Origin: Coptis chinensis
Lineage: Eukaryota; Streptophyta; Magnoliopsida; Ranunculales; Ranunculaceae
Assembly: GCA_015680905.1 (NCBI GenBank)
Contig: CM027382.1
Span: forward strand, 1,116,001-1,180,000
Length of the DNA: 64,000 bases
Reading direction: 5' to 3'
The notes under the pieces are model-generated. The model was not told where the DNA came from. It made no database searches and saw only the letters and a list, made by a program, of their open reading frames with translations. The translations under genes and the position numbers were made by a program. Position 1 is the stretch's first letter; the number at the start of each line of letters is the position of its first letter. Of this stretch, positions 1 to 64,000 are shown in pieces.

Positions 1-2559
1 TACTGTACCTACCTATATCAGATACAATTAGCAGTATGAAAAGAAATTTTATAATAATTAATGCAGTAATATTTATAATGATGCGCCATTTATAATACAT
101 GCATGCTTATTATATCATACCTCAAAAAGAGCTCCTAGTCTATGAAGAAATATAGTGTTAGAATATGAGTACGATGGTTACATATACAATCTTCCTATCT
201 TCTCCAAGATAGAGGCAATATATAGAGGGATTACAATCATATACAGGAGGAAAGAATCTTACAAAGAAGGAAACTAAATCTACTCTTATGAGAAAGGAAA
301 CTAAATCATCCTATATACTAATATTTACAGCTCATGCTAACACATAGAGATGCCGAAAGAGTTAACAGAAAAAAGTTATTTCTAAGGTGTGAAGAGATGA
401 CTAACTGCAAGTCTGTTGAGAACTTTTTTGTTTCCATTCTTGCTAGGATTAAAATGTAGCAATGTAACACTGCAAGCAAGTATTAGTCAATTAATAGGAA
501 GTATACTGCCTGTCATGTATATGCTAATGATAAATGCATAATCACCCAATCAAACACAATCCAAATGTTTTGTAATGTTTTGTAACGTATCAATATGCGC
601 TCAATGATATAAGTGTGGCCAATTTACATGCAAACTTAAACATTTTTCTTGTCAGAAAAGTTAATACTAACGTGAACATAACACCACAATAGTTCATAAT
701 CAGTTCAAGCATTCATGCATCCGCAAAAATACGTTGGAGGCAATTAGAACCTTTTCCATTAAATCCATAGCCATGTTCTCAGTTCTGATCGAAGTATTGC
801 ATCAGATTATAGAACAATCAACTACAATAACAACAAATCTAACTAATCATAAATGATAGCTTCATCGGTTGTAGTCATATCCAACATCCTAAATTTGATA
901 TAGTTAGTGCTAATACCATTTTCAAAATTTTGTATCAACTAACATATTGTGTAGGTTGATTATTCAAAAACTAATGTCAGCAAATTAAAAACATAAAATC
1001 GCGGGCTACATAGACAGAATAAGGTGAAGTTCTAACCACTTGGCACACACTTTAAGAATAACTCTTCATCAGAGTCCAAACTCTCCAAATTTCATTTAGC
1101 GGGATATTGGGATGGATGTGGAATAGAGATTTCTTCATTATATTGGGGTCGTGATCAGTGATCACACATAGAAAATGGGTGGATTATACTTAACCATCAC
1201 AAAACAACCTAAAAAAACTACCCTAAATCCCTTACCTAAGTTTACATAACAATGTGTATAGTTTTAAATCTATATTGTACAATTCTTGATTTGCATTCTT
1301 GACCCCCTATATGTGTAATTTGAATATACAAATGAATTGGGATTGAAATTCAGATGCAATTTTCTATTTTAAAAGACCTTGAATCAAACACTAATAATGA
1401 ATAAACAAATAAATATAAGATAATATATTCAGCTACAATATGAGTTTACATGTCTTATTATTGCACTCATTGGGAATTGAGGACCTAAGGAAGTGAAGCT
1501 CACCTTGCATTGGACACTGGCAATAGCACCATGCTACAATAAGCCTATTCACACAATAAAACACATAGATTAAATTACAACAGATGAACAGAGAGAGGAG
1601 AGTGTGTGAGACGTAGTATTGTAACTATGTGTAATAGAACAGAATATTCTAATTGCCTAGCAATTAGTGGACTACTACAATGCATTTTAATAGAAGAGAA
1701 AACAAAAATGGAAAATATAAAAAACCAAAAGAAGAACTGAAAATATATAACAGAAGAAAGCCTAATTCATATTAGAGATAATAGTTCTATTGTCAATTGT
1801 GTGAGACAATGAATATAGAGATTTGCATGGAGAACGTCCAAATCTCCCTTGGGAGGTAATTTCCTCAATCAATTTGCTTACCTTGGGAGGTAATTTCCTC
1901 AATCAATTTGCTTACCTCCACCGGATCATGACTTCATGCATTATCTTCACAATCTCTGTCTGCCTCCACCATTTGCTGGCTATTCGGAATTCCATCTATA
2001 TATTTTCTGCCTCAAATTAAACTCTCAACCAATCTACTTCGATACTTACATCCATGCATTAGCCTGCAAAGTGTTATTAGCCATTCTAGCTTGCTCAAAA
2101 AATCAGACACATCTCAAACAAAAGAGCTGATAGTATACATATTCATTCTAATCCTTGATGCTCAATCCCTAATTAATTTACTTTATATTAGCGCACACCC
2201 ATAAATAGATAAAAAAAAAGTTTATAGAAAAATTTATTTGATAAGATTTATTGGAGATAAAACAACCAAGGTTTTAGTGCATAATGGGAGACCGAAAGAA
2301 GGTTAAGGCTTTATAATAAGCAGATTTGTGACCCCAGTATAGCGAACTTCCAAAACTCAAGAAAAGTTATTAGTTATCTTGAACATCATAGCAGTTAAGT
2401 TTCCGGCCACTACATAATCACAAAAATTCAAAAAAATCATGACCAAATGCTCACTACCTGCAAATTTCTATTTTTCAGGCAAGTGTTTCATATGCAACTA
2501 CAATGCTAAGAATCGCCAAACAAAAATTTATCAAGTGGCAACAGTTATAAAGATCACAA
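1..2559. other. AT-rich non-coding region, no supported gene
   Basis: I see no long reading frame, RNA gene or recognisable transposon here apart from the 34-bp tandem duplication at 1847-1914, listed separately. The stretch is AT-rich with many short A and T runs, as expected of plant intergenic or intronic DNA. It could be intron or downstream sequence of the minus-strand gene whose candidate exons lie at 4.5-7.0 kb, but nothing here proves that. Confidence 0.5.
1847..1914. repeat. 34-bp tandem duplication, two copies
   Basis: The sequence beginning CCTTGGGAGGTAATTTCC occurs twice head to tail (1847-1880 and 1881-1914) with no visible difference. This looks like a recent local duplication, for example by replication slippage. 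Confidence 0.9.
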
Positions 2560-2568
2560 TCCCAAATT

Positions 2569-2786
2569 GGGTTAGTTAGTGTTACCCCCTAGATGAGCCA
2601 ATTAGGATTCTCCTCCCCTAGATGGCCAATTAGGGTCTCCCCTCCTCAAATATACACAAAAAAAACACGGTGAACTCAAGTTGATTTTTTTTTTGTAGGG
2701 GGGTGGAGGTGACCCTAATTTCCCCATCTAGTGGGGGCAAAAATCCTAATTGACTCATCTAGTAGGAGGGTAATACTAGTTAACCC
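2569..2786. mobile_element. Foldback MITE of MULE type with 9-bp target duplication
   Basis: A 218-bp element made almost wholly of two imperfect inverted arms. The left arm starts GGGTTAGTTAGTGTTACCCC and the complement of the right end starts GGGTTAACTAGTATTACCC. Both arms then carry TAGATGAG, CAATTAGGAT, a second TAGATGG block and AATTAGGGTC. It is flanked on both sides by the identical 9-bp sequence TCCCAAATT (2560-2568 and 2787-2795). Long inverted arms with a 9-bp target duplication are the hallmark of Mutator-like MITEs. It has no coding capacity. The perfect target duplication suggests a fairly young insertion, although the arms have diverged. Confidence 0.8.
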
Positions 2787-2795
2787 TCCCAAATT

Positions 2796-3349
2796 CCCAA
2801 TTGTAGCAACTAATTGAATCTTGACCAAAGTAAGGTGACAGCATGTAGTAACTACCATAGTGATTTTTTAAGACAAAAAAAATGCTAAAGTTATACATAT
2901 AATCAAGTTTCTGATCAGTTCGAACAATTTTGACATCATACACAACCAACTATCATGCATCCGCCTGAAGTCCTGAACAACCTTCACGGAATTCACTTTG
3001 TTCAATCTGGCCACATTTTCTAGATCATATATTATCTTGGTCCAATTATAGTAATCGATGTGTCTATGTAATTGATGTCACTTCTTCACAGACATCAGAT
3101 GTTTGTTATACGGAACTGGCCACAATTATTGTATCCATCTTCTTTTTCAACTTACTGATTTCTATGACTCAACAATATTGCCCAAGGGCTTGAGTCGCTT
3201 GAGTCTCCATAATTTAGTGCCAAACTATGAGCTTGTGAATGCACACAGTGTATTGGACTTGTGCATTCTATAGGTTCCATTATGTTGGCATGTGTCACAA
3301 ATCGTATTCTCTTTCAGAAAAGAAAAGATCGTGCGCATTAAACACCAAA
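2796..3349. other. Non-coding, nothing recognised
   Basis: I see no supported gene, repeat or element in this stretch. Confidence 0.4.
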
Positions 3350-3505
3350 TTAAGGAATTGAGAAACGATTTCAGTTCATATTCCCGACATAAATGTATGT
3401 TACTGAGATCCCAAGTAATTAAGAAATTATTTAAGGAATTGAGAAATCATTTCAGTACACACTCCCAGCATAGATATATGTTACTGAGATCCTAAGTAAT
3501 TCATA
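3350..3505. repeat. About 80-bp tandem duplication, diverged
   Basis: Two direct copies of about 80 bp starting TTAAGGAATTGAGAAA and ending in a GTTACTGAGATCC block lie head to tail, starting near 3350 and 3431. They differ at several bases, so this duplication is older than the 34-bp one at 1847. A short reading frame that runs across it simply repeats the same peptide twice and is not a credible gene. Confidence 0.8.
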
Positions 3506-4531
3506 GTAAGATTGTGTTGATCCCTTTGACAAAGGATGAAAGGAAGTATAGACTTGGGTAATTCTATTATCTTCCAAACCTTCACACACAGTAGTCTCAT
3601 TTCCCAGGAGACATTCCTGCTGAACACCAGAGATGAGATGAGTACACTGGCCCCACGCAAACCATGGAACTACAAAATAAGGCGGACAAACTTTTATTGC
3701 TTGCTCCCTCGCTACTGAAAGCAACCCAGCAATAACCACAAAATTAAAACAACCCTACATTCTAACTCACAAAAGTTTTCAAGCACCAGTTAGGAATCTG
3801 TTCAAAACGAACTACTATCACAAGGACTGACGATGTGAAAGGATTTTCTTCAGTGTATAGAATCAACTCCAATCTGTCATGTTTTCAATAACTATTAACT
3901 AGTGATCTTAGTAGTTGAAGACTTCCGTAGGCAACTATTGGAATATCCACACAATTAGGACCTATAGCACCCCACTACTACTAAAAGGTATCCTACTCAG
4001 GAAGCTCTTACCTATGCAGTCGAAGGTTCCTGTATGCCTGCCTACTCTCTACGCTCACCCTATTGCCCTTTTCCTATAGGCTCGCCCTTCACCTTTAACT
4101 GCTTAGGCTCCTAGGGGGGGCTCTGAAGTCCAATATGAGCAAAGGTCAAGAGAGCCTTATCAGTTGAAAGTGTCTCAATCACTAACAAACAAAGTACCAG
4201 TATCCCCAATCTTTAAGAAAATATTTTATCTGTCGCCCTATACACACAGTGAAGGAGAATGATAATGAAACAACTAGAAAACAAAATACTATTGTTAAGA
4301 ACAACTGTCAGACCCTAACAAAGGTCGAACAAGCCAATATCATATTGCATTTTTCAGAGAGGGAATGGCATTCCATCTTCGACAACCAAACCAAACCCTT
4401 CCCCAGCTTTTAGAAGCTGGCAATTACTAACAACCCATAAAAGGTTTCTGCTTTCTAGTAAGAGAGTCTAAAAGTACATGCTTATGGCATGCGCACAGGA
4501 GCATAAACAGAGTAGACTAGAGAACAATAAC
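3506..4531. other. Non-coding or intronic, no supported feature
   Basis: A minus-strand open stretch at 3452-3739 is protein-like in composition, but its splice borders are doubtful and I recognise no family, so I do not call a gene. Given the candidate minus-strand exons above 4.5 kb, this region may be intron or 3' sequence of the same gene. Confidence 0.3.
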
Positions 4532-4632
4532 CTGAAAGGGTTTTGAGCTACCAATGGCTCAAACTTGGCACTCCATGAGAAAAGATCCTCAGGTACTTGT
4601 AATTGAGAAACACCAGAAACAACCAGACTATC
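4532..4632 (-). CDS. Candidate internal exon of an unrecognised host gene
   Basis: On the minus strand a 101-bp open stretch lies between a good acceptor (pyrimidine-rich, ending TTTTTCTGACAG) and a good donor (CAG, then GTTATTG). It reads through without a stop as a plausible peptide that includes QVPEDLFSWSAKFEPL, with amino acid usage unlike random AT-rich DNA. I do not recognise the protein family. A second candidate exon with a hydrophobic segment lies just upstream (4696 to about 4770), and a third lies at 6903-6982. Only the splice signals and the peptide character support this call. RNA evidence would be needed to link the exons. Confidence 0.4.
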
Positions 4633-4695
4633 CTGTCAGAAAAATATGAATTCGCCAGTTTTCCTATTCTGAAATGGTTTTGAGGCTGAAAATAC

Positions 4696-4770
4696 CTTAA
4701 AAAACATGACCATGATCAATAAGATCATTGCCCCAGAAAGAAGTATGTATTTAAAACAGAGATAAACAAC
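4696..4770 (-). CDS. Candidate exon encoding a transmembrane-like segment
   Basis: On the minus strand an open stretch ends at a consensus donor (AAG, then GTATTTTC) and encodes a strongly hydrophobic run, KYILLSGAMILLIMVMFFK, typical of one membrane helix. It is in phase with the next candidate exon (4532-4632) across a 63-bp intron, which is short for a plant. The upstream border is unclear because the LINE at 4781 begins within a few bases, so the LINE may have landed in or beside this exon. The protein is unrecognised. Confidence 0.25.
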
Positions 4771-4780
4771 ACTATCATCT

Positions 4781-5785
4781 TTTTTTTTTTTATTGGTAAA
4801 GTATAGTTTTATATATATATCGAAAAGAAAAAGGATGAGATATCCTACAGTACAAGCTACAAAAAACTAAGAAAAAAACATAGAAAATCCTATCAACAAC
4901 TCATAATGTACTCCCATCTACACACGAAAGCCTCAAAAGGAATGTCTCGAAACTCATCGCGCACTTTCAACCAAAAAAACAAACGCGCTTTGATGGCCAA
5001 AACCACCTTCCCCATAGACATTGTAGTAGTTTCAAAATGTCTATCATTCATCTCCAACCATATACCCCATAGGATTGCAAAAAGAAGCATGCTCCAAAGA
5101 CGGCAATCCTTCCGAGAATGAACCATCAAATTTCAAGAGGCTAAGACCTTCTTCCCCGAACCAGGACACACCCAAGATACACCGGACTCGAACAAAAAGG
5201 AACACCAGATTCTCCAAGAAGAAAGGACACAATAAGAGAATATGATTCACAGACTCCCCATCTCTCAAACACTAGGGACAAAAATTAACAATCACCTCTT
5301 TGATGTGTTTTTTTCTGAGGTTGTCTATAGTCAAGATCTTACCTAACGACGCACACCAAACAAAAAACAGAAATTTTCAAAAGAACTTTGGAACCCCGAA
5401 TAATCTGACTCGAAAAATTATGAAGGACTTTCAGACCCGATGAGGAACAATGGAGTGAAGTTTAAAGTAAAATGATCTACAAGAAAATACCCTTTTAATG
5501 TCAGTATGCCAAAGTCTTTTATCTTTTTCCAGTCTCACAAAAGGAATAAAGTCTAACTTCATTGTGAGTGCAGCCACACTTGCTACATCCCTATTAGAGA
5601 GAGCATCATAAATCCCAAGGTTCCAAGCAACAGAACCATTATCTACCCTCATGAACCAACAAACTGACTTATTTTTAAAGTCAGATAAGGCATACAATCG
5701 AGGGAACACCCACAACAACAACAATATCATCCTTCCCATGCATAGCACACTATGGTCAGTGACCAAAGAAATGCTCCGCCTCAGA
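4781..5785 (-). mobile_element. L1-type LINE remnant, 5'-truncated
   Basis: The minus strand encodes the C-terminal part of a plant LINE ORF2: a region reading FPRLYALSDFKNKSV (5766-5431), then the zinc-binding RT-associated domain with RDGESVNHILLLCPF near 5268-5220 (H-x4-C), then LLFAILWGIWLEMNDRHFE near 5080-5030. This order is the standard zf-RVT domain of plant L1 elements. The 3' end carries ACTTTACCAATA followed by a poly(A) tract, seen on + as a T run at 4781-4793. The coding part changes frame near 5130 and has an in-frame stop near 5275. Endonuclease and RT domains are absent, as expected of 5' truncation. I found no clear target duplication. The upper border is uncertain by tens of bases. 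Confidence 0.75.
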
Positions 5786-5928
5786 GCATTGCCAACACAT
5801 ATAATGGACCCGAATAATGAATTCTATAGTAGATACAAGAATTGCAATATCAATCAGAGCATTACCAACACATATAATGGACCCGAATAATGAATTCTAT
5901 AGTATATACAAGAATTACAATATCAATC
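5783..5928. repeat. About 74-bp tandem duplication
   Basis: A block starting AGAGCATTGCCAACACATA and ending ...CAATATCAATC is present twice head to tail, with only a few differences. It abuts the truncated 5' end of the LINE, so it may be related to that insertion or to later slippage. Confidence 0.85.
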
Positions 5929-6902
5929 TAGTAAACATCCATAGGCCATCTAAGTATGCTATAGCTATTTAGTACATATTCATAGTCCATATCATAGGAC
6001 AATGAAATTGATACTGTCATAGATAAATGAAGACAAGAAATTCCAGTGAGTCTCACCACAACAAAAGTGATACTGCCATTAGTTAACTGGAGATGAAAAC
6101 CATGTTGTCTCTCCACACAAGAAACTAGCAAGCTAAGTGCTATCCTAACCTAACTACACACGATATGGAATATCTCTATTTAAGAAATTTGGAATTTCTA
6201 TGGAGGAAGATCATTTACCAAGATAGACTAAGAAATGATAATGCAACTAGTAAAACAAATTGCCTCTACTGCATTTTAAAGTACATAAGCTCAGTTCCAT
6301 TCACATCAATCCAAAGTAACATACATGATGAACTAATAACCGACAGCATTACAAACAATTCAAAACAAGGCCAAACAAGGCCAAACATCCATAAGATCAC
6401 TGTGAGTATTTTGCACTATCGCATTATAATATAGTGAGGATACATAATGGTAACTTCAATCAAAGAATTGTAACAAGGAAGCGGAAAAAACCCAAGTAAA
6501 GTAGTAATATCCCTCTAAAGATCTGTTTTGATCAGAACTAGCTGAAACCACTTGGTTCTAATTTCATTTTTGGTGTAGATGTTTTGCTGGGTATATTTCA
6601 AGTGGTTCTAATATGCATACCCAAACTAACAAACTACAAGCCACATCAAAGTATCATAAAACAAAAGAGAGTAGTGACAGAGTTTATGCAGCAACTTGAA
6701 TTTTAGCCGCATCTCTCTCTTCCGGCAAAAAATAGTTTTGTAGGGGCACGTAGGCGACCAACACTATCACTCCGTTCCGTGGGCAGGTAGGCAACCTAAG
6801 CTGCTTTTGGTAAGGATACTGTCAAAATGAGGATGAAAGCAAAGGATATTAAATAAATGAACTGTTAACAAATATAAAACATGAGTGAGAAATAGCTAAA
6901 AC
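5929..6902. other. Non-coding, nothing recognised
   Basis: I see no supported gene or element. It may be intron of the minus-strand gene with candidate exons at 6903-6982 and 4532-4632. Confidence 0.35.
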
Positions 6903-6982
6903 CGTATCAGCGCCTTCATGGCCTCTGAATCAGGAACCTTCAACAGACCCTCCTCGAGTGGGCACACTGCCAAGTCAGGTTT
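6903..6982 (-). CDS. Candidate internal exon of an unrecognised host gene
   Basis: An 80-bp open stretch on the minus strand lies between a good acceptor (CTTAAATTCGTATTTCAG) and a GT donor (GTTTTAGC). It encodes a plausible peptide containing LAVCPLEEGLLKVPDSEA. It is more GC-rich than its surroundings. I do not recognise the family. It lies upstream of the candidate exons at 4.5-4.8 kb on the same strand and may belong to the same gene. Confidence 0.4.
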
Positions 6983-7077
6983 CTGAAATACGAATTTAAG
7001 ATAGTATACGAGATAATAGAGAAGCTAAGCTAAAGCAGAAACGAGCAAACACTCAGGCACTCTTATATATCTACACT

Positions 7078-7443
7078 ATATGATAGCCGGATCTTTAGGA
7101 GCAAAATTTCTCAACCCAACTGTGTATTTGTAATCTCTCTATTTTATGATTTTAGAACCACCTCCCTTAATTATTCTAATCAGCTCCCTCATTTTTAAAT
7201 AATTTACCAAAAACTCTCTCACTTTATTGAAATTAGAATTAGCTTCATATTATTTAAAATAATTTAGAAAACCTCATTCATGTCACTCAAATTATATTCA
7301 ACCCCTCCTAATGTTTTATATTATTTTTTAGATTATAACTAGAATTCAAAAAATCATACTATCAGATAAATGTTATGATAGCGGATCTTTAGGAGGTTTA
7401 AAAATTTGAAAAAAGAACCACCTCCCTTAATTATTCTAATCAC
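7078..7443. repeat. Imperfect direct repeat pair about 0.3 kb apart
   Basis: Two blocks recur in the same order and orientation: TATGATAGC(C)GGATCTTTAGGAG at 7078 and 7374, and AGAACCACCTCCCTTAATTA at about 7155 and 7415. The sequence between is AT-rich. This is a decayed local duplication or two copies of a small unidentified repeat. Confidence 0.6.
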
Positions 7444-7489
7444 TCTCTTTTTAAATAATACCAAAATTTGAAAAATTGATATAAAGCGG

Positions 7490-7850
7490 TTGGCCTTGTT
7501 AAAGCAGTGGCCTTCAATAGCCATCTTCCCACTCAGGTTTCACCTTTATCAAATTTTCTGCATTTTCCCTCCACATTTTCTCTCCTTCTCTCTCACCTCA
7601 TCTCACTTCTCCTCTCTAATTTCTCATCTCCCGCCCACGACAAATATTGGGTTCCAATATCTCTATTCCCGCCCATCGAATCTTCTTTGGAGAGACGTCG
7701 ATCTTTCCTGTTTTGATTTCATCGAAGAAAAAAACATTAGCCCAAGTCAACATATTCGGTTAGTCGCAAGGCTCCATTACTTCCATTACGTTTCCCCTTG
7801 ATGCTTCTGGTGATGATCTCCTTGTAGTTGCATAAAGGTACTTTTCACTT
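7490..7850 (+). promoter_or_regulatory. CT-rich leader-like region, possible 5' UTR
   Basis: The plus strand is markedly pyrimidine-rich (runs such as TCTCTCACCTCATC), followed by CATCGAAGAAAAAAAC and a possible donor (AAAG, then GTACTTTTC) near 7838. This composition is typical of plant 5' leaders. No coding exon follows, because the gypsy fossil begins at about 7960. If this was a gene start, it has been cut off. Low confidence. Confidence 0.2.
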
Positions 7851-10139
7851 TTTTGTATTTATTTTTAAGTTGGAGAGGTATGAGTTGAAATATGTGACAC
7901 TCCATGATCCCTATGTTACAATCACAAACTATTGGATATTGTTTGAAGATTTAAAAGAAGTCATTCGCAGCTAAAAAGAACTACTCTTACATTGAAAGAG
8001 CAGTACTTTCGCATTGTTATATTATGCAAGGAAGTTCAGGCCTTATTATTTTCAAGCCCATCCCATCAAAGTACTCACCGACCTCCGTTAAAGAAGATCC
8101 TTCTTAAGGAAAACAAAACAACTCGCATGGCAGTATGGGCAGAAAAGCTTGGAGAACATCACATCGAGTTCGTCCCACGTACTTCTCAGAAGGGACAAGT
8201 CATTGCAGATTTTCCTATCGATTACCTGAATTGGGAACCAGAAACAGATATCCCATCCATGAAAAAGCAGGACAAGTCCATCTAGTCTCTCTTTGTTGAT
8301 GGTTCTAGCAACCCTGGAGGGAGCAGAATTGGAGTCTTCTTAGTGTCCCCAGATGGAGCTATGATGGAGAGAAATCAGTTCACATCGATTTTGCGACCTC
8401 CAACAATGAGGCAGAGTATGAGACACTAATCATGGGGCTCAGAATGGCGCTACAGCTCGATGTACAAAAACTTCAAGTCTTTAGTGACTCGCAACTGGTT
8501 GTTCGCCAAATTGCTAAAGAGTATACTACCCATGAAGGTAACCTTTCTAAATATCTTCAAGTTGTTTATCAGTTATTCCATTCTTTTAAGAAAGCCACCA
8601 TACATCACTTCTTGCGTGACAAGAACCGTCACGCAGACAGTTTAGCTTATCTGGCTACCCAGACACCAAACTGTGTCCCTAGACAAATACTCATCGAAAT
8701 AATTGACCGACCTGCTTTCCAAACCGAACACATCTTGGAAACCAGCGACCTATGCCTACTCTATAACAGTCAGATGAGTCAAACATGGATGCAGCCCATC
8801 ATAGAGTACATCCAACACAGTACAATCCTAGAAGAACATACCAAAGCCAGACAAGTTCAATATCAAGCACGTCGTTACTGCCTAATCAATAACAAGTTAT
8901 TCGAGAAAGTGCATTTGGCATATTTTTGGCGCCCCACTCGAGGAGTGCGTAAGCCCAAAACAAGGTCGATTTGATTTTTGCGAGAAATCCATGGGGCGAA
9001 TCGCGGGAACCATCTTTGGAGGTCCGCCCACAAAGCGATCTCCCGGGGTACTCGGCCGCCCCGCGAATGCAGATCAATACCAAAAAGTACGTGCTTAAGT
9101 GCATCAAATGCCAAACTTTTGGCCACAATATCATTCAGCCAGCCCGCAAGCTAATCAATATTGTCAGCCCTTAGCCATTTCACATGTGGGGCTTAGATAT
9201 CATGGGACCATTCATCCCACAAAAAAACACTGGCTTTTGGTTGTCTTGGCCGCAATTGACTACTTCACTAAGTGGGTCGAAGCAATTCCTTTAGCTCATG
9301 TCAAGGAATCACATGTCAGAAACTTCATCTAGACACACATCATCACCAGATTTGGTTTACCACACACACTGGTGATGGACAATGGTTCCCAATTCAAGGG
9401 GAAAACAATCAAGGAGTTTTTGGCCAAGTGGAAGATTGCTTATGCATTTTCCACTCTCCAGTATGCCCAAAAAAATGGCCAAGCAGAAGCCAGCAACAAA
9501 GCAATCTTGGAAAATTTGAAGAAAGAGATTGAAAAAAACAAGAGTCAATGGCCAAATCAACTAGAGAACATTTTATGGGCTCACCGAACTACAGCTCGTT
9601 CTAGCACAGGCAAGTCATCATTTACATTATGCTATGGCATAGAAGTCGTTATTCCTACCGAACTGACAGTCACCACAACCCGATCAGAGCTCGTCGAATC
9701 TGGGCAAAATGACTCCATCCTAGCTCGAGAGGTCGACTTACTGGAAGAACACCGTGACCTAGCAGCCATCAGAGTGACATCTTACCATCAGACTCTAAAG
9801 AAATTCTACAACAAGCAAGTCAATCCTCGATCATTTCAACCTAGTGACCTAGTTCTGAAAAAGACACCAGATGAAGCTAAGCTAGCACCAACACGGGAAG
9901 GTCCATACATAGTAGAACGCATCGTCGACAATGGAGCGTATTGGATCAAGACCCAAGAGGAGAAACCATTACCACGTCCTTGGAACACTTATTTGTTAAA
10001 AAAAATTTATTAATAAAAGTCTAACATTTTGTAATCTATGTTTTATTTTATTGCACAATTTAGTATAATTTACTTATGCATAGTATTGCAACCCACTCCG
10101 TTCAAGTTCATCAACAGACATGGAACTCGCACTGAAAGA

Positions 10140-11160
10140 GCCACCAACATACGCGAACAATACGTTCTCAGTGAGCAATACGCTTTCTTAAGCTGCTATG
10201 CTCTCCGTGAGCAACACGCTTTCATAAGCAAACGCGCTCTTAGTGAGCAATACGCTTTCTTAAGCTACTACGCTCTCCATGAGCAACACGCTTTCATAAA
10301 TCAACGCGCTCTCAGTGAGCAATACGCTTTTTTCTTACGCTCTCCGCGGAACAACACGCTCTCCAACGTAAAAGCAACACGCTTTCATAAGCCCCATGAA
10401 GCGCTTTCTCGGTGAGTAACAAGCTTTCTTAAGCTACTACGCTCTCTGTGAGCAACACGCTTTCATAAGCCAATACACTCCCAGTGAGCAACAAGCTTTC
10501 TTAAGCTACTACGCTCTCCGTGAGCAACACGCTTTCATAAGCCAACACGCTCCCAGCGAGCACCAATCTTTCTTAAGTTAACACGCTCTCCGCGAGCACC
10601 AAACTTTCTTAAGCTAACACGCTCCCAGCGAGCACCCATCTTTCTTAAGCTAACACGCTCTCCGCGAGCACCAAGCTTTCTTAAGCTAACACGCTCCCAG
10701 CGAGCACCAAGCTTTCTTAAGCTAACACGCTCTCAGCGAGCACCTAGCTTTCTTAAGCTAACACGCTCTCAGCAAGCAACACGCTTTCTTAAGCTACCAC
10801 GCTCACTCGAGCTCATAGGCTTCTTAGCCTCTACAGTTCTTACTAGTTGACGACCTACACCTCTAGGCTCAACTCAGCGAGAACGCTCTCTGCGAGCAAC
10901 ACGCTTTCTTAAGCTACCACACTCACTTGAGTTCATAGGCTTCTTAGCCTCTATATTTCTTACTAGTTGACGACCTACAACTCTAGGCTCAACTCAGCGA
11001 AAATGCTCTCCATGAGCAACATGCTTTCTTAAGCTACCACACTCACTCAAGCTCCTAGGCTTCTTAGCCTCTACAGTTCTTACTAGTTAATGACCTACAA
11101 CTCTAGGCTCAACTCAGCGAGAACGCTCTTCGCGAGCAACACATTTTCCTAAGCTAACAC
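10140..11160. repeat. Minisatellite in the 3' region of the gypsy fossil
   Basis: From about 10140 to 10800, a unit of about 36 bp built on GCTCTC(C/A)GYGAGCAMCAMGC and TTTCTTAAGCTA repeats many times, with two alternating variants that give a dimer of about 72 bp. From 10801 to 11160, a 120-bp unit (containing TAGGCTTCTTAGCCTCTA and GACCTACAACTCTAGGCTCA) is repeated: the shared landmark AAGCTACCAC ends at 10800, 10920 and 11040, and a diverged form ends at 11160. The 120-bp unit itself contains one short-unit motif, so it is a higher-order form. Such arrays in the 3' untranslated part are known for Tat-lineage elements and can seed satellites. Confidence 0.9.
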
Positions 11161-11446
11161 ACTCACTTGAGCTCAAGGGCTACATAGCCCACCACTTCTC
11201 ACTAGGTGAGGACCTATGCTTCTAAGATAAGCTCAGTGTAGAACGCTTACTAAAGCATCCGGCTCACTCAAGCTCCAAGGCTCCCTCGAGCTACAACTTT
11301 CTTACTAATTGAGAGCCTACACTTCTAGGATCTCACTTGCATCTTCAACTTGCATATTCAGTCACTATTCCACGTGCTTCCCACGTGTGGAATTACTCTC
11401 TCATCAGGTCGCCCCACAGAATTGGAATGACCTAATGAGAGGGGGC

Positions 11447-12070
11447 TGTGTGAGGGACTAATATACACAACCAATGTATATTATACATGTGTCCAACGTA
11501 AATAGAAATAACACACCGACCTCATGTCTTCGTCCTCCGAGCTCGCTTCATAAGCGACTCACCTCATATAGGTGATCTACTTCGGCTCATACTACGAGCA
11601 ACGACACCATCGCCCGATCTAAGATATTCGTCCTACGAGCTCGCTCCAGGGTGACACAGGTCCAACGGACGAGCTCACGCAGGACGCTTCATCTCATGAC
11701 ATCATCCCTTGTCCAGATGCAATCATTACCAGAGATATGCTTACACATCCCATCACCGCAATATACGAACCACTGCAACCACTCCCTATCATTATGGGAT
11801 TCCTACCAACACCAACCCTACACGCATCTCTAATCTCAGTCACATATCTGTACCCGTCGGTACACGTGTTGCGCAGATCTACATGCTCAACAATTATAAA
11901 TACCCCCAGACCCCCTACATGAACTACGTCAAACCTGATTCTTCTCTCCCCCCAGAATCGAGAGATAGATACGTAGGCAGTTTGCTTAACAACGAACTCG
12001 GTCTTTCCAATATTCAACCCCTTCTCCTCCTAATCTTGTATGTAAAGGAAAACTAAAACGCTCATTTACA
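11447..12070 (+). repeat. 3' LTR of the Tat-type gypsy fossil (unit A)
   Basis: A polypurine tract (ATGAGAGGGGG, about 11435-11445) is followed by TGTGTGAGGGACTAATATAC, the LTR start. The LTR ends near CTCATTTACA at 12070, giving about 624 bp. A TATA-like box, TATAAATA, lies at 11895. Related copies lie at 32697-33312 and about 52110-52742 as parts of units B and C. The exact ends are inferred from TG...CA and the polypurine tract, because no 5' LTR is present for comparison. Confidence 0.7.
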
Positions 12071-12672
12071 ATTATTATTAATACGGTCTAAGAATCCAAT
12101 TTGTTAATTTTATATATTTTTAATTTTTTATGGGTGGAGAACCAATATTTTTTCTCTCTTAGTTTGAAATTAGTCATTTCGGTCGAAATTGGTCATTTCG
12201 GTGAGAAAACTTAAAAATCATTAAAAAAAAATTGGTTTAAATTCGGTAATTAAATCGGATTGGTGAGAAAATTTTAAAATCATTAAAAAATAATTGGTTT
12301 CCACCAAACGGTACGGGCGATCACCGAGATGACCGATATTGAATATCATAATAAATTGCACATCAGGCCTACGTATAAGATGCTTCGTTATTTTGTATGT
12401 ACAATTACAATCTCACTTACCAAAACGTTTAGCACCCTCTGCAATTTGATGTAAAATTTACAAACTTTCGGCTACCAAAACTTGAGGCGACCACTTAACA
12501 CTTAAGGATGTCAATATGGCCCACAAGCCCACCGCCCGAGTGGCACATGAGCCAAGAAAGCCTTAAAAACTACCCACGGCCACAGTTTATTCGGTTGGTA
12601 AACTGTAAAAGCAAACAGAAAGTGAGTGGCAAGAAGCTAGGAATGAAGTGAGTTTAATCCTCAAAAGTCAAA
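12071..12672 (+). promoter_or_regulatory. Upstream region of PIF1 copy A, with Site II-type motifs
   Basis: This is non-coding DNA between the gypsy LTR and the PIF1 start codon. GGCCCA at 12518 and AGCCCA at 12526 form a pair of TGGGCY motifs on the minus strand (Site II elements). Such pairs are known from promoters of plant replication genes and nuclear genes for mitochondrial proteins, which fits a mitochondrial-type PIF1. Compared with unit B, this copy carries several short extra blocks at about 12150-12240 and 12385-12505. Promoter function is inferred from motif and position only. Confidence 0.45.
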
Positions 12673-14087
12673 ATGCTAAGACATGCTTCAAAAATCTTTA
12701 CTTTCCTTCACTTCAAACCCACCACCTCATTGTTTCGAACCTACTGCACCAATAAGAACACCACAGGTTACACACAACACTTAACAAGTCAACAGCAAGA
12801 AGCACTGAATGCAATATCAAATAAAAAGTCAGTTTTCATCACTGGGTCAGCAGGAACAGGTAAAACTTTCTTGGTTTCAATAGCTATAGACATTTTAAAG
12901 AATGATGTATACAAACCTGGTGAAGTGTTTGTTACTGCATCAACTGGTATTGCTGCTTGCGCTTTATATGGACAAACTTTACATTCATTTGCTGGTATAG
13001 GACTTGGGGTTGGTCATAAACATGATTTACTTGAAATGGTTGTTAGGAATTCTGATGCTTTTGAAAGATGGAAAAGTGTTAGAGCTTTAGTTATTGATGA
13101 TATAAGTATGATAAGTGGTGATCTTTTTGATAAACTTGACTACATTGCTAGAACTTTGAAGGGTCGTGTCCATAAACCTTGGGGTGGTATTCAGTTGATT
13201 GTTAGTGGTGATTTTTTCAACTTCCACCTATTATGGACGACCAATACCCCTTTGATAGGGAATTTGCTTTTGATGCTAAATGTTGGAATGCTACTTTTTA
13301 TTTGCAACTTGAACTTACTGCAATATTTCGACAATCGGAGCGGGAGTTTATAGATTTGCTTCAAGGGGTAAGGAGAGGGAGATTGAATGAAGAACATTTA
13401 AGAATTCTTCAACAATATTGCTGTAAAGAACCGGTGGATTCATCGGTGACTGTGCCATGTCTTTATCCGTTGAATAGGGATGTCAAGATAGTGAATGATG
13501 CTAGGTTAAGAAGTTTGAATGGGAAAATTTTGAAGTATACAGCAAGGGATACTGGAAAGAAGGCAAAGAACCTTTGGAAGTGGGAACACAGTAGGGGGAT
13601 CGCACCTAAGAAGTTGGAGTTAGGTATTGGTGCTAGGGTGATGTTGATTAAGAACATGGATGTGGGTGTTGGCCTCATGAAAGGTGCGACTGGTACCATT
13701 GTGGATTTCGTTGAGCAAACTGGAAAGAAGTCTCGGGGAGTATTTGCTAAATGTCTGTTGCCCAAGGTTCGATTTGACTCAGGATTGGTGCATATGATTG
13801 GGCCTGAAGAATGGCATGTTATGGAGGGAGAAAAAGTGCTTGCAACTCGAAAGCAGATTCCTCTTATACTGGCATGGGCTATTAGCGTTCACAAGTGCCA
13901 AGGAATGACTCTTGATTGCCTTCATACTGATCTTTCAAAAGCCTTCGATTATGGTATGGTTTATGTTGCTCTTTCTAGAGTTAGAAACTTACGAGGCCTT
14001 TATTTATCTGGTTTTGATTCCTCAAAGATCAAGGCGCACCCAAAAGTTTTGGTGTTCTACAACAATCAGTTTGGTTCAAAGCAGTAG
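12673..14087 (+). pseudogene. PIF1: PIF1-family DNA helicase, frameshifted copy (unit A)
   Basis: This is the same gene as the intact copy at 33843-35258, and I see no base difference in the coding sequence except one. A run of T residues at about 13212-13217 is one base shorter, which shifts the frame right after the VSGDF motif. The first part (12673 to about 13215) keeps the presequence, Walker A (GSAGTGKT) and Walker B. The second part (about 13216-14087) keeps the rest in another frame. With no other change, the frameshift is either very recent or a homopolymer sequencing error. Upstream and downstream sequence also matches unit B closely, up to the Helitron edge at 15380. Confidence 0.85.
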
Positions 14088-14894
14088 CAATTAGTAGTTG
14101 CCTATTCTTGTTATTATGAATTTATATTAGTGCATTTCTCCAATTTAAGTTTAAGCCTGATTGTTTGAAACAAAAATTTTCTCATCACAGCTTGAAAATG
14201 CACTATATCCATGGTTGAAACCTGTCATTCCAATTTTGGGTATTGTGTTTGATAGTGGTCAACAATTGGCATTTGATCAAGATGTCTCTTTTACTAATGT
14301 CCTAAGCTGCTCTCTTTGCGGCAACCATGATCCTTTTGTTTAATTATGGGTATGAGTGTTTTTATTTGTGTAATAATGGAACGAGTGTATTAACACTTTG
14401 AATGTGAACCTATTATACCACGTTGCATGTTCGGATCCGTGGATCAGGGTCTATTTGTTGGTAGATCTACCAATGTAATATCTTGTTTCGTGCTAGATTA
14501 CCAGTTTCTGGAAGAACACGTGCAAGGTATAAATTGTGTAATAAACTTTATATTTCTCCTTCAGATCAAGCAACACTAGTAGGATTCTTAGCAATCCCAT
14601 TATTGCATAAGCAATTAAGAAAAAATTTCAGATGATATTAATTAGTTGGCGTGTATAGGAAACCAGGCATTGAGTAGTAAGTTCATACTTCTATTACTCT
14701 CTAGCTAGTAAGGCGAGGTAAATAGTGTATCATCGTCCAAGAGCCATCATATGGACTTTGTGGAAGGAGACAAATGTTGTGATCTTTGCCTCTTAAGTTG
14801 GTTTTCTTTTTGAGTTACCTCCCCGTACATGCCACCTCAACCTGGGCATCTTAAACTCAGAATAGCTGCCAGTTATAAAATCAAAGCAAATGGT
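14088..14894 (+). other. 3' flank of PIF1 with a possible non-coding exon
   Basis: After the PIF1 stop codon there is a good acceptor-like tract (TTTCTCATCACAG at about 14177-14190), followed by an open stretch that ends at about 14343. It could be a 3' UTR intron or an alternative last exon, or chance. The remainder up to 14894 shows nothing I can name. Unit B has the same sequence at 35259-36065. Confidence 0.3.
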
Positions 14895-15317
14895 TTGGCT
14901 TAGGCTATGTTTTAAGGGATCACAATGGTATTTTTATTGCTGCAGGAACCGGTAAAGGCAGGGTCTGTTGGAGGCAGAATGCCAAGGAACTCTTAAAGGA
15001 CTCAAGTGGAGCAGGAACTTCAGCTCCTCAGTTGAAGTAGAGGTCGATGTGAAAGAAGTCAGCAACTTTTTGGGAAGAAAAGCATCAAATATATCATGGA
15101 CTTCAAGGAATATACTAGAAGATGCACGGCTAGATTTTGGCCTTTTTTACTTTATTTGTATTAAGTGGATCAGTAGATCTGCAAACCGTGTGTAGCACAT
15201 AAGCTTAGCCTCTAATGGCCACAATCTACCCCCACGTTCTGAGTGGCTTACACTGCCGCTTTGTTGGTTGATGGACGTCTTGGAGGAAGATAGAACTCAT
15301 GTAAATATAGTCTGTTG
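14895..15317 (+). pseudogene. RNase H-like (RVT_3 type) gene fragment
   Basis: This reads as an RNase H-like domain of the plant RVT_3 family. The start is YVLRDHNGIFIAAGTGK (14904-14955), then AEAECQGTLKGLKWSRN and VEVDVKEVSNFLG, then the conserved ending CIKWISRSANRV, followed by a tail (LASNGHNLPPRSEWLTL) typical of the family C-terminus. The halves lie in different frames, with a shift near 14960 and a stop near 15193, so it is not functional. Such domains occur both at the end of plant LINE ORF2 and in stand-alone genes. No RT domain is next to it, so its origin is open. It ends 62 bp before the Helitron terminus. Confidence 0.65.
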
Positions 15318-15379
15318 ATTATCAAAAAAAAACAATCTCCTTGTACATGCAAGGATGTTCAATGTATATTCTTTGTTTA

Positions 15380-15406
15380 CTAGGGTATGCCCGTGCCGTA
15401 CGGCAC
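15380..15406 (-). other. Helitron 3' terminus with hairpin (unit A)
   Basis: On the minus strand the end reads hairpin GTGCCGTACGGCAC, spacer GGGCATACC, then CTAG. A GC-rich hairpin about 10 nt before CTRR is the defining Helitron 3' signal. In unit B the same site lies at 36552-36578 with one base changed in the palindrome (GTGCCGTACGTCAC). Unit C lacks this end. Confidence 0.85.
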
Positions 15407-18400
15407 TGATAGAGTCGCCTGCGACGCTAACTTTGAAGAAATAGCCTAAACTTGAACACACCCCCCTCTCCCGTTTTGATTCTATTATCGCGGCTATTGT
15501 TCCATTTATGGTCAAGAATGATTATTAGGTTGAGAGCTTCGACATCACACTAACTTGAACCACCTAAGGGGTAATTTGGATAGAACCTCCCCATTATTTT
15601 TATGACTTTCCAATGTTTTGGATCATGTTAAAAGGCTGCAAAGACAATTCTCATTCAATAAATCCGGTAGTGATTTGCCAGATGTTCTAGACTCATTCAT
15701 CTAAATGGACTTAAACATAGAAGAACACCAATTAAACCAAATGAAATAAGAACAATATGAGAAACATATAAATAATCAGACTCCCACAAGTGGTTTGAAT
15801 GAGGACATCAAAACAGTACCAAAAGAGCACCCACAAAAGTCGCCAAGTACAAAAAAAAAGTAGCGAAAGTCTGGATAACATTGTTGACAATCATAACTCT
15901 TCCGAAACCCCATCCTCATTCGCCAATGTCAAGGTCATTATCATAAATCCCAAGCCTTAAGGAAACTTCATCGAAGAAGTATGTAATTATCTATTTTAAA
16001 TTAAGTTAAATAGAGTGAGTAGGAAATACTATATATAATGAAGGGAAGAAGAAATTGACAATTTAGAAGTGAAACAATGAGCGATTGTATTCACCTATAG
16101 ACTCTTTTAAGTTTTGGAACAAGCAAATATGTAGCCCCAAAACTCAAACAATTACAAACCTATGACGTGGTTTTATAGTAAAATTTTGGCAAACATCTCC
16201 TCTCGTATTTTTGACATTTCATAAATATAAACCTGTCATAACCTGAAAATCACAATCATATATTTCTCATTGGTTAATCCGGTTACTTAACCGTCTCGAC
16301 GGATAATGAGGCGATCAAATAATTGGCTTACAAAAATGAGAGCACTTCAACATTATGACTTATGCGCCAAAGTATTTGAATGTCCCGACTAATGCGGATC
16401 ATCAAAGCACCTCGTACAAAGTCATTACCCGAAAAAACACAAGTAAAATACATACATTCGAGTCCCATAACTATCAAAAGGTCTACACACCCTTAACAAA
16501 TGATATTTACAATGTATACATATACCATATTTCCTAAAGTTTCCATTGGGGTAGTTCCATAAACGACTTTTCGTAACAACACTAATAAATGAAAGAACAA
16601 ACAATAGCCACCGAAATGCTACCTGCACTAAAATACCTATAAAAGCGTGAGAACCAAATCAAAGCTCAAATCAATCAAAACTAATACTTTTCGACAAACC
16701 CAAAACCAAAAATAGAACCCTTAATAAATAAGCAAATAAATACCTATAACAACACGGAAGAAGCTCGGACTAAACCTTTACATAGAAGAAAACAAATAAT
16801 TCATCTCGGCTAAAGCGATTTTAAAAAGAATGAATCTTTACATGGAAAATCAAAGAGATTGAGTTATAAGAGAAGAGATGTTACTGTTTCACTTGACTTG
16901 AGAATCAACAGAGATCACTAAGTTATAGTGATTGGCCAAGGTCCCATCACCACGTTCACGGATGAAAAAATTAAACAACACAATAAGTAGAGAAAGACCG
17001 AGGGAAGGAAAAATGAAAAATGAAAAGGAAAATACACGAGAATCATCAGAGATCACTAAGTTTGAAGATATGAGAATTGAAATTTCCTCGTTCAGCCTAA
17101 ATACCATATAAAACAGACGTCACCATTTAGTAGGAATTGAAATAGATTTGTATAGAACTATATATTCAGGTGTTGTAAGATCAAAAAGAAGAAATTATGG
17201 GAAAAAAAACTAACCAAGGTTCGCAAAAAAGTTCTTCAACTTAATGCGACAAAATGTAATTACACACCAATTCGCAAAACCTACATAATTTGAGCGAAGC
17301 AAATTAACCAAGTAAGAGCAAATACAAATGTATCAATTTGATGACTATAAATTCAATGAGTAACTACTCAACACGTGACTATAAATGAAAAGAACTTTAC
17401 GGATTATAGTAAGACTTACGGGTAAACAAAGTTTGGGGTGTGACTTTCGAATTTGGAGGGAGGAGAATCTTGATTAAATGCGAAGAAGTGCACCTTGATA
17501 GTCGCGACATATAATTGACCGTGGCTGAAAACTTGGTCGCGAAGGTCAATCCCCACATACTTCACCGATTGTCCTTGTGACTTATTTATAGTCATTGCAT
17601 AAGCAACACGCCGCGAAGCTGTCATCCATCTCATATGAAAAGGAAAATCGAGAAGGCAGCGGTGACAAAGATATTCTTGGAATAAATGCATGATTGCCGC
17701 TTTTTCACCGATCAAAATTCTTTACGAAAGAAGCGTGAGGTCGACGGTGGACCACCATCAATCGGGTTCCATTGCATAATCCATCTTTGGGAGCAATATT
17801 TCGCAACAACATTATAGGACAACCAACTTTTAGGTTGAGGCGAAGCGGTGGTAGACCAATTTGGATCAAGTGAGTTTAGGTACTCATTTGGGTATTGATT
17901 AATATTGGTTTGGATTCGTTTGCATCCTCGTCGCCGGCTTGTTTTGCAGCTAGAAAGAGAGTACTTTCCCACAGGAACATATTTAAAGTCTTTGCATTAA
18001 TATCATTGACATCATCATTGCGTCGCGAGATAGAATTGTGCTTCAGTTAAATATTCGGTGTAACTGTGGTAGGTTGATTTAGGCGAGGATATGTAGTAGA
18101 AATGAGATCCACGAAGATTTGCACATCGATGAATTGTTGATGGTAGTTCAACTTTGTCGCTTGCTTAGGTCACTTCCTATCTAATTAAACAGAAAATAGT
18201 AATGAATATTAGTACGAATAAAAATAGTACAAAGAATGATGTAAATGAATATCAATATTAAGCAAAATAGTACAAAGAAAAATACACAGTTTGGTACCTC
18301 CATTAAGAAATTTGCGAACGCAATATTTGCAGAGTTTCCATTTTCCAATCGCATGTTTTGGGCAAGAGTTAGAACATGAATGTGACTCCAGAGGAAGGAA

Positions 18401-21400
18401 GACCGCAAGGAAGCACGCACAATCTGTTCTCGAACCCCTTTGGGTATAACTGGAAGGCATTGACGGAAGTCACCACCAAGTACAACTGTTAATCCACCAA
18501 AAGGTTTATTATTGTCGCGAGTATCCCGAAGTGTGCGATCAACTGCCTCCACACAAAACTTATTTTGCATTGGGACTTCATCCCAAATAATAAGTTTAGC
18601 TTCCTGAATAATTAGGCATGCATTGAATTCTTACTAAACCCACAAACAGAGGTATCAAGAATATCTAGTGGGATGAAAAGGTCGAGCGAAAGCGAGACGA
18701 CCGCCAACCAATAGTAATGAAGCTATTCGGATGAAGCGACCATAATAACAATATGCCCCCTCAAAGACGACCGTAGCGGCGATTGTGTTGTAAACAAAAA
18801 GTTTTGCATTCCTGCCGCTCCATTCAAAAGAAGAGTTTCCCTAGATTTTGGGAAACATAATCTATCATTGTTTGATATGAAAAGCGTTGCTCTGCATTTA
18901 GGAGAACCCATTTGCCATGTGCTTTTGCATTTTGAGGATCAAACTGAAATTGTCGCTGGTCCCATATGAGTCGGGTTTGCAACAACTAAGTTCCATCTTG
19001 TAGTTACAGAGGCAGTGGCATTAGAGGGAAATTAGCCGATTGATTTACGACTCTATCAAAATCTCATTTAAGAGAAATAAACCATAATCTTGCACTTCAA
19101 ATAGGGTAGGTTCGGAATGTTGAACATTGTGCGAAACTTATGTGGAAGGTCATCACATATATTTTCCCAAAAATCATTCCACAATGTTTGGGGTTGCAAA
19201 GGATTGCACTCTGCGAGAATAACACAAAATAGTCGGCGAAGATGATATCGGTCGCATGGTGAAGCTTCTGTAGACATTGCACCCATTTGTCATCTTCTAG
19301 AAGTCCACGTGCAACACATGCATCTTTAAAAGTTGGAAGGGAGGACCATTACCAATCCTTTTCGGATCATCAAATGATTGAGGTCCTTTTACAACGGTTA
19401 GAAGTAAGCGTAGGTAAAATCGCTCACCGGAATTAGGACTGGCGAAATACATTCTACCAATAGCAAATTTTCCCTCTCGTATCCTTCTTGTCCAAGTCTG
19501 AGATTGTTTGTTCCAGACATAGTATTCGGGGAACTCTTGATAAGTGAGGCTTCTTGCTCTTAAATCTGATGCACAACAATCAAAGAAGGCAATCAAAGTT
19601 GACTTTTGGTGCTCCGCCCTTGATAGTATATCATGTATTGGTTCATCAGCTTTATAAACTACGCGGTGCATTCCAGGGAGATGAAGCGCCAAGCGCACAA
19701 CTGTGGGAATCTCCTCATGTAGATGGAAACTTAATAATCTCCAAACTGCTTCCGGTGGGCCAATGTATCTCACATCCAAGTATTGTTGGATCTCATCCAA
19801 CTCATTCAACACTATTGTTGTCATGTCATGCCCTTTAAATATATACTTATGAATGTATTTAACACAACGGATCCCAGCACAAACTTCGACATTAATATGG
19901 CAGTTGAACATCTTAGAAAGATAAGGATTATAAGGAACAACATCCCTGTTATCAACTGTATGCCCCCTCACAATATATGATCTACCGTTGTCACGACGAC
20001 GGTAGATAGGATATCCATCTTTATCCATGGTGGTAGCATCTGCAAAAGTCCGGGGATAGTGATGCTTGCATCTACCATTTACCATGCACGGAGAGTTAGG
20101 ATTATTTAGTCCACATGGACCATGAACCATACATGTGAGGGACGGTGCGAAATAACTTCGGGTTCGGTTTTCGGATCGGGAAACTCTGCACATACAATGC
20201 GATAACCTTGAGGTAGGTATACGGATCTTGTCGAATGTCGAAGATATATAAGTGCATGCATATGGGGCAACCAGCGTTTTACGGAACTCAATGGGTAGAC
20301 ATGTGCAACGGCAGCAGTACCAAGCACACCTTTCTTTTTAATTTCCTTCATCAAGGCCCCCGGCTTTAGTTCAAAGACACGGCCCACGACCTCTGGTCGA
20401 TGAGTTGCGATTTGGTACTCGGACAATGCCACGAACAACTTCGTCCTAGAAGCGGATTTGCAGTCATTTGAGAAATATATCAGGATGCTTATTGTAGCGT
20501 GTGATGGCCATTGAATCTTGAAAAATTTGAACATGTGCCTAGGGCTGCCGACACAAGATCTTTGGTAAGACCACTTTCGTCTTCCAATCTGTTTCATCGA
20601 AAGCTTCAAACCGCAACATCGATGATACCTTGATAAAGTTCAGCCCGAAGCTTGTCTTGTTGTAACCTATAATATCTCATTTTGTTACGTTGATCCACGC
20701 CCATCCATCCACCAAAACTCTTGAAATAGTTTGTGCCCGCGTAAGATTGCAGAATATTCTCCAGGGCGTTCAAATATCCGATAAGAGTAGAAATCCATCT
20801 GTGTCAATCGGTCATTAGTATTTGAACGCCTCATATCAGGTGACCACCCAAGCTCTCCGTAAGGAAACATTAGCACATAATGCAAAGGCAAGTAAGCTGG
20901 ATGACATTCACTGATCTGCATGAATTCTTGCCCTCCTTTAAGATATATCACAATATCCCTCATATTATTACGCTCGCTGCCATCCCCAGGTAAAATGACA
21001 GCAATCTCATCTGCGGTTGGCAAGTTGTAACGACGTCTGTCTCTAGTAGCACTGTAATGCAAATAAGCAGGTACATTGAAGTTCTCACCATGTTGAAGAG
21101 AGGCAGATCTAAGAACATCGTATGCATGGCGAAAAGTAGCAGAGAAACAATTATACTGGAGCATAGTTGCATGAATTATCTTCAGAACATCTGTGTTCAA
21201 ATGGGGATTACGAAGTTGACGTATATCCAATGCAGCACTGGGATCATATATGTAAAGTTGAGAGTAAGTTGGCTGCCGCCCAGTGTCAGGAATTAGAGAT
21301 CCAGTTCTATGGCCTTGGCCCGACCATGTATAGTAAAAGGCCTTGGACCTCGTCCAGTAAAGACACGCTCATTTCCTCCAAGGCTTGTAAATGCGAAAGC

Positions 21401-21865
21401 TTGGTTGTATTGTCTCATGTACTTCCGAAATGACTTTGAGTTGCGATCATTTCCATCATATAAAGCTTTAAGGGCTGGAGGTAATGGCCGTAGTGGAGGC
21501 AATTTGACTTTCCCTTGCAAACAACAAGTCCCGAATCGAGGACGTGATAATGATGAATCTTTTAGTCGTTCATCCATCCAATGGAGTGCACTACAAAATG
21601 GACACTGAACATCCATTCTCCCCAATGAGTGTCTTCCTTGTTCAATCAGATGGTTAGAAACAATATTGTCAACTTCGTCTTCATCATCACTTATGTCAGC
21701 ATTATTAGCATAAATTGGACGGTCAAAACCATTATTGTGAACCTCCTCACAATATTGTGCAGGATCCCCAAATGGTTGTTGTCTACAAGAGAAATAATTG
21801 TATATATTTAGACAAAGGTGCCATTTTTTTGTTATTCCAATTTTAATAAGTGTGAAGAAGTATAC

Positions 21866-22149
21866 CGCGAATTTCGGTTAGTTGATGATGATGCAGAAGC
21901 TGCATTTGTCGAATGTGATATTGGATGGACAAAAGATGAGGTAGAAGACCTGCAGTTACGCGTACTGCGAAGAAACTTGTGATGTTAGGTAGGATCTTAT
22001 GGTAACCAAACCACAAAGAACCAAGAGAAAGATGTAATAAACCACGTACTAACCTTGCATTTTGGTGAGACGGTGTTGGTACAAAGTTCTCATTGGTTGA
22101 ATGTGGAATTGCATGAGGTAAGGATGAGGAAGCAGAAGAGATACATGTA
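21866..22149 (-). other. Helitron exons E5 and E6, a second duplicated exon pair
   Basis: E5 (22054-22149, 32 codons) and E6 (21866-21964, 33 codons) are both phase 2-2 and sit side by side. Both encode Ser-rich peptides with the same core: SSLPHAIPHSTN in E5 and SSFVHPISHSTN in E6, each preceded by a Thr and SSxSS-like residues and ending N-x-R at the splice. The same lengths are seen in unit C (56968-57063 and 56775-56873). Equal phase and a shared motif indicate duplication of one exon. Confidence 0.7.
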
Positions 22150-23050
22150 CTACAATGAAACTTGCACAAGTGAGTTATATATAGATTTTGATTAAGGAAA
22201 ACTACTAAGTGAAGTACTCACGTGTTGTTTTGAGCCGATGAATCAGCATGGGTACTTGATGTGACACGTTCTTCGGGGAGCGTAAATAGCCTTATGGGAT
22301 TAAGGAATGATAAAGATTTCCGAAGAGACTCTGAAGAAGAAAGACGTCGGTATGGTGTTGCATGAGGTGTAACTGGACTATTATGTGTTTGATGCTTGTC
22401 AGCTTGAAGTGGAGTTTGTGGAAGTGAATGAGAACCATTCAATGTTGAACCTTGTGCACCTTGGATGGTGAAGTTTGTCTTGCCAATTAGTTTAGTGCTC
22501 CTCTCTCTTCCCTTCGAGAGCGCTTATTTATCCTAGTATTCTATTTGTTATCTGCACCTAATTATAACTATAATCAACCGAATAGATTGGGAGAAAGAGG
22601 AATGCATGGATAATAGCAAAGATGGCAATTAGTATTAAAATTAGAAAACACGAAATGTAAAGATATGAAGAAAGTAGTGAAAGGTAATAAGTGATCGAAG
22701 ACTCAAAGGCAAATTATAAATGAATAGATGGATGACCACATGCAACACAATTGGTGGGTAAATATTATACATATAAGCAGGCATTAAATTGCAGTGAATT
22801 TACTACAATTATAGTATACAAAAACACCTTTTGGACAATGCATGAGCAATTATAGCATTACATTTTAATTAAAGCTCATCTTACATGAGAACCGGATGGC
22901 GGGAGATGAGATAGAGAAACACTATCTGATGGGCGCTGCACATTTATAAAGCAAAAGAAGAAATAAGACAATGCAATATACATAAGCAACAGTGTAGAAA
23001 AATAAATAAGGCAATGCAACTTAGCATAAGACAATGCAAGCAAGAAATAC

Positions 23051-23184
23051 CTGGAAGCCAAGAGGCGGTTGAAGATTGAGCCTATCTTGGGGGGCAACAA
23101 AGACATGTTTATTTTGGTTTGAAGGTTCCTTAAAGGAGTCTATAGAGGCGTTTTCCTTTGTCAAGAATTGGTTTGCGTAGGAAG
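23051..23184 (-). other. Helitron exon E2, paralogous to exon E1
   Basis: It encodes PILDKGKRPIDSFKEP...VFVAPQDRLNLQPPLGF between acceptor TATTTATAG and donor GTATTTC, in phase 0-0. In unit C the exon is exactly 132 bp (57923-58054), the same length as E1. Unit A shows two extra bases. Shared pattern with E1: P-I-(L)-DKGKRP-x-D-x2-K-x-P ... V-x-V-x-QD-x-L-x-LQPP. I know of no named domain with this motif. Confidence 0.75.
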
Positions 23185-23309
23185 CTATAAATATTTGAAA
23201 GAGAGTTCAAAAACATGATGTGAAACCAATAAGAGTGTTAATATAATTTGGGTAACTCAAAGTATGTTAATAGAAGTTATCAATAACATTATATTGTTGA
23301 TTGTAATAC

Positions 23310-23441
23310 CTCGAGCGAAAGGTGTCGTTGAGGAGTAGGTGGCTGAAGGTAGAGTCCATCTTAAACTGGAACATAATTATTGTTTTTCTTGCAAGGGTCC
23401 TTATAAGGGTCCATTGGACGTTTACCCTTATCTATGGGATC
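23310..23441 (-). other. Helitron exon E1, paralogous to exon E2
   Basis: A 132-bp (44-codon) exon of phase 0-0, between acceptor TTTCTACAG and donor GTATTAC. It encodes PIDKGKRPMDPYKDP...YVPVQDGLYLQPPTP. In unit A the Q codon before DG reads as a stop (TAA). Units B and C read CAA. The next exon, 23051-23184, encodes a related 44-residue block, showing an in-frame exon duplication. Confidence 0.75.
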
Positions 23442-24845
23442 CTGTAGAAACAAATAGAAATAGCTAGATACTCAATAAAATCTGTAGAAACAAACATAAA
23501 AAGGATGGGTAGGGATAACATACCATTGAGAGGAAAATCTGCAACAAAAAATGGTGCCTAAAAAAAAGACAAAGCAGCAGTGATTATGTACTTGATCAGC
23601 TTAATCAAAACCTAAAGGTAACTTAAAAACACACTAAATCAGTAAATTGATTAGTACATGTTCTATCCGGAACAATCATAGATAAACGAAAAGAATTTTC
23701 TTGTTCATAACCATCATCTCTTATATTGCAATCGAATAGTGTTAACACCTATGTCTCCACCATGAGACACCCCCCCAAGGAGTAGAGTGGAATTACTGTG
23801 GCCCCTATCCAAACCCACGGTCCACATTCCTCCACAGGGGTAAACTTCTTAACTTATATAGAGCAGTAGCACACTGGACTCCACCGGTTGTAAGCTCAAT
23901 TAATGTAGACTAGTTGGCACTTGGGCTTAAGCCTAGCAAATTTTTCAGGAAAAAGTCCATCAACATCCCATGTAAGTTACTTGCTTCATCATAGCGACCC
24001 ATGGGGAATCATCAAGCTTTCTCTCACGCTTTTAAATTTCAACTGTCACATCGCTTCTGGTGGAAAATTTTCCCTCCATAAGAAAGAAAGAGTTTTACTT
24101 AGATTAATTGAGTGACATCTAACCCCCTATATTTTAAAACAATAGAATTAACACATTTAAAATACGACTAAATTGAGTACTAAAAACATATAACTACACA
24201 CGGGACACTATTCAGGGTGTCATCTGCTCTTATTTTGCTTTTCTCCAACTCAAAGTTTCATTTTTTTTTTAACCAAAGACAAAAAAAATACATTTCAAAC
24301 TTTAGGAGAACTAACATAAATGTTGACCGTTTAAAGGTTCTAAAAGGTTTCCTTGCTTACCTTCCAACTCTAGCTCCTATGCGCCCATGAGACTTTTTGA
24401 AGAACCGGTGAGTATAATGAGCTGAAGTCCCAAACTACAAAGGGTTGAACAGGTTTGATAAAACAAAATAAATTAGGAAAACAAAATAATCACACATTAC
24501 GTTAAAGAATATTTTCTGAATAATTATTAGTTGGAAGTCCACTCTGTAAGGGATACATACATATTTAACATTGCCTTTAACATTTCAGCATACACATAGT
24601 AGAACTTTGATTACTATACTCAAAAGTCAATCCAATCTTCAAGCTAGACAAAAAATCACTGCCATTTGTTCGAGTTTAAAAGAAGGTGGACCCCAAAGAA
24701 GAGCATGTGGAAGACAATCCAATATCCTCATGTATTTTTTAAGGACAGAAGTTTCTCTAAAAATCTTGGTGATTTTTGAATCTTGTACAAGTCAACATTG
24801 TAAGTGGGAAGAGCCTAAAAGCCGAAAGGACCACATATCAAGGAC

Positions 24846-25062
24846 CAAAATATCGATATCGGTTAATATATCGGTGTACCCAAAAACCGATATATATCTA
24901 TTTTTTTTGTGACCAGTCCAAACCAAGGCCCAAAATATCGATATCGATAAATATATCGGTGTACCCAAAAACCGATATATATCGGATATATCCATTTTCA
25001 AGCTATAAACAATGTATTGATAGCTATAAACAATTCTCATAACTATAAACAATGTATTGATA
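24846..25062. repeat. ATCGAT-rich palindromic direct repeats inside the Helitron
   Basis: A block reading AATATCGATATCGRTWAATATATCGGTGTACCC and then AAAAACCGATATATAT occurs twice, starting at about 24846 and 24930. Each block contains internal palindromes (ATCGAT, and CGATATATATCG in the second). Next to it, CTATAAACAATGTATTGAT is repeated. The same array is present in unit B (about 46525-46742) and unit C (about 59717-59930). It encodes nothing credible. Confidence 0.8.
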
Positions 25063-25365
25063 CACATGCTTCTAAGGGAAACCTACATCCCCCTAAAACC
25101 AAATCTTAAAAACAACACTTTCTTTTTAGCGAAACATTGACTGGAGTTAACATTATCCTCAAGCAGGAATAAACTTACAGGTTATGGTCGAGAAACGGTA
25201 TTTCAAGATCCCGTAGCTTTGTAGAGTTCACAAAGCTCCGGTCATCTACATTTATAATATTTGCTGAATAATAGAGGAACAATTATACATTCAGTCTTCT
25301 GCAAGAGGCGTCCAGAACACATGAACTGAACCGCTCCTTCAAAGAACAAACAATAGCCAGACCTC

Positions 25366-25505
25366 ATTTTATTAGTGTACATAAAGAGGCATACATATAA
25401 TATTTGCTTTATTAGTGTACATAAAGCATTGTACATAAAGAATGAATGAATGAAAACTGAAGTCAGAATGAATGAAAACTGAAGTTAGAATGAATGAAAA
25501 CTAAT
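25366..25505. repeat. Short tandem repeats (GAATGAATGAAAACTGAAG)
   Basis: A unit of about 24 bp with GAATGAATGAAAACTGAAGT is repeated about three times, preceded by two copies of ATTAGTGTACATAAAG. Related blocks with CATTGTACATAAAGAATGAA recur at 26195-26275, so this end of the Helitron contains dispersed copies of one short motif. Confidence 0.75.
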
Positions 25506-26059
25506 TAAGAACTTAAGATACAAAGAGGACATATTGCTCCATTATTTTAGACATATTAAGAAGTTAATATGACTGTATTGTTTCTTTATTGGTAGGGTGC
25601 TCTTTTATGTATCTTTGATCTTTCTATGTGGTTCAGGCCGTAATGTAACCTAGGTATAGATGAATGCATTCGTAAATTTACAAGCCTGAAAATGGACGTA
25701 ATTTCAACTTAATTTCAGAGTGGCACCTATATGTCTAAAATCTCAACCCCGCCTTCATAATTAAAATACTAATTAAACCACAACAGTAATCATACAAAAA
25801 CTGAATAAACAAGCGAACCAAGGGAACATAAAATAATTTTATATTATCTATGAAGTAGATGCGAGATACTGCAAAATATTTACTGTCAAAATCCATTTTA
25901 TTAACCAATATTTACCCAAATTCTGATTTTGAAGTCATTTTCACTATACACCATCTTGGTTGAGCAAAAAAGAGTACCATGCAAACACAACACCATCGAT
26001 TTGTCGTAGTACTTCAACTTGTCCAACCTTTAATTAAGTTTGTTTCTTTCCCGCTTTTC

Positions 26060-26335
26060 CATAACACAAAATAACAAAAGATTGATTAAGAATGAAAACT
26101 GAAGTCAGACCTCATTTAATGCAGGCTTAAATTCATATAATGAGGCAATCAATCTTTTGTTAACCGCCTCCTTCAATCATTCGAGGAGATGAACAAAAGC
26201 ATTGTACATAAAGAATGAATCAAATAAAAACCGAAGTCGAATGAATGAACAAAAGCATTGTACATAAATAACAAAAGATTGATTAATAAATTAAAAGAAT
26301 GAAAACTAAAGTCAGACCTCATTTACTCGCGGCTT
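26060..26335. repeat. Duplicated block near the Helitron 5' end
   Basis: The block AATAACAAAAGATTGATTAA followed by GAATGAAAACT(G/A)AAGTCAGACCTC occurs at about 26072 and about 26268, about 0.2 kb apart, with intervening copies of GCATTGTACATAAA. The same arrangement is seen in units B and C (about 47750-48010 and 60920-61170). Confidence 0.7.
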
Positions 26336-26640
26336 CAAGCTTCGTCATTTACCTGTGTTGGTTGTGGAAATGAAACAAGGCAATTCTTTCTCTAGAGTGA
26401 CGGCGCCAGGAAGGAAGGATAGGGCATACATAGTTTGTTTGAAGAATAAGATCCAATAGATCCCAGTGTTAGGGCATAAGGGAGCATACTCTTTGGGATT
26501 GGCTTATTTTGCCATGTCACAACTTAGAAAAGACAATGGTAACCACTGGATGGAGGCCCTGTGGGCCCCATACCATTGTGTTTTATTAGATAGATAATGC
26601 TTATGTAGGGACTGTTTGTAATGTTTATATTGGTCTGTAT

Positions 26641-27394
26641 TAGGGGTGGGCAATGGGCCGGGTCACAAGTCTAAATCTCAAGCCCTGACCCTACTCTAAG
26701 CCCTCTTTAAAAGCTTTAGGGCCGGGTTTTAGGGTCGGGTTTTAGGGCCGGGCCTATATATTTTCTTTGTTTTACAAATGCCATTTTTCAGACAGAGGTT
26801 GTTTTTTTGGTTTCTGTGTTACAAATAACTGCTCTGTATTTCGCTTTAATGGTGTGGACGGAAACCTTTAGTTATAGACTTGGCTTGGATGTGAATAAAA
26901 ATATAATTTATAAGAAGTAAGTGAAAAAATAAATTGAGAATAATAAATTCTAGACTTTGATTTGATGATCAAAGGAATAAAGTCATATTTTTTTATTAGG
27001 CTAGTGCTCATTGTTCTTCATAGCTGCTATATAGGTTGACAAGTTTTTGTTATATAAGACAAGTTATTGGAAGTACCTTTGGGTATAAGACTGTAGGTGA
27101 TAAATTACAAAGGACAATGTTGTTTTAATTTAAAATATTTAACAAAGAGTTGGACAATTACAGACGTTATATTTATAGTGAAAATTTAAAACTATAACTA
27201 AGGCTTGGTTAGAATTTGAATTAGATTAGGGCCTATGTTTGAACCTTAGCCCTAGTCCTGCCCTAGAAGGCCTTAGGGTCGGGTCGGCCCTGCCCTAAAC
27301 TCTGTGAGGGCTTTAGTTGTAAGGGCTTTATAGGGCTTAGGGTCGGGTCGGTCAGGGCCGGGTTAGAGTCGTTAGGGCCAAATTCCCACCCCTA
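26641..27394. mobile_element. Non-autonomous hAT element (unit A), 754 bp
   Basis: The element starts TAGGGGTGGGCAATGGGCC and ends GGGCCAAATTCCCACCCCTA, so both ends share TAGGGGTGGG. It is flanked by the identical 8-bp sequence GTCTGTAT on both sides (26633-26640 and 27395-27402), the hAT target duplication. Many copies of AGGGCCGGG/GGGTCGGGT motifs lie near both ends, as in Ac-like subterminal repeats. It has no transposase frame. It sits 46 bp outside the proposed Helitron 5' end. Confidence 0.85.
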
Positions 27395-27402
27395 GTCTGT
27401 AT

Positions 27403-28194
27403 TGTAGATTTATTTTTATTATATTTTCTGTCAGTCTTGAATAAATCCGGTGTTTCTGATTAATAAACTTATTCATGTCTGTCTATATATCCATTCTGTA
27501 TACCTTGCACAATGTAAATTTTGGATATATAATTTTGGACTGTCTTAACCTAAACCAGTATTTCATCTAAGGACTATCAGTATCGCAATATTAGTAATTT
27601 TATGGTGGGTCTCGTCGCCTCGAGTTAGTTCGACTTTAAATGGAGCAAATTGATTGGGTTGAAAAAAATCAGCAAATTTGTTAGTATTTGCGTACATTAG
27701 TTAGATTATTGCCCATCTTTGAAGTACTATTACGAGTTTTAAAATGAGTATCTGAGCCATTGGTTGATCCTTACGTGCACATCTTAAGATCATCAAACGG
27801 TAAACTAAACACAAGCTTCAAGGTTCTAGGTTCAAGTTTCAAAAACGGTATCCTGGAAGTCATGGAAAGTAGGCTAACTAAACTAATAATGATAAAGTTG
27901 AGCATTTGTCCATTTCAGCTGAGGCATTGCTTAAATTGTCGAAAACTATAGCAGTTTCTTGATGTCAAGTATTGAACATCTTCACTTGTTGGTCGATAGG
28001 AGTTAATTTAGGTAGCAAGAGGTCGAAGCAATGGAAGAATTTTCATATTTTCGCAGAAGTCGAAGTTATTCAGGGTACAAGCAGCTGGCCGTAGAGTCCC
28101 AGAGCTCCCTAATGCTCAACTGCTCAAGAAAACACCCAAGTGCTAAGTACGCTGCCCTTGTAAAAAAATTATCGCAGATAAATAAATGAAAAAT
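27403..28194. other. Non-coding between hAT and copia elements
   Basis: Nothing is recognised. A short open frame at 27760-27951 has the same length in unit C (62610-62801) but is interrupted in B, and I recognise no family, so I do not call it. Confidence 0.4.
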
Positions 28195-28565
28195 TGTAGA
28201 GAAAAAGGGATGTTTTTTTCTATTTCACATTCAGACACGCGCCCAAAGAGGCCCTGACCTTTGAACTGAATTTCGTAAAGGTCAAATACAAGTTATCTGT
28301 GTTTGACGAATTTCGTGGGCATGTTAGAATTGCTCTCTTGTAATCTCTCTCTTTCTTGGTTTTGGAAAAAGTTAGGTTTTCCAAAACCTTAATTTTGTTT
28401 TTATACCAAAAAACAAATTTCGGTTATTCTTATGGCGAGGCCCACGAATTCAGTTCGGGCGCAGTAATTTCACTCTCGGCGGCAGTCGCGCTCTTTGTCT
28501 CTAGGCTCTTGGGCAAAGGGCGCTCGAACGCGTGAAATAGAAAAAAACATCCCTTTTTCTCTACA
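28195..28565 (-). repeat. Copia LTR with 34-bp perfect inverted ends (unit A)
   Basis: The LTR starts TGTAGAGAAAAAGGGATG on both strands. The first and last 34 bp are perfect inverted copies (28195-28228 and 28532-28565). It follows the polypurine tract directly. The GC-rich parts between the inverted ends are variable among the three units. The counterparts are 49852-50245 and 63045-63417. Confidence 0.8.
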
Positions 28566-30137
28566 TTCTCCACCTCGGTGATATTTTAACACATAAAACC
28601 AAGCCGAACACATCCAGCAAGAAAGACTCGCAGTCAACTACCCCGAAGGGCTATGCCCACACAGGGCTCTTTCAAACATGTAGGATTTGGAGCAAGTCCA
28701 AACAGTGTTGGAACTTAACTCCGGTGACAACTTTTGTCAGCATATCAGCAGGATTGTCATGGGTGTCCACTTTCTCAAGTGCTACATCACCATCCTCAAC
28801 GACATCCCGTATAAAGTGATAACGGACATCAATATGCTTGGTCTGTGCATGATGAACTTGGTTCTTCGCCAAATGAATAGCACTCTGACTATCACAATAC
28901 AAAGCAACACTATTCTGCTCAATACCCATATCATCTAGAAGACCTCGAAAGCCATAGTGCCTCTTTTTTGCGCCGCCCTTCGCCATATACTCTGCCCATT
29001 GGTAGATAGAGCAAGCAACCTGTGGCTGAAGCATAGACCTCCAACTAACCGGTGCACCATGCATCATAAACACATAACCGAGTCGATCGCGTCGTCTATC
29101 TAGATCACCGCGATAATCGGGAATCCACAAACCCATCGACATAACAAGTGCCTCCACCATAAGCTAATCCCACATCCAAGGTACCCTTCAAGTACCTTAG
29201 TACCCATTTCACCGCCTCCCAATGTCGCTTAAGATTTGCCATATACCACGCTACAACACTAATCGCACGGGAAATGTCCGGGTCGCGGTACACACCATAG
29301 CATACATCAAACTACCCACGGCACTTCAGATAAGGAACATTAGCCATATGCTTTTGTTCCTCCAATCAACTAGGGAGAGAACTTAGTCTGAAAGCCTAAA
29401 ATGCCCGAAAATAAAGGTGTAGAAACCGATTTTGCGATCTCCATACCAAATCATGAAATTACTTTCGAAGGTATTTCTTCCGAGATACAACTATCCGCCG
29501 CTTCTTCCTATCTCTGTCAATCTCCATGCCCAAGATCTTCTTGGCTCCACCTAAGTCTTTCATCTCAAACTTCGAGCTAAGTTGAGATTTCAACTTGTCT
29601 ATCTCCACCATGCTTTTGGAAGCAATAAGCATGTCATCCACATAAAGCGGGGAGATAGATGAAGTCATTACCACGAAGCCTTCTAAAGTAGACACACAGT
29701 GATCATACTTACTTCGGGTGTACTCATGTTGATCATGAATGTGTCAAAGCTTGTACCATTGCGGGCGATTGCTTTAACCCATACAATTGACCGATTCAAT
29801 TTGCATACATGATCTTCTTTCTCAAGAACAACAAACCTTTCGGGTTGTCTCATATAGATCTCTTCCTCCAGGTCCCCATGCAAGAAAGCAGTTTTCACAT
29901 CAAGTTGCTCTAACTCCAAGTCAAAGTGAGCAACTAAACTCAATAACACACGAATGGAAGTATGTTTGACCACGGGGAAAATACCTCATCAGTAGTCGAC
30001 TCATTCCTTACGCGGAGAAACCCTTTACTACTACTCTTGCCTTGTACCCAGTACTGTCGGACTCAGGAAGGACCTCTTTCTTTCCGAACACTCATTTACT
30101 GTCGATAGTCCTTTTGCCCTTTGGCAATAAAACTAGG
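28195..30137 (-). mobile_element. Ty1/copia fossil, 3' portion (unit A)
   Basis: Parts read on the minus strand: RT (LDVKTAFLHGDLEEEIYMRQP near 29880, and LYVDDMLIAS near 29640), RNase H (VALYCDSQSAIHLAKNQVHH near 28880, ending about 28672), a polypurine tract (GAGGTGGAGAA) and the 3' LTR at 28195-28565. Gag, protease, integrase and the 5' LTR are not present. The pol part has several breaks, so the element is dead. Its age cannot be measured without an LTR pair. It predates the segmental duplication, because units B and C carry parts of the same insertion. Confidence 0.85.
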
Positions 30138-32377
30138 TGATAAGCACCCAAAAGTGTATTATGAAACCCCATTGACACATATAAATTTGGTTAATTATGT
30201 GTTTAATAATCATGAAATAAATATATTTTCATACTTTTGCAGGTATTTGCAGTAAACATGGAAATATTGGTTAAACCGCAATAAAGCACGAGGAACGGCA
30301 GATATATGAATTCTCCCAAATCCGCACGAAGCATCAAACTTCCAAAGCTCCTACCTCTCGAACCCGGGACTCGAATGCGACAAGAGAGTCGCTCGGACAA
30401 TCGTATGATGAACTACGCGATAGGCGGGAAGTTGTAAAAGCGCCAAAATACCGGACCGCCCATGGATCGCATTACATGAGCCCACTACGGGGCCACAAGA
30501 TTGGATGAGTCATCAATCATGGAGCATGTCAAGACAAAAATAACAAATTATTGGTGCAAAGTTGACACCTTGCATGTAATAAATTAGATTATGTGTTAAT
30601 AGTGAAAAAAAGGCAAGGTGTCACTTTGCTTTAATATGGTGGATAAAAATGAATTAATGTGGTTTGATGATTCACGTGGGAGGAAATGAGATTTCTCTCA
30701 AAAGGAGAAGAAATTAGACAAGGGTGGGGGACACTCCATTTACTCCCTTGACTTATTTTCCTCACATGACATTATTTTAGTTCCTTAGTGAAAAAAATCA
30801 TAAGTTAGCTTTTAGTTTTTGTAAGAAGCTTGTAATAGTTTTAATGGAGGAAACACTTGTTTTCTTCTAGAAAATAAATATATCAGTGAGTTTGATTGTT
30901 TATCTTCTTCTTTTCTCTATCTCTCTTTTGTTTTTTTTTAGTTTATAAATCCTTGTCCCAAGGATCATGAGTTAACTTCCCTTTTGGGGAGTTAATCCAA
31001 CTCATGTGAGGGTAAATCAATTTTTGTTGGTTTGGTAGGTTGTTAGGAAGAACAACTAGCTCTACACCCTATCCCAAAATGATAGTTGGTGTAGTGTCTA
31101 GTTAGGAATCAAAGCAATGAGCTTAGAGATAAGTCATTGCTTAGTTTCACTTGCTAGCATGTGTGAGCTCTTAAGTGAGCCATACATGCTAGGGATCAAA
31201 TCTTTTCTTCCATTAGGGGCTTGTCTATGAGTCTAGGAAGGATCAAATAACCTTTTTCAAATCAACAACTAATGATAGTTTCACATGAGGAGGATTAACT
31301 CTCCACCTTTTCTTTCAAATCTGTATTTTGGTATTAAGTGCATGTTTTCAAACTTTAATGTCTTTCTTAATGTTTGTGTAGGAAGGAAAACCTAGCATCA
31401 ATATTATAACCTTACTCCTTAGTTCCCTTTATTGTAACATCCAATTTGTAGTTGTTCTAAACTTTAGGTTAGTTCGAATCCTTATTCCAACTCTACGAAA
31501 CGAAGATCGTGAGTAAGGAACTTTGAGTGCTTTTGCATCAATTTAGAGAGTTCAAACCTCTAAGTAGTAGTAAACAAGCATATATCAAATGGCGCCGCTG
31601 CTGTTCTAAAGCAATAGAACTTGGGCTACAGATCGAAAGTTGCATCAAGGGGGAACCCCCATTCTCTTCCTTCCTTTCCTTTTCGTTCGTTTACGTTTTT
31701 TTTTTGTTCAAATTCGTATTTTTACCTCGCAATAGACCTGTTCGCTCACAAATTTTTCGTTCCACTTCCAGGTACCAAAAGTTAGGACTGGGAAACATCA
31801 CTGCAGGCGATTATAAGAGTGCTGTAAAAAGTTGAAATCATTCTGAATTAAGCCGACACGTGCGGCGGCGATGTCGAAGTCGCGACGCCTTGTGCCTAAA
31901 TATCCGCCCTACATGACTGAAAAATTCGATAATCCTTTGGGATTAATCGCGTCGACAATTGAAACGTTTGTTTTCAAAGGGCTAAAAAGCGGGAAGCTTC
32001 TGAGTTCCAAATTTTCAATATTATTGTAATTTTTTTATGTTTTTCTGCATGTATGCCATGTATATAGTATTAGGAAAAATTTATGGATTATTATTTACGT
32101 ATTAGCCTAGAATTATGTATGAATCATGTGAATACTTTGTGAATATATATATGCGCGTTAAGCGGTCATGAATTACATATTAATGTATATATACATACAA
32201 ATGGAACTGTTTTGCATGGTTATCTATATATCTATATCTAAGTCACATGTTCAAAGATATATATTACCGAATGAGTGATTATTTGCATGTTAGCATCTAT
32301 AACTTAGGAGTTATACATAGTAATTAGGATGTGTTTTGGTATTTTGGCCATAACTTTGGCTCACGGTTCTCTGAATC
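30138..32377 (+). mobile_element. Athila-type gypsy fossil: 5' LTR and leader (unit A)
   Basis: An LTR of about 1.45 kb starts TGATAAGCACCCAAAAGTG and ends near 31587. It is followed at 31590 by TGGCGCCGCTGC, a primer binding site of the type used by Athila elements. About 0.8 kb of leader follows, ending at the segmental-duplication junction. No gag or pol is present in the window, so only the 5' end of the element was included in the duplicated segment. The family call rests on LTR length and primer binding site and is moderate. Confidence 0.6.
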
Positions 32378-33312
32378 ACACGTTTTCCTAAGCTAACACA
32401 CTCACTTGAGCTCAAGGGCTACATAGTCCACCACTTCTCACTAGTTGAGGACCTATGCTTCTAAGATAAGCTCAGTGCAGAACGCTTACTAAAGCATTCA
32501 GCTCACTCAAGCTCCAAGGCTCCCTCGAGCTACAACTTTCTTACTAATTGAGAGCCTACACTTCTAGGATCAATTCAGTACTTGTCAAACCAGTATCACT
32601 TGCATCTTCAGTCACTATTCCACGTGCTTCCCACGTGTGGAATTACTCTCTCATCAGGTCACCCCACATAATTGGAACGACCTAATGAGAGGGGGCTGTG
32701 TGAGGGACTAATATACACAACCAATGTATATTATACACGTGTTTAGCATAAATAGAAATACCACACCGACCTCATGTCCTCGTCCTCCGAGCTCGCTTCA
32801 TAAGCGACTCACCTTATATAGGTGATCTACTTCGGCTCATACTACAAGCAACGACACCATTGCCCGATCTAAGATGTTCGTCCTATGAGCTCGCTCCAGG
32901 GTGACACAGGTCCAACGGACGAGCTCACGCAGAACGCTTCATCTCATGACATCATCCCTTGTCCAGATGCAATCATTACCAGAGATATGCTTACACATCC
33001 CATCACCGCAATATACGAACCACTGCAACCACTCCCTATCATTACGGGATTCCTACCAACACCAACCCTACACGCATCTCTAATCTCAGTCACATATCTG
33101 TACCCGTCGGTACACGTATTGCGCAGATCTACATGCTCAACAATTATAAATACCCCCTACATGAACTACGTCAGACCTGATTCTTCTCTCCCATCATAAT
33201 CGATAGATAGATACGTAGGCAGTTCGCTCAACAACGAACTCGGTCTTTCCAATATTCAACCCCTTCTCCTCCTAATCTTATATGTAAAGGAAAACTAAAA
33301 CGCTCATTTACA
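32378..33312 (+). mobile_element. Tat-type gypsy tail and 3' LTR (unit B)
   Basis: About 300 bp of the gypsy 3' region, then polypurine tract GAGAGGGGG and an LTR at 32697-33312 starting TGTGTGAGGGACTAATATAC and ending CATTTACA. It is a copied piece of the fossil at 7960-12070, not an independent insertion. No coding domain. Confidence 0.75.
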
Positions 33313-33842
33313 ATTATTATTAATACGGTCTAAGAATCCAATTCGTTAATTTTATATATTTTTAATTTTTTATGGGTGGAGAACCAATATTTTTTTTCTC
33401 TGTTTAGCGAGAAATTGGTCATTTCGGTCGATTAATCGGTAAATTCGGTAATTAAATCGGATTGGTGAGAAAATTTTAAAAATCATTAAAAAAAATAATT
33501 GGTTTGCAAACGGTACGGGCGATCACCGAGATGACCGATATTGAATATCATAATAAATTGCACATCAGGCCTACGTATAAGATGCTTCAACTGTATGTAC
33601 AATTACAATCTCACTTACCAAAACGTGCTCTGCAACTTGATGTACAAACTTTCGGCTACTTGAGGCGACCACTTAAGGATGTCAATATGGCCCACAAGCC
33701 CACCGCCCGAGTGGCACATGAGCCAAGAAAGCCTTATAACTACCCACGGCCACAGTTTATTCGGTTGGTAAACTGTAAAAGCAAACAGAAAGTGAGTGGC
33801 AAGAAGCTAGGAATGAAGTGAGTTTAATCCTCAAAAGTCAAA
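33313..33842 (+). promoter_or_regulatory. Upstream region of the intact PIF1 gene
   Basis: Non-coding DNA of 530 bp between the LTR and the PIF1 ATG. Two TGGGCY-type Site II motifs (GGCCCA at 33689, AGCCCA at 33697) lie about 145-155 bp before the ATG. A short open frame on + at 33504-33821 crosses this region but shows no protein character, so I treat it as chance. This copy is shorter than that of unit A and lacks A's extra blocks. Confidence 0.45.
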
Positions 33843-35258
33843 ATGCTAAGACATGCTTCAAAAATCTTTACTTTCCTTCACTTCAAACCCACCACCTCAT
33901 TGTTTCGAACCTACTGCACCAATAAGAACACCACAGGTTACACACAACACTTAACAAGTCAACAGCAAGAAGCACTGAATGCAATATCAAATAAAAAGTC
34001 AGTTTTCATCACTGGGTCAGCAGGAACAGGTAAAACTTTCTTGGTTTCAATAGCTATAGACATTTTAAAGAATGATGTATACAAACCTGGTGAAGTGTTT
34101 GTTACTGCATCAACTGGTATTGCTGCTTGCGCTTTATATGGACAAACTTTACATTCATTTGCTGGTATAGGACTTGGGGTTGGTCATAAACATGATTTAC
34201 TTGAAATGGTTGTTAGGAATTCTGATGCTTTTGAAAGATGGAAAAGTGTTAGAGCTTTAGTTATTGATGATATAAGTATGATAAGTGGTGATCTTTTTGA
34301 TAAACTTGACTACATTGCTAGAACTTTGAAGGGTCGTGTCCATAAACCTTGGGGTGGTATTCAGTTGATTGTTAGTGGTGATTTTTTTCAACTTCCACCT
34401 ATTATGGACGACCAATACCCCTTTGATAGGGAATTTGCTTTTGATGCTAAATGTTGGAATGCTACTTTTTATTTGCAACTTGAACTTACTGCAATATTTC
34501 GACAATCGGAGCGGGAGTTTATAGATTTGCTTCAAGGGGTAAGGAGAGGGAGATTGAATGAAGAACATTTAAGAATTCTTCAACAATATTGCTGTAAAGA
34601 ACCGGTGGATTCATCGGTGACTGTGCCATGTCTTTATCCGTTGAATAGGGATGTCAAGATAGTGAATGATGCTAGGTTAAGAAGTTTGAATGGGAAAATT
34701 TTGAAGTATACAGCAAGGGATACTGGAAAGAAGGCAAAGAACCTTTGGAAGTGGGAACACAGTAGGGGGATCGCACCTAAGAAGTTGGAGTTAGGTATTG
34801 GTGCTAGGGTGATGTTGATTAAGAACATGGATGTGGGTGTTGGCCTCATGAAAGGTGCGACTGGTACCATTGTGGATTTCGTTGAGCAAACTGGAAAGAA
34901 GTCTCGGGGAGTATTTGCTAAATGTCTGTTGCCCAAGGTTCGATTTGACTCAGGATTGGTGCATATGATTGGGCCTGAAGAATGGCATGTTATGGAGGGA
35001 GAAAAAGTGCTTGCAACTCGAAAGCAGATTCCTCTTATACTGGCATGGGCTATTAGCGTTCACAAGTGCCAAGGAATGACTCTTGATTGCCTTCATACTG
35101 ATCTTTCAAAAGCCTTCGATTATGGTATGGTTTATGTTGCTCTTTCTAGAGTTAGAAACTTACGAGGCCTTTATTTATCTGGTTTTGATTCCTCAAAGAT
35201 CAAGGCGCACCCAAAAGTTTTGGTGTTCTACAACAATCAGTTTGGTTCAAAGCAGTAG
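33843..35258 (+). CDS. PIF1: PIF1-family 5'-to-3' DNA helicase, mitochondrial type, intact
   Basis: A single-exon gene of 471 codons. Residues 1-25 are rich in R, K, S and T with no acidic residue and contain an R-T-Y site, as in mitochondrial presequences. Helicase motifs in order: Walker A GSAGTGKT (58-65), motif Ia TASTGIAACAL (88-98), Walker B LVIDDISM (139-146), the PIF1 signature region GDLFDKLDYIAR (149-160), motif III SGDFFQLPPI (178-187), HKCQGMTLD (407-415) and YVALSRVRN with the arginine finger (431-439). The family unwinds DNA 5' to 3' and acts in mitochondrial DNA maintenance, telomeres and G-quadruplex removal. An oddity is that the Walker B acidic pair is D142-D143, where most PIF1 proteins have D-E. 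It lies between a gypsy LTR and an RNase H-like pseudogene, outside the Helitron. It is clearly distinct from the Helitron's own PIF1-type helicase. The frame is full length with no breaks. Confidence 0.9.
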   Translation: MLRHASKIFTFLHFKPTTSLFRTYCTNKNTTGYTQHLTSQQQEALNAISNKKSVFITGSAGTGKTFLVSIAIDILKNDVYKPGEVFVTASTGIAACALYGQTLHSFAGIGLGVGHKHDLLEMVVRNSDAFERWKSVRALVIDDISMISGDLFDKLDYIARTLKGRVHKPWGGIQLIVSGDFFQLPPIMDDQYPFDREFAFDAKCWNATFYLQLELTAIFRQSEREFIDLLQGVRRGRLNEEHLRILQQYCCKEPVDSSVTVPCLYPLNRDVKIVNDARLRSLNGKILKYTARDTGKKAKNLWKWEHSRGIAPKKLELGIGARVMLIKNMDVGVGLMKGATGTIVDFVEQTGKKSRGVFAKCLLPKVRFDSGLVHMIGPEEWHVMEGEKVLATRKQIPLILAWAISVHKCQGMTLDCLHTDLSKAFDYGMVYVALSRVRNLRGLYLSGFDSSKIKAHPKVLVFYNNQFGSKQ

Positions 35259-36065
35259 CAATTAGTAGTTGCCTATTCTTGTTATTATGAATTTATATTA
35301 GTGCATTTCTCCAATTTAAGTTTAAGCCTGATTGTTTGAAACAAAATTTTCTCATCACAGCTTGAAAATGCACTATATCCATGGTTGAAACCTGTCATTC
35401 CAATTTTGGGTATTGTGTTTGATAGTGGTCAACAATTGGCATTTGATCAAGATGTCTCTTTTACTAATGTCCTAAGCTGCTCTCTTTGCGGCAACCATGA
35501 TCCTTTTGTTTAATTATGGGTATGAGTGTTTTTATTTGTGTAATAATGGAACGAGTGTATTAACACTTTGAATGTGAACCTATTATACCACGTTGCATGT
35601 TCGGATCCGTGGATCAGGGTCTATTTGTTGGTAGATCTACCAATGTAATATCTTGTTTCGTGCTAGATTACCAGTTTCTGGAAGAACACGTGCAAGGTAT
35701 AAATTGTGTAATAAACTTTATATTTCTCCTTCAGATCAAGCAACACTAGTAGGATTCTTAGCAATCCCATTATTGCATAAGCAATTAAGAAAAAGTTTCA
35801 GATGATATTAATTAGTTGGCGTGTATAGGAAACCAGGCATTGAGTAGTAAGTTCATACTTCTATTACTCTCTAGCTAGTAAGCCGAGGTAAATAGTGTAT
35901 CATCGTCCAAGAGCCATCATATGGACTTTGTGGAAGGAGACAAATGTTGTGATCTTTGCCTCTTAAGTTGGTTTTCTTTTGAGTTACCTCCCCGTACATG
36001 CCACCTCAACCTGGGCATCTTAAACTCAGAATAGCTGCCAGTTATAAAATCAAAGCAAATGGTTT
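35259..36065 (+). other. 3' flank of PIF1 (unit B)
   Basis: Nearly identical to 14088-14894 of unit A, including the acceptor-like tract CTCATCACAG near 35350-35360. Possible 3' UTR. No separate gene is supported. Confidence 0.35.
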
Positions 36066-36488
36066 GGCTTAGGCTATGTTTGAAGGGATCACAATGGTAT
36101 TTTTATTGCTGCAGGAACCGGTAAAGGCAGGGTCTGTTGCAGAGGCAGAATGCCAAGGAACTCTTAAAGGACTCAAGTGGAGCAGGAACTTCAGCTCCTC
36201 AGTTGAAGTAGAGGTCGATGTGAAAGAAGTCAGCAACTTTTTGGGAAGAAAAGCATCAAATATATCATGGACTTCAAGGAATATACTAGAAGATGCACGG
36301 CTAGATTTTGGCCTTTTTTACTTTATTTGTATTAAGTGGATCAGTAGATCTGCAAACCGTGTGTAGCACATAAGCTTAGCCTCTAATGGCCACAATCTAC
36401 CCCCACGTTCTGAGTGGCTTACACTGCCGCTTTGTTGGTTGATGGACGTCTTGGAGGAAGATAGAACTCATGTAAATATAGTCTGTTG
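36066..36488 (+). pseudogene. RNase H-like (RVT_3 type) gene fragment (unit B)
   Basis: Counterpart of 14895-15317. The middle and C-terminal parts read well (VAEAECQGTLKGLKWSRN to IKWISRSANRV, ending at a stop at 36364-36366). The start, YV-RDHNGIFIAAG, lies in another frame and here carries a stop at the position where unit A reads L. Non-functional in both units. It lies about 65 bp from the Helitron end. Confidence 0.65.
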
Positions 36489-38572
36489 ATTATACAAAAA
36501 AAAACAATCTCCTTGTACATGCAAGGATGTTCAATGTATATTCTTTGTTTGCTAGGGTATGCCCGTGCCGTACGTCACTGATAGAGTCGCCTGCGACGCT
36601 AACTTTGAAGAAGTAGCCTAAACTTGAACACCCCCTCTCCCGCTTTTGATTCTATTATCTGGCTATTGTTCCATTTATGGTCAAGAATGATTATTAGGTT
36701 GAGAAACTCGACATCACACTAACTTGAACCACCTAAGGGGTAATTTGGATAGAACCTCCCCATTATTTTATGACTTTCCAATGTTTTGGATCATGTTAAA
36801 AGGCTGCAAAGACAATTCTCATTCAATAAATCCGGTAGTGATTTGCACAGATGTTCTAGACTCATTCATCTAAATGGACTTAAACATAGAAGAACACCAA
36901 TTAAACCAAATGAAATAAGAACAATATGAGAAACATATAAATAATCAGACTCCCACAAGTGGTTTGAATGAGGACATCAAAACAGTACCAAAAAGAGCAC
37001 CCACAAAAGTACGCCAAGTACAAAAAAAAGTAGCGAAAGTACAGATAACATTGTTGACAATCATAACTCTTCCAGAAACCCCATCCTCATTCGCCAATGT
37101 CAAGGTCATTATCATAAATCCCAAGCCTTAAGGAAACTTCATCGAAGAAGTATGTAATTATCTATTTTAAATTCGTTAAATAGAGTGAGTAGGAAATACT
37201 ATATATAATGAAGGGAAGAAGAAATTGACAATTTAGAAGTGAAACAATGAACGATTGTATTCACCTATAGACTCTTTTTAAGTTTTGGAACAAGCAAATA
37301 TGTAACGCCCCAAAACTCAAACAATTACAAACCTATGACACGTGGTTTTTATAGTAAAATTTTGGCAGCATCTCCTCTGTATTTTTGACATTTCATAAAT
37401 ATAAACCTGTCATAACCTGAAAACCACAATCATATATTTCTCATTGGTTAATCCAGTTACTTAACCGTCTCGACAGATGACAGAGCAGTCAAATAATTGG
37501 CTTACAAAAATGAGAGCACTTCAACATTATGACTTAGTACGCCAAAGTATTTGAATGTCCCGACTAATGCCAGATCATCAAAGCACCTCGTACAAAGTCA
37601 TTACCGAAAACACAAGTAAAATACATACATTCGAGTCCCATAACTATCAAAAGGTCTACACACCCTTAACAAATGATATTTACAATGTATACATATACCA
37701 TATTTCCTAAAGTTTCCATTGGGGTAGTTCCATAAACGCGACTTTCTGTAACAACACTAACAAATGAAAGAACAAACAATAGCCACCGAAATGCTACCTG
37801 CACTAAAATACCTATAAAAGCAGCAGAACCAAATCAAAGCTCAAATCAATCAAAACTAATACTTTTCGACAAACCCAAAACCAAAAAATAGAACCCTTAA
37901 TAAATAAGCAAATAAATACCTATAACAACACCAGAAGAAGCTCAGACTAAACCTTTACATAGAAGAAAACAAATAATTCATCTCTGGCTAAACGATTTTA
38001 AAACGAACTGAATCTTTACATGGAAAATCAAAGAGATTGAGTTATAAGAGAAGAGATGTTACCTGTTTCACTTGACTTGAGAATCAACAGAGATCACTAA
38101 GTTATAGTGATTGGCCAAGGTCCCATCACCACGTTCACGGATGAAAAAATTAAACAACACAATAAGTAGAGAAAGACCAGGGAAGGAAAAATGAAAAAGT
38201 GAAAAGGAAAATACCTGAGAATCAGCAGAGATCACTAAGTTTGAAGATATGAGAATTGAAATTTCCTCGTTCAGCTAAATACCATATAAACAGACGTCAC
38301 CATTTAGTAGGAATTGAAATAGATTTGTATAGAACTATATATTCAGGTGTTGTAAGATCAAAAAGAAGAAATTAGGGGGAAAAGAACTAACCAAGGTTCA
38401 CAAAAAGTTCTTCAACGCAATACTGACAAAATGTAATTACACACCAATTCGCAAAACCTACATAATTTGAACGAAGCAAATTAACCAAGTAAGAGCAAAT
38501 ACAAATGTATCAATTTGATGACTATAAATTCAATGAGTAACTACTCAACACGTGACTATAAATGAAAAGAAC

Positions 38573-41500
38573 TTACGGATTATAGTAAGACTTCTGGGTA
38601 AACAAAGTTTGGGGTGTGACTTTCCGAATTTGGAGGGAGGAGAATAATCGATTAAATGTCGAAGAAGTGCACCTTGATAGTGCGACATATAATTGACCGT
38701 GGCTGAAAACTTCAGTGCGAAGGTCAATCCCCACATACTTCACCGATTGTCCTTGTGACTTATTTATAGTCATTGCATAAGCAACACGCACAGGAAACTG
38801 TCTTCTTGTCATATGAAAAGGAAAATCGAAGAAAAAGGCAGCGGTGACAAAGATATTCTTGGAATAAATGCATGATTGCCCGCTTTTCACTAGTCAAAAT
38901 TCTTTAAAAGAACGTGGAGGTCGACAATGGACCACCATCAATCGGGTTCCATTGCATAATCCATCTTTGGGAGCAATATTTTGCAACAACATTATAGGAC
39001 AACCAACTTTTAGGTTGAGCTAAACGGTGGTAGACCATTTGGATCAAGTGAGTTTAGGTACTCATTTGGGTATTGATTAATATTGGCTGGATTCGTTGCA
39101 TCCTCGTCTGCGGCAATCTTGTTATGCGCAGACTAGAAAGAGAGTACTTTCCCAGGAACATATTTAAAGCTTCTTTGCATTAATATCATTGACATCATCA
39201 TTGCGTGCAGATAGAATTTGTGCTTCGGTTAAATATTCGGTGTAACCGTGGTAGGTTGATTTTAATGAGGATATGTAGTAGAAATGAGATCCTCGAAGAT
39301 TTGCACATCGATGAATTGTTGATGGTAGTTCAACTGCCTCGGCAGGTCACTTCCTATCTAATTAACCAGAAAATAGTAATGAATATTAGTACGAATAAAA
39401 ATAGTACAAAGAATGATGTAAATGAATATCAATATTAAGCAAAATAGTACAAAAAAAAAAAATACACAGTTTGGTACCTCCATTAAGAAATTTGCGATAA
39501 CAATAATATTTGCAGAGTTTCCATTTTCCAATCGCATGTTTTGGGCAAGAGTTAGAACATGAATGTGACTCCAGAGGAAGGAAGACCGCAAGGAAGCACG
39601 CACAATCTGTTCTCGAACCCCTTTGGGTATAACTGGAAGGCATTGACGGAAGTCACCACCAAGTACAACTGTTAATCCACCAAAAGGTTTATTATTGTCG
39701 CGAGTATCCCGGTCGCGATCAATCGCCTCCACACAAAACTTATTTTGCATTGGGACTTCATCCCAAATAATAAGTTTAGCTTCCCTGAATAATTCGGCAT
39801 GCATTGAATTCTTACTAAACCCACAAACAGAGGTATCAAGAATATCTAGTGGGATGCGAAAGGTCGAGTGAGCAGTACGACCGCCAACCAATAGTAATGA
39901 AGCTATTCCAGATGAAGCGACCATAATAACAATATGCCCCTCAGCACGACACGTAGCAGCGATTGTGTTGTAAACAAAAGTTTTGCCTGTTCCTGCTGCT
40001 CCATTCAAAAAGAAGAGTTTCCCTAGATTTTGGGAAACAGAATCTATCACTGTTTGATATGAAAAGCGTTGCTCTACATTTAGGAGAACCCTGTTGCCAT
40101 GTGCTTTTGCATTTTGAGGATCAAACTGAAATTGTCGCTGGTCCCATATGAGTCGGTTTGCAACAACTAAGTTCCATCTTGTAGTTAATGTGAGGCAGCG
40201 GCATTAGAGGGAAATTAGCCGCTGATTTACCCGACTCTATCAAAATCTCATTTAAGAGAAATAAACCATAATCTTGCACTTCGGGGGGTAGGTTACGGAA
40301 TGTTGAACATTGTGCTGCATGAAGCTTATGTGGAAGGTCATCACATATATTTTCCCAAAAATCATTCCACAATGTTTGGGGTTGCAAAGGATTGCACTCT
40401 GCGAGAATAACACAAAATAGTCGGCGAAGATGATATCGGTCTGCATGATGAAGCTTCCCTAGACATTGCACCCATTCATTTGTTATCTTCTAGAAGTCCC
40501 GTGCAACACATGCATCTTTAAAAGTTGGAAGGGGAGGACCATTACCAATCCTTTTCAGATCATCAAATGATTGAGGTCCTTTTACAACGGTTAGAAGTAA
40601 ACGAGGTAAAATCGCTCACCGAATTAGGGATCGGCAAAATACATTCTACCAATAGCAAATTTTCCTCTCAGATCCTTCTTGTCCAAGTCGAGATTGTTTG
40701 TTCGGACATAGTATTCGGGAACTCTTGATAAGTGAGGCTTCTTGCTCTTAAATCGATGCACAACAATCAAAGAAGGCGATCAAAGTTGACTTTTGGTGCT
40801 CCGCCCTTGATAGTATATCATGTATTGGTTCATCGACTTTATAAACTACGCGGTGCATTCCAGTGGAGATGAAGCCAAAGCGCATTAACCGTGGGAATCT
40901 CCTCATGTAGATGTAAACTTAATAATCTCCAAACTGCTTCGGTGGGCCAATGTATCTCGCAGATCCAAGTATTGTTGGATCTCATCCAACTCATTCAACA
41001 CTATTGTTGTCATGTCATGCCCTTTAAATATATACTTGTGAATGTATTTAACACAACGGATCCCAGCACAAACTTCGACATTAATATGGCAGTTGAACAT
41101 CTTAGAAAGATAAGGATTATAAGGAACAACATCCCTGTTATCAACTGTATGCCCCCTCACAATATATGATCTACCGTTGTCACGACGACGGTAGATAGGA
41201 TATCCATCTTTATCCATGGTGGTAGCATCTGCAAAAGTCCGGGGATAGTGATGCTTGCATCTACCATTTACCATGCACGGAGAGTTAGGATTATTTAGTC
41301 CACATGGACCATGAACCATACATGTGAGGACGGTCCGAAATAACTCAGGTTCGGTTTCTGGATCAGGAAACTCTGCACATACAATGCGATCAACTTGAGC
41401 AGGTATACGGATCTTGTCAGAATGTCGAAGATATATAAGTGCATGCATATGGGGCAACCCGCGTTTCTGGAACTCAATGGTGTAGACATGTGCAACGGCA

Positions 41501-44500
41501 GTACCAAGCACACCTTTCTTTTTAATTTCCTTCATCAAGGCCCTTCGCTTTAGTTCAAAGACACGGGCCACGACCTCTGGTCGATGAGTTGCAGTTTGGT
41601 GCTCAGACAATGCCTCAACAACTTCGTCCTAGTGCGGATTTGCAGTCATTGTGAGAAATATATCAGGATGCTTATTGTAACGTGTGATGGCCATTGAATC
41701 CTGAAAAATTTCGAACATGTGCCTAGGGCTGCCGACACAAGATGCTGGTAAGACCACTCGTCTTCCAATCTGGTTTAATCGAAAAGCTTCAAACCGCAAC
41801 ATCAGTGATACCTTGATAAAGTTCAGCCCGAAGCTTGTCTTGTTGTAACCTATAATATCTCATTTTGTTCTGTTCAGCCACGCCCATCCATCCACCAAAA
41901 ACTCTTGAAACAATTTGTGCCCGCGTAAGATTGCAGAATATTCTCCAGGGCGTTCAAATATCCGATAAGAGTAGAAATCCATCTGTGTCAATCGGTCATT
42001 AGTATTTGAACGCCTCATATCAGGTGACCACCCAAGCTCTCCGTAAGGAAACATTAGCACATAATGCAAAGGCAAGTAAGCTGGATGATATTCACTGATC
42101 TGCATGAATTCTTGCCCTCCTTTAAGATATATCACAATATCCCTCATATTATTACGCCATTTGCCATCCCTGTAAAATGACAAGCAATCTCATCCGGTTG
42201 GCAAGTTGTAACGACGTCTGTCTCTAGTAGCAATCAGAATGCAAATAAAGGTACATTGAAGTTCTCACCATGTTGAAAGAGGCAGATCTAAGAAGAACAT
42301 CGTATGCATGGCGAAAAAGTAGCAGAGAAACAATTATACTGGAGCATAGTTGCATGAATTATCTTCAGAACATCTGTGTTCAAATGGGGATTACGAAGTT
42401 GACGTATATCCAATGCAGCACTGGGATCATATATGTAAAGTTGAGAGTAAGTTGGCTGCGCCCGATTGTCGGGAATTAGAGATCTAGTTCTATGGACGGC
42501 CCGACCATGTATAGTAAAAGGCCTTGGACCTCGCCCAAGAAAGACACAGCTCATTTCCTCCAAGGCTTGTAAATGCGAAAGCTTGGTTGTATTGTCTCAT
42601 GTACTTCCGAAATGACTTTGAGTTGCGATCATTTCCATCATATAAAGCTTTAAGGGCTGGAGGTAATGGCCGTAGTGGAGGCAATTTGACTTTCCCTTGC
42701 AAACAACAAGTCCCGAATCGAGGGCGGATAATGATGAATCTTTTAGTCGTTCATCCATCCAATGGAGTGCACTACAAAATGGACTGAACATCCATTCTCC
42801 CCAATGAGTGTCTTCCTTGTTCAATCAGATGGTTAGAAACAATATTGTCAACTTCGTCTTCATCATCACTTATGTCAGCATTATTAGCATAAATTGGACG
42901 GTCAAAACCATTATTGTGAACCTCCTCACAATATTGTGCAGGATCCCCAAATGGTTGTTGTCTACAAGAGAAATAATTGTATATATTTAGACAAAGGTGC
43001 CATTTTTTTGTTATTCCAATTTCAATAAGTGTGAAGAAGTATACCGCGAATTTCGGTTAGTTGATGATGATGCAGAAGTTGCATATATTTGTCGAATGTG
43101 ATATTGGATGGACAAAAGATGAGGTAGAAGACCTGCAGTTACGCGTACTGCGAAGAAACTTGTGATGTTAGGTAGGATCTTATGGTAACCAAACCACAAA
43201 GAACCAAGAGAAAGATGTAATAAACCACGTACTAACCTTGCATTTTGGTGAGACGGTGTTGGTACAAAGTTCTCATTGGTTGAATGTGGAATTGCATGAG
43301 GTAAGGATGAGGAAGCAGAAGAGATACATGTACTGCAATGAAACTTGCACAAGTGAGTTATATATAGATTTTGATTAAGGAAAACTACTAAGTGAAGTAC
43401 TCACGTGTTGTTTTGAGCCGATGAATCAGCATGGGTACTTGATGTGACACGTTCTTCGGGGAGCGTAAATAGCCTTACGGGATTAAGGAATGATAAAGAT
43501 TTCCGAAGAGACTCTGAAGAAGAAAGACGTCGATATGGTGTTGCATGAGGTGTAACTGGACTATTATGTGTTTGATGCTTGTCAGCTTGAAGTGGAGTTT
43601 GTGGAAGTGAATGAGAACCATTCAATGTTGAACCTTGTGCACCTTGGATGGTGAAGTTTGTGCTGCCAATTAGTTTAGTGCTCCTCCTCTCTTTCCTTCG
43701 AAAGCATTTGTCCTAGTATTCTATTTGTTATCTGCACCTAATTATAAGTATAATCAACCGAATAGATTGGGAGAAAGAGGAATGCATGGATAATAGCAAA
43801 GATGGCAATTAGTATTAAAATTAGAAAACACTCTAAAATGTAAAGATATGAAGAAAGTAGTGAAAGGTAATAAGTGATCAAGACTCAAAGGCAAATTATA
43901 AATGAATAGATGGATGACCACATGCAACACAATTGGTGGGTAAATATTATACATATAAGGGCATTAAATGGAAGTTATTAAATAGTAGTGAATTTACTAC
44001 AATTATAGTGTACAAAAACACCTTTTGGACAATGCATGAGCAATCATAGTATTATTTTAATTAAAGCTCATCTTACATGAGAACCGGATGGCGGGAGAAG
44101 TGTTTGAAGTGGAGTCTGTGGAAGTGAAGGAGAGCCATTCAATGTTGAACCCATTAGTTGGTGGTCAATGACATGACGTGTGACTACTTGTGCACCTTGG
44201 ATGGTGAAGTTTGAGTTGCCAATTAGTTTAGTGCTCCTTTCTCTTTCCCTTCGAGCATGTTATCCTAGCATTCTATTTGTTATCTGCACCTAATTATAAG
44301 TATAATCAACCGAATAGCAAATATGGCAGTTAGTATTAGTGGAATGTAAATATATGAATAAAGTAGTCAAGGATAATAAGTGATCGAAGACCCAAAAACA
44401 AAAGCAAATTATAAATGAATAGATGGATAACCACATGCAACACAGTTAGTGGGTAAATAGTATACATATAAGCAGGCATTAAATTGCAGTGAATTTACTA

Positions 44501-45132
44501 CAATTATAGTGTACAAAAACACCTTTTTGACAATGCATGAGCAATTATAGCATTACATTTTAATTAAAGCTCATCTTACATGAGAACCGGATGGGGGGAG
44601 ATGAGATAGAGAAACACTATCGATGGGCCGCACATTTATAAAGCAAAAAGAAGAAATAAGACAATGCAATATACATAAACAATAAAGTAGTAGAAAAATA
44701 AATAAGGCAATGCAACTTAGCATAAGACAATGCAAGCAAGAAATACACGGAAGCCAAGAGGCGGTTGAAGATTGAGCCTATCTTGGGGGCAACAAAGACA
44801 TGTTTGTTTTGGTTTGAAGGTTCCTTAAAAGGAGTCCATGGGGTTTTCCTTTGTCAAGAATTGGTTGCGTAGGAAGCTATAAATATTTGAAAGAGAGTTC
44901 AAAAACATGATGTGAAACCAATAAGAGTGTTAATATAATTTGGGTAACTCAAAGTATGTTAATAGAAGTTATCAATAACGATATTGTTGATTGTAATACC
45001 CGGGAGCGAAAGGTGTCGTTGAGGAGTAGGTGGTGAAGGTAGAGTCCATCTTGAACTGGAACATAATTATTGTTTTTCTTGCAAGGGTCCTTATAAGGGT
45101 CCATTGGGACGTTTACCCTTATCTATGGGATC
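38573..45132 (-). pseudogene. Helitron RepHel gene (unit B)
   Basis: This is the best-preserved helicase part of the three copies. At 40050-39480 one frame carries Walker [32 protein letters not shown], Walker [30 protein letters not shown] and [12 protein letters not shown]. The C-terminal part at 38890-38573 carries [14 protein letters not shown] and [13 protein letters not shown]. Rep motifs are present at 41610-40903: LPHMHALIYLRHSDKIRIP (HUH) and YIHKYIFKGHD (catalytic tyrosines). The N-terminal exons correspond to those listed for unit A, but E3-E4 lie in the duplicated segment. Frame changes remain between the parts as written, so I call it a pseudogene with the caveat that a share of the differences may be sequencing artefact. 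Confidence 0.8.
43587..44599. repeat. About 0.5-kb tandem duplication inside Helitron B
   Basis: Two diverged copies of about 510 bp lie side by side (about 43587-44095 and 44104-44599). Each runs from the E4 exon (TGAAGTGGAGTYTGTGGAAG) through the intron to the donor side of exon E3 (ATGAGAACCGGATGG). The copies differ at many bases. For example, copy 2 carries an extra block of about 37 bp after GTTGAAC and has GAGTTGCC in place of GTGCTGCC. Units A and C each have a single version. Confidence 0.85.
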
Positions 45133-48100
45133 TCAGAGAAACAAATAGAAATAGCTAGATACTCAATAAAATCTGTAGAAACAAACATAAAAAGGATGGG
45201 TAGGGATAACATACCATTGAGAGGAAAATCTGCAACAAAAAAATGGTGCCTAAAAAAAGACAAAGCAAAAGTGATTATGTACTTGATCGCCTTTAATCAA
45301 AACCTAAAGGCAACTTAAAAACACACTAAATCAGTAAATTGATTAGTACATGTTCTATCCGGAACAATCATAGATAAACGAAAAGAATTTTCTTGTTCAT
45401 AACCATCATCTCTTATATTGCAATCGAATAGTGTTAACACCTATGTCTCCACCATGAGACACCCCCAAGGAGTAGAGTGGAATTATTGTGGCCCCTATCC
45501 AAACCCACGGTCACATTCCTCCACAGGGTAAACTTCTTAACTTATATAGAACAGGCGCACCTGGACTCCACCGGTTGTAAGCTCAATTAATGTAGGCTAG
45601 TTGGCACTTGGGATTAAGCCTAGGCAAATTTTTCAGGAAAAAGTCCATCAACATCCCATGTAAGTTACTTGCTTCATCATAACCCCACCCATCAAGAATT
45701 CTCATTTCTCTCCGCTTTTAAATTTCAATCTGTCACATCTTACGGTGGAAAATTTTCCCTCCATAAGAGAGAAAGAGTTTTACTTAGATTAATTGAGTGA
45801 CATCTAACCCCCTATATTTTAAAACAATAGAATTAACACATTTAAAATACGACTAAATTGAGTACTAAAAACATATAACTACACACGGGACACTATTCAG
45901 GGTGTCATCTGCTCTTATTTTGCTTTTCTCCAACTCAAAGTTTCATTTTTTTTAACCAAAGACAAAAAAAATACATTTCAAACTTTAGGAGAACTAACAT
46001 AAATGTTGACCGTTTAAAGGTTCTAAAAGGTTTCCTTGCTTACCTTCCAACTCTAGCTCCTATACGCCCATGAGACTTTTTGGAGAACCGGTGAGTATAA
46101 TGAGTGAAGTCCCAAACTACAAAGGGTTGAACAGGTTTGATAAAACAAAATAAATTAGGAAAACAAAATAATCACACATTACGTTAAAGAATATTTTTGA
46201 ATAATTATTAGTTGGAAGTCCACTGTAAGGGATACATACATATTTAACATTGCCTTTAACATTTCAGCATACACATAGTAGAACTTTGATTACTATACTC
46301 AAAAGTCAATCCAATCTTCAAGCTAGACAAAAAATCACTGCCATTTGTTCGAGTTTAAAAGAAGGTGGACCCCAAAGAAGAGCATGTGGAAGACAATCCA
46401 ATATCCTCATGCATTTTTTAAGGACAGAAGTTTCTCTAAAAATCTTGGTGATTTTTGAATTTTGTACAAGTCAACATTGTAAGTGGGAAGAGCCTAAAAG
46501 CCGAAAGGACCACATATCAAGGACCAAAATATCGATATCGGTTAATATATCGGTGTACCCAAAAACCGATATATATCTATTTTTTTTGTGACCAGTCCAA
46601 ACCAAGGCCCAAAATATCGATATCGATAAATATATCGGTGTACCCAAAAACCGATATATATCGGATATATCCATTTTCAAGCTATAAACAATGTATTCAT
46701 AGCTATAAACAATTCTCATAACTATAAACAATGTATTGATACACATGCTTCTAAGGGAAACCTACATCCCCCTAAAACCAAATCTTAAAAACAACACTTT
46801 CTTTTTAGCGAAACATTGACTGGAGTTAACATTATCCTCAAGCAGGAATAAACTTACAGGTTATGGTCGAGAAACGGTATTTCAAGATCCCGTAGCTTTG
46901 TAGAGTTCACAAAGCTCCGGTCATCTACATTTATAATATTTGCTGAATAATAGAGGAACAATTATACATTCAGTCTTTCGCAAAGCGCCCGTAACACATG
47001 GCCGAACCGCTCCTTCAAAGAACAAACAATAGCCAGACCTCATTTTATTAGTGTACATAAAGAGGCATACATATAATATTTGCTTTATTAGTGTACATAA
47101 AGCATTGTACATAAAGAATGAATGAATGAAAACTGAAGTCAGAATGAATGAAAACTGAAGTTAGAATGAATGAAAACTAATTAAGAACTTATGATACAAA
47201 GAGGACATATTGCTCCATTATTTTAGACATATTAAGAAGTTAATATGACTGTATTGTTTCTTTATTGGTAGGGTGCTCTTTTATGTATCTTTGATCTTTC
47301 TATGTGGTTCTGGCTGTAACAGAACCTAGGTATAGATGAATGCATTCGTAAATTTACAAGCCTGAAAATGGACGTAATTTCAACTTAATTTCATAGTGGC
47401 ACCTATATGTCTAAAATCTCAACCCCGCCTTCATAATTAAAATACTAATTAAACCACAACAGTAATCATACAAAAACTGAATAAACAAGCGAACCAAGGG
47501 AACATAAAATAATTTTATATTATCTATGAAGTAGAAGCGAGATACTACAAAATATTTACTGTCAAAATCCATTTTATTAACCAATATTTACCCAAATTCT
47601 GATTTTGAAGTCATTTTCACTATACACCATCTTGGTTGAGCAAAAAAGAGTACCATGCAAACACAACACCATCGATTTGTGGTCGTAGTACTTCAACTTG
47701 TCCAACCTTTAATTAAGTTTGTTTCTTTCCCGCTTTTCCATAACACAAAATAACAAAACATTGATTAAGAATGAAAACTGAAGTCAGACCTCATTTACCT
47801 GTGCTTCAGCTTCGTCATAATACAGGCAATCAATCTTTTGTTAACCGTTCCTTCAATCATTCCAGAGATGAACAAAAGCATTGTACATAAAGAATGAATC
47901 AAATGAAAACTGAAGTCAGAATGAATGAACAAAAGCATTGTACATAAATAACAAAAGATTGATTAATAAATTAAAAGAATGAAAACTGAAGTCAGACCTC
48001 ATTTACCTGGGCTTCAAGCTTCGTCATTTACCTGTGTTGGTTGTGGAAATGAAACAAGGCAATTTTTTCTCTAGAGTGACGGCGCCAGGAAGGAAGGATA

Positions 48101-48318
48101 GGGCATACATAGTTTGTTTGAAGAATAAGATCTAATAGATCCCAGTGTTAGGGCATAAGGGAGCATACTCTTTGGGATTGGCTTATTTTGCCATGTCACA
48201 ACTTAGAAAAGATTAATGGTAACCATCGGATGGAGGCCCCGTGGCCCCACACCATTGTGTTTTATTAGATAGATAATGCTTATGTAGGATTGTTTGTAAT
48301 GTTTATATTGGTCTCAGA

Positions 48319-49058
48319 GGGGGGTGGGCAATGGGCGGGTCACAAGTCTAAATCTCAAGCCCCCGACCCTACTTTAAAAGCTTTAGGGCGGGTTTTAGGG
48401 TCGGGTTTTTAGGTAGGGCCTATATATTTTCTTCGCTTTTACAAATGCCATTTTTCGACAGAGGTTGTTTTTGGTTTTCGTGTTACAAATAACTGCTCGT
48501 ATTTCGCTTTTAATGGTGTGGACGGAAACCTTTAGTTATAGACTTGGCTTGGATGTGAATAAAAATATAATTTATAAGAAGTAAGTGAAAAAATAAATTG
48601 AGAATAATAAATTCTAGACTTTGATTTGATGATCAAAGGAATAAAATCATATTTTTTTATTAGGCTAGTGCTCATTGTTCTTCATAGCTGCTATATAGGT
48701 TGACAAGTTTTTGTTATATAAGACAAGTTATTGGAAGTACCTTTGGGTATAAGACTGTAGGTGATAAATTACAAAGGACAATGTTATTTTAATTTAAAAT
48801 ATTTAACAAAGAGTTGGACAATTATGGTACGTATATTTATAGTGAAAATTTAAAACTATAACTAAGGCTTGGTTAAATTTGAATTAGGGTAGGGCCTATG
48901 TTTGAACCTTAGCCCTAGTCCCCCCTAGAAGGCCTTAGGGTCGGGTCGGCCCCCTGCCCTAAACTCTGTGAGGGCTTTAGTTGTAAGGGCTTTATAGGGC
49001 TTAGGGTCGGGTCGGTCAGGGCCGGGTTAGAGTCGTTAGGGCCAAATTCCCACCCCTA
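48319..49058. mobile_element. Non-autonomous hAT element (unit B)
   Basis: Counterpart of 26641-27394. The body with GGGTCGGGTCGG and the right end CCCACCCCTA are clear. The left end and its target duplication are altered (GTCTCAGAGG instead of GTCTGTATTA), and the right duplication reads GTATGTAT. It came with the segment rather than by a new insertion. Confidence 0.75.
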
Positions 49059-49068
49059 GTATGTATTG

Positions 49069-49851
49069 TAGATTTATTTTTATTATATTTTCTGTCAGTC
49101 TTGAATAAATCCAGTGTTTCTGATTAATAAACTTATTCATGTCTGTCTATATATCCATTCTGTATACCTTGCACAATGTAAATTTTGGATATATAATTTT
49201 GGACTGTCTTAACCTAAACCATTATTTCATCTAAGGACTATCAGTATCGCAATATTAGTGATTTTATGGTGGGTCTCGTCGCCTCGAGTTAGTTCGACTT
49301 TAAATGGAGCAAATTGATTGGGTTGAAAAAAATCAGCAAATTTGTTAGTATTTGCGTACATTACTTAGATTATTGCCCATCTTTGAAGTACTATTACGAG
49401 TTTTAAAATGAGTATCTGAGCCATTGGTTGATCCTTGCGTGCACATCTTAAGATCATCAAACGGTAAACTAAACACAAGCTTCAAGGTTCAAGTTTCAAA
49501 AACGATATCCTGGAAGTCATGGAAAGTAGGCTAACTAAACTAATAATGATAAAGTTGAGCATTTGTCCATTTCAGCTGAGGCATTGCTTAAATTGTCGAA
49601 AACTATAGCAGTTTCTTGATGTCAAGTATTGAACATCTTCACTTGTTGGTCGATAGGAGTTAATTTAGGTAGCAAGAGGTCGAAGCAATGGAAGAATTTT
49701 CATATTTTCGCAGAAGTCGAAGTTATTCAGGGTACAAGCAGCTGGCCGTAGAGTCCCAGAGCTCCCTAATGCTCAACTGCTCAAGAAAACACCCAAGTGC
49801 TAAGTACGCTGCCCTTGTAAAAAAATTATCGCAGATAAATAAATGAAAAAT
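49069..49851. other. Non-coding between hAT and copia parts (unit B)
   Basis: Same sequence as 27403-28194. Nothing recognised. Confidence 0.4.
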
Positions 49852-50332
49852 TGTAGAGAAAAAGGGATGTTTTTTTCTATTTCACGTTCAGAGCGCACCT
49901 GCGCCCAAGAGCGAGCGCACCTGCGCCCAGAACTGAATTTCGTAAAGGTCAAATACAAGTTATCTGTGTTTGACGAATTTCGTGGGCATGTTAGAATTGC
50001 TCTCTTGTAATCTCTCTCTTTCTTGGTTTTGGAAAAAGTTAGGTTTTCCAAAACCTTGATTTTGTTTTTATACCAAAAAACAAATTTCGCGGTTACTGTA
50101 GCGAGGCCCACGAAATTCGCTTCATGGCAGCTCGAAGCGCTGGTCAGTCGCTCTTGTCTCTAGGCTCTTGGGGTGCGAGTAAGCTGCCTCTGGAAGCAGT
50201 GCGCCTCGAACGTGAAATAGAAAAAAACATCCCTTTTTCTCTACATTCTCCACCTCGGTGATATTTTAACACATAAAACCAAGCCGAACACATCCAGCAA
50301 GAAAGACTCGCAGTCAACATCCAGCAAGACAC
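49852..50332 (-). mobile_element. Copia LTR with a short adjoining stretch (unit B)
   Basis: The LTR at 49852-50245 has the same 34-bp inverted ends as in unit A, followed by the polypurine tract region. No coding domain of the copia element is present in this unit. It is a fossil piece. Confidence 0.75.
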
Positions 50333-51792
50333 TACATTCTCTATCTCTCTTTTGTTTTTTTTAGTTTATAAATCCTTGTCCCAAGGATCATGAGTTAACT
50401 TCCCTTTTGGGGAGTTAATCCAACTCATGTGAGGGTAAATCAATTTTTGTTGGTTTGGTAGGTTGTTAGGAAGAACAACTAGCTCTACACCCTATCCCAA
50501 AATGATAGTTGGTGTAGTGTCTAGTTAGGAATCAAAGCAATGAGCTTAGAGATAAGTCATTGCTTAGTTTCACTTGCTAGCATGTGTGAGCTCTTAAGTG
50601 AGCCATACATGCTAGGGATCAAATCTTTTCTTCCATTAGGGGGGCTTGTCTGCATGAGTCTAGGAAGGATCAAATAACCTTTTCAAATCAACAACTAATG
50701 ATAGTTTCACATGAGGAGGATTAACTCTCCACCTTTTCTTTCAAATCTGTATTTTGGTATTAAGTGCATGTTTTCAAACTTTAATGTCTTTCTTAATGTT
50801 TGTGTAGGAAGAAAAACCTAGCATCAATATTATAACCTTACTCCTTAGTTCCCTTTATTGTAACATCCAATTTGTAGTTGTTCTAAACTTTAGGTTAGTT
50901 CGAATCCTTATTCCAACTCTCTTTAAACGAAGATCGTGAGTAAGGAACTTTGAGTGCTTTTGCATCAATTTAGAGAGTTCAAACCTCTAAGTAGTAGTAA
51001 ACAAGCATATATCAAATGCGTGGCCACGCCTTTGTAAAGCAATAGAACTTGCTACTCTGGTCGGAAGTTGCATCAAGGGGAACCCCCATTCTCTTCCTTC
51101 CTTTCTTTTTCGTTTCGTTTTACGTTTTTTTGTTCAAATTCATTATTTTTACCTCGTAATAGACCCGTTTCGCTTTCACAAATTTTTCGTTCCACTTCCG
51201 TACCAAAAGTTAGGACTGGGAAACATCACTGCAGCGATTATAAGAGTCTTTGTAAAAGTTGAAATCATTCGAATTAATCGACACGCGATATCAGGTATTA
51301 GTCGCACGCAGAGCCTAAATATCCGCCCTGTGACTGAAAAATTCGATAATCCTTTGGGATTAATCGGCGTCGGCCAATTGAAACGCGTTTGTTTCAGTTC
51401 AAAAAGCTTAAAAGGGGCTTCTGAGGTTCCAAATTTTCGATATTATTGTAATTTTTTATGTTTTTTGCATGTATACCATGTATATAGTATTAGGAAAAAT
51501 TTATGGATTATTATTTACGTATTAGCCTAGAATTATGTATGAATCATGTGAATCGCTGTGAATATATATATGCGGTTAGCGGTCATGAATTACATATTAA
51601 TGTATATATACATACAAATGGAACTGTTTTGCATGGTTATCTATATATCTATATCTAAGTCACATGTTTAGCATATATATTACCGAATGAGTGATTATTT
51701 GCATGTTAGCATCTATAACTTAGGAGTTATACATAGTAATTAGGATGTGTTTTGGTATTTTGGCCATAACTTTGGCTACGGTTCTCTGAATC
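50333..51792 (+). mobile_element. Athila-type LTR (later part) and leader (unit B)
   Basis: Matches about 30913-32377 of unit A: the later half of the LTR, then the primer-binding region near 51010-51030, less well preserved here, then the leader up to the junction with unit C. No coding domains. Fossil. Confidence 0.6.
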
Positions 51793-52742
51793 ACACGTTT
51801 TCCTAAGCTAACACACTCACTTGAGCTCAAGGGCTACATAGCCCACCACTTCTCACTAGTTGAGGACCTATGCTTCTAAGATAAGCTTCGGTCGCGAACG
51901 CTTACTAAAGCATTGGCTCACTCAAGCTCCAAGGCTCCTCGAGCTACAACTTTCTTACTAATTGAGAGCCTACACTTCTAGGATCAATTCAAGACTTGTC
52001 AAACCAATTATCACTTGCATCTTGGGTCCACTATTCCGTGCTTCCCGTGTGGAATTATTTCTCATCGGGTAAGCCCCTACGTAATTGGAGCGACCTAATG
52101 AGAGGGGTCAGGTGAGGGACTAATATACACAACCAATGTATATTATACGTGTTTAGCATAAATAGAAATACCACACCGACCTCATGTCCTCGCGTCCTCG
52201 AGCTCGCTTCATAAGTCATGGCGACTCACCTTATATAGGTGATCTACTTCGGCTCATACTACAAGCAACGACACCATTGCCCAATCTAAGATGTTCGTCC
52301 TATGAGCTCGCTCCAGGGTGACACAGGTCCAACGGACGAGCTCACGCAGAACGCTTCATCTCATGACATCATCCCTTGTCCAGATGCAATCATTACCGAG
52401 GAGATATGCTTACACATCCCATCACCGCAATATATCTGAACCATGCAACCACTCCCTATCATTACGGATTCCTACCAACACCAACCCTACACGATCTCTA
52501 ATCTCAGTCACATATCTCGTACCGTCGGTACCGCGATTATTGCAGATTTACATGCTCAACAATTATAAATACCCCTACATGAACTACGTCAGACCTGATT
52601 CTTTTCTCCCCTCATAATCGATAGAAAGATATCGTGGCGGCGGTTTCAACAACTAACTTCGGTCTTTCCAATATTCAACCCCTTCTCCTCCTAATCTTAT
52701 ATGTAAAGGAAAACTAAAACGGCTCATTTACAAATTATTATT
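51793..52742 (+). mobile_element. Tat-type gypsy tail and 3' LTR (unit C)
   Basis: Copied gypsy 3' region, with the LTR from about 52110 to 52742. It is the most diverged of the three LTR copies but collinear with them. Fossil, no coding domain. Confidence 0.7.
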
Positions 52743-53155
52743 AATACGGTCTAAGAATCCAATTCGTTAATTTTATATATTTTAATTTTTATGGGTGGAG
52801 AACCAATATTTTTTTTCTCTGTTTAGCGAGAAATTGGTTATTTCGGTCAATTAATCGGTAAATTCGGTAATTAAATCGGGTTGGTGAGAAAATTTTAAAA
52901 ATCATTAAAAAAAATAATTGGTTTACAAACGGTACGGGCGATCACCGAGATGACCGATATTGAATATCATAATAAATTGCACATCAGGCCTACGTATAAG
53001 ATGCTTCAACTGTATGTACAATTACAATCTCACTTACCAAAACGTGCTCTGCAACTTGATGTACAAACTTTCGGCTACTTGAGGCGACCACTTAAGGATG
53101 TCAATATGGCCCACAAGCCCACCGCCCGAGTGGCACATGAGCCAAGAAAGCCTTA
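52743..53155 (+). promoter_or_regulatory. Orphan PIF1 upstream region (unit C)
   Basis: This matches the PIF1 upstream region of unit B (33313 to about 33738), including both TGGGCY-type motifs (GGCCCA at 53108, AGCCCA at 53116). It then jumps at 53155-53160 directly into Helitron helicase sequence. The gene it should serve is absent. If still active, it would drive transcription of the Helitron gene in antisense. Confidence 0.5.
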
Positions 53156-56100
53156 TAAATGATGTAAATGAATATCAATATTAAGCAAAAGTACAAAGAA
53201 AAATACACAGTTTGGTACCTCCATTAAGAAATTTGCGAACGCAATATTTGCAGAGTTTCCATTTTCCAATCGCATGTTTTGGGCAAGAGTTAGAACATGA
53301 ATGTGACTCCGGAGGAAGGAAGACCCAAGGAAGCACGCTAATCGTTCTCGAACCCCTTTGGGTATAACTGGAAGGCATTGACTTAAGTCACCACCAAGTA
53401 CAACTGTTAATCCACCAAAAGGTTTATTATTGTCGCGAGTATCCCGAAGTGTGCGATCAACTGCCTCCACACAAAACTTATTTTGCATTGGGACTTCATC
53501 CCAAATAATAAGTTTAGCTTCCTGAATAATTCGCATGCATTGAATTCTTACTAAACCCACAAACAGAGGTATCAAGAATATCTAGTGGGATGCGAAAGGT
53601 CGAGTGAGCAGTACGACCGCCAACCAATAGTAATGAAGCTATTCCAGATGAAGCGACCATAATAACAATATGCCCTCAAAGACGCGACCGAAGCGGCCGA
53701 TTGTGTTGTAAACAAAAGTTTTGCCTGTTCCTGCTGCTCCATTCAAAAAGAAGAGTTTCCCTAGATTTTGGGAAACATAATCTATCACTGTTTGATATGA
53801 AAAGCGTTGCTCTGCATTTAGGAGAACCCTGTTGCCATGTGCTTTTGCATTTTGAGGATCAAACTAAAATTGTCGCCGGTCCCATATGAGTCGGTTTGCA
53901 ACAACTAAGTTCCATCTTGTAGTTAGAGGAGGCGGCATTAGAGGGAAATTAGCCGCTGATTTAATCCCGACTCTATCAAAATCTCATTTAAGAGAAATAA
54001 ACCATAATCTTGCACTTCAACAGGGGGTAGGTTCGGAATGTTGAACATTGTGCGAAGCTTATGTGGAAGGTCATCACATATATTTTCCCAAAAATCATTC
54101 CACAATGTTTGGGGTTGCAAAGGATTGCACTCTGCGAGAATAACACAAAAAATAGTCGGGCGAAGATGATATCCACCGCATTTGAAGCTTCCTGTAGACA
54201 TTGCACCCATTCATTGTCATCATCTTCTAGAAGTCCACGGCAACACATGCATCTTTAAAAGTTGGAAGGAGGACCATTACCAATCCTTTTCAGATCATCA
54301 AATGATTGAGGTCCTTTTACAACGGTTAGAAGTAAACGAGGTAAAATCATTTCACCGAATTAGGGACTGGCTAAATACATTCTACCAATAGCAAATTTTC
54401 CTCTCGTTATCCTTCTTGTCCAAGTCCGAGATTGTTTGTTCCGGACATAGTATTCGGGAACTCTTGATAAGTGAGGTTTCTTGCTCTTAAATCGATGCAC
54501 AACAATCAAAGAAGGCGGTCAAAGTTGACTTTTGGTGCTCCGCCTTTGATAGTATATCATGTATTGGTTCATCGGCTTTATAAACTACGCGGTGCATTCG
54601 AGGAGATGAAGCCAAGCGCCATAACCTGGGAATCTCCTCATGTAGATGGAAACTTAATAATCTCCAAACTGCTTCCGGTGGGCCAATGTATCTCGCATCC
54701 AAGTATTGTTGGATCTCATCCAACTCATTCAACACTATTGTTGTCATGTCATGCCCTTTAAATATATACTTGTGAATGTATTTAACACAACGGATCCCAG
54801 CACAAACTTCGACATTAATATGGCAGTTGAACATCTTAGAAAGATAAGGATTATAAGGAACAACATCCCTGTTATCAACTGTATGCCCCCTCACAATATA
54901 TGATCTACCGTTGTCACGACGACGGTAGATAGGATATCCATCTTTATCCATGGTGGTAGCATCTGCAAAAGTCCGGGGATAGTGATGCTTGCATCTACCA
55001 TTTACCATGCACGGAGAGTTAGGATTATTTAGTCCACATGGACCATGAACCATACATGTGAGGACGGTCTGAAATAACTTCGAGTTTGGTTTACGGATCG
55101 TGAAACTCGCACATACAACGCGATCAACTTGAAAGGTGTATCACGGATCTTGTCGAGAATGTCGAAGATATATAAGTGCATGCATATGGGGCAACCAGCG
55201 TTCGGAACTCAATGGTGTAGACATGTGCAACGGCAGTACCAAGCACACCTTTCTTTTTAATTTCCTTCATCAAGGCCCTTCGCTTTAGTTCAAAGACACG
55301 GGCCACGACCTCTGGTCGATGAGTTGCAGTTTGGTGCTCATACAATTCCTCAACAACTTCGTCCTAGTGCGGATTTGTAGTCATTGTGAGAAATATATCA
55401 GGATGCTTATTGTAACGTGTGATGGTCATTGAATCCTGAAAAATTTCGAACATGTGCCTAGGGCTGCCGACACAAGATGCTGGTAAGACCACTCGTCTTC
55501 CAATCTGGTTTGGGTCGAAAGCTTCAGCTGCAACATCAGTGATACCTTGATAAAGTTCAGCCCGAAGCTTGTCTTGTTGTAACCTATAATATCTCATTTT
55601 GTTCTGTTCAGTCACTGCCCATCCATCCACCAAAAACTCTTGAAACAGTTTGTGCCCGCGTAAGATTGCAGAATATTCTCCGTATGTTCAAATATCCGAT
55701 AAGAGTAGAAATCCATCCGTGTCAATCGGTCATTAGTATTTGAGCGCCTCATATCAGTGACCACCCAAGCTCTCCGTAGAAGGAAACATTAGCACATAAT
55801 GCAAAGGCAAGTAAGCTTGGATGACATTCACCGACCGCATGAATTCTTGCCCTCTTTTTAAGATATATCACAATATCCCTCATATTATTATACGCGCCAT
55901 CCCCGGGTAAAATGACGCAATCTCATCCGCGGTTGGCAAGTTGTAACGACGCGTCGTCTCTAGTAGTAATCAGAATGCAAATAAGCAGGTACATTGAAGT
56001 TCTCACCATGTTGAAGAGAGGCGGATCTAAGAACATCGTATGCATGGCTTAAAAGTAGCGAGAAACAATTATCTTGGAGCATAGTTGCATGAATTATCTT

Positions 56101-59100
56101 CGAACATCCGTGTTCAAATGGGAATTACGGTTGACGTATATCCAATGCAAGACTGGGATCATATATGTAAAGTTGAGAGTAAGTTGGCTGCCGGGTGTCG
56201 GGAATTAGAGATCCAGTTCTATGACGAACCGACCATGTATAGTAAAAGGCTTGGACCTCGCCCAAGAAAGACACGCTTCATTTCCTCCAAGGCTTGTAAA
56301 TGCGAAAGCTTGGTTGTATTGTCTCATGTACTTCGAAATGACTTTGAGTTGCGATCATTTTCCATCATATAAAGCTTTAAGGGCTGGAGGTAATGGCGTA
56401 GTGGAGGCAATTTGACTTTCCCTTGCAAAACAACAAGTCCCGAATCGAGGGCGTGATAATGATGAATCTTTTAGTCGTTCATCCATCCAATGGAGTGCAC
56501 TACAAAATGGACACTGAACATCCATTCTCCCCAATGAGTGTCTTCCTTGTTCAATCAGATGGTTAGAAACAATATTGTCAACTTCGTCTTCATCATCACT
56601 TATGTCAGCATTATTAGCATAAATTGGACGGTCAAAACCATTATTGTGAACCTCCTCACAATATTGTGCAGGATCCCCAAATGGTTGTTGTCTACAAGAG
56701 AAATAATTGTATATATTTAGACAAAGGTGCCATTTTTTTGTTATTCCAATTTCAATAAGTGTGAAGAAGTATACCGCGAATTTCGGTTAGTTGATGATGA
56801 TGCAGAAGCTGCATTTGTCGAATGTGATATTGGATGGACAAAAGATGAGGTAGAAGACCTGCAGTTACGCGTACTACACTGCGAAGAAACTTGTGATGTT
56901 AGGTAGGATCTTATGGTAACCAAACCACAAAGAACCAAGAGAAAGATGTAATAAACCACGTACTAACCTTGCATTTTGGTGAGACGGTGTTGGTACAAAG
57001 TTCTCATTGGTTGAATGTGGAATTGCATGAGGTAAGGATGAGGAAGCAGAAGAGATACATGTACTGCAATGAAACTTGCACAAGTGAGTTATATATAGAT
57101 TTTGATTAAGGAAAACTACTAAGTGAAGTACTCACGTGTTGTTTTGAGCCGATGAATCAGCATGGGTACTTGATGTGACACGTTCTTCGGGGAGCGTAAA
57201 TAGCCTTACGGGATTAAGGAATGATAAAGATTTCCGAAGAGACTCTGAAGAAGAAAGACGTCGGTATGGTGTTGCATGAGGTGTAACTGGACTATTATGT
57301 GTTTGATGCTTGTCAGCTTGAAGTGGAGTTTGTGGAAGTTAATGAGAACCATTAAATGTTGAACCTTGTGCACCTTGGATGGTGAAGTTTGAGTTGCCAA
57401 TTAGTTTAGTGCTCCTTTCTCTTTCCTTCGAGCACGCTGTCCTAGCATTCTATTTGTTATCTGCACCTAATTATAAGTATAATCAACCGAATAGCAAATG
57501 TGGCAGTTAGTATTAGTGGAATGTAAATATATGAATAAAGTAGTCAAGGATAATAAGTGATCGAAGACCCAAAAACAAAAGCAAATTATAAATGAATAGA
57601 TGGATAACCACATGCAACACAGTTAGTGGGTAAATAGTATACATATAAGCAGGCATTAAATTGCAGTGAATTTACTACAATTATAGTGTACAAAAACACC
57701 TTTTGGACAATGCATGAGCAATTATAGCATTACATTTTAATTAAAGCTCATCTTACATGAGAACCGGATGGCGGGAGATGAGATAGAGAAACACTATCTG
57801 ATGGGCGCTGCACATTTATAAAGCAAAAGAAGAAATAAGACAATGCAATATACATAAGCAACAGTGTAGAAAAATAAATAAGGCAATGCAACTTAGCATA
57901 AGACAATGCAAGCAAGAAATACCTGGAAGCCAAGAGGCGGTTGAAGATTGAGCCTATCTTGGGGGGCAACAAAGACATGTTTGTTTTGGTTTGAAGGTTC
58001 CTTAAAGGAGTCTATAGGGCGTTTTCCTTTGTCAAGAATTGGTTGCGTAGGAAGCTATAAATATTTGAAAGAGAGTTCAAAAACATGATGTGAAACCAAT
58101 AAGAGTGTTAATATAATTTGGGTAACTCAAAGTATGTTAATAGAAGTTATCAATAACGTATATTGTTGATTGTAATACCTGGGAGCGAGTAGATCGTTGA
58201 GGAGTAGGTGGCTGAAGGTAGAGTCCATCTTGAACTGGAACATAATTATTGTTTTTCTTGCAAGGGTCCTTATAAGGGTCCATTGGACGTTTACCCTTAT
58301 CTATGGGATCCTGTAGAAACAAATAGAAATAGCTAGATACTCAATAAAATCTGTAGAAACAAACATAAAAAGGATGGGTAGGGATAACATACCATTGAGA
58401 GGAAAATCTGCAACAAAAAATGGTGCCTAAAAAAAAGACAAAGCAAAGAAGTTGATTATGTACTTGATCAGCTTTTAATCAAAACCTAAAGGCAACTTAA
58501 AACACACTAAATCAGTAAATTGATTAGTACATGTTCTATCCGAACAATCATAGATAAACTAAAAAGAATTTTCTTGTTCATAACCATCATCTCTTATATT
58601 GCAATCGAATAGTGTTAACACCTATGTCTCCACCATGAGACACCCCCCAAGGAGTAGAGTGGAATTACTGTGGCCCCTATCCAAACCCACGGTCACATTC
58701 CTCCACAGGGTAAACTTCTTAACTTATATAGAACAGGCGCACCTGGACTCCACCGGTTGTAAGCTCAATTAATGTAGACTAGTTGGCACTTGGGCTTAAG
58801 CCTAGGCAAATTTTTCAGGAAAAAGTCCATCAACATCCCATGTAAGTTACTTGCTTCATCATAACCTGACCCATCAGGAATTACTGTTTCTCTCCTGCTT
58901 TTAAATTTCAACTGTCACATCGCTTCTGGTGGAAAATTTTCCCTCCATAAGAAAGAAAGAGTTTTACTTAGATTAATTGAGTGACATCTAACCCCCTATA
59001 TTTTAAAACAATAGAATTAACACATTTAAAATACGACTAAATTGAGTACTAAAAACATATAACTACACACGGGACACTATTCAGGGTGTCATCTGCTCTT

Positions 59101-61439
59101 ATTTTGCTTTTCTCCAACTCAAAGTTTCATTTTTTTTAACCAAAGACAAAAAAAATACATTTCAAACTTTAGGAGAACTAACATAAATGTTGACCGTTTA
59201 AAGGTTCTAAAAGGTTTCCTTGCTTACCTTCCAACTCTAGCTCCTATACGCCCATGAGACTTTTTGGAGAACCGGTGAGTATAATGAGCTGAAGTCCCAA
59301 ACTACAAAGGGTTGAACAGGTTTGATAAAACAAAATAAATTAGGAAAACAAAATAATCACACATTACGTTAAAGAATATTTTCTGAATAATTATTAGTTG
59401 GAAGTCCACTCTGTAAGGGATACATACATATTTAACATTGCCTTTAACATTTCAGCATACACATAGTAGAACTTTGATTACTATACTCAAAAGTCAATCC
59501 AATCTTCAAGCTAGACAAAATCACTGCCATTTGTTCGAGTTTAAAAGAAGGTGGACCCCAAAGAAGAGCATGTGGAAGACAATCCAATATCCTCATGCAT
59601 TTTTTTTTTAAGGATGAAGTTTCTCTAAAAATCTTGGTGATTTTTAATCTTGTACAAGTCAACATTGTAAGTGGGAAGAGCCTAAAAGCCGAAAAGGACC
59701 ACATATCAAGGACCAAAATATCGATATCGGTTAATATATCGGTGTACCCAAAACCGATATATATCTATTTTTTGTGACCAGTCAAACCAAGGCCCAAAAT
59801 ATCGATATCGATAAATATATTGGTGTACCCAAAAACCGATATATATCGGATATATCCATTTTCAAGCTATAAACAATGTATTGATAGCTATAAACAATTC
59901 TCATAACTATAAACAATGTATTGATACACATGCTTCTAAGGGAAACCTACATCCCCCTAAAACCAAATCTTAAAAACAACACTTTCTTTTTAGCGAAACA
60001 TTGATTTGGAGTTAACATTATCCTCAAGCGAGGAATAAACTTACAGTTATGTTATGGAGAAAACGGTATTTCAAGATCCCGTAGCTTTGTAGAGTTCACA
60101 AAGCTCGGTCATCTACATTTATAATATTTGCTGAATAATAGAGGAACAATTATACATTCGGTCTTCAAGAGGCGTCCGAACACATGAACCCGAACCGCTC
60201 CCTTCAAAGAACAAACAATAGCCGGACCTCATTTTATTAGTGTACATAAAGAGGCATACATATAATATTTGCTTTATTAGTGTACATAAAGCATTGTACA
60301 TAAAGAATGAATGAATGAAAATCTGAATGAAGTCGAATGAATGAAAACTAATTAAGAACTTAAGATACAAAGAGGACATATTGCTCCATTATTTTAGACA
60401 TATTAAGAAGTTAATATGACTGTATTGTTTCTTTATTGGTAGGGTGCTCTTTTATGTATCTTTGATCTTTCTATGTGGTTCTCGGGCAGAATGTAACCTA
60501 GGTATAGATGAATGCATTCAGAAATTTACAAGCCCGAAAATGGACGTAATTTCAATTTAATTTCATGAGTGGCACCTATATGTCTAAAATCTCAACCCCC
60601 CTTCATAATTAAAATACTAATTAAACCACAACAGTAATCATACAAAAACTGAATAAACAAGCGAACCAAGGGAACATAAAATAATTTTATATTATCTATG
60701 AAGTAGAAGCGAGATACTGCAAAATATTTACTGTCAAAATCCATTTTATTAACCAATATTTATCCAAATTCTGATTTTGAAGTCATTTTCGCTATACACC
60801 ATCTTGGTTGAGCAAAAAAGAGTACCATGCAAACACAACACCATCGATTTGTCGTAGTACTTCAACTTGTCCAACCTTTAATTAAGTTTGTTTCTTTCCC
60901 GCTTTTCCATAACACAAAATAACAAAAGATTGATTAAGAATGAAAACTGAAGTCAGACCTCATTTACCTGTGCTTCAGCTTCGTCATAATACAGGCAATC
61001 AATCTTTTGTTAACCGCTCCTTCAATCATTCCAGAGATGAACAAAAGTATTGTACATAAAGAATGAATCAAATGAAAACTGAAGTCAGAATGAATGAACA
61101 AAAGCATTGTACATAAATAACAAAAGATTGATTAATAAATTAAAAGAATGAAAACCAAGTCGGACCTCATTTACTGGGCTTCAAGCTTCGCATTTTACTG
61201 TGTTGGTTGTGGAAATGAAACAGGGCAATTCTTTCTCTAGAGTGACGGCGCTAGGAAGGAAGGATAGGGCATACATAGTTTGTTTGAAGAATAAGATCCA
61301 ATAGATCCCAGTGTTAGGGCATAAGGGAGCATACTCTTTGGGATTGGCTTATTTTGCCATGTCACAACTTAGAAAAGACAATGGTAACCACTGGATGGAG
61401 GCCCTGCGGGCCCCACACCATTGTGTTTTATTAGATAGA
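53156..61439 (-). mobile_element. Helitron, unit C, 3'-truncated
   Basis: Contains the proposed 5' end (TCTATCTAATAAAACACAA starting at 61439), all N-terminal exons, the Rep region and most of the helicase. It stops at 53156, where the deletion joins it to the PIF1 upstream region. The terminal hairpin and CTAG are missing, so this copy cannot be a complete transposon. The segment 58311-61439 holds only repeats of the kinds listed for unit A. Confidence 0.8.
53163..58310 (-). pseudogene. Helitron RepHel gene (unit C), C-terminus missing
   Basis: The N-terminal exons keep exact lengths: E1 58179-58310 (132 bp), E2 57923-58054 (132 bp), E3 57757-57807 (51 bp), E5 56968-57063 (96 bp), E6 56775-56873 (99 bp). 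E1 here reads through without the stop seen in unit A. Rep motifs lie in 55345-54487 (AHVYTIEF, then CVKYIHKYIFKGHD). The helicase part at 53575-53153 has [15 protein letters not shown] and [10 protein letters not shown] and ends at the deletion, so the last helicase motifs ([14 protein letters not shown]) are lost. Frame changes occur between the parts. Confidence 0.8.
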
Positions 61440-61485
61440 TAATGCTTATGTAGGGATTGTTTGTAATGTTTATATTGGTCTGTAT

Positions 61486-62244
61486 TAGGGGTGGGCAATG
61501 GGCCGGGTCACAAGTCTAAATCTCAAGCCCTGACCCTACTCTAAGCCCTCTTTAAAAGCTTTAGGGCCGGGTTTTAGGGTCGGGTTTTAGGGCCGGGCCT
61601 ATATATTTTCTTCGTTTTACAAATGCCATTTTTTCATTGAGAGAGGTTGTTTTTGGTTTTACGTGTTACAAATAACCGCTTTCTATATTTCGCTTTAATG
61701 GTGTGGGACGGAAACCTTTAGTTATAGACTTGGTTTGGATGTGAATAAAAATATAATTTATAAGAAGTAAGTGAAAAAATAAATTGAGAATAATAAATTC
61801 TAGACTTTGATTTGATGATCAAAGGAATAAAGTCATATTTTTTTATTAGGCTAGTGCTCATTGTTCTTCATAGCTGCTATATAGGTTGACAAGTTTTTGT
61901 TATATAAGACAAGTTATTGGAAGTACCTTTGGGTATAAGACTGTAGGTGATAAATTACAAAGAACAATGTTATTTTAATTTAAAATATTTAACAAAGAGT
62001 TGGACAATTATGGTACGTATATTTATAGTGAAAATTTAAAACTATAACTAAGGCTTGGTTAGGGCTGAATTAGGGTCGGGCCTATGTTTCAGAACCTTAG
62101 CCCTAGTCCTGCCCTAGAAGGCCTTAGGGTCGGGTCGGCCCTGCCCTAAACTCTGTGAGGGCTTTAGTTGTAAGGGCTTTATAGGGCTTAGGGTCGGGTC
62201 GGTCAGGGCCGGGTTAGAGTCGTTAGGGCCAAATTCCCACCCTA
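61486..62244. mobile_element. Non-autonomous hAT element (unit C)
   Basis: Starts TAGGGGTGGGCAATGGGCC and ends CCCACCCTA (one C fewer than in A). Target duplication GTCTGTAT is intact on both sides (61478-61485 and 62245-62252). Same insertion as in units A and B. Confidence 0.85.
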
Positions 62245-62252
62245 GTCTGTAT

Positions 62253-63044
62253 TGTAGATTTATTTTTATTATATTTTCTGTCAGTCTTGAATAAATCCAG
62301 TGTTTCTGATTAATAAACTTATTCATGTCTGTCTATATATCCATTCTGTATACCTTGCACAATGTAAATTTTGGATATATAATTTTGGACTGTCTTAACC
62401 TAAACCATTATTTCATCTAAGGACTATCAGTATCGCAATATTAGTAATTTTATGGTGGGTCTCGTCGCCTCGAGTTAGTTCGACTTTAAATGGAGCAAAT
62501 TGATTGGGTTGAAAAAAATCAGCAAATTTGTTAGTATTTGCGTACATTACTTAGATTATTGCCCATCTTTGAAGTACTATTACGAGTTTTAAAATGAGTA
62601 TCTGAGCCATTGGTTGATCCTTACGTCCACATCTTAAGATCATCAAACGGTAAACTAAACACAAGCTTCAAGGTTCTAGGTTCAAGTTTCAAAAACGATA
62701 TCCTGGAAGTCATGGAAAGTAGGCTAACTAAACTAATAATGATAAAGTTGAGCATTTGTCCATTTCAGCTGAGGCATTGCTTAAATTGTCGAAAACTATA
62801 GCAGTTTCTTGATGTCAAGTATTGAACATCTTCACTTGTTGGTCGATAGGAGTTAATTTAGGTAGCAAGAGGTCGAAGCAATGGAAGAATTTTCATATTT
62901 TCGCAGAAGTCGAAGTTATTCAGGGTACAAGCAGCTGGCCGTAGAGTCCCAGAGCTCCCTAATGCTCAACTGCTCAAGAAAACACCCAAGTGCTAAGTAC
63001 GCTGCCCTTGTAAAAAAATTATCGCAGATAAATAAATGAAAAAT
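62253..63044. other. Non-coding between hAT and copia parts (unit C)
   Basis: Same sequence as 27403-28194 of unit A. Nothing recognised. Confidence 0.4.
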
Positions 63045-64000
63045 TGTAGAGAAAAAGGGATGTTTTTTTCTATTTCACGTTCAGAGCGCACTGCTTCAAG
63101 AGCGAAGCGACACTTAACTGAATTTTCTCAGAAAGGTCAAATACAAGTTATCTGTGTTTGACGAATTTCGTGGGCATGTTAGAATTGCTCTCTTGTAATC
63201 TCTCTCTTTCTTGGTTTTGGAAAAAGTTAGGTTTTCCAAAACCTTGATTTTGTTTTTATACCAAAAAACAAATTTCGATTGTTCTTGAGCGAGGCCCACG
63301 AAATTCAGGTTTAAGCGAAGGGCAAATTCACTCGAAGCGTCGGTCGCTCTTTGTCTCTATGCTCTTGGCAAAAGCGGCTGAACGTGAAATAGAAAAAAAC
63401 ATCCCTTTTTCTCTACATTCTCCACCTCGGTGATATTTTAACACATAAAACCAAGCCGAACACATCCAGCAAGAACACATCCAGCAAGAAAGACTCGCAG
63501 TCAACTACCTCGAAGGGCTATGCCCACACAGGGCTCTTTCAAACATGTAGGATTTGGAGCAAGTCCAAACAGTGTTGGAACTTAACTCCGGTGACAACTT
63601 TTGTCAGCATATCAGCAGGATTGTCATGGGTGTCCACTTTCTCAAGTGCTACATCACCATCCTCAACGACATCCCGTATAAAGTGATAACGGACATCAAT
63701 ATGCTTGGTTTGTGCATGATGAACTTGGTTCTTCGCCAAATGAATAGCACTCTGACTATCACAATACAAAGCAACACTGTTCTGCTCAATACCCATATCA
63801 TCTAGAAGACCTCGAGCCATAGTGCTTTTTCTTTGCCTCGCCATCGCCATATACTCTACCTCGGTAGTAGATAGAGCAATCAGTAGCTCGTCAGAGCATA
63901 GACCTCCAACTAACCGATTGCACCATGCATCATAAACATATAACCGGTGAGTCGATCGTCGTCTATCTAGATCACCGCATAATCGAATCCACAAACCCAT
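63045..64000 (-). mobile_element. Ty1/copia fossil, 3' portion (unit C, cut by window end)
   Basis: The LTR at 63045-63417 has the 34-bp inverted ends. It is followed on the minus strand by the polypurine tract and the RNase H region (about 63539 upward, including VALYCDSQSAIHLAKNQVHH). It is the same insertion as at 28195 and continues past the window. Fossil with some breaks. Confidence 0.8.

Follow-up and report, generated by a model that had tools for sequence, protein, structure and literature searches.

Differences between near-identical Helitron copies in Coptis chinensis cluster at CAG/CTG and are probably in large part base-calling errors

In bacteria, nanopore base-calling errors induced by methylation have been documented (Lohde et al. 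2024, PMC11610573). In the sections of that paper drawn on here, the errors persist in the consensus at motifs linked to methylation, are reverse-complement symmetric and consist mostly of A/G and C/T confusion toward C or G. For native plant DNA, the part consulted of a second study gives a lower nanopore accuracy with general base-callers, with methylation suspected as the likely cause (Ferguson et al. 2022, PMC9749173); a text search returned no occurrence of CHG, CAG or CTG in its main text. The passages considered of PMC7419231 and PMC9650304 do not describe a CAG/CTG signature, and no description of one in plants was found in one open-access library, judged by titles and the starts of abstracts.

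The window analysed here, a 64-kb stretch of the Coptis chinensis assembly, contains a block in triplicate, with copies A, B and C starting at 11139, 32378 and 51793 respectively. Each copy carries a Helitron, or part of one, on the minus strand (Table 1). Helitrons are recognised by a 5' TC end, a 3' CTRR end, insertion between A and T and a hairpin close to the 3' end. All of these terminal features are present in the sequence of copy A. The hairpin at 15380 has the arms GTGCC/GGCAC, and the overall fold of the 61 bases is unremarkable (z -1.5; 16 of 200 shuffles were equally good). The coding features of a Helitron are also found, with a Rep (HUH) match (PF14214, 3e-20) and a PIF1-family helicase match (PF05970, 1.5e-72) in copy B, in addition to matches to the Helraiser transposase 7LCC (1.3e-68 and 2.6e-36 for the pieces of copy B). 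When viral contigs were scanned for a relative of the Rep piece, four pattern matches came up, and tblastn identified none of these as a relative.

Table 1. Coordinates of the features in the window
Feature	Position	Strand	Remarks
Left flank, divergence control	11139..12590		82 substitutions, 10 indels (1 of one base); mostly clean, taken as real divergence
PIF1 gene and downstream flank	12600..15379	+	Nearly error-free control stretch; copy B equivalent 33770-36550
Helitron, copy A	15380..26594	-	CTAG end and hairpin at 15380; TC end at 26594; flanked by A and T
Copy A tract where CAG/CTG loss is greatest	15380..18230		31/50 of B's CAG/CTG altered in A
Three-copy Helitron part for polarised counts	18300..26594		22440-22920 omitted
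Rep/helicase pieces, copy A	19297..21368	-	In frame with Helraiser 7LCC residues 218-441 and 629-898; phmmer 3.2e-14 and 1e-76
Stretch outside the Helitron with like differences	30915..32376		Compared with 50345-51792; CAG/CTG altered 10/16 and 9/15
Rep and PIF1-type helicase pieces, copy B	39358..41628	-	In frame with 7LCC residues 538-762 and 1032-1223
Rep piece, copy C	54487..55140	-	In frame with 7LCC residues 611-822; phmmer 1.1e-57

A separate PIF1 gene is located at about 12.7-14.1 kb in copy A, and the open frame at 33828-35258 of copy B fits the Pfam profile PF05970 at 7.7e-41. This gene is a single open frame of 476 residues in B and lies in two pieces in A. A T-run inside it differs by one base (13211 in A, 34382 in B), possibly a homopolymer error in one of the copies. 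The part equal to about 12.6-18.2 kb of A is missing from copy C, which at 53158, where the left-flank repeat ends, passes directly to the equivalent of A 18235 and is without PIF1 and the 3' part of the Helitron; a deletion and an assembly join are the two readings. Within the same repeated block, the divergence between A and B is 6% over 11139-12600 (32378-33770 in B) and drops to about 0.1% near 12600, at what may be a recombination or conversion border, or the trace of a two-step duplication.

The original prediction described A and B as nearly identical from PIF1 to the Helitron terminus and densely different from there on, and the alignment agrees on both counts. The 2.78 kb of 12600-15379 contain three substitutions and five indels, compared with 133 substitutions and 43 indels in the 2.85 kb of 15380-18230 inside the Helitron, where 31 of the 43 indels are of one base. 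The four CAG/CTG examples that it quoted are all present (A/B positions 15903/37074, 16394/37570, 16754/37931 and 16767/37944). A Poisson change-point in the density of differences was placed at 15320, with support from 15255 to 15440, which fits the Helitron edge at 15380.

The words at which the copies differ were counted in a polarised manner, with the word found in two agreeing copies as the reference and a change scored in the third copy; the majority used as reference can itself be wrong. Since C is without the rest and one segment aligned poorly, these counts cover only 18300-22440 and 22920-26594 of A. CAG/CTG was the most altered of the 32 word classes, with 76 of 262 words changed, compared with 103 of 1321 words of the same composition (Fisher P 8e-19, which is approximate because words overlap and the copies are related) and 940 of 20998 for all words together. 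By copy, 23/85 were altered in A, 22/84 in B and 31/93 in C, and the polarised result was practically unchanged under three gap penalties. No consistent strand bias between CAG (12/39 in A, 5/32 in B and 16/43 in C) and CTG (11/46, 17/52 and 15/50) was found over the three copies. Words containing CG ranked next (117/825), which may reflect real decay, further miscalls or a miscalled majority.

The clustering of differences at CAG/CTG, which had been proposed from a few examples, is also borne out by position: of 365 clusters of differences in the parts of the Helitron that were aligned, 179 are at most two bases away from a CAG/CTG of at least one copy, whereas 2000 shifted controls average 68.3 and never exceed 92. 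Proximity to CCG/CGG is raised too (118/365 against a shifted mean of 47.2), and other GC words are above their shifted means (AGC/GCT, 110 against 55.4; GCA/TGC, 108 against 67.3; GAC/GTC, 87 against 64.5). Unpolarised word counts, which mix source and product words and in which CGC/GCG ranked above CAG/CTG in the Helitron, were replaced by the polarised ones. In the unpolarised counts, the pooled flanks (left flank and 30915-32376) have 29/77 CAG/CTG altered, similar to the Helitron (320/882); 19/31 are from 30915-32376 and 10/46 from the left flank, where control words are at 26/204.

The suggestion that the differences begin at the Helitron edge stands for the change-point, but the pattern is also found outside the element. 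It is strong at 30915-32376 and weaker to the right of 26594, where the proposed comparison of contexts inside and outside the Helitron gave 7/85 polarised CAG/CTG altered and 15 of 40 clusters near CAG/CTG, against 7.9 expected and a maximum of 17. The left edge of the Helitron is therefore one border of wider corrupted tracts. In the left flank, differences do not cluster at CAG/CTG (11 of 46 clusters against 8.7 expected). The three-copy count over 11400-12560 gave 9/36 CAG/CTG altered against 17/179 comparison words, so a CAG/CTG effect may exist there too.

Several neighbouring sequences were also characterised. Retrotransposon pieces lie at 8309-10013: an RNase H domain of the reverse-transcriptase-like type matches PF13456 (1.8e-18), and the match of an integrase piece to PF00665 (0.00069) falls short of the profile's cut-off. 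A tandem array of 36-base and 120-base units occupies 10158-11216; over 10150-12600, CAG/CTG is low (0.46 of matched words) and the CpG O/E is 1.01. The same value of 0.46 is found at 28640-30900, with a CpG O/E of 0.75. This stretch is present once in the window and possibly carries the same artefact as the Helitron. It includes an RNase H piece (28672-29163) that we take to be copia-like and that has no match in the Pfam profile search. Over 64 one-kb windows, the CAG ratio correlates weakly and nonspecifically with CpG (-0.35 for the ratio, -0.28 for O/E), and this was not taken as proof because the correlations of CCA/TGG (-0.43) and AGG/CCT (-0.50) are stronger.

The products of the changes and their distribution between copies point to the origin of the differences. 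Decay of 5-methylcytosine yields C-to-T changes and therefore accounts for a minority of the 76 polarised CAG/CTG changes: 17 are of the deamination type (TAG, CAA or TAA), 17 are CGG, 19 are indels and 23 are other substitutions. Deamination alone had been judged inadequate, and the 59 changes of other types uphold this view. Over 15380-18230, 31 of the 50 CAG/CTG words of B are altered in A, compared with five of the 24 words of A altered in B, and CG words number 88 in A and 66 in B; CAG/CTG was thus lost and CG gained in A and not in its twin. Additionally, two Helitron segments contain 43 and 21 loci at which the three copies give three different readings, where 20.4 and 10.7 would be expected and 1000 placements gave at most 31 and 20; the right flank has seven such loci, with 3.2 expected. 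These expectations assume uniform placement and ignore ordinary mutation hot spots.

With high confidence, the best explanation of the differences is that CHG-methylated cytosines were miscalled in nanopore reads of native DNA, that the near-identity of the repeats left these errors uncorrected and that they lie atop modest real divergence. Of this account, we infer the CHG methylation, the nanopore platform and the failed polishing. The sequence of the window most likely comes from native plant DNA assembled from long reads. Silenced transposon DNA would carry 5-methylcytosine on both strands in CAG/CTG, which is a CHG context, and a base-caller untrained for CHG methylation would misread the adjacent bases as CGG, CG, CGA or short indels. 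A misreading of this systematic kind would be retained in the consensus, and among near-identical copies short reads would have no unique placement and could not correct it. The PIF1 stretch of the same duplicated block, presumably without CHG methylation, would be read correctly. Modest real divergence, C-to-T changes included, would lie underneath. The raised changes of CG words, the left-flank count of 9/36, the unpolarised count of 29/77 in the pooled flanks, the weak and nonspecific correlation with CpG and the residual differences away from C and G count against the artefact. Among positions without C or G within two bases, those at which A differs from B number 7 of 453 over 15380-18230, a low figure that itself fits the artefact, and 2 of 373 over the PIF1 stretch; the excess over PIF1 means that some real divergence or another error is present. 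For other Helitron pairs the proportion reaches 17/662 (B and C, 22920-26594), and real divergence in the Helitron is therefore, on this measure, probably about 1.5-2.6% at most, above that of the PIF1 stretch.

Alternatively, the differences could be mostly real, with methylated cytosines deaminated and ordinary indels accumulated in old copies and the PIF1 stretch homogenised by gene conversion or duplicated later. The raised CpG words, the 17 deamination-type changes, some clean substitutions of A against B and C and the residual divergence away from C and G agree with this reading, and a layer of real divergence likely exists. As an account of most of the differences it is unlikely: most CAG/CTG changes are not of the deamination type, CG is gained in A rather than lost, and one-base indels make up 31 of 43 in 15380-18230 against one of ten in the left flank.

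Generic long-read consensus error, from low coverage, homopolymers or collapsed repeats and with methylation irrelevant, would explain the differences in homopolymer length, including those of the PIF1 stretch (13211/34382, 14172 and 14809). It does not account for the tenfold preference for CAG/CTG over AGC/GCA/GAC that is seen when overlapping contexts are cleared, that is, among words clear of CAG/CTG and CG neighbours (67/218 against 23/776). It also offers no reason for sparing the CAG/CTG of the PIF1 stretch, where 0/63 and 1/64 are altered, and we consider it very improbable.

An unusual mutation process turning CAG/CTG of CHG-methylated DNA into CGG, CG or short indels would suit the context specificity and the transposon edge, as would anything tied to CHG methylation, but it would have to strike one copy and spare its twin over 2.85 kb and yield many products at one word, and we know of no chemistry with this effect; it is the least credible explanation of all. 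The original prediction had left artefact and unusual mutation both open; the non-deamination products, the loss confined to A, the three-way loci and the frame-changing differences described below favour the base-calling artefact.

The reading frames bear on how much of the Helitron is damaged. An intact transposase frame is a mark of autonomous copies, and decayed members need none; among the open reading frames of A, B and C as assembled, no uninterrupted transposase frame is present, and the stretches in frame with 7LCC vary by copy (Table 1). B keeps to the 7LCC frame over two segments, and one of them matches a PIF1 profile as well. Within these segments, 15 of the 24 frame-changing differences of A and C coincide with a CAG/CTG of B, where 4.7 were expected and 5000 placements gave at most 12. 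Two further events were dropped because B itself is off the 7LCC frame there; with all events the count is 17/26. Frame-neutral differences in the same segments lie at a CAG/CTG of B in 13 of 33 cases, against 4.6 expected. Most of the examined breaks are thus at CAG/CTG, which suggests that the Helitron is probably less broken than the assembled sequence makes it appear, as had been anticipated in the event of error.

Many of the Helitron differences between the copies are probably not real features of the plant's DNA, and the apparent damage of the three copies would in large part be misreading. We tentatively propose, as a possibility worth entertaining rather than one to count on, that corrupted tracts form an unintended methylation map, in which CAG/CTG lost from one copy among several that are nearly identical would mark CHG-methylated DNA in a finished assembly, with its edge placed to about 200 bases. 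If this is true, published assemblies that were left unpolished could be searched for CHG-methylated repeats with no need of a methylation assay. Through such errors, young transposon copies would appear old and broken, divergence dates would be inflated, and CpG sites and frameshifts that do not exist would enter the sequence; intact genes in repeats could also be hidden. Comparing CAG/CTG changes with those of matched words across near-identical copies offers an easy check, for which the assembly alone is sufficient.

Compared with Helraiser 7LCC, a solved Helitron transposase, the locus is similar in that its pieces of Rep and of PIF1-type helicase can be aligned in frame and the TC and CTAG ends are present; it differs in that none of the three copies, as assembled, spans the transposase with one unbroken frame. 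The locus resembles the plant study (PMC9749173), in the part of it used here, in concerning plant DNA and base-callers trained on other genomes, whereas the accuracy reported there is at the level of reads. The commonest product here, CAG to CGG, is like the bacterial nanopore errors (PMC11610573); in the portion of that work considered, those involve two bases per position, in contrast to this plant locus, where the words are CHG, short indels are numerous and a site can have more than two products.
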